Assembly (NCBI GenBank): GCA_003255025.1
Contig: QANY01005731.1
Span: 567,019-631,018 of the forward strand
Direction: 5' to 3'
Length of the DNA: 64,000 nucleotides
DNA from: Datisca glomerata
Taxonomy: Eukaryota > Streptophyta > Magnoliopsida > Cucurbitales > Datiscaceae
Shown here: piece after piece, positions 1 to 64,000 of the stretch
Numbering within the stretch: the first letter of the stretch is position 1
Layout: each line of letters opens with the position of its first letter
Position numbers and translations under genes: made by a program
The notes under the pieces: model-generated
Seen by the model: only the letters and a program-made list of their open reading frames with translations
The model's database searches: none
Told to the model about the DNA's origin: nothing

Positions 1-245
1 ATTTAATCAACATCGTTCAAAACTAAGTAATTATATCCAAAAAGTAAACGGACTGTCCTTAATACTTTAGTTGACACGAGCGCACCATTACCAACTCTCA
101 AAATGACCTCGCCATCAGCCAGCTCCATTGATGAATCAAGGATCTGTAAAGTAGACTATACATGGTTAGTGACTCATTAATCAAGTATCCAGGATGACAA
201 ATCATATTCCACTAAAAAAACTTCAAGTACAAGTAAATCATATAT
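1..245 (-). pseudogene. Ty1/copia pol start: degenerate aspartic protease region
   Basis: This continues the gag reading frame of the copia element to its right and runs off the left edge. On the minus strand the translation passes from the gag zinc knuckle into a copia-type protease. W-I-L-D is visible where the family has W-I-L-D-S-G, but the Asp is followed at once by two stop codons and then V-T-N-H-V, which matches the usual A-T-N-H-V-C. Further on comes a V-G-N-G-A block typical of the copia protease and pre-integrase region. The catalytic site is therefore destroyed. Recognised from conserved motifs only, with no database search. Confidence 0.7.
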
Positions 246-1096
246 ACCTTTCTTTTTCAGCTCAGAGAGATATTTGTTACAGTTTCTCTTCTAATGACCT
301 TCAACATCACAGTGGAAACACTTTGCTTTAGGCTTGCTGTTTTTCTTATTCTTCTTGGCTTTCGGCGATGTCTTGGCTTTCTTTACTCTTTTGTTCTTAC
401 TCGTCCTTAACATTGTTCTTCTTCCTTTTCTTGTTCTTAACAATATTGGAGGAAGGTTTTTGCTTGACAACATTTGTCTCGCTCTCTTTGGTCATTCTAA
501 GGTTGAGTGACTCAAAAATATGCAGTTCATTCAACAATTGGGTCATGTTGAATTGCAACTTGTTCATAACATAGTTGGTCGTGAATGCAGAAAAAGATGA
601 TGTGAGTGACCCTAGTATGATGTTAACTTTAGTCCGCTCATCAATGGTCGCCCCATGTACTTCTGGCTCATTCATTATGTTGATCATGTTCAAAACATGT
701 TCTTGAACAGAAGTACCCGTCTTCATCTTAGTTGCCATGTAGCTCCTAGTGGTCTTATGACAACTTTGATCGGACTGCCACCCAAACATTGCTTGTAAAG
801 ATTCCATAATCTCATAGACAGTCTCAATGCTTTCATACTTGGTTCTCAGAACATCATTCATGCTCACAAGCATATAGCACTTCGTCTTGTTGTTTGATAT
901 GATCCAAGCATCATATTTGTCCCTAACATTCTTAGGGGCGTTAGCAGGGTTTCTCAGGACATTTCTCAGTAAGAACGAACTTATGGTTCTTACAAATCAA
1001 TATTAAGTTCATATTTGATTTTCAACGTACGAAATTATCACCATTCAATTTTTCAAGAGCAAGTAAAGCAGTAACAGGATTGCCCATGGTAGACAT
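246..1096 (-). pseudogene. Ty1/copia gag polyprotein, copy 1 (pseudogene)
   Basis: Gag is the structural protein that packages retrotransposon RNA. The start is taken at the ATG at 1094-1096, which matches the start in copy 2. After about 25 codons the conserved tryptophan of the D-N-F-x-x-W-K-S-N motif is a TGA stop. The long open part (397-873) carries the UBN2-type gag core, including a Y-M-A-T-K-M-K-T-G-T-S-V-Q-E-H-V block and an I-D-E-R block. It ends in a lysine-rich stretch and a CCHC zinc knuckle (C-F-H-C-D-V-E-G-H, then R-N-C) near 270-320, reached by a frameshift. The element is dead. Identification as a copia gag is firm; the lineage is not assigned. Confidence 0.85.
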
Positions 1097-3056
1097 AATC
1101 TTGATAACTGAAATTTAAAACATACATGATTCAATATAATTGATAAATATCTAGAATTTGAAAAGTAAACGTGATGCATGAATGCAATCATAATAAACAC
1201 ATAAATTTAACATTTACTAATCACGATAAAATAACGCAACGATTAATGTGCGGCTTTAGGGTCGGTCAGATTAACGTCAGATTTCATGACTTCTCATCAT
1301 TTTTAATTAAAACTTAAAATATCTCATTTTTATTTCTTTTAACAATAAGGTATCGCTTGTTCGGTCAAGTCACAACTATCCACATGAAATCTTAATTGTG
1401 ATTTTATGAGTTTAACTCAACATTTCAGATTTCATGACTTCATTTAGAATATGCCGCCTTAGGGTCAGTCAAAACTAAACTACATCACTTCCTCCTATCT
1501 TCTTAAAAAGTCTAACATTAGTATTGGTACAGCTCAAACCTTTCTTAGGGGGATGAAAACAAAGCCATCTCAAGGCCCTCACTGCATCTCACGGTGTTGT
1601 ACTAATGATGGAGACTATATGTGACATTAACATGTCAACCTTCTCCCACTCACTATTTTAGGATAATGTGTTTCTATTTTAACTAATCAATTAATTTTAT
1701 TACTAGTTAAAATAATAACCCTATGAATATTTAAGTATCAGTAATCCAATCTCATTGGTCTAAATTCATTTAACTTTCTGAAGCGCCTAAGTCATAATTA
1801 GGTGAATTTAGATAAACTAATGAATTATATTCATCAAATTTTAATAAGTTTTTTTTACTAAAGTCGGTTAACCTAAAGGTTACCATAGCCTTTAGTGTGG
1901 TGTGATTACCAAGTTTTAACTAGTTAAAACCTAGCCGTTTACATGCAATTGATTTCATAAAACAATACATATAAACATATTAGGACAATCCTAATAAATC
2001 ATGTTTTTACATATGAGATGCATGATTAAATAAAACTGTGTGAGATTTACATGTATGGCATGTAATCGACTATTGCATGAATAAGTTATCAAACATAACA
2101 ATTAAATAATTATTTAACAATTAAATAAAATAATAATGGACCAAGTGATTATTGGGTATTTCTAAATTACAACATTTAAAATAAAGAAATAAAACTACAA
2201 AACGGACTTCAAGAATACATATTTTTCAAATATTGTCTGCTCCTCCTGATATCTATCTTCATAATCTTCAAGCTTTGGATAAAACCCTTTTTAATTAGAA
2301 AAAATATTTTTCTTAATTAAAATAATTTTTATAATTATCACTTTTAATATAGTTGACTTTGACTTAGTCAAATAAATACTTTATTTGATTTGGTCAAGCT
2401 TAGGTCAAACCTAATCAACCTATTAATTTTTTTAATTTTCATAAAATCTAAAATTAATAATTAATTTTAAAATTACATTAATTTCAAAATTTAAATGGAT
2501 AATTAAAAGAGTTTGGGTTTTAATGAAACACTTAGGTGATAGAGTTGGTTGTATGGTTTGTTGAAAACTTTCCTAAAACGTGACAATAGTTTTCACCTAT
2601 TATAGGACTCTCCGATCGCCGCTCATCACCATCGCTGCCCGTCTCACTAACGGCAACCGCCTGCCACGCCGGATAGCCACTATTCATCTCCACCGGAGCA
2701 GTAAATTTCTGACGTGAACAATGTTTTCGGATGAACAGTTCTTTCATGAATGACAATGTTTTTGCGTGAACAGTAAATTTCTGTCGTTCGTCTAGTGCGT
2801 TCTTTGTATTCTCGCGTTCAGAATAATTACAATAATATTCAAAATAAAATTATAAAAATTTCTACGCCTCAATATGGCTTACACAAGATCTAGGTAAAAT
2901 TAAGACAAAACCTAAATCAATAATCACCATACAATTAACGATCAATTATTTTTCATACATTCAAAAACACAACCATCCTCATCATACATATTTTATATTA
3001 TATGAATAATGTAAGAAAATTCACACGACATTTAACATATAAATATATAAAGACCA
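1097..3056 (-). mobile_element. Copia copy 1 untranslated leader between primer site and gag
   Basis: This is about 2 kb of AT-rich non-coding DNA between the primer-binding site and gag. It belongs to the element because blocks recur in the same order in copy 2 (21.1-23.0 kb on the other strand). One example is the stretch near 1545-1610 with the H-shaped G-C-rich words around 'ctcacggtgttgtac', whose counterpart lies at about 22520-22600. A short stretch near 2540-2780 is richer in GC and contains the 74-codon open frame 2532-2756. I see no recognisable protein in it and treat it as chance. Confidence 0.65.
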
Positions 3057-3067
3057 CTTTGATACCA
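3057..3067 (-). other. Primer-binding site of copia copy 1 (initiator tRNA-Met type)
   Basis: On the minus strand the sequence reads TGGTATCAAAG two bases after the LTR end. Plant copia elements typically use the 3' end of initiator tRNA-Met, whose complement begins TGGTATCAGAGC. The match is 8 of 8 at the start with one later mismatch. Its place between LTR and gag supports the call. Confidence 0.75.
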
Positions 3068-3069
3068 CT

Positions 3070-4330
3070 TGTTGGTCACTGCGGCGCGTGCGCAGCGGAA
3101 GCGTGGAGGCGCGTGACCTTTTAAAAATTAAATTTTTAATAAAACAATACTTGCCAATGCCACGATAACCAAATAAATTTTTTTATTGAAAACTCTTTTT
3201 CAATCAGTCAGGATCTATTATATATTTATAAGTTAAATCTACAACATACAAGGTTAGGAATCATATACCTCTTGTAGTCTATTTCAAGTGTCCTTACAAA
3301 AACTGATCGATCATCCGTTCCCACAAAATCGTTCCAACGATCAGTAGACTCTGAGATGCACACCAAGATCTTCCAAGTCAATCCTCAACGCACTAGAACG
3401 TATGTGGGCACGTAGAATATTACAAGACACTTTTTTGTCTCTAGATGTTCTCAATACATGAGATCTAGAGATTTACTGAGAAGGACTTTAGTGAGACGAT
3501 TCTCTAAAAGAACGTGATAATTATTCTTTTAGAGATTTGATTAACGTTTAATCACAGAAGAAAGTCTCTCTGACACCAATCGTATTCTCAATTCAACTCT
3601 TGATTGATGAACTGATTATCTGATCAACTGATTATCTCCTATTCTTTCAACCACAAAGGCCATTAGAATAATATCTATATATATTATAGATAATGGCGTA
3701 TCACACTTTTAGGAATAAAATGAAATAACATTTAATTATAAAATTATCAATTATAGCGGGACACACTGCAATTGTGCACAACTGCAATGTCTCATGGCAC
3801 TGCAGTATGCCGTGAGCCAGCACATTGCCTCACGACACCATTGTAGTGTCATGTGACACTACAGTATTGCACACTCACTATTGTAGTGCCACGTGACACC
3901 ACAGTAGTGCATATATATATATATTCTGAAAATTATATTTAAATATATAAATAATTTAATTAATTAATCACACATAATTATCTCGTAATAATGTATTTAC
4001 CCTGGAATGAAATTTCTTTTGCAAGTTAGTCATTTTCTTATGTCCTGAAAATATTCATACCCTAGACAGCGTAGTATAGAGGTGATATGAGTCCGTGGAT
4101 CTATAATCCTAAGCTCTAATAAATCAGATTATTAATTAAACTCTTTAATTAAATAATCTTATTTATTAATTTCATTATTACTCCACGATAAATATCAAAT
4201 TACACTCTTAGAGATTATAGAATGTATTTACAGAGTATTCTCATGTAACCCACTGATATAATCATATAGTTCTATTCTCTAATTATTAGTTCATAAATTA
4301 TAACTTATCAAGCGACGTGTTAATTATAGA
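3070..4330 (-). repeat. LTR of copia copy 1 (5' LTR on minus strand, truncated)
   Basis: The LTR ends ...CA at 3070-3071, next to the primer site. Homology to the LTR of copy 2 (18985-21085) is plain by eye, for example the blocks around 4060-4250 here and 19830-20060 there. It fades beyond about 4330, so the outer end is lost or too diverged to see. The LTR carries a tandem set of near-palindromic GTAGTGCCACGTGACACC-like units at about 3790-3915. The far boundary is uncertain by about 200 bp. Confidence 0.65.
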
Positions 4331-4975
4331 AGAGGAAAGAAGAGGAAAGGACATAATTATAAAAGAAGGGACATAATTAGTTGTTTACATGTGTTATTAT
4401 TTGATGACAGAACTAACTCTGTTTATTGGTAGGGACCAGCGGTGGCCACTGCTTTACTTAGCAATGGTTAACATAACTCTCCACTACCGGGCTTAAGGTC
4501 ATGATGTGATAATATACTGACACATTATAATAGTAATGAGTATTTGATGATGAACATCATGATATATAACATTTTTCTAAGGTCATATACCCTTAAGAAA
4601 GATGGTTACCAAGATTTCTATATGTATATCAAGAACCACAAGCATGTAACAAACAAAAAAAGCTTCCCCATGCCCACGACCCCATGATGTGTTTCCGATC
4701 ATCCTATCCCAGATCCTCATAAATTTGGTATCTTGGTCAAAACAGAAAGCAATGCATTGATGCAGAGCTTTGAAGGCGAGGGAAAGCATAATAGACCCAT
4801 TCCATTAATTAACACTGGCCTTTGCAGTATACACTTAAAAACATTATTGATTATTTTTCTCACACGCCTTATTCATCTCATTATACATATTAGAAAAGAT
4901 AGACACAACAAATAGTTCTAATTTTAAAACAATATAAGCCGGCATAAGCTATAAATACATTGGTTTAAACTCAAT
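4331..4975. other. Spacer and likely 3' UTR of the pyrophosphorylase gene
   Basis: No coding region can be supported here. The part next to the stop codon at 4976 is probably 3' untranslated sequence of the minus-strand gene. The short open frames 4583-4789 (-) and 4733-4915 (+) overlap each other on opposite strands and match nothing I recognise. Confidence 0.4.
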
Positions 4976-7900
4976 CTAAAATGTGATCTCACAAGGTGCA
5001 TGAAATGTCCTTCCTCGACATATCACTTCTAGGTTTTCTCCAATGTACGAACAAAGTGGCGATACCTCCACACCTGGATTTAATAGCTCAATTATGCCAA
5101 ATGACTGTGAAAAGTTCATATAAAGAAACAAATTATGCACCTAATAATAATTAAAGGACATGTGAATCTGTGTATTGTATATTATTGAACGATTTCTACT
5201 CTCAATTTTATAGAAACAACAATGTAAGGAAATTCTTGAACTTCTCCATTTTTTAAAGACTTTAGTTTTCACAAAATCATTCTAGCCATGACACCCCAAA
5301 TTCAACATAGATAGTCCTCGGCAGCACAATGATTCCTATCCTGCTGGTATCGATTACTTTCATCTAAAATGAAGAAGCAACTATATTCCCCGGTCAAGAG
5401 GAAGAAAACTTCTTGTACCATATTTACTTAGTATCAGTCTATGGATGTAGGGCTTTGCATTCAAGTAAATGTAAACTTGTTATAAGCATCATCTTAAAGA
5501 AATAAATGTACCAGTGGCATATAAGGGCACTGAATGCGTCAAGAATCCACCAGCAGCAACTACCCATCGAGCATGGAGTCGAAGAACAAGGAGTCTAGCA
5601 CTGTCTGGAGTATCGAAATTCGAACCATTGGCATTTTTCACAGGAGCAAACTCCTCTTCACGTAACACCTAATTGAAGTTAATGAAAACCAAGTGCAAAG
5701 ATTATATTATCATTCCTAAACAGCAAAAAATTTGAGATTTTGCTGGGAGAAGGTTTGCAGTACCTCAAAAAGGGCAGTTGAAGGAGCATAAGCAAATGCA
5801 TCGAATATGAACTGCTCGAGTTTTAATCCCATTGTCTGTCCATGAATAGAAGGAATTTTCTTCTCAGCAAGATGGTAACTGCACCCAATCTTGTTATTAT
5901 TAGCATTCTTCATTTATAGGACTCTAGTAGACAAAGTCTGAATATCTAAGAACTTAAAATGCTGAAGCTGGCGAAGAATCAATAATAAAAAAAAGTCCAT
6001 ATTGAAGATCTACTTTTCAGCAGTGATGTAATATCTACCATAGATTCTTTCATTTTCATTCCATTCCTAAAATGAATATTCGAAGAGACTTTATAGACTA
6101 GAAAGCCAGTTCCTTCTCCAGAATTTACTTGTGGGTAGCATCCCAAGGAACGAAATTCTCTCACCATGACCTCCTCAGCTTCAAAGGAAACTAGAAACTT
6201 AACATTTTAATTGATGGATCCACTTTCGGAGTCCCATGTTAAACTATTCTTCACTTTCTTATTAGGAGTAAACTGGTTCGAGAATGATATTTTCAAAACA
6301 AATCTACCATAACTCAGTATTCAAGTCTTCATGGTGACAGACACGAGGCAAGAAAAATCTATATATCAATAACAGTTATGACAACTGCATTTCATAAAAC
6401 TGCAAAAAAAATGTGCCCATCAGCAATCAAAACTACTTTAAGTTCTGTCCAACAAGAAAAAAATATAAGATGTAGAACAAGAGGCATGAGAGAAGAAAGA
6501 CTTCACTAACATGCTGTCTTTCTCAAGGCCATTTGCGACTTGGTTAAGAAAATCCAAAGTAAACATGTGTAAGCACACCTGAAATGTAAGAAAGAACTAA
6601 ATTTCAGTTTTCTGGCAGCACAATGTATCATATTAAAAAAATCAGCCGTGTATGGTTTCTTTTACTTCTGAAATGGAATTTGGGCATGTTCCAAGGAAGA
6701 GGGGAAAATTTTGACAAAGTTGTACGCCAAGGAACTTCAGCAAATGTGAATCTATGTAAATTTGTTCTACACACTTTATACAGTTTGACGTCCATCATGC
6801 TCTAAGAACAATGGAATCAAATATGCAGTGTAGATGTATTTATTGAAGTCATTAACCATTGAATACTTAAAGGTTTGCTTTAGAATCAATCACGGCAATC
6901 ACTTGGAAGCTTCAATTGGTCTTAGATCTTGGTCAATGGATGATGTTTGGGTCAAAATATCAACAACTATGTCATTTCTCAACACACGCAAAAATACTTA
7001 TTTAATATATGGATGGAAAGGGATAGTTGAACTTTTGAGGATATGGAGAATAGCATAGTTAGATTGAGGGGAATTTTTATTTCTACATTGAAAGATTAGA
7101 CTAGTTCTTATAGTCCACATACTTGGACATTTTCTGGGTCTTACTTTTTGTTCTTTTCCTGCATAGTCCTTTGGGATATTTTTTGGTTAATAGTAAAATA
7201 ATCACATTAATGTTCGAAAAGAAACAGTTTATTTAAGAGCTCCAGCTGAAAATGTCTAAACTATGAGGAAAACCTAATAGCGTAGTATACTTTCTATAGT
7301 TTGCCTCAAACGAATTCGACAGAGCAATGTGATTCTAATCCCAGTCTACTTAAGCACCTCTATTAAACACTCACAGAGCTATAACTTGAACATAGGCAAG
7401 CTTAAATGTCTGCATCATCAAAAACCCTATTTTGTCAAAGGAAAGCGATCTCACACAATGTAACAACTGACAACTTACATTACTCCAACAAAAACACAGA
7501 CGCCCAGTTTGTTGATTGATTGCAGAAGCCAGTGACTGATCCAGCTCACTATATTCTACCACAGTAAAAGGTCCACCTTTACCTCGTCGTACAAACACGC
7601 CAACCTTTTCCTGGGGGTATGCCTGTTACCAAATACGTCCAACAAACAAGTTATAACCTACATTACAGCTCTAATATAGAACTTCTTCATGAAAGTTTAA
7701 CAATCAGATTCTAGAATACATGTAAAATCTGTGATATATTAATAGATCGGGAGTTAGCAATATAGGTCTATCTTACTAGCAACTCAAGCTAGAAATAAAA
7801 ATTTAAGCATTTTTCAACTGCTCCTTTACAATGCATCGTGATCAACCTTGCATCTAATGTGTTGATGGTAAAGACAAGGTTTTTCAATCCAAGATTCCGT

Positions 7901-10900
7901 GTCAACTCATGTCTAGCATCTTCCTTTGTCCTCCAAAAATCACGCAATTATGAAACCAGCGTAAAAAACTGTGGCTACGGCCTACGTCAAATTTCTCATC
8001 CCCTCACCCTGATAGTATCATTAGACGACGACAACAGAACACGAAAGCAAGTATAGACAGAAGAAATCCACATTGGCAAAACATGGGATTCAAGCAGTAT
8101 TAATACAAAAAGGAAAAAAATATTAAGAATATACCACCGGTGTATAAAAGATGTCTCAGTCAATATACAAGGAAGAAATTGAAGTTATACAATTACATTT
8201 ACTTAGTCCATCCAATGAACAAAAACATTAGTCACCTTACGAACAACTTTTGCAGCAGCAGAAACACCCTTATCAATGAAATAACCCAAGAATGTTGGAT
8301 CAGACACACGGACCTGTTGTCAACATCCAATAATCTTTATTTGTTTTATAAGATAATTCTAGGCAACTTAGCCAACTAAAGTGAAGCCACGCATTGAAAC
8401 TCACCAATGCATTGTCAACTCCATAACAATCTACATATTTGATTCCTTTCATTGCCATATCTTCTAATAATTTTGATGATTTCAAAGCTGATTTAAAAAA
8501 GTAGTCCAGTGAGATCGGGAAGAGAAAGTACAGCAAGCTACATACAGTAGTCAATCAGTTGAGCTCAAGTCTAATGACATTACCTGCATATACCCCTCCG
8601 TTCCCATCTGGAGCTTTAGCTACCTGGCTTTAAGAATATTAATTCATGTAACAACAGGATTCATGTAATGGGCACGAGATATAATATTAGATAAAAAAAC
8701 TTTTGCAATTTCTCCTTGGGCCCTAATGTGGCAGGAAAGTTCTGTCTCACTCCACCAATAAGTATTCTCACCCAAACTTTAATTGTTTACTTCCTCCAAC
8801 TGCTCAGAATTATTCTAATCATTGAATGAGAAAACACCAATTAATTTTCTTCTCTTAATAAGATCAGAGCCAGTTTGACAGCAGTTTGACAGCAATCTTC
8901 ATCACCTACTGTTTGTTATAAGACGTAGTTTTTCTAATTCTTATATCTAGCCTCCTAAGTGAATGAATGACTCAACAACTGAAGTTTACAGAAAATACAT
9001 AAAAATTCATTCTAGGAAATCATGCCAGTAATTTTTAAGATCCATAAGCTCATATACAAAAATAATCATACTTTGTATGGAGTCTCCATGATAAATCTAC
9101 CATCCTTTGAAACACAGGGTATGGTGCCTTGCTCAAAGAAGGTGACCTGCATGAAAGAAGCATGTTCTTCAAAGTAATCCCTGGTGGAAGCTAAATGATA
9201 TATGTGGGATCTAAGGAATTCTTACTTGATCAGCTTCCAGACCAAAATATTTATGGCTTTCAAAATATTTCCTCGTTGTTTCATCAGTAAACGGACTGGT
9301 CATTATGTACCAATGAATTGATACTGAGTTAGTGGAATCTGTGATAAATAAATTATAGTTACAATGACGTATAGATGTGCAAATAGTGGGACTTAGAAAC
9401 AACTTCCACGAGGATGAAGGAGGATTACTACAGTTAGGATCATATCTTGTTACCTAGAGCAATATAACCTAGTCTTCAGGATAAAAGGATATTTTCAGAA
9501 AAATGATGAATGATAAATTGAAACATACTCTCATTGATCGATTGAGCAGCAAGTCTTTGTACACGCAAAATTCGCTCAGCTTGAAGTTGGAAAAGTGACT
9601 TTCCCGATGGAAGCCCAATATCTTACACCAAAGTAAATTAAAGTTTAAGCAGCAGGACGAATTCAGCTAAACACATTCATAGAGTAGACTCAAATAACAA
9701 AAGTTAACTTTTCATACACCCAAATAATATTTGGTTTTCACAATTTTCGTTCCTCATGAAGTATGATTATAGGAAAGATTAGACTTCATTTATGGCATTT
9801 TAGAAGATATCCTTAGCAGAAACTTAAACTCAATTAAAAGGAATACTGAAGTAAAAAAGAAAATAATATTTAGTAATCTATGGTGATTTTATGAATTTTC
9901 AGAAAGAAACTCCTTAATCATTGCCTGCTTGCCTTTTCAAACATGACAAGCAGCTGTTTCGCATAGTGTTGCTCGCCACAGAAATGGTTATATAAGTGCT
10001 CTCCTCAACATATGTTCCTTCTTTCTCAAGAAGTACCTATGCTTTTATTTTTATGTTATATACAAGTGAATCTTCCCCCATCTTCTTAATCTGATAACTT
10101 TTTTCTTTGAAAAGAAACAATGTTATATAATAATAATGTGTAAGAAGAACAAATATTGTAGAACAAGAAGCCCTCCTTATTAGAAACAAAAACACAGTGG
10201 GCAAAATAAATTTCTGTTTAGAAATGTCTTAAAACCAGTTAGTTCTTTTATAAGATCTTAAAAACTAGTTAATTAGAAACCCAAATTAAGCAAGAAAAAA
10301 AATTTGGCTCCAAAATTCATTCAAAATCCAACAATTTGACCTCCAAAAACCTCTGTTCTCCTACCTCACCATCCGAAGAAAATCATATTTCATACCTCCC
10401 AAGAATCCTCAGTTAGATCTTAAATCACATTTACCAATAACCACACAACAATAACCAATCTTTCCTAATTCACATCTTCAGCGAAAGAGTTTCTTTTGGA
10501 ATTCCTTATAAGGATTCAGAAAATACTGGATCGCTGCCTACACAAGAAATTTTTTGATAGAACTCCAAAATGGCATTATCTTTTGATCCATTTTTTTGTA
10601 AACTACAAGAATGATGAAAAGGAGCAATTCATGTATCCCGCCACTAGTGGCTGGACAAAGGATCTGTATTTGGCCAACTATCTCTAGGTAATAAATGTTA
10701 TCATACTCCTGCAGGAGTTTGACCAGTAGAGTGGGTGAAAAAAATAATATCTACAAAAATGTGCAACTGCATAACCAAATGAAAAAATAAATCGATTTGA
10801 TTTATTAGACATTTTCCCTAAGAGATACTTCAAAGTAGAAGACTGTACAGTTCTAAGTGAATTTAACATACTTACTGAAACATCCCTTCGGATCAGAACT

Positions 10901-12818
10901 TCCAAGCCGAGTTCCCTGAATTAACATTTTAAAACAGAGTGCGGGTGCACATCAGGGAGCAGTTGAACATGAACCATACAATGGCAAAAAAAAATCAGAA
11001 GATCCTTCATCTGCAAGTCAAATGTTATATTGGCATGTCCATGAAAACTTAGCTTATATCTTGAAACTAATTTCTCAAGTTGATGATGGAAAACACAGAC
11101 TGTCTACGAGGCAGTATGAAATTAGCATAGAATAACTCATCGAACCAAGAAAAACTATAATGTCCAAAAAAATTTATATCACGTTCAAAAGTGTATGAAA
11201 TATTTGCAAAGCAATGATGGAAGTACCAATAACATACATTGATGCAGCTTTTTAGTTCTCCATCCAATCTAATCTAATACTAACAATTAATTCATCACCT
11301 CTCCCAACGAGGTTATACAAAGCGACGAATATTTTCCCACTCTTGTGCACTAACGTGAATAGAGACTCTTCTCACTGAAATGCAATATGGTAATTATTGC
11401 TACGTGTTATTATAGATTAATGGAATGAAATGTCAAAATTTTATCACTCAATTCACACTTTTCTTTTATTTCATTTCTTTTGTTTTGCTTCGTAGGAAAA
11501 AGAAAACATTTTATTAAACAATAATAGACAAGATAAAATGGAACAGAAGTATTGCTTTGTAAAAAAGCATCATCGTCTGCTCCCCTTTAAAAAGGTTTCA
11601 GGCTCCTTCCCTAGTCTGCCCATTATCATATTGACTTTGAAGAGAAATTATCATATTGCCTTTGAAGAGAAATTATCATATTGCCTTTGAGGGGTGGGGG
11701 TCATAGATGACTTAGAAATGGCATTGCTTTTACTTTATTTATTGAATGTATCTGTCATTATATTGTCTTGACAAAGCACATCATCTCAAAAAGCAGCAAA
11801 GTGCTGAAATCGTTATCGTTGCACAGAGAGGATTACAGAAAGTAAAAACCCACTTAAAAACCATCCTTTTCCCCTTATAGGTACTGCTATAAAGTTCAAC
11901 ATGAAGTAAAAGCAATTAGTACGAAAACAACGGGACATGATATCCCTAAAAGTTCAACACTCCCAAGATAAAATGTGATAACAGTACCTGCCCACCAGAC
12001 AAAAGCACAACAGCCAACTTCCCGTCTGAGATGGCCTTCAAACCCATCTTCCACCATCTCTCTCTTTCCTCAATGGTCCGCTCCTCTACTGTTGACACGC
12101 TACCGTCGGGGACCGGCTCAATTGCTGCCGCTGGTAGCCCTGAAATCCGAATGTAGACACATCTAAAGATACAGGCTCGTAGTCCACAATTAACATAGAC
12201 AGACAATTACCAAAGATACCAACCTTGAGACTGAAGCGAACATCGAATAACCCGATCTATTCTGGAAAGATCTAAACCCTGAAAGGAAGTACATGTAATA
12301 GAATAAAAATTAATAACACATTAAATTGACGGTCAATACGCAAAGCAATAAATAATTACTTCCAAAATCCAAATTCGTACTGCAGAGTTACAGCTAGAAA
12401 CTAAAATAAAAGGTATCATAATTAGCAATTATCAAGATGTTTACATAAATTTGAATTATCTTAGAGCTCCACTTAGTTCTGAGAAAAGGAATAAAAAACA
12501 TGTTTTTATAACATTGATAGAAATTGCTGAATAAAAAAAGAATTGATACAAATAACGGTTACAAAGAGTGAAAGATCCGGAGAGTGTCGAATCGAAAGGG
12601 AGGTGGTGGAATTGTACCTCGATGTCCTTGACGAGAAGGTCGCGCTCTTCGTTGGAGAGCTCATCCCAGAGAGCAAACGCGTCTTCTTGGCCATAATCCT
12701 TGAGCCTCTCGAGCAAAGCTTGTGGTGGTGTGTTTGGGGGTAGCTGTTGTGGCTGTGGCAGTGACGACATTGACGATGAGTTGCTATCTAAGGTAACAAT
12801 GGTGGTTGGTTCCCTCAT
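4976..12818 (-). CDS. UAP1: UDP-N-acetylglucosamine pyrophosphorylase, complete 15-exon gene
   Basis: The enzyme makes UDP-GlcNAc and pyrophosphate from GlcNAc-1-phosphate and UTP in the cytosol; UDP-GlcNAc feeds N-glycans, GPI anchors and O-GlcNAc. I place exons at 12618-12818, 12224-12278, 11988-12139, 10876-10915, 9529-9621, 9226-9338, 9072-9146, 8584-8623, 8405-8487, 8236-8313, 7479-7622, 6511-6578, 5764-5878, 5512-5668 and 4976-5073. All junctions are GT-AG, phases agree, and the sum is 1512 nt (503 aa plus stop), the usual family length. The nucleotide-binding signature L-S-G-G-Q-G-T-R-L-G...D-P-K-G lies at residues 132-147 and is split by intron 3. Other landmarks are [16 protein letters not shown] and the C-terminal C-R-G-R-T-F-H-A-P. 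The start is the first ATG, followed by M-R-E-P as in plant homologues. The gene looks intact. Exon 5-6 junction residues are the least certain. Confidence 0.95.
11623..11693. repeat. Short tandem repeat in intron 3 of UAP1
   Basis: A unit of about 26 bp containing ATTATCATATTG and CTTTGAAGAGAA is repeated almost three times in a row within the intron between exons 3 and 4. The second and third copies differ from each other by very few bases, which points to recent slippage. No function is evident. Confidence 0.8.
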
Positions 12819-13010
12819 CTTTCTCTCTCTGTAGAAAACTTCGATCTCTCAGATCTCTCTCTCTCTCTCTCTCTCTCTCAACACAGAGAGCTGGTGGCTT
12901 AGCAGTTTGTTAAGTTTTGGGCTTACAGAACACACAGAGGAAGAGAAGATCCAAAAGTAACACAGAAGCTAGGAATCATTATATAACCACCTGATGGTTG
13001 TGGAGTTACA
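12819..13010 (-). promoter_or_regulatory. 5' UTR and proximal promoter of UAP1 with CT microsatellite
   Basis: Directly upstream of the start codon lies a pyrimidine microsatellite (CT)n at about 12853-12880 on the plus strand, which is (GA)n in the sense of the gene. GA/CT tracts are common in plant 5' UTRs and core promoters. No clear TATA box position can be fixed by eye. Confidence 0.45.
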
Positions 13011-15779
13011 TAAATACCCTTCGTTTTGTTTTTAGGCTTTTATTTTTCTCTCTATTTTCCCTTGGGATATCCAATTAATTTTTTTATTATCACATAAAAT
13101 TATAGCATTTTGTATGCTAATAAAAATGGAACATTATCTTCTCCTATTCAGAAGAATGGAACGGGATAAATCTTATTTATTAGAAGTAATTCCATAACAA
13201 AAATAAATTCGGGCACTAGTAATTTTTTTTATTAATTTGAACTATTAAAAACATTTGAATAGTCATATAGGTTAATATATCGTCTCCAATTCTTCGACAA
13301 AATTGTAACTAAGTTCATTTCATATCAATTATGTGTAACACAAAATGTGAATATGTCATGTTGTTCTCAATTTTTTTTAAAAAAATAAATAATTTTTTTT
13401 ATTTTTTCATCAAAAGTAAAAAAAATGATTATATTTCATTACGTTTTTAGTTTTCTCCACTTTTCTTCTCTCTTTCGAGTAATTTTTTTTCATAATTTCT
13501 AATATTCAATATCGCATGAAAGTGTAAATGTGAAAAATAGACCTTAACCCTTTTTTCACTCTAAGTAGGTTAAATTTGAAAATTTGTTAAGCCATCTACA
13601 AAATGAATAAAAAAGGCATTATGTGACATTGAGTGACAAGATAAATAATATAAACAAATCAATACTTCAATTATCCAGAAGTTCAGATAATTAAAATGAA
13701 TTAAAAGTCATTACTTAAAGTAGACTAAAGTGACATAGAGTGGGAATCGATTGTCAAGTTTATGTACCTTGATTGATAGCAACAGGTCACAAATGTCATT
13801 TGCTTTTTAATAATTGTTTTATTTTCTATAAATTAGATTAAGATCTTTCAACCGCAACTAGCTCCCTCCGAATTGATAAAAAAAATTAAATTAAAAATTA
13901 TTTTACCATCTCGACATATAAGATTACGGTTCATCATTACATTAACATTAACGATCATAATTTCATAAATGTAACTCTTTCTATTAAGAAAGATCTATTT
14001 CAGATTATCGGGAATATCTTAAATTTTTCCATAAATAGATATTAATTACTTCTTAATCTAGAGAAATTCATCTGCAAACTTTGAAAATAAAAAAGAAAAC
14101 AAAAATTGGTGCAAGATAGGTACTTTGTCCAAACAAATATGGAAAAGCTATATCAACTCAAGTAAGGATTTTTTTTTAAAGAACAAATTTTTCTCTGATG
14201 AAAAAGAAGAAAAATAAAATAAAAAGAGGGTGCATTAGTGCATGCCTCCCTCCTACCCAACAGTTGCTGATAGAGATGTGAAACCAATAAATCATTTACT
14301 AAAAAACATAAATAATTATGAAAAAAAAAAAAGAAGTGGCCAAACATTTGGCTTTTAGATCTTCTGTTCTGTCGTAGGAATGATGTAGTAAGGCCAATCT
14401 CACCCCATCTCACCACCCTTAAATAAAAAATAAATGACTGAGATCAACTTAACATGAAATTAGAAAAATATAACTAATTTTTAACAACTCGTATTAGATA
14501 TGATGGTCTCAAATTCGACTAAATTTGATACGGAGTTGGGTTGTCTGCAGGGATAGAGGAAAGTTGAAATATGAGCCGTCCGATGTGATTTGAATAACTC
14601 ATACTCGTTATATTAAAAAATATGAATTTAAAAAAAAAAATTCTTTTTTACATTCAATCATATCTGAACCATCTAAAATAGAACATACAATCTAGATCAT
14701 AGTAGCTTTTCTCTCTCGTTTCTATTTGAAACGCTAGATAATCCGTTTCCATTTTATACAACTTATATCCAAACATTTGAGACCATCATTCTCTACTTAT
14801 CAACTATTTATTGTATACTTTGAGTAAATGATTATAAATGTAATAACATCACCCAATCATATACTTAAATCAGACTTTACACTTTTTTATTAATTATTGT
14901 GATATAACATTGTACATTATTAGTTGATCATTTGAGTCATCCTCTTGTCTCCATGCAATTATTCGGTTTTTAAAGAACTTACGGCTATAATACTTATATC
15001 CTAAAAATTAGTAAGAAAAAGAAAGGAAAAAAAATGTGAAAGGTTGCATTAACTTAAATTTTAGAAACTTTTTTAGGCTATAATGCCCTGCTCATTTTAA
15101 ATTTTCACGATTTTGTCCTTCTGCACATTGTGATTGTTGACTTTTAAAGGATAGATAGATGTAATTGTGGGGTCCAAAAATTGTCATTAATTTGCTTTAT
15201 TAGCAAACAATTATAAAAATTCAAGAAGCCATAAAAACATTTGAATTCACCAATATTAGACCAATCATGATCTGTTAAATAAATATTTAAGATCAAATTT
15301 TAAAGAACATTTCATATCCTCGGCATATATACAAAATTTGGTGCCTAAGAAAATCAATACTCGATTTGTCGTCAATGATCCATGATTTAATAATCAATTT
15401 AGGCGGACCTTTGATATCTTACACAAGAGGAATTGCAAAAATGTATTTTCTCACGTATATAAATCATACTTAAACATTGTTTATACACAATGCTCAATCA
15501 TTTTTTGTTTTCACATTTTATGATTACGATTACATGTTATAATTCACAACATATATTTTATAAATCTTCTTTGTAGTTGTCATGTCTATAGAAATAAATT
15601 CACATGTTCCTATAAAAGCTCTTGAGATATGTTAAAAATAGTGGATCATAAAAGTTCAGACGATTCAAAAAGTAAAATGTTGAAACATATGCAAATAATA
15701 GATGCATTTGATTTTTTTAAGTTTATTCTAATTCATACATAACGTCACGTTAACATTATGTTTTAATAATTATATTTAT
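13011..15779. other. AT-rich intergenic spacer without recognised genes
   Basis: I see no open frame with recognisable content. The frame 14153-14416 (-) is low complexity and ends in phenylalanine and lysine runs made from A/T tracts. Homopolymer A and T runs are frequent. Old unrecognised transposon fragments are possible. Confidence 0.4.
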
Positions 15780-15802
15780 TTAAGAGAACTAAAATATAAG
15801 CT

Positions 15803-16024
15803 ATGATGTATAACGAAATTATTTCAAGATTGGAAGACGGATTAAAGAAGAACATGATGTACTTTATTCAAAATGAAACTGTAAAACTAGTTAATACTAG
15901 TTATGTCAATGTCCGTGGAGAATTAGAGATCTCATTGTCGTCATTTACAAATGCTTATGAAGTGAAAAATCGAATTTTAACGGATAAAAAGTTACAATTT
16001 CATAGATTTTCACAAAACTGGTGA
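15803..16024 (+). pseudogene. Fragment of Helitron-associated RPA-like OB-fold protein (DUF223 type)
   Basis: The 73-codon frame has an I-S-R-L-E...L-K-K-N-M-M-Y-F-I-Q-N pattern followed by a short gap and a V-x-x-Y-E-V-K-N ending. It resembles the stretch of plant RPA70-like proteins (DUF223) in which a subunit must resolve 'x-L-K-E-G-x-x-Y-x-I-x-N-F'. Such genes are carried by plant Helitrons. No upstream exon with a start region and no helicase is seen nearby. A Helitron-like 3' end follows about 650 bp downstream on the same strand, which supports the call. The similarity is weak and judged by eye. Confidence 0.4.
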
Positions 16025-16641
16025 ATTAAACAATAAATAATATGATGAACATGTAAAATAATTTAATTAATTATGATGAACAAAATGCAATAAATAATGT
16101 TTTTTATTATTATGTAGATAAATTTAGCTTATCAACCATAATGACAAGTACAGTAAAAATAAACCCAACTACCGTGGAAACAGAAGAGTCACATAAAAGG
16201 TAAAATTTAATCATTTTTTTAACTTCCATTTGTAGTTTTTAATGATTAGCTTTCTTAATTTTTTTAAGAAGCAAACTCAACTTCATAATGTTCTCCAGAA
16301 TCAATAATGACGTGGAAAATTTGGCCTTCATCTTTTGCATCCAACAAAGAGAATGAGAGAGGCATGGTTAATTTTAAGACAGAGGAAATGTTGATAATTT
16401 ATTTTTAGTCAAAACTAAAATTGTAAAAATTATGAACAAAGAGGAACCATGGTATGAGCGCACTGAAAAACTTGCAATAAAAGGGTATAACAGCTTAGAC
16501 AATATATGTGAGGATCACATAAAATAATAATAGATCTATTGGACTATCTTTTGTTACCTCATATTCATGTATTTTAAATAAAATTTTAACATGATCATAT
16601 GTCAAAATATATGAATAACATATATATCTTACATATTTATT

Positions 16642-16675
16642 ATAAAAACACGTGCAACGCACGTTTTATAATTAG
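16642..16675 (+). mobile_element. Putative Helitron 3' terminus (hairpin plus TTAG end)
   Basis: A GC-rich stem ACGTGC / GCACGT with loop AAC is extended by A/T arms. The sequence TTAG follows a few bases after it, then T. Plant Helitrons end in a short hairpin, often containing GTGCAACGCAC, and then CTRR before a host T. Here CTAG would have changed to TTAG by one C-to-T transition. The 5' end (TC) is not located. Confidence 0.45.
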
Positions 16676-18984
16676 TAATAGAACAAGTACCTTGCACATG
16701 AACTATAAGAACGAAATTTTCAGAATTTCTACGTTAAACTAACTACCAATGTTTGAATCTAACCAGTCAAGCCTTTTTTCAGCCACTTTCTTCAACTTTT
16801 ATTTGTCCGTTCATTTAATTTACTCACCCTTAAAAACCGTTCGTTCTTGGTTGTTGTAGTTCTCTTCCTACCGGACAACCCCGTAACTTATCCTAGCCAG
16901 TCAGACCGACCAAACATCCATTTGGGCTTTGTGACGGAAGGCCCAGACCGACCCTTCTTCTATCTCTAATCTACTAGCTATGAGTTGATTTGTACATAAA
17001 AATTATAAAAAAAAAAAAAAAAAAAATCTGAGTTGATTTTTGATATTTTTTATTTTCAAAAATTAGATCTGATCCATCAATTATTTAATTAGACGGACTA
17101 GATTAAAAACGTTCATCAACTCGAATCATCGTTATCCACCGTAATAAACAAAATTTAGAGGAGGGTAGCTTTAGGATAACCACTTGATCTGTATGATTAA
17201 TTAATATTTTCCCGTTTAAAATTAGGTTAGATGCTTTTCGTAAAACCATGTCAGGCTCTGTAAACTAGGATTATTAAAGTTTAAAATATTTTTTTAAAAA
17301 AAAACAAAACAAACTGGACACGTATTTCAACATTATCAGACAACATGGATACATTCAGATATATTGATTTTACCAACACATATTTTATGTCTCTTTTAAT
17401 AATTCTAACAAACAATTATAGGAATTATACAATTGATGGACAGAGAATATGTATATCATCACCGAAGTGCCAGACCAAAAAGAAATAAAGTTTTGAAAAC
17501 TGAATTGAATTGAATTAATTGAAACAAATAAAGTTTTGAATGTACATAATAATTATTGATGATAATTCAATATCATTATATTTAGTATAAATATAATTTC
17601 ATGAGAAATTTGTGTAAATAATTCAAAATTATCTAAACACATCATTGTAGTTATATTGTGCGCAAAAGCATCGTGATATACAATCTAGCGTTAAATTTAA
17701 TAATATTGGATTGATATTTAATAAAATCTAATGATGTTTGATTTAAATTTAATATAATTAATGATGTTGGATTATATTATTAATAAAATTCATTTGAATT
17801 GTCTATAAATTTAATCATGTACAAATGTAGAAGAATAAAATCCACTTGATGTTAGAGTTACCCGTAAATCTGATCTTCAACTCTTTTTTCATGGAAAATA
17901 AAAATGTTTAGTAACACTTTTTATAGCGTTTTTTACTTTATTCATAACCATTAAATTGATTTTCTTTTATTCTGATTTCAGTCATGAAAATCAATAAGTT
18001 AATAACTTAACTTCATGTTATAAGCATTAATTTGAGCTTTTTAGATTTTTAATGTATATATTAAAATGTTTTTCTTACATGCGTAGACGTGAATACAGAT
18101 ATATCTACATTAATTTTATTAATATTTTCTGAAGTTAAATGCACCATAAATAGAACTATATAAATTTGTTATTGAGAATGTGTACAAACATTTTCTTCAC
18201 AGGATAAAATAATTATATGTTTAAATATGCCATTAGATTTATTATTCTAAATATGATTTCATTTTTAGAACTTTTCTTATTTCAGAAAGCATGTTTCACA
18301 ACCCTTTATTAAAATTGAACATATAGTAAAAATGTATTTGACAAAATAAATTTACGCAGAAAGTATTACATATATCACAACATGCATCAACATTTGTGTA
18401 TATTAAAATGACCAAGAAACAAAATGTTATTAATTTTATATACATACATGCCATATTATTATTATTGTTGTTACCACTTCTATCAAATTAATTATAATGA
18501 GATTTAAATTTAAGACGTGACATTTAAATGAGAGCCACATCTCTCATATAAGTAATAAATCTAAGAGGCCATATTTAAATGTGACTAGCACGAGGCTATG
18601 CCCTTGACTAAGTACATGTTATTATATTAGTATGACATATAAGGAATAAATTGAGAAGATTAGAAAATGATGTAATGAAGTACAAAGCATAAGTAGAAAG
18701 GAGATGTCCAAGTTCTTAATTCAATAGAATATGACTGACATCTCATATCACATAAAACTAATTAAAGTGTTTTACTCTAAGCTAGACCGACTTCATGATC
18801 TACAAACTTATTCTTATAATAGGTTAATTTTATATTGGCTTGATTAGTTACTTACCCGTTTGAGATATCCCGATCAAAAGTTAGAGTAGAAATAGAATTG
18901 AGAGAAGAAATATATGTATATATGGTTTTGAAGATAATGATAAAATTTGATAACAGAGTTACAACATCAACATCATAACAAAAA
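16676..18984. other. AT-rich intergenic spacer
   Basis: No gene or element is recognised. A stretch of A residues lies at about 17009-17025. A somewhat more GC-rich patch at 16840-16960 has no open frame of note. Confidence 0.4.
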
Positions 18985-21085
18985 TGTTAGATCGAAATGT
19001 TGGACATGATGCTCTCAAATCATTTGTTTAGACATTTTTAATATGAAATTAATAAAATTACATTTTTCTTATGATTTTTCTTTTGAATTATTGTTGAATA
19101 ATTTATATATAAATATCTGAAAATTTCATATTCATTAATAAAACTATGATCTTGTATAAATATGAGAGAATTAAGATAATAGATAATGAATAAAATAGTC
19201 CGCAACATATTAAAGTATGAAATTTTAATGAATGGTTGCTAGTACGGTTCACTAAATACTATGAATGCATGCTATCTAGACCTGAATCATTGATGTGGAT
19301 AGACATTTTAATGAAATTATTTTATATAATTAGATTATATAGGACAAGACTGATGTGGATTAATATTTTTATTAAAATACCGTTTATCATTTAATACACA
19401 TCATAATTAATGATCGTATATAGATCAGTCTGAATCCTGAGTATTTATGAATTCTTATGCATGTTTACTGGATCTTTTGATTCATTCGTTAAGGTTTGTT
19501 TATAAAATATGCTATTGACTCTATTTTGGAGATTCAGTAACATGGTTGACTGGGAACATGATCTTACAAGATTTGGAATCCAAGCTTTCCTAAAAGATCA
19601 TATATCGGTTCACTTAAGTGTTAATTCTGGAACTAGATGGTTAATGAGCTCAAATTTATAATACGATTAAAAATTTACCATTCACTAGTGAATTAATGAC
19701 AATTAAGGATCGAGAGATAATTAGAAGGGTACAACGATAGTTTGACCAGCTCTAATTTACGAACCAATAACTGGAGTCCATAATTATATGAAGTGATTAT
19801 ATCAATAGATTACACGAGAATACTCTATAAATATAGTTTGTAATTACTAAGAGTGCAATTCCATATTTATAGTGGAGTAATAATGAAATTAATAAATAAG
19901 ATTATTTAGTTAAAGAGTTAATTAACAATCTGATTTATTGGAGCTTAGAATTATGAGTTCATGGTCATTGCGTCACCTTTGTACTACACATTCTAGGGTG
20001 TGAATATTTCAGGACATGAGAAAATGACTACCTTGCGATATGAATTAAATTTCTGGAGTAAAAATATAATTATGAGATAATTAATTGATTAAAAATTAAT
20101 TGATAAATTATTTAATGTAATTTTCAGAAATTACAATTAAATAATTTTATTGATTAATTTTATATTGATCGATAAGTGAGACAGAATATTTGATTTATAA
20201 AATTAAAAATATTAAATCATTATGAGATAATGATTTGATTTGATTTTTTAATCTGTTAATTAACGAATAAGATAATTAATTAGGAGATCCGATAAGTTAA
20301 TTTTGAATTAACTAATATCTAGATATTTATCTGATTAAAATAAATAATAAATTTAGAAAACTACCACGTGACATATTGAACGATCACATGTCAATCACTG
20401 ATTTTGAATCAAAGATTGACATAGATTATTGTAATGTCATGTGGCACTAGAGTTGTGCCATAAGCCATCAGTGTTGTGAGGCGCTAAGAATCTTCATGGC
20501 ACACTGCAGTGCCGTATGACACTACAATATTGCTCAATTATAGAGGGTCTCACTGTAATGACACATTTATAATTAAATTATTAATTTATGTAAATCCTTA
20601 AAAATTGATAAGTCTTGACTTAGAAGATATATATTGATATTATTCTATTAGACTTAGTGTTGGAACTGTCATCAGTATGCAATTGTGTGATTAAAGTTTA
20701 ATCGAAAAGCTCTGTAAGTTTTCATAATTCTCTTAGAGTTTTGTCTCACAATAGTCATTCTCTAAAATCTCTAAATCTCATGTGTTGAGTACATATAGAG
20801 ACAGAAAAGTGTCTTTGATTTAATCTACGTGCTCACAGACGTCCTAATGTGTTTGATGATTGACTTAGGAGATCTTAGTGTGGATCTCGCAGTCTGTTAT
20901 TCATGAGATTCAAGTTCGTTGTTTGTAGGAACGCTTGATAGATTACAAAAGGTATAATTCATATCTCTGTATATCTTGGATTCAATGTATTGATATATAA
21001 TGGATCCGATCTGAAAAAGTATTTTTTTAATTAAAAAGTTTTCGTCTTTGAGATCTGCGACGATGCGATCGTTAACGTTTTAACA
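18985..21085 (+). repeat. 5' LTR of copia copy 2
   Basis: The LTR is proposed to begin TGTTA at 18985 and end TAACA at 21085, which gives a 5 bp inverted terminal repeat, one base before the primer site TGGTATTAGAAT. Its right two thirds match the LTR of copy 1. A region with repeated CACTGCAGTG-like palindromic words sits at 20430-20570, in line with the copy 1 set. The left boundary rests on the TG...CA rule and on the typical start of plant copia LTRs; no partner LTR is present to confirm it. Confidence 0.65.
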
Positions 21086-21086
21086 A

Positions 21087-21098
21087 TGGTATTAGAAT
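21087..21098 (+). other. Primer-binding site of copia copy 2
   Basis: TGGTATTAGAAT lies one base after the LTR end and differs from the initiator-tRNA-Met complement TGGTATCAGAGC at two positions, one of them a C-to-T change. It is in the same relative place as the copy 1 site. Confidence 0.7.
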
Positions 21099-23028
21099 GA
21101 CCTTTATATATGTATACATTAAATGATGTGTGGGTTTCTTGCATCATTCATTATATATGCTGATATATATAAATCAATTGATGGTTATATTTTCTAAATG
21201 CATGCATGATGATGAATCAGTAATTGTACGGTGAATTTGGGTTAGGCTTTGTTCTTTATTTTTCTTTTGATCTCGTGTAAGCCGATTGAGGCGTAAGAAT
21301 TTTTGTAGTATTTATTTTGAATATCATGATGTAAAAATTTCATACGCGAGAAGATGAAGAACACACAAGATGAATGAAGAGAAGAAAAAAGAAATATCGG
21401 GGCCGGCACCGGTCCCGATAAAGTGGTTGCCGACACTGGCGCCACAGGCTTTCCATCGGCACTGGCGCTGTCGGCTTTCCATCAACAGAATCGCCGTCAG
21501 AAAATTCGCCGATAGTGGCACAGCCGTGAGGGACGCCGATGGTAGGTTAGGCGGTAATCATTATGATTGACAATGTATGTTTCACAGATCTCTGATACTG
21601 TGTTGCCCTATTCCTACGATTCTTCACGAAAATCCTAATTCTAACCTTTATTTTTAAAATTTTGAAATTTGAAATTTTGAAAATTTAAAAGGGTAATTAT
21701 CCATTTTAATTTTTTGAAAATTAAAATTAATTTATTGATTGAGTTTGACCCAAGATTGATGAGTCATCAAATTATTTTTTGATTAATCAAATTTAATTAA
21801 TTTTAAAACATAATTAATGAGATTATTTAATTAGAAAAAATAGTTTATCTAAATTAAAAGAGTTTTGATCAAAGCATAAAAATTATGAAGATGGACCTCT
21901 GGTGGAGAATGAGCTATTTTGGAAATATGTATTTTTATTGTCATTTTTGTAATTTTTTTAAGGTTTTAATTTATAAATACTCAACAGTCACTCGATTCAT
22001 CATTCATTTATTGTATTGATTTAAATAAATGTTTATTCATTTGATTGATAACATGACCATGCATTAATCGATCATATGACATCATGAAACCCCACACAGT
22101 TTTATTTAATCATGCATTTCATCAGTAGAAACATGATTGATTAGCACTCTCCTAATATGTTTATATGAATTTATTTAGAAAATCAATTACACGTAAACTG
22201 TTAAATTTTAATTAGTTAAACTTGGTAATCACACAACTCTAAAGGCCTTAATAACCTTTAGGATAATCAACTTTATTAAAAGAGTTTTATTAAAGTTTGA
22301 TGATTTAATTAATTAGTTTTTTAAGTTCACCTAATTTTAACTTAGGCTTTTTAGAAAGTTAAATAAACTTAGACCAATAAAATCGGATTAATAATTAATT
22401 TCACATTCATAGGGTATTTTAATTAGTAATTAATTTTGAATTAATTGATTACCTAATAGAAACACGTTAATTATAAAGTAGTGAGTGAGAGAATGTTGAC
22501 ATATCAATGTAATTTATGTTCTCCATTATCAGTACAACACCGTGAGATACATTGAGGGCCTCAAGATAGCTTTGTTTTCATCCCCCTAAGGAAAGTTTCA
22601 AACTGTATCAATATCAATGTTGAACTTCTTAAGAAGATAGGACTAAGTGATGCGTTTTAGACTTGACCGACCCTAATGTGACATATTCTAAATCAAGTCA
22701 TGGAATCTGAAATGGGTTACACTCATAAATTCAAAATTAAGCTTTGAGTGGATAACTGTGACTTGACCAATTAGTGATACCTTATTGTTAAAAGAGAAAT
22801 TTTTTAGTTTTAATTAACACAGATGATAATGTCTTATAGACAGTTTAAAATTAATCTGAACGACCCTAAGGTGACACATTAGCTGTTAGGTTGTCTTATC
22901 GTGGATTAGTAATTATTAAATTTATGTGTTTGATATGTTATATTCAGGAATCACCTTTATTTGCTGAATTTCTTAATATTTGTTCCAATTATATTGAATT
23001 ATGTATGTTTTATTTTTCAGTTATTATT
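21099..23028 (+). mobile_element. Copia copy 2 untranslated leader
   Basis: About 1.9 kb with the same block order as the copy 1 leader. The open frames 21242-21445 (-), 21324-21521 (-) and 21370-21570 (+) cover one GC-rich patch in three frames and look like chance. Confidence 0.6.
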
Positions 23029-23480
23029 ATGTCTATAATGGGCAACCTTATTATTGATTTACTCGTGCTTGAAAAGCTTAATGGTGATAACTTCATAAGA
23101 TGAAAGTCAAATTTGAATTTAATGCTAATATGTGAGAACCACAAGTTTGTTCTTACTGCGAAATGTCATGAGGAGCATCTGTCAATGTTCTTAAGAATGT
23201 CAGGGACAAGTTTGATACTTAGATTATGTCCAACAACAAAGCTAAGTGCTACATGCTTGTGAGCATGAATAATGTTCTGAGAAGCAAGCATGAAAGCATG
23301 GAAACTGCATATGAAATTATGGAATCTTTATAGGCGATGTTTGGGCAACAGTTTGATCAAAGTCTTCATGAGACTACTAAGAGCTACATGACTACTAAGA
23401 TGAAGTAATGTACTTCTGCGCGTGAACATGTTTTAAACATGATCAACATAATGCATGAGGTAGAAGTATTGGGGGCTACT
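23029..23480 (+). pseudogene. Copia copy 2 gag, N-terminal part, cut by a gypsy insertion
   Basis: The ATG at 23029 starts a frame with the motif L-E-K-L-N-G-D-N-F, then a TGA where the conserved Trp should be, then K-S-N-L-N-L. Further stops follow: TAG for Trp near 23220 and TAG for Gln near 23332. Most fit single transitions. The match to copy 1 gag continues to about 23480 (V-L-G-A-T). The counterpart resumes at 33021 on the far side of a 9.5 kb element. The gag was therefore split by insertion. Confidence 0.85.
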
Positions 23481-23515
23481 GTAAAGGGTTTTTTCGGTAT
23501 GGAGAACCATCTACA

Positions 23516-24565
23516 AACAAATGTTAAAGATCATAATTTAAATAGAGAATGAAAAAATAAATACACCATCATTTACGTGAAAACCATTTAAAGGAAAGAA
23601 AAGCTACAAGAAGATCATTGTTATTCACTGGTGTAAAGAATTTTACACAGTTGTTGATAGGAGAAGAGAGGAAGAGCAGTGCCTTTAGTTGGGGTTTCCT
23701 TAGTTCGATCCTCCTTTTCTTTTTACATGAGCTTGTACTTATAGGCGTTACAATAATAAGAATAATAAAAAAAAGGATGATGACATCCCCTATGCTTTCA
23801 GCTGATGGGATTGCTATCAGGCGTGGACTATTTTACTCTATTCATTCCATTCAACTATTTTATCCTCAGCAACTGAATCAGTCATAGTCACTTCGTGGTT
23901 CCTTGTGGTTTGGGTCAATCAATCATAACCACTTGACTGTCAGTTTGAACCTTCATTTTCGTTATGATATTTTGACTTGTCCAAGAGGTAATGATTCCCC
24001 GTTCTCGAGATGTCGGTTCCTGTTCTAAAAGCGATGATCTACCATTCTCTAGATTTTGGTTCTCGTTCTATGAGTGATGGTCCCTAGTTTTGGAAGCGAT
24101 AGTCTGACGTTTCAAAAGCGATAGTCACCGTTCCAGAAGCGATAGTCACCCATTCCAAAAGTGATTACCGCCTCGTTCCAGAAGAGATACTCACCCGTTC
24201 TAGAAGCGATAGTCACCCATTCCAGAAGCGATTGTCACCCCATTCCAGAAGCGATAGTGACCCGTTCTAGAAGCGATAGTCACCCATTGCAGAAGCGATT
24301 GTCACCCCATTCCAGAAGTGATAGTGACCCGTTCCATGAGTGATTGTCTACCATTTTAGAAGCAATAGTTCCCTGTTTCAGAAGCAATAGGCACCCGTTC
24401 CAAAAGCGATAGCCATCCCATTCCAGAAGCGATTGTCTCCCATTTCAGTATTCCTCCCCGTTCTAAAAGAGGTCTCTCGCTTCAGCATTCTTTCCCGTTC
24501 TAAAGAGGTCTCTCGCTTCAGCGTTCTTTTTGTACACGTGTCTTGGGTGGTTTTTTACCTGTTCA
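23516..24565 (-). repeat. Gypsy 3' LTR (left copy)
   Basis: On the minus strand it starts TGAACAGG directly after a purine tract and ends near 23516, where the terminal bases have decayed compared with the other LTR. It holds a TATA-like CCTATAAGTA (minus strand, about 23739-23748) that is shared with the right LTR and is a candidate promoter. A tandem array of about 24 bp units lies at 24090-24440 in what would be U3. Confidence 0.85.
24090..24440. repeat. Minisatellite in the left gypsy LTR
   Basis: Units close to CCGTTCCAGAAGCGATAGTCA repeat about a dozen times with single-base variation. In the element's sense strand they fall in U3, upstream of the TATA-like box. The right LTR carries its own set at about 32450-32900 with a different pattern of variants. 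Confidence 0.85.
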
Positions 24566-24575
24566 TTTTCCCCCC
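24566..24575 (-). other. Polypurine tract of the gypsy element
   Basis: On the minus strand GGGGGGAAAA lies immediately before the TG that opens the 3' LTR. This is where plus-strand DNA synthesis is primed in LTR retrotransposons. Confidence 0.8.
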
Positions 24576-25639
24576 ATTACACTCAATAAGTTTCACTTAT
24601 TGAGGTGTAATTGTTTGTCCTTTCTTATTCTGTCGTTACGTTCCTCTATTCCCGTTCACGAGTGTTTTACGTTTGTTGATTAACTTTTTTACCAGCTCGT
24701 TATCGATGATGATTACTTCCTTTCATTCGTTGTATTGTCTTTCCGTTCTTTTTACTACGGACTTACTGATAGAGTTTTTCCCATTTTCGTCATTATGTGC
24801 TCATTAGGGAGGTTCTCTCATTTTCTTCAGTATGGGTTCAGTGATAGAGTTTCTCCCGTTTCTTTATTTTTCATTTTCCTTCTCTCGTACGATAAGATTT
24901 GTGACAAGAATGTTGTACAAGAATAATAATAATTTATTGAAATGAATAAGGAGCGAGTATACCGTTCCATAATCGCATCGCATAAGTTTGAGTTTGACGT
25001 TCTGCATTTGTTGGTAGAGTTTCTGTTGTTTTTATATTTTCTTTTTCCTTCTAGAAACGATGTCCGTAGACACTCCCAAGGATTTAGACTCCTTCGATGA
25101 TACCATGACCCCGTTTTGATTTTCTTCTAAGAGTAGGACTTATAAACTGCCCCTCCTAAGAATTTACGCCATTAATTCCATTGTCAAATAAGAGAGAGAG
25201 TTGACAATTTGCATGTTATCGCGTTACAAGTTTTGATTGAGAGCTCTAAATTAAATTTCATAAATTTCTTCAATAAGCAGACTTTTGCATCTTAGTGATG
25301 ATATAAGATTCGTCTTATAGTTGGCTTCCAATAAATACAATTTATTCCAAAGTTGACCGTTCTACATAATCTGCTTTCCTGGGCAGTCTTCATGAAAATT
25401 GTCATGACCCTTTTTTACTCAGCTCTTCTTTCCTCAGCGTTACTTTACTAAGCTAAAGGTCTTTCCTCAACTTCTTTTCTTTTTTGTTCTGAAGTTCTTT
25501 TCTCAACGTCTTTTCTTTTCTGCTCTGAAGACTTTCCCCGTTCTCGAGGCTTTTCCTGGTATCAGGACTTTTTCGCTCTTAGGACTCTTCGTGTTGCCAA
25601 GATAATTTCATTCCTGTTCTTAGGAATTTTCCGTTCTTA

Positions 25640-26485
25640 GGACTTTTCCGTTCTGAAGACATTACTTTTTCCTTCTGAGAACCGCGTATGTAGAAACTCC
25701 CAAGGACTTAGGTTTCTTTCGTGGAACCATGTCCCCATTTTGATTTTCTTCTGAGAGTAGGACTTATGAACTGCCCATCTCAAGGGCTTATTTAGTTCCT
25801 TCTGAGAGTATGACTTATGAACTGCCCTTCTCAAGGACTTACGCCCTTAGTTCCTTCTGAAAGTCGGACTTATGAATTGCCATTCCTAATGACTTACGCC
25901 CTTAGTTCATTCTGAGAGTAGAACTTATGAATTACCCCTCCAAAAGACTTACGCTCTTAGTTCTTTCTGAGAGTAGGACTTATGAATTGCCCCTCCTAAG
26001 AACTTATGGCCTTAGTTTCTTCTGAGAGTAGGACTTATGAATTACCCATCCCAAGAACTTACGCCCTTAGTTCATTCCGAGAGTAGGATTTATGAATTGG
26101 CCCTCCCAATGACTTACGCCATTAGTTCCTTCTAAGTGTAGAACTTATGGAATGCCCCTCCCAAGGACTTTTCAGGCCATTAGTTTCTTCTGAGAGTAGG
26201 ACTTATGAACTACCCATTCCAAGAACTTTTCAGGCCCTTAGTTTTTCTGAGAGTAGGACTTATGAACTACCCCTCCCAAAGACTTTTCAGGCCCTTAGTT
26301 TCTTCTGAGAGTAGGACTTATGAACTGCATTTCTCAAGGACTATTCAGGCCCTTAATTTCTTCTGAGAGTAGGACTTATGAACTGTCCCTCCCAAGTACT
26401 TTTCAGGCCTTAGTTTCTTCTGAGAGCGGAACTTATAAACTGCCCCTCTCAAGGACTTTTCAGGCCCTTAGTTCCGTTTAATGAT
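25640..26485. repeat. Internal tandem repeat of the gypsy element, about 60 bp units
   Basis: About 13-14 units contain TCTGAGAGTAGGACTTATGAA, then CTGCCCCTCCCAAGGACTT, then either ACGCCCTTAGTTC or TTCAGGCCCTTAG. The two unit endings form two blocks, ACGCCC units to the left and TTCAGGCCC units to the right. The array lies between integrase and the 3' LTR and has no coding capacity. Tandem arrays in the 3' untranslated region are known from Tat-lineage elements. Confidence 0.85.
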
Positions 26486-26639
26486 AATTCAGTTGAAGAA
26501 AAAAGATTTGGCGTCATCATTTTTATATAGAGAAAAACCCTTGTGGAAAAAGTGTCTCACTATAACGGATTATCTATATTCTTTATACAAAACATTTTTT
26601 CAGATGAATCGCGTTTCATGATTTTTGTGATTCCATTCC

Positions 26640-27620
26640 TTCTCCCGTTTTAGGTGATAATAGTTGATTCCTCCTATTTTGCTCATGGCCCGAGTTTTCC
26701 TTATGTTTGGAAGATTTTTCTGAGGACCATGTCTCTCGTTTGGAATTTCCGTTTCCTTACTTTCTTCTAGAAATAAGATTTCATTTTTTGATTGTGATGG
26801 GCCATTCTAATAAGGGCTGCTTCTCGTCTTCCTTCTCGTTCATCGAGACTGTTTCTTGAGAGTTCTTCATTTTGTTGTTCGTTTAGTTCAAACCTGATGA
26901 TAGGGCTTCCAATTTCTACATGGATGACTACCTCTGCTCCGTATGATAATGCAAACGGAGTTTCTCCTGTTATTCCTCTCAAGGTCATCTTGTATATCCA
27001 TAGGACAGTGGGTAGCTTATCTACACATTTTCCTTTTACAGATTCAAGACGTTTCTTCAGGTTATCAAGTATGACTCGATTTGATCTTTCTGCTTGTCGG
27101 TTCCCTTGGGGGTAGTAAGGCGTGGAGAAACGATTCATGATTTTTAGATCTTTACAAAATGTGTTTACTAAGCTCTCGGTAAAATGAAGTCCATTGTCAG
27201 ATACCAAGATCTGAGGGATCCCATATTTGTACACCAAGCTCTTCCATAGGAATCCTTTTACCTTTTCCTCACAAACCCTAGCCAAAGCCTCAGCCTCGAT
27301 CCATTTAGAAAAATATTCTATTGCAACTAACAATAGCATTTTTAGCAGGCACCATGGGAAGTGGCCCATTGCATGAACGACCAAGGACTAGTTGCAGTCT
27401 TGAGTTCCCTGGGGGCCATTTTTACCACAGACGCGAAACACTGACACTTGTTGTATTCTTTCGAATACTGTTTGGCGTCTTGATGCATTTGGGGCCAGTA
27501 GTATCTCTCATTCATGACTTTATAGGCTAGTGACCCACTCCCAGTGTGGTTCCAGCATATGCCCTCATGAATATCTACTAGCACGTACTAAGCTTCTTTT
27601 TCTCGTAGGCATTTCAAGTA
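26640..27620 (-). pseudogene. Gypsy integrase (zinc-binding and catalytic core)
   Basis: Integrase inserts the cDNA copy into the host chromosome. The N-terminal zinc-binding part is in 27342-27584 (H-E-G...H-T-G-S...Y-Y-W-P...K-C-Q-C-F); the first Cys of the expected C-x2-C is Tyr. The core is in 26767-27384: V-A-I-E-Y-F-S-K-W-I-E-A-E, S-D-N-G-L-H-F, and N-R-Q-A-E-R-S-N. The first catalytic Asp of the D,D,E triad is Glu here. A degenerate G-D/R-D-M-V-L-R-K stretch with stops follows down to about 26640. The two parts are in different frames. Confidence 0.85.
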
Positions 27621-27959
27621 TGGTCCTGCAAACATTTTTTATATATTACCACACTAACCATTGTGTACATAGTACTCCGCTGTCGTGTTTTTTTAGAAAG
27701 TAGCTTATCTTTGGGGAGTGTCCTATTTTTGAGCAAGCGGATTATGTTGTCCTGCCAATTGTGCTCTCGTTCAATTTCTACATCGGCCACGTTGGCTAAT
27801 GGGAGCGAGATGCTTGATTCTTTTAGAACTTATATGGAGATGTTCCTTCTATAATAGAGGTGTAATGAAGATCCCAAGTTCGCTAGGGCATCAGCATGTC
27901 CTTTCTCCGTTCTTGGAATTTGCTGTATTTCGTAATCTTAACATTTTAAGGAGATCCTT

Positions 27960-28300
27960 CACCCGTTGTAAGTAGTTCATCATCCGTTCATCCTTTGCTA
28001 TATATTCTCCCATGACTTGTTTTACGACTATCATGGAATCGCAAAAAATCTTAACTTTAATTACCTCATATTATTGTAGCAGGGATATTCCCGCGATCAG
28101 CGCTTCATATTCTGTTTCATTATTTGAGGCATTAAATTCAAAGGAGATGGAATGCTCCAATATTTCTCCAAAGAGAGTTTGTGCCACCACCCCTGCTCCT
28201 GCTCCTCTATTGTTCAAAGCCCCGTCTACAAAGAGCGTCCTAGTTTCACTTTCTCTTGTTTGGTGAGTTTCCCGTTCAGCTTCTTTTCCTATGAAATCGG
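27960..28300 (-). pseudogene. Gypsy additional (archaeal-like) RNase H
   Basis: The minus strand reads F-V-D-G-A-L-N-N-R-G-A-G-A-G-V, then S-N-N-E-T-E-Y-E-A-L-I-A-G, then D-S-M-I-V-V-K-Q-V-M-G-E-Y. These are the D, E and D catalytic blocks of the second RNase H typical of the Tat clade. One in-frame stop (L-L-Q-stop) interrupts it near 28075. Confidence 0.8.
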
Positions 28301-28559
28301 CTACGAAATCTGCTAACGCCTGTCCTTTTATTGTTGCTCAGGGCCTGTAGCTGATGTCATATTGGTTTAGCTTAATTGACCATTTTTTCATTCTTCCACA
28401 TGTTTATGTCAAGTTCATAAGGCTTTTAATGGGGGATTCGGTTAATACTTTGATGTTGTAGGCTTGGAAGTAGGGCGTTAATTTTCGTACTGCAGTTACA
28501 ATTGCTAACACTAGTTTCTCCATTCATTTTACCTTGTTTTCGCCGCTACAAGGTTTTTA

Positions 28560-29480
28560 TTTACAAAGTATACAAGTTTCTACTTCCTTCGCTCTTCTCT
28601 GATGATTATTGCGCTGACTTCCCCAGTTGATACGACGACGTATAACAGAAGTTGTTAGCCAGGAATAGGTTTGGAGAGTGAATGGAGGTAGTTAGATACA
28701 ACTTAATTTTTGTAGATGCTTCTTCACAGTCTTCATTCCAACTGTTCATGGGATTTTCTGCAACCTTCTCGAGAAAAGGTTTGCGTCTATCCGTTGACCT
28801 GGAGATGAACATGTTTAGAGCGGTTAATCTTCCCGTTAACGTCTGGATCTCTTTGAGGTTCTGCGGGGACCACATTTCTATAATTACCTTTACTTGATCC
28901 GTGTTTACATCGGTTCCCCATTGTGTAATTAGATGTCCTAGGAACTTTCCCGCTGATACCCCAAAAGTACATTTTTCGGGTTTAGCTTCATGGAATTTTG
29001 TCTTAGAATAGAGAAGGCTTCTTCAAGGTCCTGAATGTGGTGTTTCTGCTTCTTACTTTTAACCAGTATGTCATCGATGTAGACTTCCATATTCATCATA
29101 ATCTGCTAGCGGAAAAATTTGTTCACCAACCGTTGATAAATCGCGCCAGCATTTTTTAGCCCAAAGGGCATGAATGACTTTGTAGTAGTAGACATCGTAC
29201 TCAATAATGAAGAAAGTTTTTTCTTGATCAGGTTGGAACATCCTTACCTAATTATAACCTGAGTAAGCGTCTATGAAGCTGAGCAGATCGTGATCAGAAG
29301 TGACGTCTACCATATGATCTATCCTTGGCAACGAGTATTCGTCTTTGGGGCATGCTTTATTTAGGTCAGTGAAGTCGACACAGATTCTCAATTTTTTATA
29401 CTTTTTCCGCACCATTACTACGTTAGCGAGCCATTCGGGGTAGTTCACCTCTCGGACAAAACCTACTGTTAAGAGCTTCT
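28560..29480 (-). pseudogene. Gypsy reverse transcriptase and RNase H
   Basis: The fingers-palm part is open in 29248-29448: Y-P-E-W-L-A-N-V-V...R-I-C-V-D-F-T-D-L-N-K-A-C-P-K-D...F-I-D-A-Y-S-G-Y-N. The active-site box Y-I-D-D-I-L-V is read at about 29067-29087 in another frame. The connection and RNase H start are open in 28606-28875 (L-T-G-R-L-T-A-L-N...W-N-E-D-C-E-E-A). Several frameshifts separate these segments. Confidence 0.85.
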
Positions 29481-29782
29481 CAACTTCTTTCTTAATCGCT
29501 TGATTTCTTTCGTGGGTGAATCCTCTTTCTTTGTTTCACGAGTTTTATAGTGAGATTAATGTTTAACCTATGGCAGATGATTTCTTCTGGGATACCGAGC
29601 ATTTCTTGCTGCACGAACACATCTTTGTTTTCTGTTAGGAATTCTACCAATTTCTTTTTCTCTTTTTCTTCGAGACGGGCATCAATGGTTATTATCTTTT
29701 GGGTCCCTTCTTCTTAGCAAAGGGGCTATGTTTCTTCTCCCGCTTCATACCTTGGGTCACCTTGCCTATCTCCTTGTAATTT

Positions 29783-30340
29783 CTATTGATCTATGGGACT
29801 TTCGATCTTTTCTACATCTTTTTTCCTTGCAGATCCTAAAGTGGTTATTGAGCAGATACGAGCCGCGCCTTGGTCGCCTTTTATTATTTTCACTCCTTCT
29901 GGGGACGGGGATTTCAATACTTGGTAGAAAGTTGAGGGTACAACTTTCATTTTATGGAGCCAAGTCCTCCCTAGGATTGCTTTGTACGGGGAAGTTGTTC
30001 TCAGTACCACGAACTCACTCATATGGTTAAACGGATATGCGCTTACTAGGAGCGTTAGAGTTCCTTTTGAATGGCTAACGGCTCCGTTGAACCCGATTAA
30101 TGGTTGTGATGTTCCTTGTATCTTTTTATCGCCCACGGACATTTTCTCCACGGTTGCCTGATATAGAATGTTCACTGCACTTCCGCCGTCTACCAAGACT
30201 CTCCTTATCAAACAGTCGCCAACCTGAATTGAAATAACGAGGGCATCGTTGTGGTGCTCATCATTTTCTAGATCAGAGTCGTCGAACACAAATAGCGAGT
30301 TCCCATTGCTAATTGAGTGTTTTAGCTGATGTCTTTCCAA
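29783..30340 (-). pseudogene. Gypsy aspartic protease region
   Basis: The longest open gypsy segment (185 codons). V-L-V-D-G-G-S-A-V-N-I-L-Y is the protease active site in the D-G-G-S form used by Tat/Athila elements. Y-K-A-I-L-G-R-T-W-L-H lies about 85 residues later, followed by the conserved P-S-T-F-Y-Q-V-L-K stretch. The active-site residues look intact although the polyprotein around them is broken. Confidence 0.85.
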
Positions 30341-30499
30341 CGTTGGCCGTTTGTAGTATATCTTCCTTTCTTTTGTTTATCGTCCATTATTGCTCGATCA
30401 ATGCTATAACCGTGTCGACGATGCGGAGAGGCTGTTTTCCCTTGTCCTTCCCATCTTCTTCCCGGTTGTCTTTCCCAGTCTCGCCTTTTTGCTCCTTTC

Positions 30500-31910
30500 T
30501 TTTCACAAATTGGACAAGGTACCCTTCTTTGATTAGTTGTTCAATATAGTCTTTGAGCTGGAAGCAGTCCTGTGTGTAATGTTCGCTGCTCCTGATAAGA
30601 GCAATATTTGTCTTTGTCTTTGTAGCAAGGTTCTTTGGTGAACGGGGGTGGTCTTTTCAGCCAATGTTTATCTTTGATTGTCTCCAGTATTTGGTTGACT
30701 GGGATAGTCAACGGTGTGTAGACCTTGTCTCTCAAGTGGATTCTTTCAAAATCTCTTCTCCGTTCTGTTAGGTTTTTCTTCCCATCCACTCTTTCTGTTT
30801 TGTCTTGTTTCTTCCATTCAGTTCTTGAGCTCCTTTCCCGTTTCTGAGATTCTTCTTCCTTCCATTCAACCGTTCTTCACATACTCATTTTCTCTTCTTC
30901 TAGCGTAATATGAGCTCGTGCCTGTTGAAAAACCTCTGCCATGGAAACAAGATTTATTTACACAGGCTATCAAAGAAAGGCGATTCCAGATCTAGACCCC
31001 GTCGGAAGGCCAATCTGGCAAATCGATCATCGCAGTTCTCGACCTTGACCATTTTATCTTTGAAGTGCTGAATGTACGCTCTTAAGGACTCCCCTTCCTT
31101 GGTGGAGATTGCCATAAGATGTTTTGAGTCTTCCATTATGGTACGATATGTTGAATACTGTTCTATAAAAATTGAGGACATAGTAGCGAAGTTAGTGATT
31201 GAGTGCATTGGTAAGGAGTGGTACCATTTCAAAGTCGTCCCGTCTAAACTGGTAGGGAACATTCTACACATCACCTTGTCGTCGTGTTAGTACAGTGCCA
31301 TGTCTTGTTTGAATCATCATAGATGGTCTATGGGACCAGACTTTCCTTAATAGCATTTGAACCTGGGTACGGTGAATTTTTTGGGTACGGGGGCCGCTAA
31401 AACTTCTGAGCCTAACGGTGTCCTGATAAGAGACTCAAGGTCCCTCTATCCTGTACTCTAGATTACTTATCTCCATCATTTTTTGGTCGAACAGTTCCTC
31501 TATCGCTTCTTTTAACACGATTTAGGGTTGTCGAACCTCTTCCGCAGTTTCTTTCACAAGATTTTACGATTGGTCCTCTTCTTTTCGTTGTATGTTCCTG
31601 TCATTCTCGTGGTCCTCTTGCCTTTCGTTTTGTTGGTCACCCTCAGAGTGGGTTTTCTGCTCATTATCATTCACCCGTTGGCTTACTTCTACTTGCGTTT
31701 TCGCGAGTTCTTGTTGTAGCGTGTTGATTTTCTTTTGTCGTTCAACAATGGATTATGCATTGATTTAATATTCCTTCTTTCCATCTCATGCATCCCATTA
31801 AGGATCATCCGTAGCCTTTTTGTGGGCAGGGTTGGTTGACCCGTACGTTCATCTTCATTTCTGGATATGTTGTTTCCATTTAGGGCTGTGTCAAACCTGG
31901 TTCTAGGCAT
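30500..31910 (-). pseudogene. Gypsy gag polyprotein
   Basis: The retrotransposon gag domain is open in 30954-31274: L-K-W-Y-H-S-L-P, F-I-E-Q-Y-S, and L-R-A-Y-I-Q-H-F. The likely N-terminus is at 31910 (M-P-R-T-R-F). The C-terminal part (30541-30789) has K-R-P-P-P-F-T-K-E-P. A one-base shift near 30590 leads to H-Y-T-Q-D-C-F-Q-L-K, the end of a zinc knuckle. Stops and shifts make it a pseudogene. Confidence 0.8.
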
Positions 31911-31955
31911 GTTTATGGTCTTGTGGGGTAGATCTCTTGAGACTTTTTTCTCAAG

Positions 31956-31973
31956 CTCTCAACATGAGCACCA
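31956..31973 (-). other. Candidate primer-binding site of the gypsy element
   Basis: On the minus strand TGGTGCTCATGTTGAGAG follows the 5' LTR end after two bases. Starting with TGG (complement of tRNA CCA) and lying at this position fits a primer site. I do not assign the tRNA. Confidence 0.6.
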
Positions 31974-31975
31974 GA

Positions 31976-33018
31976 TGTAAATGATAAAGATCATAATTTA
32001 AAGAGATAATGAGAAAATAAAAGCACCATCATTTACGTGGAAAATCCTTAAATGGAAGAAAACCCATGGGAAGATCGTTGTTATTCATTGGTGTAAATAA
32101 TTTTACACACTTGTTGATAGGAGAAGAGAGGAAAGGCAGTGCCTGTAGTTGGGGTTTTCTTAGTTCGGTCATCCTCTTCTCTTTACATGAGCCTGTACTT
32201 ATAGGCGTTACAATAATAAGAATAATAAAAAGAGTATGATCACATCCCCCATCTTTCGGCTGATGGGATGGTTTTCAGGCATGTGCTCCTTTATTGTCCT
32301 CATTCCTTTCAACTGTTTTATCTTAAGCAACTCAATCAGTCATAGTCACTTAGTGGTTCTTTGTGTTCGAGTCAATCAATCACAACTACTTGACTATCAA
32401 TCTGAACCCTTCTTTCTATTCTGATATTCTGTCTTGTCCAGGAGGTAATGATTCCCCATTCTCGAGATGTCGGTTCCCATTTTAGAAGCGATGATCTTCC
32501 ATTCTTGAGATGTCGGTTCCCGTTCTATTGTTCTTTCCTATTCTGGGAGTGATGGTCCCCTATTCTGGAAGTAGTAGTCCCCCGTTCTAGAAGCAATAGT
32601 CACCTATTCCAGAAGCGATAGTCACTCATTCCTGAAACGATTATCACCCCGTTCCAGAAGCAATACTCACCCGTTCCAGAAGCAATACTCGCCCGTTCCA
32701 GAAGCAATACTCACCCGTTCCAGAAGCGATAATCACCCATTCTAGAAGCGATTGTCACCCCGTTCCAGAAGCAGTAGTGACCTGTTCCATAGATGATCGC
32801 CCACCGTTCTAGAAGAAATAGTTCCCCATTCCATAAGCTATGGACACCCTTTTCGGAAGTGATAGTCATCCCGTTCCAGAAGCGTTTGTCTCCCGCTTCA
32901 GTATTCTTCCCCGTTCTAAAAGTGGTCTCCCAATTCAGCATTCTTTCTCATTCTGAATAGGTCTGCCGCTTCAACGTTCTTTCAGTACATGTGTCTTGGT
33001 TGGTTTTTTACCTATTCA
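31976..33018 (-). repeat. Gypsy 5' LTR (right copy)
   Basis: Starts TGTAAATGATAAAG at 31976 and ends CCTATTCA at 33018 on the plus strand. It matches the left LTR along its whole length, including the TATA-like box (about 32199-32208) and the minisatellite. Copia gag sequence begins within three bases of its end. Confidence 0.85.
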
Positions 33019-33020
33019 GA

Positions 33021-33245
33021 TACCATTGATGAATGAACTCAAGTCAACATTGTACTTGAATCGTTCACACCTACTTTTTCTACGTTCACCACCAACTATG
33101 TTATGAACAAGTTAAAATTCAACATGACCCAATTGTTGAATGAGCTGAAGACTTTTGAGCCACTCAACAAGAGTATGACGAAAGAGGGCAAGACAGATGT
33201 TACTACGCAAAAGCCTTCTTCCAGTGGAATTCAAGGATTACCTGC
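33021..33245 (+). pseudogene. Copia copy 2 gag, C-terminal part beyond the gypsy insertion
   Basis: T-I-D-E, a stop, then V-N-I-V-L, T-N-Y-V-M-N-K-L and M-T-Q-L-L-N-E-L match the same region of copy 1 gag (about 470-640 on the minus strand). Similarity ends near 33245, before the zinc knuckle. The rest of the element was deleted or is unrecognisable. Confidence 0.85.
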
Positions 33246-35124
33246 TGGAGTATGACATTTTATCATAAGGTATTTTAGAAAGGATAAATCGAACCCTATT
33301 GTATATGGTTAGGTAGATGTTAAGCTACTCATCACTACCATTCACATTTTGGGGATATGCATTTCAAACAGCAACCTACATTTTAAATGTAGCGCCTTCC
33401 AAGTCTGTAAGCAAGACATCTTTAGAGTTATGGAAATATTTCAAACCTAGTTTGCGTCATTTTCGTATATGAAGGTGTCCAACTCACGTTATTAGATCCC
33501 AAGACTGTAAAGTTAGGTTCAAGATCTGAAGTGTTATTTAACTATTGTCACAATGTATTATCATTTTGATTTCTCATAAATTTTCATAATGTATTATTAT
33601 ATTTAACTAATTAAATAACCAAGATTAGTTCAAATCTATTGAATTTATTTTATATACTAATGTTGAATGATAAATGAGTAATTTATAATGTTAATCAACT
33701 TTATATGATTGGTATAAAACTAAGATATTGGTACATGTAAGGTGAACATATTATATTTCACATATTATAAATATAAAGCATGGATAATTATCAAATTTTG
33801 AATTAACATCTTAATAATAATTTTCAATAAGCATCATTAAATTATTGAGATTCTTTACTTTTTAACTTATCGTCCAGTTTTTTCAAAAGAAAAAGCTGAC
33901 TGTTTCTAGAATCTTATATGTTGCCTTCTTTTAAATTTTTTTGTGAGTGATATTTTAATTTTTATATTTTGGTATTTTCTTTTATCTTTATGGTTTGGAA
34001 TGAAATAAAATGCAAATTGCTAAGTCCAATATTAATTAATTTTTTCTAATTTAAATAAGTTATAAAAAATCTACAATATTATGGGTACCATAACTCCATT
34101 ATTAGTTTTTTTCCTAACTTGAAATAGCTAGAGAAAATCTATAATTTTTCATATTCAATAAATTCTCCATTCAACTTTCTATCTACTATCTAATTAAGTG
34201 GTATAAGCCTAATCAACTTCCTCTATTTTAATAATTTATTTATTTTATTATTTATTACAATAAGTTGCAAGAGCATTACCAATTCTAATCAAATTTCTAG
34301 CTTTATCTATTTGTATTTACCATTGAAACTTTTTATCTCCCATGCATAATCTCTATATAAATATATCATATCATAAATAATTCATGTGCACCTTACCTAG
34401 CTTTTAGTCTTCTACTATGTCGGTGATTTTTTTTATCTTACTTTAGCTTTAATTCATGCATAATGATAGTTTTCAAAAATCTCAACTTTTTTACATTATT
34501 ACTAACTCAGCCATGTTGTAACAACTTTTAAACTTTGTTGTTGAGATTTTTCATTCCACTATTCTCTTATTATAAAATAATTCAAAATCATTCTCCTATT
34601 TATTTTACTAATTATTTTTTTACAACTTATTTGAATAACTGAAGAGTCAAAAACAACAAATTCTTATGATAAAACTATATTTTCTATTTATACAACATAA
34701 GATATTGTATCATCTTATTAAGTAAAATATGTAATGAAAATACTCAAACAACTATTTAGTCTCTCCTCCCATCTCATTTTTTCAATGAATTTCTTCCAAC
34801 TTTAATCTCTCAAGTTCTTCAATTCTTCCATATTATACTATCGAGCTTTGATTGTATTTAATCATGTACTGCGCACGTGACTTTTTACGAGTAGATGTTA
34901 ATAGTTAGGGAATAGTGGCATTTTGGAGAATACAAAATTGAATTGGGGGCACTTAGTTTAGTGAATGACAGCACAGGGTGCTCCAATCACTGATATTAGA
35001 GAGAGAGAGAGATGAGTTTTATGCAGAAAGAGTACAGATTGGTGGGCAGTGTTCCCGCCATTTACACCATTCCCAACTCTACACCGCACCATACCCTCCA
35101 CCGTCACCCTGCCAGTAGTACTCG

Positions 35125-35170
<46 letters not shown>

Positions 35171-35507
35171 GAAACGACAGCAATTATGGAATAAAAGGAG
35201 GCAGCAGGTGAAATTAAAAATCTCTCGTATTCTGTAAGGTACTGGGTGGGTTTTTAGGGTTTTTGTTCAAAAGGCTTCTGAGGAGGAGCCTCTTAAATAA
35301 CACTGCAGTAATCTCAGAGACTCTCTGCATCTTTAAAACTACTTTTTTTTTCTTATTACTTGTTGGAACTCTGTTTTCTTACATATTATTCTCCTTTGGA
35401 GTATTTAACAGTTCAGAGAAGAACAACAGAGATTATTATATTGGTGGTGCGGAAGAGAAGATGAAGATGACGACGACGACGATGATCATTATAATTACTA
35501 CAAGAAT
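33246..35507 (+). promoter_or_regulatory. Upstream region and 5' UTR of the PLATZ gene
   Basis: The stretch 33246-34900 is AT-rich with no recognised element. Nearer the gene lie a GA tract (about 35000-35010) and a (CT)n run at about 35131-35168, typical of plant 5' UTRs. Several upstream ATGs occur. One (35263) opens an 82-codon frame that ends in TGA overlapping the proposed start codon by one shared ATGA. The transcription start cannot be fixed. Confidence 0.45.
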
Positions 35508-38401
35508 ATGATCAACATGAATTTGAACATGAACATGGCAATGATGATGATGAAACCTGCATGGCTACAAGGTTTAATGGCTGAGACATTCTTTGGTGCT
35601 TGTGGGGTCCACGAGAATTTCCGGAAGAACGAGAAGAACGTCTTCTGTTTGCACTGTTGCCTTAGTGTTTGCTCCCACTGTCTTCCTTCTCATCGCTCTC
35701 ACCCACTCCTTCAGGTATCTTTTCTCATTCAAATTTAAGAAAACGAAATCATGCACTCAATCAAAATCTTATACAAAGCAAGTTCTCTGTCATGTTTGTT
35801 CAATTTATCATTTGTCTTATCTGTGTTTTAATCTGGTTACTATGAATTCATTCATTGCTGGGTATTGGAGACTTCTAATTATTTATGATACTCTCTCCTT
35901 GGAAATTGTTGAGTCTCTAACAATTCTGAAGTAGGTATGTGAAATTTCTCACGATTATTTTTATTTTTCATTTCTTTTGGGAAATTCTGTCCGAAGCTTC
36001 CTCAATTTTCCTTGATTAATTTTCATGATCAGTTACTTCAATTCAACTCTTTCTATTCTATACTTAAATTGCAATTCATGGAGTTTTTGCAAGCCATAGC
36101 GTGACTCTTTTTTGTGGGTAGAGTTGATTTTCCTACTAAAATTACTTTTACTTCTTTACCCATTTTTGTATTGTTATGGTTCGTGATTCTTTATGGAGGT
36201 GCTAACTGCACTATAAACTATGTTCTGACGACCTTTTATTTAACTGGAAAAATTACAATACATGTCTTAGAAGATTTAAGTTGTTGTTTGGCATTTGGGG
36301 TTGTCCTCTTTTTCTTTTGTACTCTTGAATTTCGCCACTGCAAAATGCTTTCTTAACACCGAATCGAACCCAATTCTTTTCTGAGTTTAAACATCTCTCT
36401 GCTAGCTTCTTTATAATTGTTTTTATTGTTGATCGGATTAGATTTAGCCTTTGATTGAACCCACGTCTCTGTTTCTGGACTGAAGAATAATATAAATTTT
36501 AATATAAATAAAAGTTGAATGAAAATTAGAAGGCATGAGAACCAATGGGTATTAATGAACTGAACAATTGGAATACAAATTCTGCTTGATTCTCCTTACA
36601 TTTTGCAGAGTTTCTGTTCTGTTTTTCTTGCGAAGGGGATTAAGTTTTGAGTTATAACCCGTGAGAGGAGATGGGACCCGGTTTGAAAGTTGAAAGTCTC
36701 TGCCAATGTCCATAAAAACAATAGAAGACAGAGCACTGGGTATCTCCATGAGATCTCTCTGGAGATAAGATAATACTTGCTATTTCTTCGAATCATTCCA
36801 AAAGAAAAAAGGAAATCCTTTCAACAGTTCTTACCATATTTTCTTTTTGAATAATATGAAGTCCCTATTTTCTTATCAGTTCCTTCTAGTTAATGTGCTC
36901 TATTTTTTATTTGTTTATTGATGAGGTGGGTATTCACCAAAAAGGCTAACAATGTCTTCCTCTTATATCTAGTCTTTGAGGCTTTGTTTCTTTCCCATTA
37001 ATGGAATACAACTTTTATCCCTTTTTTCTTGCAAAGGCTTCTCAGCTGTTGCTTTCAAGGAAAGGGAAAGTTTGACCCTAGTCAAAGATGTAGATTCAAT
37101 GAAATGTCATCATCTTCTGTTTATATTATTTTCAGAAGTGCCCTCCAATTCATTTGTTTTTCTTTCATTGATGAATTTTTTTTATCAATTCTTTGATTGA
37201 ATTATTGTTTGTTGCCCAAGATTTCACCCAATTCTCCAGGTAGTGAAAGATTAGTCTAGACTCTAGCATTAGTTCCATGGTGAAAATGGATATATTTTGC
37301 TCTTCTAATGAAAATTGAATTATACTTCAATCTTTCTCCTAAACTTTTGGCCTCTTAAGTAGTAATTGATAAATAAGTCGTCGTTCATATGGATAATTAC
37401 GTTTCACAGGTTAGACGATATGTTTATCACGATGTAATTCGACTAAGCGATCTTGAGAATCTCGTCGACTGCTCCTTTATTCAGGTAGTTACAATGTGTT
37501 TACATAGAAAAACACGTTTACTAACTGTCAACAACTATATTTACTAAAATTTTATCTTTCCTCTGGCAGCCCTACACCATAAATGGTGCAAAGGTGATAT
37601 TTTTGAATCACAGGCCACAGACTAGATCTTGCAAGGGTTCATCAAACATCTGCTTAACATGCGATAGGATTCTTCAGGAGCCATTTCACTTCTGTTCTCT
37701 CTCATGCAAGGTTTTTCATCATTCTCCCCATTTACTCTTTTATAATGTTTCCATTTTCATCTACACTGTACATTCTGAAAATCAAAGACCAAAGATTCTC
37801 TCTTTTTTGGCAAATTCAGATTTCAGTAAATATTTATTTTACTCTGATTAGATAACTATATCAGATTAAATATTTATGGAAATTTGGCAATTGGATTCTG
37901 CAGAAAAATCAAAGCCAATCTAGAATTATATAATTCAACATGCTTGTATAAGTATAAATTAAAAGGAAGTATATATATGTTTTGAATCATGGTTAAATTT
38001 CTGGAGAAAATAAATCCTCGGTCTGCTGAATTTTAGTGTGAAAAATTACCGGAATCATGGATATGCAGGTTGATCACATGGTTTATCAAGGGGAGGATTT
38101 ATCGAGCATTCTATACAGATTCGACGAGTCCAAATTTTCATTTTCGCAATTTGAGGGATTAAGGATTGATGGGTCAGAGGTGATAGACGAAATCACTCCA
38201 AACTCCATAATGGAAGAAGCATTTCAGTACAATGGCGGTTCATCTTGCTCCAATGAAGCCACAAGTAATGCAGTAAGTTTAAGGGAACCAGCAGAGATAA
38301 TGAAGAAGAAGAAGAAGAAAGGCAATGATTTCTTCCCTGGGATTGTTCTATCTCTAAGTAGCAGGAGAAAGGGTGCTCCTCAAAGGGCTCCTCTATCTTG
38401 A
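35508..38401 (+). CDS. PLATZ: PLATZ zinc-binding transcription factor, complete four-exon gene
   Basis: PLATZ proteins are plant-specific nuclear zinc-dependent DNA-binding proteins that bind A/T-rich sequence and usually repress transcription. Exons are 35508-35714, 37410-37484, 37570-37710 and 38069-38401. All introns are GT-AG and phase 0; the sum is 756 nt (251 aa). The first zinc motif is complete: Cys32-x2-His35, Cys47-x2-Cys50, Cys55-x2-Cys58, His62-x2-His65. The second, C-L-T-C...C-S-L-S-C, is at the end of exon 3. V-R-R-Y-V-Y-H-D-V-I-R-L-x-D-L fills exon 2, as in the family. The C-terminus is variable, has a K-K-K-K-K run (possible nuclear signal), and ends R-R-K-G-A-P-Q-R-A-P-L-S, a common PLATZ ending. 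The start is the ATG closest upstream of the domain in a Met-rich stretch (M-I-N-M-N-L); another Met nearby could serve instead. Confidence 0.94.
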
Positions 38402-39862
38402 ATTTTAAGTAATTAATTATATATAAGTTAATCTCATAAATTAAGGCTATTTATTAATATATAGTTTTAGCGGTTGTTTTGTTTGTACTTTTATTACTGT
38501 ATTATGTATTATTTACTTCTAGAGAACAAGGAGAAGGGGGTAATTTTCCATTGCTGTTTTTAGGTGAGTTTAAAGAGACTAAATTTGAGAAATTGGCTCT
38601 CAAAAAATTCACCAATTTTGTATCCAACGTAATGGAAATTTCTCTTGATATAATTATAGAAATATTTATTTACATTATTTACGCATAGTTTTGCTTTTTT
38701 TTTTCTTCTAGTTGTGGTGTTTTTTTATGCTTTTCAAAGTTTATTATATGCTGATAAAAGTTTCTCTCTATTTGTACATAAATTTTATCTTCCATTCAAT
38801 TGGACAGTCTGACTCACTGATTTGTACATATTATGTATTATTTACATTTTTTATTGTTTTTGACTCACTGATTTAGATCGTCAATCAAATTTTCGCGTCT
38901 GTCTTTGCTCACGCTAGACAAGCCCGATCCCGCTTAGAGAAACCATGGTTTGACTTTTCTTATGAAAAATTGGGTTAAAGTTAAACTCAATTTACACCTT
39001 TTAAGCTTTGTATGATTGATAAACTTTAAAAATGAAAATAATTTTTTTTTGAAATAATTTACTTTGTTTAAATTTAATTCTTGCTTTTTTAGTTGTGTTG
39101 TTTTAAAAGTAAATTTTTCAAAAGGAAGAGTTTTGGTCATATTTAGGTTATATATTTCTAATTTTCTAAATTTGAACCTTTGTACAATCTAATTTTGTCA
39201 CATTGAATTTGATCAAATTACCTTGAAACGAAGTGAAAATCACAAAAATTATACGAATGAAATTAATATTATAAGTCGTAAAACTGAAACTAAGTCTCCA
39301 AATTAAAAACATAGAGACCAGAGGTGTGAAAGTAATTTAAATAAAACATTGAAAATTATTATTTATTATCGAGATAATTATAATATATTTTTTTCAAGTA
39401 ATATCAAGATAATTAATTCTCTCACAACTTACTTTGTATCCTAAAGTTGTAGAAATAAAATAAAATCCTACACAAAAGACTTTTTTTTTTTCAAAAGATC
39501 AATACGTGACCGAGATTTGGAGAAAAGTTTCTCGATGACATGGATCAATAAGATCTGATCAAGTACAATAATTAATAATAAATCTTACTACTAATAATAA
39601 TATAATTATTCAAAAAATATTTGATCTAATTAATAATATTAAATATAATTATTCATTAAAAAAGTGTAAAACTTTTACATATTTTCAAATTTAATTGATT
39701 CTCCGGACACAACTCCTCACCTTTACTCCCTTGTTGAGGAGACAATGAGAAAGTTAAAGAAGCAAAGAGTAGTAGTTAGTTGTGATTTTCCTAATTACTG
39801 ATATAGGTAAAGGAGTTTACAAAGAAATGAAAATGCTGAGATCACCTACTATGGCATTTTAA

Positions 39863-39953
39863 GGGGATGTTTGGGGTTAGCATATGGTGCACGTCAGAGC
39901 CTGACACAGACTAAGGCAGGTCCTCTCCAATCTTCACACCTGCCAAACACCCC
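39863..39953. repeat. Possible tiny MITE-like remnant with GGGGxTGTTTGG ends
   Basis: GGGGATGTTTGG at the left is met by CCAAACACCCC at the right about 90 bp later, and TTAA precedes the left end. GGGTGTTTGG-type ends and TWA target sites are known for PIF/Harbinger-derived MITEs in plants. The element is very short and no clear target duplication is seen on the right, so this is tentative. Confidence 0.25.
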
Positions 39954-41622
39954 TGCCCGCTTGATTTTGACACATTTCACTTTATTATTATTTTCCCTCA
40001 AAAACTATCATTTTAACTATTCTGACTACCAAGTCTTTCATATGAGAAATCAAAAATGAGTTATGTCGACCTCATTTGAGTCGATGAATTGAGTTTTTAT
40101 ATGCTTCTTCTGTTTTCTTCAACAGACAAATCAAATACAACGTAATTACTTATAACACCAGAAAAACTCAATCTATTTTAAAGTTGTGTAATTATGTAAT
40201 ATACCTTAATTCCTAATGTGTGATTAGTCTAAAATTATGTCGTCAACTTTAACTTTGACATTATTTATATCCGTTAATTAGTTTCATCTAAGATATCTCA
40301 ATCATTCAGATGTGTTTTGTGCATAGAAACAAAACGAAATGTTAAAAGATAATTGCAAATTGTCATTTGCAAGTACACTCCTTAATCTTTAAAAATTACC
40401 TTTAAAGTCCGTAGGCTTTGATAATATATATATATACAACATCATTCAATTATGTTAGTTCAAATTTCAATTTAATGTAAAAAAAACCATGACGTATAAT
40501 CACTTAAAAGTAAAATATTTTCACCAACAAACTATATATGAAAATAAATGTAATTACACGAAATTTATTTATATTTTCTATCGTCTAACTAAATTCAAGA
40601 TGACTAGAAGCTATTTTTAAATTTGAGAGTTATAATTGCAAATGACACAAAATTGAGAGAAACTGAAATAAAAAACAAGAGAAGAAGTGAGTTCAAGTTT
40701 CCAATGATTGCAAAAATTTGGGGAAAAAGTTAAAAACTAAAAAGAGAAAAGCTATGGGACCGTTGTAAGTTTAGCAGAAGAAGGATAGTAGTTGGGAGTC
40801 AGATTGAACTTTAGGAGACCACCTTTAAGAAAAAATATAATCATACCCCTCAAACTTTATTTCTTACAAACCTATCCTCCAATTTTTACAAATTATATTT
40901 AGTGGCCCACACCAGAATAATATTATTAAGTTTTTTTTAATCAGAATAATATTATAAACTCGAACACTTTCATTTTTTAACAAAATTACCCTCATAAAGT
41001 TTTTTATGGATGGAACTAGAATCTTTCAAAATGTTGGTTTGTATCATTTAAATTTAATCAAGATTAATATTCAAAATAAATAACTTTTAACTTCTTATCT
41101 GAATTTTTTTAAATACAAAACAATATGAGAAATAGAGATTTAGAGTATTTTAATTGATTATATTTGTTTAACATTATCTCTCATGCTCATAACAAAATGT
41201 AATATCACTTTGCCCCTTAATTCTTATAATTTATGTACTTTACCACCAAAAGTGCTTTCTTCTACACATTGTCACATGAAGTTTGCATTTCTTAGTACAT
41301 TATTGTTTATAATATATCTAAATGATTGTGAACTCAAATTTGTCATAAATTAAAATTTTGATTAAATATTAGAACGTGTGATAATCTGCCAATACGAGAG
41401 ATTGAAGGTATGAGAAAAAATAGAAATGAATATTTTATTTTAAAAATTAAATACTTTTAAAATTAGAAGTAATATTTTTAATTACAAACACATGCATCTC
41501 ATATGACATAAAAATGGGTAAATATTTTCAAGAAAAACAAGCTAAGATTGCAATGTTAAAATGAAAGAAGAAGAAGTTGTTTTTAGACTTAAAAGAATAA
41601 GATAAGATTCCATTTAAAAATA

Positions 41623-41651
41623 GGGGGGGGGGGGGGGNGGGGGGGGGGGGG
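41623..41651. other. Poly-G run with one undetermined base
   Basis: A G homopolymer of 29 positions contains a single n at 41638. This probably marks a join or a low-quality consensus in the assembly rather than a biological motif. Confidence 0.9.
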
Positions 41652-42349
41652 ATAGACACATCCTTGTCACAGTCTGAGCAATATATCAGAAGGTAATTCA
41701 GATAATACAGTGTCAGATTGTCCCAATCCTTTGACTAATTGCTTACTACTTTGACCCTATATACTAAACTACATACTCCTACTCTTTTGTTTGGCAGTTC
41801 AATAGACGACACTCCATGTGGCCATCTTTTCTTTTTACAGAACTTGTCATGGAACATGCAATTTCAAAGCGTTTACAACCATTATCATTAATAACTAGTT
41901 AAATTTTAAATTAAATTTTAGTTAATTAAATAACGTGATATTTCATTAGTTATTAAAGTGATTTACAAATTAATTTATTATAATCGACACATTACACAAT
42001 CAAATGAACTTAATTTATAATTTGACATTGTAAAATTATTCTTATCATTAATATTACAAAAAATAATTGGCAAAAACAATTTCACTATTATTGTGCAACT
42101 TTGTCCTTACTCTATGTTGTATTTCATTTCAAGTACTTCTACTAACTTTACTTTATGTTGTTTTTCAAGTACTATTATAGTTGAGTTTAATTCGGGATCA
42201 TGAAAATACCACAGGTAATTTGTAAAAATATACCTTTCAGAAATTTTTTTTTGATAAAGATATCTTTAAAAAATAGAAATTCATATTTTCCTTTTTTATT
42301 TTTAAAGTGTCTATCAATTTTTTGCACATCTCTCAATATCCATTAATTC

Positions 42350-42780
42350 TTTGCGATGAGTTAACAACTACTTGAATAGTTCAAGTAATTGTAATATATT
42401 ACTTGAATCCATCAAGTGATCGTATTGGACGTGGTTAAAAATGTCAACAGTTATTTATGAGTTCAAGCAGTATGTTATAAGTACTTGTGCTCTTAAGATC
42501 ACATTTGAAAGGATCATAAGTCATTAAAAATGATATCCTATTCATATGGGAAGATCAATTTATTAATGTTATTGGATTTGATTGAAAATGTCAATAGTTA
42601 TTTGTGGGTTCAAGTAATATTTTGTAATTACTTGTACCATTAAAGTTATCACATATAACTTAGATTTCAATATTAAAAAATGTCAACAATTATTAGAAGT
42701 AGTCAAAATATATTACTTGAACTCTTCAAGTAACTGATATAATAACTTAAATGATTCAAATAATATGTTATAGCTAGTTC
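42350..42780. repeat. Degenerate repeats with ACTTGAA / TTCAAGTA palindromic words
   Basis: Roughly three units share a core of AAATGTCAACAGTTATT followed by GTTCAAGTAATAT and TACTTG. Between them the words ACTTGAA and TTCAAGTAA face each other and could form short hairpins. No protein or known element is recognised. Confidence 0.45.
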
Positions 42781-43347
42781 AACCTTAAAAAATGAGTGAG
42801 AAACCAAAGGACGAAATTGGAATGAAAAAATGGAGAGAGAATCATGTGTTTTATTGAAAATATAAAAAACCGTCAATTTTAAGTTTTACTTGACTGGGGC
42901 CATTGGGTAGTGGAAAATGGGTAGTTGAGATTATAGAGATATTGTGGGGCTAAGTAGTTAAGATTGTATAAGTTATGGAAAACGACAAGAAAAGCTAACT
43001 TTTCAGCTCAAACTACAAAAGTGGTCAGAAAAATTTTCATTTGCAAAAATGGCTGAAAATGATTGAGGTAAACAATTTATTTACTAAAATTACATAGATG
43101 TAAATAAATTATCTATAGTATTCAGGCCGTTTTTGCAATAATTTTTTTTCTGAATTTTTACAGTTTGAGTGGAATGTTGGTCATTTTTACAGTTCTCCCT
43201 AATTACGGAATACTATTTGAAACTTTTAAATTATTATATCGGTTACTTAAAGGGTTCAAATAGTATAGTTACAAACGGACCCACAAATTGCCTCTTTATA
43301 TATATATATGATTTGTTTTTCTAATCTGTGAATCTGTTTTATCATAG

Positions 43348-43548
43348 GCTGACGTATCAGCTTCTATTTGGTTAGCTTCATGTACCTCAGTAAAACCTCT
43401 TAGAGACGTAAATCCCGAGGGTATGGTGGTTGTAGGGGCAGGTTGGAGAAGAGCGACCCTAATAGAAGGTTGTAGAAGTCACCACAACAGATTAGTAATC
43501 AAAATACAGTATGAAATTCTCAATCCTAAGAATAATTTAGTTAGTTGA
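43348..43548 (+). pseudogene. Copy A upstream ORF before the movement protein (no AUG)
   Basis: The reading frame with S-I-W-L-A-S, P-L-R-D-V-N-P, and I-K-I-Q-Y-E-I-L-N-P-K-N-N ends in a TGA three bases before the movement protein ATG. Related reading is present in the second leader (50700-50864), copy B leader and copy C. No ATG opens the frame in any copy; in copy A a TAG lies directly in front. Function unknown. The small first ORFs of other caulimovirids are of similar size. Confidence 0.6.
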
Positions 43549-43551
43549 GCC

Positions 43552-44640
43552 ATGAGTAGATTATTTATAAGTACTTCTTCTAGTAGTAGTAGATCTACAA
43601 TAACTTCAATACTTAACATAATAGATAAGGAACACTTTGAATTAGCAGATGATCAAGTAGATCATAGGGTATGAAATATACCTAAAATTTCTAATAAAAA
43701 TATTTACAAATTAACATGGTTTGTTGCTTCCTTCAATTCTCAGCATCATGTAAAAACAATTAAAAAAATATATGCTCTTAGGAAAGAGCATGAAACTTGC
43801 CAATTACTTTTCCCTGATGCAATAAAGCATCACATTCAAGAAGGATATAATTTTCTTCATTTTGGTTTAGTCCATATTGGAGTTAAGCCATTCATAAGAA
43901 GAGGCTTAAATACCTCTGTCTTATTAACCTTATGAGATGCAAGATTTACAAATTTTAATGAAAGTATAGCAGATCCTCATATTTTAAAATCATAATTTTA
44001 AGTATTAAAACAGTGGTTACCAAGTCCTAGAAGGTACCTAACCTCTAGCTTTAATCATCAGAATTCATTACAAAGCTACCAAAATAAATATGAATTTTCA
44101 AGCGATCAATAGGAGTCCAAAGAATCAAACCCTATTGATCCAATCTAGCCAAAGTAATGCCAATATTAGAGTTCCAAAAATAATTAGGTGGTCAGATATT
44201 AATTTACTTTCAAATTGGTTTTTAACTAATGAGAGTCAACCTACTCCAATTCAAAGACCGATTGAAGATGTAGATTACATCAATCAGTACATGGATGATA
44301 TTGTTAAAATTAACTTTCAATCATCTTCTAGTTCTAGTCCATAAATTAGGGAGTATAGTCAGTCTAGTACCACTAAGAATTCATTTTTTGGATCATCTAT
44401 TAATAAGGATCAAGATCTTAGGATTCAACAATTAGAACACGAATTAAAAAAATTAAAAATTAAAAATTTAAGACTTAAAGGCATAGCCACAAGTTTCCAA
44501 GTTAGTCAGCCAGTCTTGATAATAAGTCTGAACAATCTGACGAAGTTGAAGCACCCACTGAATCGGATTTTCAAGGAAACCTCCATCCTGTTAATCCTCA
44601 ACTTTTAGTCCTGAATATAGGAACCCTGAGTTAAGAATAT
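43552..44640 (+). pseudogene. Copy A movement protein
   Basis: Moves virus between cells through plasmodesmata. The frame starts at the ATG at 43552 and shows F-L-H-F-G-L-V-H-I-G-V-K-P and R-G-L-N-T-S-V-L-L, the conserved core of 30K-type caulimovirid movement proteins. A Trp codon is TGA near 43672 and an Arg codon is TGA near 43933. Compared with copy C, a segment of about 25 codons is missing after F-N-E-S, just before A-D-P-H-I-L. The C-terminal part is open in 44090-44344 and ends in a Ser-rich run. Confidence 0.85.
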
Positions 44641-44679
44641 AAACCAGATTATGAATGTCTAACCCAATACAATGATGAC

Positions 44680-46775
44680 TCAGCCAATCTAGATAGACGT
44701 AATAGGTTTAGAGATTCACATAATATGGATCAAAGAAAAATCATACTTGCTGAATGGAAAACATTCATGCAAGAATTCAGAGTTCATATATTTTTCCTTG
44801 ATTATATTGAAGATATTTATGAGAAAAATATCAAAATAATTTCAAAATATAAATGGGTCAAGGAAGACTTCAGTGTAGTGTCTGCCAATCATCCTCCTCC
44901 TAAGAAAATTATGATTAATCACAAAAACTTTTTAATCACTGCTTCTCCTTTCAAGATTGCAAAGGAAGAAGAACCAAATAAAAAGGTAGTTGAACAACTC
45001 AATTACATCAACCAGAGTCTAATTATAATAGGTAAACAATTAGTCAAAATTGAGAGCAAGGTTGATGATCTTCATGAATCCAAAACTAAAAAGCTTTGAA
45101 ATAAAAATATTTAATAAATCTTTCAGATAAAATAACTTTGAATATTGTTCCCATTAATAAACAACTTGATAAAATGCTTTAATAATTAAAAAATAAATCT
45201 GTAGAATCATCTTCTTCTGTTAAGGTTATTAACCAAGACAATAATTCTGAGTGAGATAGTCATAGGATAAAATCCTCCTGAGTCATCCATAGTCAATGAA
45301 TCTTAAAAAATTAACAATATTGAATATACATTTAAAAATTTAGAAATTAATAAATTAGAAAGAAAATGACATAAAAGCCTATGCCGTCAGATATACATAT
45401 TACTGAATCTAATCAATTTTCTGTATCTGGAAAGATTATAAGAATGAAATATTGATGGACTTTCTGAGCATGAAATTCTCAATAAATTGTAAAACATGGC
45501 AATGGTAGCTAACAGCTACATCACTATTCACAATCTGCCTCATACTGAGGTAATCAAACTTTTAGTCACAGGATTCACAGAAATGCTTCATTCTTGGGGG
45601 GAAATATCTCACAAAAGAATCCAAAAATTTCATCCTTTTAGCTGTTAATATTGATGCTGAAGGAACTCCATTTGTTCGCACACAAGATAAGAACAGTCAT
45701 TAGTAATGTCCTAGGTAATATAAACTGTGAGAGTCTAACCTATGGAACAATAATTACTATAATAAAAAACAAGGTTAAAAAATGTGCGTTGATATGAAAA
45801 TCAATAAACAAACTAGAGAAGAAAGTAAAACGGCCAAATACGAATTAGGCAATGTAAACAATATGGTTTACCCTCTATTGCCCATTCCCAGAAAAATAAG
45901 AAAAAATCTCACTTAAGACCTAGAAAATCTCACAAACCCTATAAGAGTAATTACCACAAAAATAGAGATAGAAATTTTGATCAATACTTCTCAAAAAATG
46001 AAAATATTAACAAACGCTTCTCTAAAAATAATAATTTCAACAAAAAATTTAATAAAAAATTTACTGATAAAAGTAAACTTAAATGTTTTAAATGTGGCGA
46101 GAGTGGTCATTTTTTAAATACTTGCCAATTTAAAAATAAAATTAACCAATTAAAAATTTCTGAAGAAGATAAACAAAAATTGTTTAGAATCTTAGAAACA
46201 ATATATTATTATAAGAATGATAGTAAATATTTATGAGAATTTAAATCACATGAATCCTCTGAACATAACTCTTCAAGTTCTGACAATGATTCTCCTAATA
46301 TCACTATGAGGTGTAGGGATGGTTGTTGCCAAAAAATAAATGTCTTAAATAAAAATGAAGAACAAGAAAACCTCTTGTTAGACTTAATTAGTAAAATATA
46401 AAATTCAGAATTAAAACATGAATATCTGGAAAGACTTAGGAAAATAGTTCTAAAGAAAGTAAATACGCAGTCTAATGATAACAACATTGCAAGATTTTCG
46501 CAAACCTTTGAAAAATCCAATAAGGTTAAAGAAAAAGAAGAAGTTACCTTAATGGAACTTAAAAAAGAAATTAAAAATATTAAACTTGAAATAAAAGAAT
46601 TGAAAAATTTAAACACTGAAATAAAAGAAGAATTAAATTTTTTAAAAATAGAAAATTTAATTAATAAACAAGAATATAGTGAACCTAGTAAATTACTAAT
46701 TTCTGATGATGAGGTTGAAGAACCTATTATTAATAGTCAAGATGATGATAACTTCATCTAATAATCACATCAAAA
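44680..46775 (+). pseudogene. Copy A coat protein region with CCHC zinc knuckle
   Basis: An upstream open part (44725-45099) contains E-W-K-T-F-M-Q-E-F and F-F-L-D-Y-I-E-D-I-Y. A frameshifted core around 45490-45700 contains F-T-E-M-L-H-S-W. A lysine/asparagine-rich basic region follows, then the RNA-binding knuckle C-F-K-C-G-E-S-G-H-F-L-N-T-C at 46084-46125, in which all four zinc ligands are present. A coiled-coil-like, K/E/L-rich stretch (46552-46690) and an acidic end follow. Several stops (for example TGA near 46234) interrupt the reading. Confidence 0.8.
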
Positions 46776-46799
46776 TAAAAATATGACACATAATGGTGA

Positions 46800-47140
46800 G
46801 AATAATTATTCAAGATTTTGATTTCACGACAATGGTTCTTGTTGATTCATGAGCAGGTTTGAATTGTATGCAGGAAGGATTAGTTCCAACCAAGTACTTC
46901 AATAAGACAAAAGAATCTTTGTCCTCTACTAATGGTATTTGTATGCATATCAATTATGAAATACCCACAATCCATATTTGTCAAGACAATGTGGTCAATG
47001 GAGTATAATGGAATAAATACCTATGTCATGAATAAACCTATAAAATTCAAATTTCTTTCTTTTCCTCACAATGAAAAGTTCAAAACTTTAAAGGAAAAAT
47101 CAATTTCCAATTCCATAAAATTAATTTCTTGTAAAGAAAA
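46800..47140 (+). pseudogene. Copy A aspartic protease, active site broken and flap deleted
   Basis: V-L-V-D-S is followed by TGA at 46850-46852, where Gly of the D-S-G-A active site belongs. L-N-C-M-Q-E follows. About 35 codons that copies B and C keep (from the S-F-V-L-V-K-N-M part to the L-L-Y-P-F part) are deleted; reading resumes at E-Y-N-G-I-N-T-Y. Confidence 0.8.
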
Positions 47141-47181
47141 ATAATTGTGTTTTTTACAGGATGAATTAAAATTCAATAGAA

Positions 47182-48602
47182 TTGAAGAACAACTTCGAAG
47201 TCCTGCTCTTTGAAATAAAATTTAAAATATTCGAACAAAAAATCCGTAAAGGATTATTATGTTCTAATATTCCTAATGCTTTCTGGCATAGGAAGCAACA
47301 TACTGTCAGTTTGCCTTATATTAAGGGATTTGATGAGAAAAATATCCCAACAAAAACAAGGCCAATTCAGATGAATTCTGATATACCTGAGTTCTGTAAA
47401 AAGAAAAATGTAGAACTTCTCAATAAAAATATCATTAGAATGAGCAAGTCTCCTTGGTCATGCTCGACCTTTTATGTCCAGAAGGCCAGTGCAATTGAAC
47501 GAGGAGTTCCTCGTTTAGTAATCAATTATAAACCCCTTAATATTGTTTTAGAATGAATAAGATATCCAATACCAAACAAAAGGGATTTGAAGATGCAGTG
47601 ATATTCTCTAAGTTTGATATGAAATTTGGATTTTGGCAAATCCAGATAAATGAAAATAATAAGTATAAAAATGCATTTGTAACTTCATTTGGCCATTACG
47701 AATGGAATGTAATGCCCTTTGGTCTTAAAAATGCTCTTAGAGAATTTCAAAATATAATGAATGAAATCTTTGATCAATTTACTGATTTCTCAATTATTTA
47801 TATTGATGATGTGCTCATTTTCTCTAAATCAACATAACAACATTAGAGATATCTTGAATCATTTGCTAAGATAATAAAACAAACTGGTTTATTTATATCT
47901 GCAAATAAAATTAGGTTATTTCAATCTGAGGTTAGATTCCTAGGATTTGAAATACACAATTCTATAACTAAGCCAATTAATAGAGTAATATAATTTGCTG
48001 ACAAATTCTCTAATGAAATCGTAGATAAAACACAGTTGCAAATATCTCTAGGATCTTTAAATTACATGTCTGATTTTTACAATAACTTGAGAATTGACTG
48101 TAAGCCTCTCTTTGACAAGCTTAAAAAGAATCCCCTTCCATGGAAAACTGTCCATACTAAATTAATCAAAAGAATAAAGGCACATGTTAATACACTTCCT
48201 TGTCATGGCATCCCTTCTAATAATTCTTTTAAAATTGTCCAAACTGATGTCTCTGGACTTGGATATGGATGTATCTTATTACAAAAAGTATCTCCAGAAT
48301 CACTTGAACAAATTGTTAGGTTCACATCTGGAATTTGGACCCAATCCCAAGTTAATTATAGTAAAATTAAAAAGGAAATCTTATCAGTTGTTCCGTGCAT
48401 ACAAAAATTTCAGGATGACTTGTTAAATCAAAAGTTTATTTTAAAAAATGATTGTAAATATGCAAAATATGTTTTAGAAAATGATGTTAAAAATACAGAT
48501 TCCAAACATATTTTTGCATGATGGCAATCTATTCTTAGTATTTTTTATTTTGATATTGAGTTTATTAAATGCATTAATAATTCAGTTCCTGACTTCTTGA
48601 CC
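47182..48602 (+). pseudogene. Copy A reverse transcriptase and RNase H
   Basis: Copies the pregenomic RNA into DNA and degrades the template. The N-part is open in 47182-47556 (S-K-S-P-W-S-C, P-R-L-V-I-N-Y-K-P-L-N), the palm in 47553-47837 (F-S-K-F-D-M-K-F-G-F-W-Q-I, W-N-V-M-P-F-G-L-K-N-A). The active-site box Y-I-D-D is intact at 47799-47810. RNase H is open in 48036-48521 with Q-T-D-V-S-G, K-K-E-I-L, N-D-C-K-Y, and then V-P-D-F-L-T-R-E near 48588. Stops occur at 47554, 47837 and near 47990 and 48520. Confidence 0.9.
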
Positions 48603-48603
48603 C

Positions 48604-49780
48604 GTGAATTTTTGCATGGACAACAAGATCAAGATGGAGTCTAGGCCCCACGCCTCAAAGAAGACAATTAAAAGGGAGTCATCGACTCCACAATTGGCCC
48701 TTCTGACCCAAATCAAAGAAGAGCCTTCTGCTCTGAAAAATACCCAAGTGACAATACTAGAGTCCATCAGGCCCAACTACCAATGTGCACTAGTCAACCA
48801 ATTTGACCCATTTACAGTCTCGGAACCCTTTGACCCACAATTGATCATCAACCAACCAATCATCAATTACAAAATGACTTCTCCTTATCACAGGAAAACC
48901 CCCAGTAAAAATTTGTTTTACATAGAACCTCCATTTGCTTATATAAAAAGTCTAATTGAAATAGCGAAAGCTCATTTCCTTCCTGATTCTCATTTTGTCC
49001 CTGGACATATAGATAAAACTCTCAGTTTCTATAGAGATATTCTCTTAGAGACAAAATCAATAAATATCAAACCAATAAACAATTTAGAAGGGGGGATCCT
49101 TTATCATTCATTTTACATTCTAAAAATAATAACCATGGAGGAATGAAACATCCATCCTTCTGGGTTAAAACCCCTTTTAAATAAAAAACAATACAACAAT
49201 TTCTCACTCTTGGTTTTTGAACTTTGATAAGAATTTCAAAGTCAATTTGTCAAAATGGTTTTTAAGATGGTGGTCAATCCACGGACCTATCTTTGAAATT
49301 TTTCCCAATTGAAAAACAACATAATTTTAACTTATTTTTAAAATTATTTAAACTCTTAACAATTGGGGCTCCTTTTCCCCCAATAATTTATTTCATGAAT
49401 AAATATAAAATTCCATGGATTTTGAAGTGGCAGTATGCTATCAAAGATGAAATTCTCACCAGACAATACCACGTTAAATGATAGGACAAGTTCAGTACCC
49501 TAAAATATCTGCTGCCATAAATGATGAGTTTATAAAAACTCAACCACAATTGAAATTACTCAAACCACCTCTAATGGCCCCCTTAAAAATTAAGGAGCCC
49601 AACAGCCAGAATCAACAAGAAAACCAATCTAAACCATCAAATTCTTCTCGAGAATCAAAGCCTACATCAAAACCTTCCCTAAAAGGAAAGACCAAGGCTA
49701 CAAAGTCAAAATACAAGCAGGAGTTAATAAAAATGATGCTCATTCTGCTTTTGAGTTCTTAGAAGAATCGAATCACCTAA
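48604..49780 (+). pseudogene. Copy A last ORF, in the transactivator/viroplasmin position
   Basis: Three overlapping open pieces (48604-49146, 49293-49481, 49478-49762) read as one protein of roughly 380 residues. It has a basic N-part, a P-Y-H-R-K-T-P-S-K block, a W-F-L-R-W-W-S-I-H-G-P block, F-P-P-I-I-Y-F, and I-P-W-I-L-K-W-Q-Y-A, then a Lys/Ser/Pro-rich end. The position after RNase H is where caulimovirids encode the inclusion-body/translation transactivator protein. I do not see a recognised domain, so that role is inferred from position only. Copies B, C and D carry the same ORF. Confidence 0.6.
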
Positions 49781-50258
49781 TTAAAAATTAAAAGAGTCAA
49801 TTGTCCAAGACTCCCTCTTAACAATTAAAGGGAAAATCACATGTTCTCACTCTCTCCTAGTGGGCCCATGATCCCTTTCATGATTCACAGGACCCGTACG
49901 ACAGTGTAAATCTCAATGGTGATGAATAGAAGAAAATAATTCACCTTTGATAAAATGCCAATAAAAGGGACCAAATAATTTGAAGATATGTTACGACCAG
50001 AGCACAATTCAAGGATTAATAATAGTATCTCCACCAGAATGAAACAACGACCAAGACACGAAGACAAGATAACAATTATCAAAGATCTTTGTATTTTTTT
50101 CATTTTGTAATAATTGTACTAGTTGTCCAAAAATTTGGTAACTATTTATACTTTTTACTGTTCTTAGTCAAAAGTAGAAATGTAAAATGTTTTTACTTTT
50201 GTAAAATAGAATAGTTCAGGTAAGTGATGGGTTCCCGGTGAACTCCACTTTTATTGGC

Positions 50259-50266
50259 TATAAATA
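50259..50266 (+). promoter_or_regulatory. Copy A pregenomic RNA TATA box
   Basis: TATAAATA, about 85 bases before an AATAAA signal. The same box is in copy B (minus, 51137-51144) and copy C (minus, 56127-56134). Its position after the last ORF is that of the caulimovirid genomic RNA promoter. Confidence 0.75.
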
Positions 50267-50342
50267 GGTAGCCCTCTCCCATTTATTCTTCAGAACTCAC
50301 TTTTAACTTTTAAACTATTTGAAAGAAAAACTTGTTTTGTGA

Positions 50343-50348
50343 AATAAA
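50343..50348 (+). terminator. Copy A polyadenylation signal
   Basis: AATAAA in the context GAAATAAAGC, downstream of the TATA box as in terminally redundant pregenomic RNAs. Conserved in copy C (minus, 56045-56050); copy B has AACAAA. Confidence 0.65.
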
Positions 50349-50562
50349 GCTTTCTTCTTCTCCCTCTTCTATAAATCTTTCTTCTTCTTTTTTATTCAAC
50401 ATTAATTAGTGAGCGGGAGCACTAATTAATCGTTGCCAATAATTATTGTTTGTGTAAGTTTTAATCTTACAATATAATACAAATTTACTGCTTTTGTGCT
50501 CAATTCTTTCATCTTAATACCCCCTCTCTAATTGTTGAAAAAATACTTGATTCTGCATATTT

Positions 50563-50575
50563 TGGTATCAAAGCC
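50563..50575 (+). other. Pararetroviral primer-binding site (initiator tRNA-Met)
   Basis: TGGTATCAAAGCC differs at one base from the complement of plant initiator tRNA-Met 3' end (TGGTATCAGAGCC). This is the minus-strand DNA primer site of caulimovirids and marks position 1 of the viral genome map. Confidence 0.85.
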
Positions 50576-50866
50576 AAACCTGGTGGGAATAATTAATGTT
50601 TCTACTTCAATTTCTGCATAATTAAACTGTTCACCACCCATTATGGCTGGTTATTGTTATTATTGTTTGTTAATTATTTACATGAATAATTGCTTATATC
50701 TAATCTCACTCTCCGCCCAAGTGGCTGGTTATTCTTACAATTGATTGTTTCTCTTTATTTTTTATTTTTCTAATATGTGCATCTGTTTTATCAGATGCTG
50801 ACATATCAGCTTCTATTTGGTTAGCTTCAGGTACCTCAATAAGACCTCTTAGAGATGTAAATCCTC
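50576..50866 (+). mobile_element. Second viral leader, start of a tandem unit, cut at an inversion
   Basis: Matches the start of copy A, including the AUG-less ORF up to P-L-R-D-V-N-P, then stops at about 50866, where copy B begins in inverted orientation. Here the frame in front of the ORF stays open further upstream (hydrophobic W-L-V-I-L-T-I-D stretch) without any ATG. Confidence 0.8.
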
Positions 50867-51594
50867 GCCTGAGAGATGAGGGTGTTAAGATGCAAGAATT
50901 GAGCACAAAAATAGTAAATCTGTATTATAGTGTAAGATTAAAAACTTATACAAACAGTAATTGTTTGTAACAATTAATTAATGCTCCTGCTCACTAATTA
51001 ATGTTGAAGAAAAAAGAAGGAGAAAGATTTATAGAAGAGGGAGAAGAAGCAAGCTTTGTTTCACAAAATAAGTTTTTCTCTCAAATAGTTTAAGAGTTGA
51101 AAACGAGTTCTGAAGAATAAATGAGAGAGAGCTACCTATTTATAACCAAGGAAAGTGGAGTTCACCGGGAACCCATCATTTATCTGAACTATTCTATTCT
51201 ACAAAAATAAAAATATTTTATATTTCTACTTTTGTTTACTTTTGACTAAAAATAATAAAAGCATAAATAGTTGCCTAATCATTTGAGAACTAGTACAATT
51301 ATTACAGAAAATGACAAATTACAAAGATTCCTTGATAATTGTAATATTGGATTCTTGCGTCTTCATCATTGTGTCTTGAAAAGACTCATTGTGACTATTG
51401 TTGCTTTATGTTGGTGGAGCCACTGTTGTTGTTCCTTGATAATTGCTATCTTGGATTTTAGTGTTTTCATTACTGTTATCTTGAAAGCCATTATGACTTT
51501 GCAGAGACACTATTGCTATGGATTGATAATTGGGTATCATTATAGCCGTTGCATTGGAGGACTGTTATGATATATCTTCAAGATTACTTGATTC

Positions 51595-52880
51595 TTTGAT
51601 TTTGATTACTCCAAATATAGGCATTTCGCTAAAGGTGAATTATTTCTCTTTACTACTAAGACTAATGTTGTCAAATAGGTCCTTTAGTGGTTGAAGGGTA
51701 ATATTTCTAGATGATTGGCCTTTTTGGATTTTTGGTTTGATTGTGAGACTTGACCCTTCAGGTTATCTAGAATCAGAATCGTCATTGTCTTTCAAAATGA
51801 GATGTATTTTCTTTTGGATCAATTTTTTCTCTAATTCAGATTATGGCTCTGTGACTTTTGATTTACCCTTTGAAGAGGGTTTGGATAAATTTAGACTGGA
51901 TAGTTTGATTTGTGGAGCTAGGTAAATGGGCTCACTAGTCTTTAATGCAGATTGGATAAAAGAATTTTCTAGTCTCATAATGGGATGAACACTTGCAAAT
52001 TCATAATTGATGGATGTAATAATTTTTTGGGTATTCAACTTATCTCACCATTAAACATAATACTCTCTGGTGAGAATTTCATTTTCAACCGAGTATTTCC
52101 ATTTCAAAATTCAAGGTATTTTGTATTTTATCAGAAAATAAATTATTTAGAGAAAGGAGACCTCAATTGGTGAGAGCTTGTAAACCTTTAAAAATAAATT
52201 GAAATATTGTTGTAAATCAATTGAAAAAAATTCTAAGGTAAGACCATGAATGGAGCACCATTTTAAGAACCAATTTAGAAATTGATTTAGAAATTGTTAT
52301 CAAAATTTAAAAACCAAAACTGATAAAAATCACTATTTTGATGCAAGAAAATCCTGGGCTATGCATCAATATAGTCAAAATAATTATATTATCTTTTATT
52401 TGAAAGCATTTTTGAACTTGAAGGATGGATTCTCCAATCCTCCATAATTATGATTCTGAAGATAGACAAAGAATGGTAAATGATTCTTTCCTCAGAATTT
52501 CTGATTGGTCTAATTTTTTATGGGTTCTGTTTCTAAGAGAAATTCTCAGTAGAAATAGAGATTTTTTCTATTGTGTCCAGGGACATAGTGGAATTTAGGA
52601 ATGAAATGAGATTTGACAAATTGAGCAGAATCCTTCAAATGAGCAAATGAATGCTCAATATGAAAGAGATTTTCGCTGGCCATTTTTTGAAAATCAAATG
52701 ATGATTTCTTGTATTTTGAAATTGATTGGGCATCAAAGGATATCGAGAATGGGTCAAATTGGTTGATCAGAGTTGACTGGTGATTAGGTCTGTTGGACCC
52801 AAGTATTATTGATTGAGCTTGGTTAAGAGTAGAAGACTCCTCTTTGGTTTGAGTTTAAGGGTCAATTATTGAGTCAAAGA
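51595..52880 (-). pseudogene. Copy B last ORF (transactivator position), degraded
   Basis: The segment after AlkB matches copy A in order: R-P-N-H-Q-S-T-L-I-N-Q-F-D-P-F near 52760, H-F-I-P-K-F-H-Y-V-P-G-H near 52600, then a region with many stops, and a C-terminal open part 51841-52038 with Lys/Ser-rich end. Similarity to A begins within about 60 bases of the AlkB stop codon. Confidence 0.65.
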
Positions 52881-52909
52881 CTCTTCTATTGTTGAACCAT
52901 TCATCATTT

Positions 52910-53395
52910 TCACATGTTTTTTAAAGTGATGCCGATTCTTCTGGTTAAGGATTCTACAGCATGCCTATGACCTTTTTGAAATCCATCAGGCATGATGAAG
53001 AAAGTTCCTTCCAGCATAAAAAATTCTTTCATTGTTTTGTCTGAAAATTCAATTTTGAAAATTGCTTGTCCTAATAAGTTTACAGTTAAAATTTTGCTGT
53101 TATCATAACAAATTTCATTATCTTTGTGAAAACCTATTTTTTCACCTTTTTCGTACAATTGAATTTGTTGCATTGAAGTCATGCTTCAACCCAACATATT
53201 CTAAAATTTTATTTAATGTATTAATCCAGTCATTTCTTGGATATTCAAATCCATTATGACCATAGTCAATGAATGAGGATTTTGAACAAAATGCGGCTGC
53301 ACTGCCATTGTGCTTCTTAATTTTGAAAGAATTTTTATTAAGTATTCTAGGTTCTACCTTTCCAAATTCTAAGAGGTCAAATTCCTCTATTGGAA
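52910..53395 (-). pseudogene. Viral-type AlkB (2OG/Fe(II) dioxygenase) domain in copy B, frameshifted
   Basis: AlkB proteins remove methyl groups from nucleic acid using Fe(II) and 2-oxoglutarate; in plant RNA viruses the domain is part of the replication polyprotein or P1. Here it spans two overlapping minus-strand frames. The N-part (end of 53142-53636) has A-A-F-C-S-K, D-Y-G-H-N-G, and N-D-W-I-N. The C-part (52910-53182) has I-Q-L-Y-E-K-G-E-K-I-G-F-H-K-D-N-E, C-Y-D-N-S-K-I-L-T-V-N-L, M-P-D-G-F-Q-K, and H-R-H-A-V, ending R-R-I-G-I-T-L-K. Iron ligands are His (53126-53128), Asp (53120-53122) and, 55 codons later, His (52961-52963); Arg codons at 52937-52942 fit the 2OG-binding Arg. A single frameshift lies in the overlap 53142-53182. 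The ending T-L-K replaces the usual T-F-R. The wording is like flexivirus AlkB, not like a plant ALKBH gene, and no introns are seen. Confidence 0.85.
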
Positions 53396-54110
53396 AATTC
53401 TGGAATGATACCCTATAAAATATTACAAGTAAGAGAATCAGACATTTAATCATTAATATATTGGATAAATTAAATATTAAAATCAGTATTGCTAAGAATG
53501 GGTTATTACCTAGCAAAAATTTTGGAATTAATTTCAAAACATGTTTTGTAGACTTATTAATCAAAATAAATTGTATGATTTGATCAATTATTTTAATAAT
53601 GAAATAATAAATTTCAAATTCTAGAAATCTATTCATAAATTTTGTAGAGATAATTAAATTATTTTGTTTTATTGTCTTCGAAACAATTTAAAGTATTTTC
53701 AATATTGTTTAACATATTGGCTAATGCAAACAATCAAGAAATGCAACTAGTATCGTCTAATAAGTATTATTAATGCAATCAATCGAGAAATTAGTAAATC
53801 TATTAAAAAATTTAATCATTATATTCTGAAATTTACTTGGAGTAAATCTAAGATCAAATGAAATTATTTTTCATTTATAATGATAAAATATAATCTTGTA
53901 TTTCTCAGTCTTATTTATCTGGATTTACCAACATTCAGATTTTATGCTAAACTCAGAGGATACATCAGTATTTCTAAGTATGTTGATTAAATCCCTTCTA
54001 TTTGATATTGAATATTTTATTCATTCCAACATTTGTTAAGGGGCTTACAATTAATTACTAAACAAGGAACTTCTCGTTTAATGATTTGATTTTGAAAAGC
54101 ATGCTCTTTA
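53396..54110 (-). pseudogene. Copy B reverse transcriptase, heavily decayed
   Basis: L-V-I-N-C-K-P-L-N is readable near 54040. The palm region is shredded; the Y-I-D-D box has become C-I-N-N near 53740. F-L-E-F-E-I near 53615 corresponds to F-L-G-F-E-I of copy A, followed by faint similarity through the connection domain. RNase H catalytic blocks present in A and C are not found before AlkB begins. The high A/T content makes the 53430-53636 frame look hydrophobic, but this is not a membrane protein. Confidence 0.7.
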
Positions 54111-54181
54111 ATTTTGTCTTGTAGAAAATATAATTATTTTCTCTTACAAGAAATTAAGTTTATGGAATTAAAAACAGAATT

Positions 54182-54535
54182 TTATTTCAAGGTCTTCAAT
54201 TTCTCATTCTGAGAAAAAAGAAAGAAAATTGAATTTACAGGTTCATTCAAGGGATAAGTAATTATCCCATCATACTCTGTGGTAAAAGGATACAACAGAG
54301 AAATGAATGGTAAACCTAAAATAATTTTGTCAACCATATTTTTTACTAAGAGAAACGATGTTTCAAAACATACATCGTCTTGGCAAATATGAACTTTGAG
54401 GATTTCATAATTGATATGCATACGAGTACCATTCGCAGAGGACAAAAATTATTTTATCTTCTTGAAGTACTTGGTCAGAACTAGTCATTCTTACATACAA
54501 TTCAAATCTGCTCCTCAATAAAAAAGAGTCATTGT
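54182..54535 (-). pseudogene. Copy B aspartic protease
   Basis: Open part 54182-54445 has H-I-N-Y-E, K-I-I-L-G-L-P-F-I, and L-L-Y-P-F-T-T-E-Y-D-G-I, the part deleted in copy A. Upstream, the active-site Asp codon reads TAT (54518-54520) and the next codon is a stop. Confidence 0.8.
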
Positions 54536-55165
54536 CATGAAATCATAATCTTAAATAATTATTCTGACCATTATGTTGCCATTTTTTTATTTTGATGTGA
54601 TTAAGTATTTGGATGAAGTTATCATCGTCTCGACTGTTAATAATAGGTTCTCAACCTCATTATCAAAAATCAGTATTTTACTAGGTTCACTAGATTCTTG
54701 TTTATTAATTAAATTCTCTATTTTTAAAAGGTTTAATTCTTCTCTTATTTCCATGTTTGAATTTTTTAATTCTTTTATTTCAAGTTTAATATTTTAATTT
54801 CTTTTTGAAGTATCTGTAAGTTCACTTTTTTTCTTTTCTTTTATCCCTATTGAATTTTTCAAGGGTTTGCGAAAGGCTTGCAATATTGATATTAATAGAC
54901 TTAAATTTTTTTTTCTTTAGAATTACTTTCACAAGTCTTTCCAGATATTTCTGTTTTAATTATGGATTTTTAATTTTGCTAATTAAGTTTAACAAGAGGT
55001 TTTCTTGTTCTTCATTTTATTTATCCCTACACCCCATAGTGATGTTAGAAGAATCACTGTCGGAAGTTATAGAGTTATATTTAGAGCATTCAGGTGATTC
55101 AAATTCTTCTAAACTTTCACTACAGTCTCATAATAATCTATTTATAAATCTTGCATCTCGGGATT
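54536..55165 (-). pseudogene. Copy B coat protein C-terminal region
   Basis: Corresponds to copy A 46200-46770: I-D-Y-Y-E, an acidic Ser-rich part, then the Lys/Glu/Leu-rich coiled-coil-like stretch. The zinc knuckle and everything before it are missing because of the deletion that joins this part to the leader. Confidence 0.7.
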
Positions 55166-55345
55166 TACATCTTTAAGAGGTCTTACTGAGGTACCTGAAA
55201 CTAACCAAATAATAGCTGATACGTCAGCTTCTGATAAAACAGATTCACATATTAGAAAAATAAATAATACAGAAAAATAATCAACTGTAAGAATAACCAG
55301 TCACTTGGACGGAGAATGAGAATAGATATAAGTAATTATTCATGT
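55166..55345 (-). mobile_element. Copy B leader and AUG-less ORF fragment
   Basis: On the minus strand it reads through the leader into S-A-S-I-x-W-L...P-L-K-D-V-N-P and then joins coat protein sequence. Similar in length and content to the leader at 50670-50864. It meets fragment D head-on at about 55345. Confidence 0.75.
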
Positions 55346-55760
55346 AATATTTGATATTAAGTTTATTAAAGGCATTGATAATTCAGTTCCTGACTTCTTG
55401 ACCCGTGAATTTTTGCAGGGGCAACAAGATCAAGATGGGGTCTAGGCTTCAGGCCTCTAAGAAGACAATTAAAGGGGAGTCCTCGACTCCACAATTGGCT
55501 CTTCTGGCCCAAATCAAAGAAGACCCTTCTGCTCTGAAAAATACCTAAATGACAATACTAAGGTCCATCAGGCCCAACTACCAATCTACACTAGTCAACC
55601 AATTTGACCCATTTGTAGTCTACAAGCACTTTGACCCACAATTAGTCATCAACCAACCAATCGCCAATTATAAAAGGTCTTCTCCTTATCACAGGAAAAC
55701 CCCCAGTAAAAAATTGTTTTACATAGAACCTCCATTTGCTAATCTAAAAAGCCCAATTGA
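55346..55760 (+). mobile_element. Pararetrovirus fragment D: end of RNase H and start of last ORF
   Basis: Plus-strand match to copy A 48549-48965 with few differences (V-P-D-F-L-T-R-E-F-L-Q-G, then Q-S-T-L-V-N-Q-F-D-P-F). The open frame 55549-55830 starts in the last ORF and runs past the junction into unrelated sequence. It is flanked by inverted viral sequence on both sides. Confidence 0.85.
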
Positions 55761-55783
55761 GAGGGGTATTCCCCACCAAGTTT

Positions 55784-55796
55784 GGCTCTGTTACCA
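55784..55796 (-). other. Copy C primer-binding site
   Basis: On the minus strand TGGTAACAGAGCC, one mismatch to the initiator tRNA-Met complement and a different mismatch from the one in copy A. It lies just inside the junction with fragment D. Confidence 0.8.
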
Positions 55797-56699
55797 AAGG
55801 ATACAGATCAAGTATAATTTAAGCAATTAGAGTGAGGGTAATAAGATGTAAGAATTGAGCACAAAAACAGTAAATCTATTTTAAAGTGTAAGATTAAACA
55901 GTAAAAAGTGATGTATTGAGGTGCAAGATTCAAAACTTACACATCCAGCTTTATTGGCAATGATTAATTAGTGATTCCTCTCACTAATTAATGTTGAAGG
56001 AAAAAGAAGAAGAAAGATTTACAGAAGAAGGGGAAGAAGAAAGCTTTATTTCACAAAACAAGTTTTAGCTCTCAAATAGTTAAGAGTTGAAAATGAGTTC
56101 TCAAGAACAAATGGGAGAGGGCTACCTATTTATAGCCAAGGAAAGTGGAGTTCATTAGAAATCCATATCTTACTTGAACTATTTTATTTTACAAAAATTA
56201 AAACATTTTACATTTCTACTTTTGACTAACAACAGTAAAAAGTATAAATAGTTGCCTAATTTTTTGACTAGTACAATTATTACAAATGACAAATTACAAA
56301 GATCTTTGATAATTGCTATCTTTGTTTTCGTGTCTTGGTCGTTGATTCATTCTGGTGGAGATACTGTTATTGATCCTTGCGTTGTGCTCTGGTCATAACA
56401 TATCTTCAAATTATTTGGCCCTTTTTGTTGGCATTTTTTCAATGGTGAATTATTTTCTTATATTCATCACCACTAAGATTTACACTATCGACGGGTCTTG
56501 TGAATCCTGAAAAGGATCATGGGCCCACTGGGGGAGATTGCGAACATGTGATTTCCCTTTAATTATTGAGAGGGAGTCTTAGAAGATTGACTCTTTTCAT
56601 TTTTAATTGGGTAATTCGATTCTTCTGAGGACTCAGAGTCATAATCTGTATTGTCTTCAAGAAGAAGGAGCATCCTTTGTATTAACTCCTACTTTGATT

Positions 56700-57860
56700 T
56701 CGACTTTTTAGCCTTGGTCTTTCCTTTTAGGGAAGGTTTTAATGTAGGCTTTGATCCTCGAGAAGAATTTGATGATTCAGATTGGTTTTCTTGTGGATTC
56801 TAGTTGTCGGGCTCCTTAATTTTTAGGAGGGCCATTGGAGGTGGTTTGTGTAATTTCAATTGTGGGTGAGTTTTTGTAAACTCATCATGCATGGCAACGG
56901 ATATTTTTAGGGTACTAAACTTGTCCCACCATTTAACGTAGTATTGTCTGATGAGGATTTCATCTTCGATAGCATACTGCCACTTCAGAATCCATGGAAT
57001 TTTATATTTATTCATGAAATAAATTATTGAGGGAAATGGAGCCTCAATTGTTGAGGGTTTAAGTAAACAAATAAGTTAAAATTCTGTCGTATTTCAATTG
57101 GAAAAATTTCAAAGATAGGACCGTGGATTGACCACCATCTTAACAACCATTTTGGAAAATTGGCTTTGAAAATCTTATAAAGTTCAAAAAACCAAGAGTG
57201 AGAAAATTCACTATTTTGATGTAAGAAAATTATTTGCCAAGCATCAATACAGTCAAAATAGTTGTATTATTTTATCTAAAGGGGTTTTAACCGTGAAGGA
57301 TGGATGTTCCATTCCTTCATGGGTATTATTTTTAGAATGTAGAATGAATGATACATGATCTTCCTTTCTGAACTGTTTATTGGTTTGATATTTATTGATT
57401 TTGTCTCTAAGAGAATATCTATGTAGAAACTGAGGGTTTTATCTTCATGTCTAGGAACAAAATGAGATTTAGGAAGGAAATGAGCTATCGTTATTTCAAT
57501 TTGGATTTTTAGATTAGCAAATGGAGGTTCTATGTAAAACTGATTTTTACTGTGGGTTTTCCTGTGATAATGATAAGACCTTTTGTAATTGGCGATTGGT
57601 TGGTTGATGACCAATTGTGGGTCAAAGTGCTTGTAGACTGCAAATGGGTCAAATTGGTTGACTAGTGTAGATTGATAGTTGGGCCTGATGGATCCTAGTA
57701 TTGTCATTTATGTATTTTTTAGAGCAGAAGGGTCTTCTTTGATTTGTGCCAGAAGAGCCAATTGTGGAGTCGATGACTCCCTTTAATTGTCTTCTTAGAG
57801 GCCTGGGGCCTAGACCCCATCTTGATCTTGTTGTCCCTGTAAAAATTCATGGGTCAAGAA
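56700..57860 (-). pseudogene. Copy C last ORF (transactivator position)
   Basis: Open parts are 57276-57707 (R-P-N-Y-Q-S-T-L-V-N-Q-F-D-P-F, A-H-F-L-P-K-S-H-F-V-P) and 56800-57015 (I-P-W-I-L-K-W-Q-Y-A, W-W-D-K-F). Between them are frameshifts around the W-W block. The last part is Lys/Ser-rich as in copy A. Confidence 0.65.
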
Positions 57861-59160
57861 GCCAGGAATTGAATTATCAATGCTTTTAATAAACTTAATA
57901 TCAAAATAAAAAATACTAAGAATAGATTGCCATCGTGCAAAAATCTACTTGGAAGCTATATTTTTAACATCATTTTCTAAAACATATTTTGCATATTTAT
58001 AATTAATTTTTAAAAGAAACTTTTGATTCAACAAGTCATCCTGAAATTTTTGTATGCACAGAACAACTGGATAAGATTTCATTTTTAATTATACTATAAT
58101 TGACTTGGGATTGTGTCAAAGTTCTAGATGTGAACCTAACAATTTGTTCAGGTGATTCTGGAGAGACTTTTTGCAATAAGATACATCCATATCCAAGTTT
58201 AGAGGCATCAATTTGGACAAGTTTAGAAGAATTATTAGTAGAGATGCCAAGACAAGGAAGTGTCTTAACATGTGCCTTAATTCTTTTGATTAAATTAGCA
58301 TGGACAGTTGTCCATGGAAGGGGATTCTCAAGTTATTGTAAAAAACTTATATGTAATTTAAAAATCCTAAAAATATTTGCAACTGTGATTTATCTAGGAT
58401 TTCATTGGAGAATTTGTCAGCAAATTGTATTACTCTATCAATTGGCTTAGTTATAGAATAGTGTATTTCAAATCCTAGGAATCTAACCTTAAATTTGAAA
58501 TAACCTAATTTTATTTGCAGAGATAACTAAATCATTTTATTTTATTATCCTAGCAAATGTTGGTCTATTGATTTAGAGAAAATGAGCACATCATCAATGT
58601 AAACAATTGAGAAATCAGTCAATTGATTAAAAATTTCATTCTTTATGTTTTGAAATTCAATAGGAGCATTTTTAAGACCAAAGGGCATTACATTCCATTC
58701 GTAATGGCCAAATGGAGTTACAAATGTAGTTTTATACTTATCATTTTCATTTATTCGGATTTGCCAGAATTCAGATTTCATATCATACTTAGAGAATACC
58801 ATTGCATCTCCAAGTCTATTATCAAATCCCATTTTATTGGTATTGGATATCTTATCCATTCCAAAACATTATTAATGGGCTTATAATTGATTACTAAATG
58901 AGAACTTCTTGTTCAATTTCACTGTTCTTCTAGACATAAAAGGTCGAGCAGGACCAAAGAGATTTACTCATTCTAATGATATTTTTATTGAAAAGTTCTA
59001 CAATTTTCTTTTTACAGAACTCAAGCATTTCAGAATTCATCTGAATTGGTCTTGCATTTGTTGGGATATTCTTCTCTTCAAATCCCGTAATGTAAGGCAG
59101 ACTGGCAATATGTTGCTTCCTATGTTAGAAAGCATTAGGAATATCAGAACATAATCATTT
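57861..59160 (-). pseudogene. Copy C reverse transcriptase and RNase H
   Basis: The palm is open in 58545-58859: F-S-K-Y-D-M-K-S-E-F-W-Q-I, E-W-N-V-M-P-F-G-L-K-N-A, and Y-I-D-D at 58590-58601 (intact). RNase H follows at 57900-58450 in interrupted frames with the same block order as copy A, ending H-E-F-L-Q-G near 57845. No AlkB-like sequence lies between RNase H and the last ORF. Confidence 0.88.
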
Positions 59161-59353
59161 ACAGATTTTTGTTCAAATATTTTAAATTGTTTTGAAGAAC
59201 AGGATTTTGAAGTTGTTCATCAATTCTCTTGAATTTTAACTCATCCTGTCAAAAACACAACTATTTTTTTACAAGAAATCAATTTAATTTTTATGGAATT
59301 GGAAATTGATTTTTCCTTTAAAGTTTCCAACTTTTCAGTACAAGAAATTAATT

Positions 59354-59690
59354 TTATGGAATTGGAAATTTGAATTTTATAGGTTTATTCATGACATAGG
59401 TATTTATGCCATCATACTCCGTTGAAAACATATATAACAGTGCAATAAATGATAAACCTAAAATAATTTTGTCAGTCATATTTTTTACTAAGACAAATGA
59501 TGTTTTGAAACATATATTGTCTTGACAAATATGAACTATGAGTGTTTCATAATTGATATGCATATGAGTGCCATTGGTAGATGACACTGATTCTTTTATC
59601 TTCTTAAAGCACTTGGTTGGAACTAGTCATTCCTGCATACAATTCAAATCTGCTCCTGAACCAACAAGAGTCATTGTCGTGAAATTAAAA
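59354..59690 (-). pseudogene. Copy C aspartic protease
   Basis: T-L-V-G-S-G-A-D-L-N-C is read at about 59640-59670: the catalytic Asp codon is GGT (Gly) at 59660-59662. A stop follows M-Q-E. The C-part (59354-59587) keeps S-F-V-L-V-K-N-M, K-I-I-L-G-L and E-Y-D-G-I-N-T-Y. Confidence 0.82.
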
Positions 59691-60176
59691 TCTTGAATAA
59701 TTATTCTGACCATTATGTGTCATTTTTTTATTTTGATGTGATTAAGTATTTGGATGAAATTATCATCGTCTTGACTGTTAATAATAGGTTCTTCAACCTC
59801 ATTATCAGAAATTAGTAATATACTAGGTTCACTTAGATACTTGTTTATTAATTAAATTCTCTATTTTTAAAAGATTTAATTCTTATTTTATTTCAGTGTT
59901 TGAATTTTTTAATTTTTTTTATTTCAAGTTTAATATTTTAAATTTCTTTTTTAAGATCCTATAAAGTGACTTCTTTTTCCTTTTTTTTAACCTTATTGAA
60001 TTTTTTAAGGGTTTGCGAAAGACTTGAAGTATTGTTATTATTAGACTTAGTATTTTCATTTTTTTAAATTACTTTCCTAAGTTTTTCCAGATATTCCTGT
60101 TTTAATTCTGGATTTTCAATTTTACTAATTAAGTCTAACAAGAGGTTTTCTTGTTCTTCATTTTTATTTAGAACAT

Positions 60177-62570
60177 TTATTTTTGGCAACAACTATCCCT
60201 ACACCTCATAGTGATGTTAGAAGAATCATTATCAGAAGTTGAAGAGTTATATTCAGAGGATTTAGGTGATTCGAATTCTCCTAAATCTTCATTATGATTC
60301 TCATAATAATCTATTGTTTCTGAGACTCTAACCAATTCTTGTTTATCTTCTTCAGAAATTTTTAATTGGTTAATTTTATTTTTAACTTGGTAAGTATTTG
60401 AAAGATGACCACTATGGCCACATTTAAAACATTTAAGTTTACTTTTATCAATAGATTTTTTATTAAATTTTTTGTTGGAATTATTATTTTTAGAGAAGCG
60501 TTTGTTAATATTTTTATATTTTGAGAAGTACTGATCAAAATTTTTATTTATATTTTTGTTGTAATTTCTCCTATAGGGTTTGTGAGACCTTCTAGGACTT
60601 AAGTGAAATTTTTTTCTATTTTTCTGGGATGGGGCAATAGAGGATACATCATATTGCTCACAGAAATTGTCTAATTCATATTTGACAGTTTTACTTTCTT
60701 TTTTAATTTGCTTATAAATTTTCATATCATGCACATTTTTAAACCTTCTTTCTGTATTATAGTAATTATTGTTCCATAAGTTAGACTATCATAGTCTATA
60801 TTATCGAGGTCGTTACTAAGGACTGTTCTTATTTTGTGTATGAACAAATTGGGTAATCCATTAATAAATTTTTTTTTTCAAAATGGTTGATTACTATCAT
60901 CCTTTGACATAACTCTGGATAATAATATATTTTTATACCAATTGAAATCACTTAGGGTTGGACACCTAAGATTAATAATTGATCAGAAATACGTGAAGTA
61001 ATATTACTTGGCGTTCCAATGAGATGTTCAATTATTGTGTAAAGAAGTGTATTGATGGCATCATGCATTGTTTCCTGATTTTCACCAATAATTAAGGTCC
61101 CTTCAGCATCAATCTTAACTGCTAAAATGATGGAATTTTTTGATTCTTCTGTGAAATATTTTTTCCACCAGGAATGAAGAATTCCTGTGAATCTTGTGAC
61201 TAAAAGTTTGATTACCTCATTGTGAGGCAAAGTATGTGTGGTAATATAGTTGTTACCTCTCATTCCCATGCACTGTAAATTGTTGAGAAACCTTCTGCTC
61301 AGAAAGTTCATCAATATTCCATTTGTATAATTTCTCTACAGACACAGAAAATTGATTAACTAAAGAATTTTCAGAAATTTGAATATCAGGAGGAATAAGC
61401 TTTTTAGGCAATTTCCTTTCTAATTTATTAATTTCTAAATTTTTAAGTGATTCTTCAATATTATTAATGTTTAAAAATGTATTTATCGTGGATGATTCAT
61501 AGGTTGACTCTGACTTATGGCTTTCTAAATCTGAACTATTGTCTTGATTGATTACTTTTAATTCCTGAAGTATTTCATCAATCTGTTTATTAAGAGGAAC
61601 AATATTTAGAGTGGTTTTGTTAGAGAGATTCATTAAAGGTTTTTCCTCCAGAGTTTCACTATATTCAGGTTTTGAAGATCATCAACCTTATTCTTAATTT
61701 TGTCTAATTGTTTACCTATTACAATTGGACGTTGATTGGTATAATTGAGTTGTTCAACTAATTTTTTATTTAGTTCCTTTTCCTTTGAAGTCTTGAAAGG
61801 AGAAACATTGATTAAAGAATTTCTATGGTTAATGTCCTTAACAGAGGATGATTTATTAGTTTCTAAATTTTTTAATTTTTCTTCAACTTTGTTAACTTTT
61901 GAAGATTCATCAATTGTGAAAGATTCATAAGTTGATTCTAACCAATGGCTTTCTAAATTTCGACTACTGTCATTCAATTCTTGAAGTTTATCATTAGTAA
62001 ATTTTTCAAATTCTGAACAATTGTTTTGGTTATCAATCCTACCAAAATAAGAAAAGTCATTAGTTTTTAATTCTTTAATGTTTCTTCAATTTTATTAATA
62101 TTTGAAGGTTCATTGATTGTGGAAGATTCATAGGTAGATTCTAACCTATGACTTTTTAATTTAGAGGTACTGTCTTAGTCAATAACCTTAACAAGTGATT
62201 TAATTTCTAAATATTTGGATGGTTCTTCAGTATTTTTTTAAGATTCATAAATTGTAGATGTCTCATAGGTAGATTATATAACCTATGTCTATCTGATTCT
62301 GAGATATTGTCTCAAAATTACAAAATTTTTAAGTATTTTTTCATCAAGAGTTTTCTCATAATGAACTCGGAAGGATTCAATAAATTCTTTATTAGGTTGA
62401 GAATTTTATATTTAATTAGGATTTTTCAGGTAGTGGATGACTAATAGTTACTACACTGGAGTCTTCCTTGACCCTTTTATATTTTGAATTTACTTTGATA
62501 TTTTTCTCGTAAATATCATCGATATAATCAAGGAAAAACATACCAACTCTAAATTCTTGCATGAATGTCT
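60177..62570 (-). pseudogene. Copy C coat protein region
   Basis: Open parts in order are 61633-61977 (repetitive E-S-T-Y-E-S-F/S acidic stretch, then N-K-K-L-V-E-Q-L-N-Y), 61253-61633, 60952-61314 with the capsid-core wording F-T-G-I-L-H-S-W-W-K-K-Y-F-T-E-E-S, and 60177-60734 with a basic N/K-rich region and the knuckle C-F-K-C-G-H-S-G-H-L-S-N-T-Y. The last zinc ligand (Cys) is Tyr here. An acidic, Ser-rich tail follows, ending C-R-D-S-C-C. Confidence 0.82.
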
Positions 62571-62911
62571 TTCATTTAGCAAGTATGATTCTTCTTTGGT
62601 CTATATTATATTTTCTATGAACCTATTACATCTATCAAGATTTGTTGGGTCATCATTGTGTTGGGTTATTTTGTCTCAATCTGATTTATATTCTTGGTTC
62701 AAGGTATCTGGATTCAATTTTTTTTTAGTTTCTTAATTCTTGTTCTAATTTTTGAATCCTAAAATTTTGATTATTAATAGATGATTTAGGAAAAGAACTT
62801 CTAGGGGTACTAGATTGACTATACTCCCTAATTTGTGGACTAGAACTAGAAGATGATTGAAAGTTAATTTTAATTGTACCATCGATATACTGCAAGATGT
62901 AATCTACATCT

Positions 62912-63637
62912 TCAATTGGTCTTTAATTGGAGTAGGTTGACTCTCATATTGGCATTACTTTGGCTAGATTGGATCAATAGGGCTTGATTCTTTGGACTCC
63001 TATTGATGGCTTGAAAATTCATATTTGTTTTGGTAACTTTGTAATGAATTCTGAAGATTAAAGCTAGAGGTTGGGTGACTTTTAGGACTTGGTAACCACT
63101 AGTTTTAATATTTAAACTTAATGGTTTTAAAACATGGGGATCTGCTATACTAACAGACAGGTCAGGGAAACAATCAAAATAGATTGGACCATTACAGAGT
63201 GAGAATTCAATTAATCCTAAAATACTGTCATTAAAATTTATAAAAGTTGCATCTCGCAAGGCTAATAAGACAGATGTATTTATGTCTCTTCTTGTGAGTG
63301 GCTTAACTCCAATCTGAACCAAACCAAAATGAAGGAAATTATATCATTCTTGAAGGTGATGCTTTATTGCATCAGGGGAAAGTAATTGGCAAGTTTCATG
63401 CTCTTTCCCAAGAGCATATCTTTTTTCAATTGTTCTTACATGATGTTGAGACTTGAAGGAAGCAACATACCATGTTTATTTGTAAATATTTTTATTAGAG
63501 ATTTTGGGTATATTCCATACCCTATGATCTACTTGATCATCTGCTAATTCAAAGTGTTCCTCATTTGTTATGTCAGGTATTGAAGTTATTGTAGACCTAT
63601 TACTACTAGAAGAATTACTTCTAAATAATCTACTCAT
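62912..63637 (-). pseudogene. Copy C movement protein
   Basis: The start is the ATG at 63635-63637. The N-half has two stops (after N-I-Y-K near 63480 and after L-Q-E near 63340). From 63322 to 62912 the frame is open for 136 codons and holds the full core: V-Q-I-G-V-K-P-L-T-R-R, S-V-L-L-A-L-R-D-A, G-P-I-Y-F-D-C-F-P-D-L-S-V-S, and A-D-P-H-V-L. The block around G-P-I-Y-F-D is the one deleted in copy A. The part after N-A-N-M lacks a piece found in copy A (44160-44230). Confidence 0.88.
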
Positions 63638-63640
63638 GGC

Positions 63641-63934
63641 TCAACTAACTAAATTATTTTTAGGATTGAGAATTTCGTACTGTATTTTGATTACTAATAT
63701 GTTGTGTTGACTTCTACAACCTTATATTAGGGTTGCTATTCTCCAACCTTCCCCTATGACCACACTACCTTCAGAATTTACATCTCTAAGAGGTCTCACT
63801 GAGATACCTGAAGCTAACCAAATAGAAGTTGATACGTCAACATCTGATAAAACAGATTCACAGATTAGAAAAATAAATAATACAGAGAAATAATCAATTA
63901 TAAGAATAACCAGCCACTTAGATGGAGAGTGAGA
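63641..63934 (-). pseudogene. Copy C upstream AUG-less ORF
   Basis: Open from 63934 except for a TAA at 63722-63724. It starts with a short hydrophobic stretch (W-L-V-I-L-I-I-D...F-I-F-L-I-C), then S-I-W-L-A-S-G, P-L-R-D-V-N, G-E-G-W-R-I-A-T-L-I and L-V-I-K-I-Q-Y-E-I. The TGA at 63641-63643 lies just before the movement protein ATG. No ATG lies in frame before the conserved part. Confidence 0.55.
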
Positions 63935-64000
63935 TTAGATATAAACAATTATTCATGTAAGTAATTGAGCAACAATAATAACAATAACTAGTCATAATAG

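What the first reader, a model, noticed from the sequence alone, without database searches (positions are those of the whole stretch)
52910..53395. A viral-type AlkB demethylase domain inside an endogenous pararetrovirus
Copy B carries, on its coding strand and between RT and the last ORF, a domain with G-F-H-K-D-N-E, I-L-T-V-N-L, M-P-D-G-F-Q and H-R-H-A-V, ending in an Arg-containing strand. The HxD...H...R set and 55-codon spacing are those of AlkB, and the wording is that of plant RNA virus AlkB. I know AlkB from flexiviruses and a few other RNA virus groups; I am not aware of an established one in Caulimoviridae, though I cannot check. It implies gene transfer from an RNA virus to a reverse-transcribing DNA virus, and possibly a role on methylated pregenomic RNA.
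Basis: partly seen in the sequence, partly recalled or inferred. Interest (0 to 1): 0.92.

Follow-up and report, generated by a model that had tools for sequence, protein, structure and literature searches.

The report
AlkB gene in a helper-dependent pararetrovirus
A fossil plant DNA virus that has lost its own replication enzyme carries, in many copies across this plant genome, a selectively conserved AlkB-type enzyme that probably removes methyl marks from RNA, which the searches made here did not find reported for this virus family.

Summary
The AlkB domain is real, and it belongs to a multi-copy element. The window copy is broken into two frames (minus strand, 53420-53142 and 53185-52910). 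Its catalytic piece passes one Pfam cut-off; better preserved genome copies score higher (PF13532, 2.1e-10 at best).

In the window's own plant genome the domain recurs: 2371 candidates, 150 scored, all 150 matching. In 30 loci examined (window copy included) the florendovirus-type last ORF always follows. None of the 30 shows RNase H, and none of 12 readable copies keeps the RT motif YxDD. Thirty RNase H-bearing loci show the opposite: AlkB 0 of 30, YIDD 26 of 30.

AlkB therefore sits in a non-autonomous, component-B-like florendovirus (MP-CP-AP-dead RT-AlkB-ORF2) whose leader and movement protein resemble those of an RT-bearing partner. AlkB is under purifying selection (omega 0.28, as the protease; dead RT 0.60), and its iron and 2-oxoglutarate ligands persist in 27 of 30 copies.

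Most likely it demethylates viral RNA for an element replicated by its partner. Origin from an RNA virus could not be tested. I found no report of AlkB in Caulimoviridae in the searches made.

The parts
52910..53185 (-). AlkB C-terminal, catalytic piece of copy B (HxD 53128-53120, HRH 52969-52961, Arg 52939-52937)
   Evidence: PF03171 4.4e-5, PF13532 2.2e-4; PHROG 21963 7e-6; Foldseek ranks 1-20 are AlkB or ALKBH2, none at E<=1e-3; residue places
53142..53420 (-). AlkB N-terminal piece of copy B, in another frame
   Evidence: No family hit below E 0.05 on its own and none with the viral-contig AlkB profile; matches the N-part of AlkB in 29 of 30 genome loci (one of these is this copy itself)
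53434..53528 (-). last ~30 codons of RNase H, just before AlkB
   Evidence: blastn to copy A 48499-48597, 70.7%
53568..54082 (-). degraded reverse transcriptase remnant; motif C reads CINN, not YIDD
54182..54448 (-). aspartic protease region of copy B
   Evidence: blastn to A and C; no Pfam protease hit, assigned by position and recalled from the family's gene order
54372..55142 (-). end of coat-protein region (zinc knuckle side, coiled coil) of copy B
   Evidence: 81% to A and C by blastn, 85-88% by mafft
55161..55347 (-). leader fragment of copy B; MP and most of CP are missing in this copy
   Evidence: 90% to A 50678-50864
51997..52883 (-). ORF2 (florendovirus-type last ORF) of copy B
   Evidence: 66.6% nt to copy A; ORF2 relatives in Prunus, 3 of 6 hits named
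50872..51375 (-). intergenic/promoter region of copy B
   Evidence: 84.8% to A 50041-50529
43296..50865 (+). copy A: RT/RNase H-bearing sister element, no AlkB; 120-bp terminal redundancy; tRNA-Met-like primer site 50563-50574, TATA-like 50259-50267
55912..64000 (-). copy C: second RT/RNase H-bearing sister element (cut by the window end), no AlkB
   Evidence: MP PF01107 6.2e-15, RT, RNase H; blastn; tblastn of the AlkB pieces finds no second copy in the window
55350..55830 (+). fragment D: RNase H end plus ORF2 start of an A-type copy
   Evidence: 90-94% to A and C over 55350-55700; ORF 55549-55830

Best explanation
The window shows one decayed copy of a high-copy, non-autonomous florendovirus-like pararetrovirus. 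SHOWN, in the samples examined: its copies have the order MP-CP-protease-dead RT remnant-AlkB-ORF2, without RNase H and without the RT catalytic motif; AlkB is co-inherited and under purifying selection; RT/RNase H-bearing sister copies lack AlkB and are most alike to it in leader and MP. INFERRED: it was replicated in trans by the RT of the partner; its polyprotein was cut by its own protease, releasing an AlkB(-ORF2) protein; this Fe(II)/2-oxoglutarate enzyme removed methyl groups (m6A, or m1A/m3C damage) from the pregenomic RNA or host RNAs, protecting the RNA template from methylation-dependent restriction before or during reverse transcription. The RNA-demethylase step itself I put at about 0.6.
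For: AlkB identity: PF13532 in 18 of 20 and PF03171 in 17 of 20 aligned pieces (18 genome, 2 window); hhalign to six viral-contig AlkBs 96.5%; AlkB/ALKBH2 fill Foldseek ranks 1-20. Copy number: 150 of 150 scored of 2371 candidates. Architecture in 30 loci (L009 is the window copy): ORF2 30 of 30, AP 24, RT-like remnant 21, RNase H 0; AP, AlkB and ORF2 matches in one frame in 6 of 30; one natural open frame of 902 codons runs AP to ORF2. Upstream pieces of 10 copies: CP and zinc finger 10 of 10, MP 8 of 10. RT motif C YxDD 0 of 12 readable, motif A Asp 4 of 25 (8 of the 25 gapped there). Converse set of 30 RNase H loci (L049 is copy A): AlkB 0 of 30, YIDD 26 of 30. Selection: omega AlkB 0.28 (0.26-0.30), protease 0.28, ORF2 0.425, RT remnant 0.60; AlkB half outside the search query 0.36; shifted-frame values for AlkB 0.65 and 1.09. 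HxD, second H and first Arg all present in 27 of 30. AlkB distances follow AP+ORF2 distances, r 0.74, 0 of 2000 permutations, 29 copies. Median nt identity to A/C: leader 84.0% and MP 87.4% against 69.6% RT and 67.7% ORF2. AlkB and RNase H copies lie within 10 kb in 18 pairs (0.66 expected if uniform).
Against: No activity, transcript or protein evidence. The loci are the top 30 of 150 scored for each query, so conservation is biased upward, mostly in the queried C half (omega 0.21 against 0.36). ORF2 is not well kept in these copies: 4.57 in-frame stops per copy, 2 of 28 stop-free, against 15 of 29 for AlkB. The last Arg of RxxxxxR is kept in only 23 of 30. The RT remnant's omega is below 1 and lowest off-frame (0.50), so the method carries bias. 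A scan of all plus frames of the remnant for a YxDD-like string found one, FLDD in L020, beside CINN. Leader identity (84%) is below the >90% of published component pairs. Viruses cluster in genomes anyway, so the uniform null for neighbours is weak. No homologue outside this genome was found, so breadth is unknown.
Confidence: 0.8

Rival explanations
1. A piece of a flexivirus-like RNA virus replicase (non-retroviral integrated sequence) landed by chance in one decaying pararetrovirus copy.
For: A flexivirus replicase-like sequence, related to the 5' half of citrus leaf blotch virus (whose replicase has an AlkB domain), is reported in cucumber (PMC3136472, passages seen).
Against: AlkB between remnant or protease and ORF2 in the loci examined, ORF2 after it in 30 of 30, co-inheritance, purifying selection; 150 of 150 scored matches in the genome.
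Confidence: 0.02
2. AlkB was captured from a host ALKBH mRNA by the element, as in orchid Ty3/Gypsy elements, not from an RNA virus.
For: Precedent PMC9289625 (orchid elements with an ALKBH5-like domain, demethylase in vitro; parts 1-4 of 7 seen).
Against: A profile of 20 pieces finds no solved chain, ALKBH included, at E<=1, which argues against a recent capture from a well-known ALKBH class. The search for host ALKBH genes in this genome did not complete.
Confidence: 0.3
3. AlkB is a relic: it was useful to an ancestral virus but has drifted neutrally since the element became a genomic repeat, spreading only as passenger DNA.
For: The window copy is frameshifted and many scored matches hold a stop; host copies decay.
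Against: Omega 0.28, equal to the protease and far below the RT remnant in the same loci; 15 of 29 copies without an in-frame stop in AlkB against 3 of 23 for the RT remnant.
Confidence: 0.12
4. A 2OG oxygenase with a non-nucleic-acid substrate (for example protein hydroxylation).
For: PF03171 and PF13532 are broad; TIGR00568 (E. coli-type AlkB) only 13.4 bits against a cut-off of 231 for the 91-aa piece; cupins with the same barrel appear lower in the fold list.
Against: The second Arg, which PMC544882 (passages seen) links to AlkB-specific substrate binding, is kept in 23 of 30 copies; AlkB/ALKBH2 top the fold list; AlkB profile match.
Confidence: 0.1

Closest known systems
Florendovirus component B of bipartite genomes (Vitis, Oryza, Sorghum; Geering 2014, PMC4241990, passages seen)
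   Same: MP-CP-AP polyprotein, RT and N-terminal RNase H missing, C-terminal ORF2 extension, intergenic region and MP closely similar to the RT-bearing component, mixed insertions
   Different: The passages seen describe no AlkB; here AlkB lies between the RNase H end and ORF2, an RT remnant persists in many copies, leader identity is lower (84% against >90%), and the RT-bearing copies (C in the window) keep MP and CP
Non-autonomous pararetroviruses eRTBVL2/ePVCVL of grasses (Chen 2017, PMC5491270, abstract and one section seen)
   Same: No RT/RH, partner sharing the intergenic region, a domain in place of RT/RH (called SFKTE; ORF2 of L038 holds a similar SFKT string)
   Different: No AlkB in the section seen
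AlkB domains of plant RNA viruses (Alpha-/Betaflexiviridae, Closteroviridae, Secoviridae, Potyviridae; PMC11784248, PMC9452765, PMC544882, passages seen)
   Same: HxD, H, RxxxxxR; a domain inside a viral polyprotein
   Different: There the carriers are RNA viruses with the domain in replicase or P1; here a reverse-transcribing DNA virus, next to ORF2. Sequence relationship not tested
Phalaenopsis Ty3/Gypsy Tat elements with ALKBH5-like ORF2 (PMC9289625, parts 1-4 of 7 and passages seen)
   Same: A reverse-transcribing plant element with an AlkB domain; demethylates m6A in vitro
   Different: 25-kb LTR retrotransposon with the usual Gypsy domains; ALKBH5-type; found only in Phalaenopsis among the 121 genomes of that survey, which started from RT and so would miss RT-less components

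Membership tests
AlkB (2OG-Fe(II) oxygenase) | HxD ... H ... R iron and 2OG ligands | tested here: met
   All four in 27 of 30 genome copies; present in the window copy
AlkB (2OG-Fe(II) oxygenase) | second Arg of RxxxxxR | tested here: inconclusive
   Arg in 23 of 30 copies, Lys 3, Ile 2, Gly 1, gap 1; not Arg in the window copy
AlkB (2OG-Fe(II) oxygenase) | family HMM above curated cut-off | tested here: met
   PF13532 41.2 bits against 31.2 and PF03171 33.9 against 23 for L025; window piece PF03171 24.2 against 23, PF13532 21.9 against 31.2
AlkB (2OG-Fe(II) oxygenase) | double-stranded beta-helix fold | tested here: met
   8 strands, Foldseek top rank 2fdk AlkB, E 1.4e-3, TMq 0.59, none at E<=1e-3; model only pLDDT 63 and aided by viral-contig AlkB rows
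E. coli-type AlkB equivalog TIGR00568 | curated cut-off | tested here: not met
   13.4 bits against 231.05, on the 91-aa piece only
plant RNA virus AlkB | groups with flexi-/poty-/closteroviral AlkB in a tree | not testable with these tools
   No plant RNA virus AlkB could be fetched: IMG/VR scans gave large viral contigs (presumably phages) or nothing
host ALKBH capture | groups inside plant ALKBH genes | tested here: inconclusive
   No solved chain matched the profile at E<=1; host family search not answered
Caulimoviridae, florendovirus-like | 30K movement protein, CCHC coat protein, RT and RNase H, ORF2 right after RNase H in another frame | tested here: met
   PF01107 6.2e-15, zf-CCHC, RVT_1, RNase H in copies A and C; frames; 30 of 30 RNase H loci followed by ORF2; ORF2 relatives in Prunus
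Caulimoviridae, florendovirus-like | tRNA-Met primer site downstream of the promoter | tested here: met
   TGGTATCAAAGC at 50563, one mismatch, about 300 nt after a TATA-like box; six matches with up to 2 mismatches in the window, 2.9 expected, so weak on its own
Caulimoviridae, florendovirus-like | RT tree position | not tested
   No reference RTs at hand
bipartite component B / non-autonomous pararetrovirus | RT and N-terminal RNase H absent or dead in many copies | tested here: met
   RNase H 0 of 30, YxDD 0 of 12 readable
bipartite component B / non-autonomous pararetrovirus | shared intergenic region (>90%) and MP (>87%) with an RT-bearing partner | tested here: inconclusive
   Leader 84.0% (8 copies) and MP 87.4% (9), well above RT 69.6% and ORF2 67.7%, but the leader is below the published >90%
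bipartite component B / non-autonomous pararetrovirus | actual trans-replication by the partner | not testable with these tools
   Inference from copy number and dead RT

The most novel reading that the evidence does not exclude
A division of labour in a two-component plant DNA virus: the RT-bearing component replicates both, and the RT-less component supplies a packaged AlkB eraser that strips methyl marks from both pregenomic RNAs in trans. The helper-dependent partner would then be a mutualist rather than a parasite, and RNA methylation a real barrier to reverse-transcribing elements in plants.
Probability: 0.3. Interest if true: 0.93.

Novelty: new variant of a known kind. Interest (0 to 1): 0.82.

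Why it matters
Among mobile elements of plants, AlkB domains are reported, in what I could search, for RNA viruses and for one orchid retrotransposon lineage. A conserved, selected AlkB in a pararetrovirus extends the pattern to reverse-transcribing DNA viruses and suggests that RNA methylation restricts them too. That the domain is kept on the replication-defective partner and was not found on the RT-bearing one gives a natural contrast: what does a helper-dependent element need an RNA eraser for? The question can be tested with one expressed domain and with direct RNA sequencing.

Tried and rejected
Chance ORF: rejected by HMM results; open-frame length alone would not have sufficed. Single accidental insertion, NIRV or assembly artefact: rejected by genome-wide synteny. 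LTR retrotransposon instead of pararetrovirus: copy A has a 120-bp terminal redundancy, but the primer site lies upstream of the 3' repeat and only about 85 nt separate RNase H from ORF2 in most of the 30 RNase H loci, leaving no room for an integrase there, so a copy of a circular genome fits better. I did not search the rest of the copies for integrase.

Led nowhere: viral contigs with the AlkB and RT pieces; protein database with the AlkB piece and with a piece of an open copy, residues 1-190, lengths about 188-597 only (125 candidates, none at E<=0.1); solved structures by sequence; fixed-gap AlkB pattern; hhalign of the window N piece against viral-contig AlkBs (nothing). Of the 8 stretches, 7 read as AlkB; 6 were used, one near-duplicate (L007) was left out. 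Paper searches with AlkB or demethylase and Caulimoviridae, pararetrovirus or florendovirus terms, or on viral AlkB or florendovirus ORF2, listed no report of AlkB in a caulimovirid; for only 20 of 8,787 and 15 of 10,525 papers were listed. The 2024 review PMC11784248 lists virus families with AlkB and does not contain 'caulimo'. Preprints and most subscription papers were not searchable. No m6A report for cauliflower mosaic virus appeared among the 10 papers listed of 83.

Full report
WHAT IS IN THE WINDOW. The 43-64 kb part holds three related pararetrovirus copies and a fragment. Copy A (+, 43296-50865) and copy C (-, from about 55912 to the window end) show, between them, MP (copy C), CCHC coat protein, RT, RNase H and a last ORF. 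Copy B (-, 55347-50872) is shorter and more decayed: leader, end of the coat region, protease region, an RT remnant, the last ~30 codons of RNase H, then the AlkB domain, then the last ORF and the intergenic region. MP and most of CP are missing in copy B. AlkB occupies the place that in copy A is the ~80 nt between the blastn ends 48597 (RNase H side) and 48676 (last ORF). At the 5' end AlkB stands in the +1 frame relative to RNase H, the same relation the last ORF has in copy A.

THE DOMAIN IS AN AlkB. The 91-codon catalytic piece reaches PF03171 (24.2 bits, cut-off 23) and matches PF13532 below its cut-off, PHROG 'alkylated DNA repair' (7e-6) and, weakly, TIGR00568. In the same plant genome better copies exist: of 20 aligned pieces (18 genome, 2 window), 18 match PF13532 (best 2.1e-10) and 17 PF03171. 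Profile comparison with six AlkBs from viral contigs gives 96.5%. A model of the 91-residue piece (pLDDT 63, eight strands) finds AlkB and ALKBH2 in ranks 1-20, none at E<=1e-3, with cupins below. That model used viral-contig AlkB rows in its alignment, so it is supporting, not independent, evidence.

IT IS A GENOME-WIDE ELEMENT. The search of the window's own assembly (678 Mb) gave 2371 first-look candidates; 150 were scored and all 150 match at E<1e-35. The best thirty loci were examined; L009 is the window copy. The last ORF follows AlkB in 30 of 30, the protease precedes it in 24 of 30, an RT-like remnant is seen in 21 of 30, and RNase H in 0 of 30. In six (L011, L025, L028, L031, L033, L038) protease, AlkB and last-ORF matches share one frame, in L031 with a shift near the end; same frame does not mean stop-free. 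In L025 a natural open frame of 902 codons runs through. Pieces upstream of 10 copies show CP and zinc finger in 10 of 10 and MP in 8 of 10, at 79-90% amino-acid identity to copy C in six of these and lower in two. In one copy (L039 with L025) MP, CP and the protease-AlkB-ORF2 frame are in the same genomic frame; I did not read it through.

THE CARRIER CANNOT REPLICATE ITSELF. Of 30 AlkB loci, 12 are readable at RT motif C and none has YxDD; 6 of the 12 read xINN and others are close to it, shared by divergent copies, which points to an inactivation older than their spread. A free scan found one FLDD string, in L020, beside CINN. The motif A Asp is kept in 4 of 25, with 8 of the 25 gapped there. 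The converse sample, the best 30 loci found with RNase H (6111 candidates, 150 scored; L049 is copy A), shows AlkB in 0 of 30, YIDD in 26 of 30, and the last ORF after RNase H in 30 of 30. Both samples are the best-scoring 30 of each list, so rare mixed forms may be missed.

PARTNERSHIP. AlkB-type copies are closest to the RT-bearing type in MP (median nt identity 87.4%, 9 loci) and leader (84.0%, 8), intermediate in CP, zinc finger, coiled coil and protease (79-82%), and distant in RT remnant (69.6%, 12), ORF2 (67.7%, 27) and its later part (72.2%, 27); only loci with at least half of a segment in one alignment were counted. For the window copies, A and C are 87-91% alike in the eight segments compared, while B drops from 82-90% in noncoding and coat parts to 67-74% from the protease to ORF2. 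This resembles what is described for bipartite florendoviruses (PMC4241990) and for non-autonomous grass pararetroviruses that share regulatory sequences with a partner (PMC5491270), though the leader is below the >90% of the former. Among the two lists of 150, 18 AlkB-RNase H pairs lie within 10 kb, the window pair included and two pairs sharing one RNase H copy, against 0.66 expected if uniform. Clustering of such repeats in general makes this null weak.

SELECTION. Pooled NG86 omega over copies: AlkB 0.28 (bootstrap 0.26-0.30, 29 copies), protease 0.28 (23), ORF2 0.425 (28), tail 0.53 (25), RT/RNase H remnant 0.60 (23). Without the window copy and split, the AlkB half outside the search query has 0.36 and the queried half 0.21, so ascertainment lowers the latter. 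Read in shifted frames AlkB gives 0.65 and 1.09, the protease 0.79 and 1.05, ORF2 0.76 and 0.77, and the remnant 0.79 and 0.50, that is, no preference for its own frame. Stop-free copies: protease 17 of 23, AlkB 15 of 29, remnant 3 of 23, ORF2 2 of 28 (4.57 stops per copy), so ORF2 is kept worse than its omega suggests. HxD, second H and first Arg are all present in 27 of 30; the second Arg is present in 23 of 30. AlkB distances follow AP+ORF2 distances (r 0.74, 0 of 2000 permutations, 29 copies), so the domain was inherited with the element. AlkB nucleotide distances among the 30 copies run from 0.023 to 0.239, median 0.166, with a young and an older group.

MECHANISM. Inferred: the element was transcribed from a promoter like its partner's, reverse-transcribed by the partner's enzyme, and used its own protease to release AlkB, alone or with ORF2. 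As an Fe(II)/2OG dioxygenase the protein would remove methyl groups from pregenomic RNA or host transcripts. Viral AlkBs are reported as RNA demethylases (van den Born 2008, cited in the papers seen, not read), and the orchid Gypsy AlkB removes m6A in vitro (PMC9289625). That the substrate is RNA, that the mark is m6A, and that the partner profits are not shown.

NOVELTY. Searches of the open library listed no caulimovirid AlkB. A 2024 review listing virus families with AlkB does not mention caulimoviruses, and the florendovirus paper describes ORF2 as without homology to known domains. The Gypsy survey (PMC9289625) scanned consensuses from 121 genomes, 423 of them classed as endogenous Caulimoviridae, and reports the domain only in Phalaenopsis; it started from RT, so an RT-less component would be missed. 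So this is, as far as I could search, the first AlkB in Caulimoviridae, and the first seen on a replication-defective component. The kind (non-autonomous florendovirus component) and the domain are both known; their union is new.

LIMITS. The plant is unnamed. No other plant genome could be searched. The florendovirus label rests on gene order and ORF2, not on an RT tree. Plant RNA-virus AlkBs and host ALKBH genes were not available for a tree, so the direction of transfer is open.

Noticed in passing
window 23500-33300 (-): A Ty3/Gypsy-like element: ORF translations look like integrase (27387-26767) and RT (29535-29248), names recalled and not searched; repeated flanks around 23.5-24.5 kb and 32.0-33.0 kb, with arrays of 22-nt and 55/58-nt units at 24109-24396, 25737-26463 and 32540-32849.
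   Followed up: no
window 12456-12848 (-) and 35409-35738 (+): Exon-like ORFs that look like a UDP-GlcNAc pyrophosphorylase and a PLATZ zinc-binding protein (recalled, not tested), so the virus cluster lies near host genes.
   Followed up: no
window 55350-55830 (+): An A-type RNase H-end/ORF2 fragment abuts the head of copy B in the opposite orientation: a compound, rearranged insertion.
   Followed up: partly
L012:100-264: A second, weaker AlkB C-piece match (46%) lies about 1.1-1.3 kb upstream of the main AlkB in this locus, perhaps an older nested copy.
   Followed up: no
L057:1501-2674: RNase H occurs twice in tandem (77% and 75% to copy A) in one RT-bearing copy.
   Followed up: no
L025:244-2952: The RT remnant stays open between protease and AlkB though over the copies it shows no amino-acid selection preferring that frame, as if it served only as a linker in the polyprotein.
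   Followed up: partly
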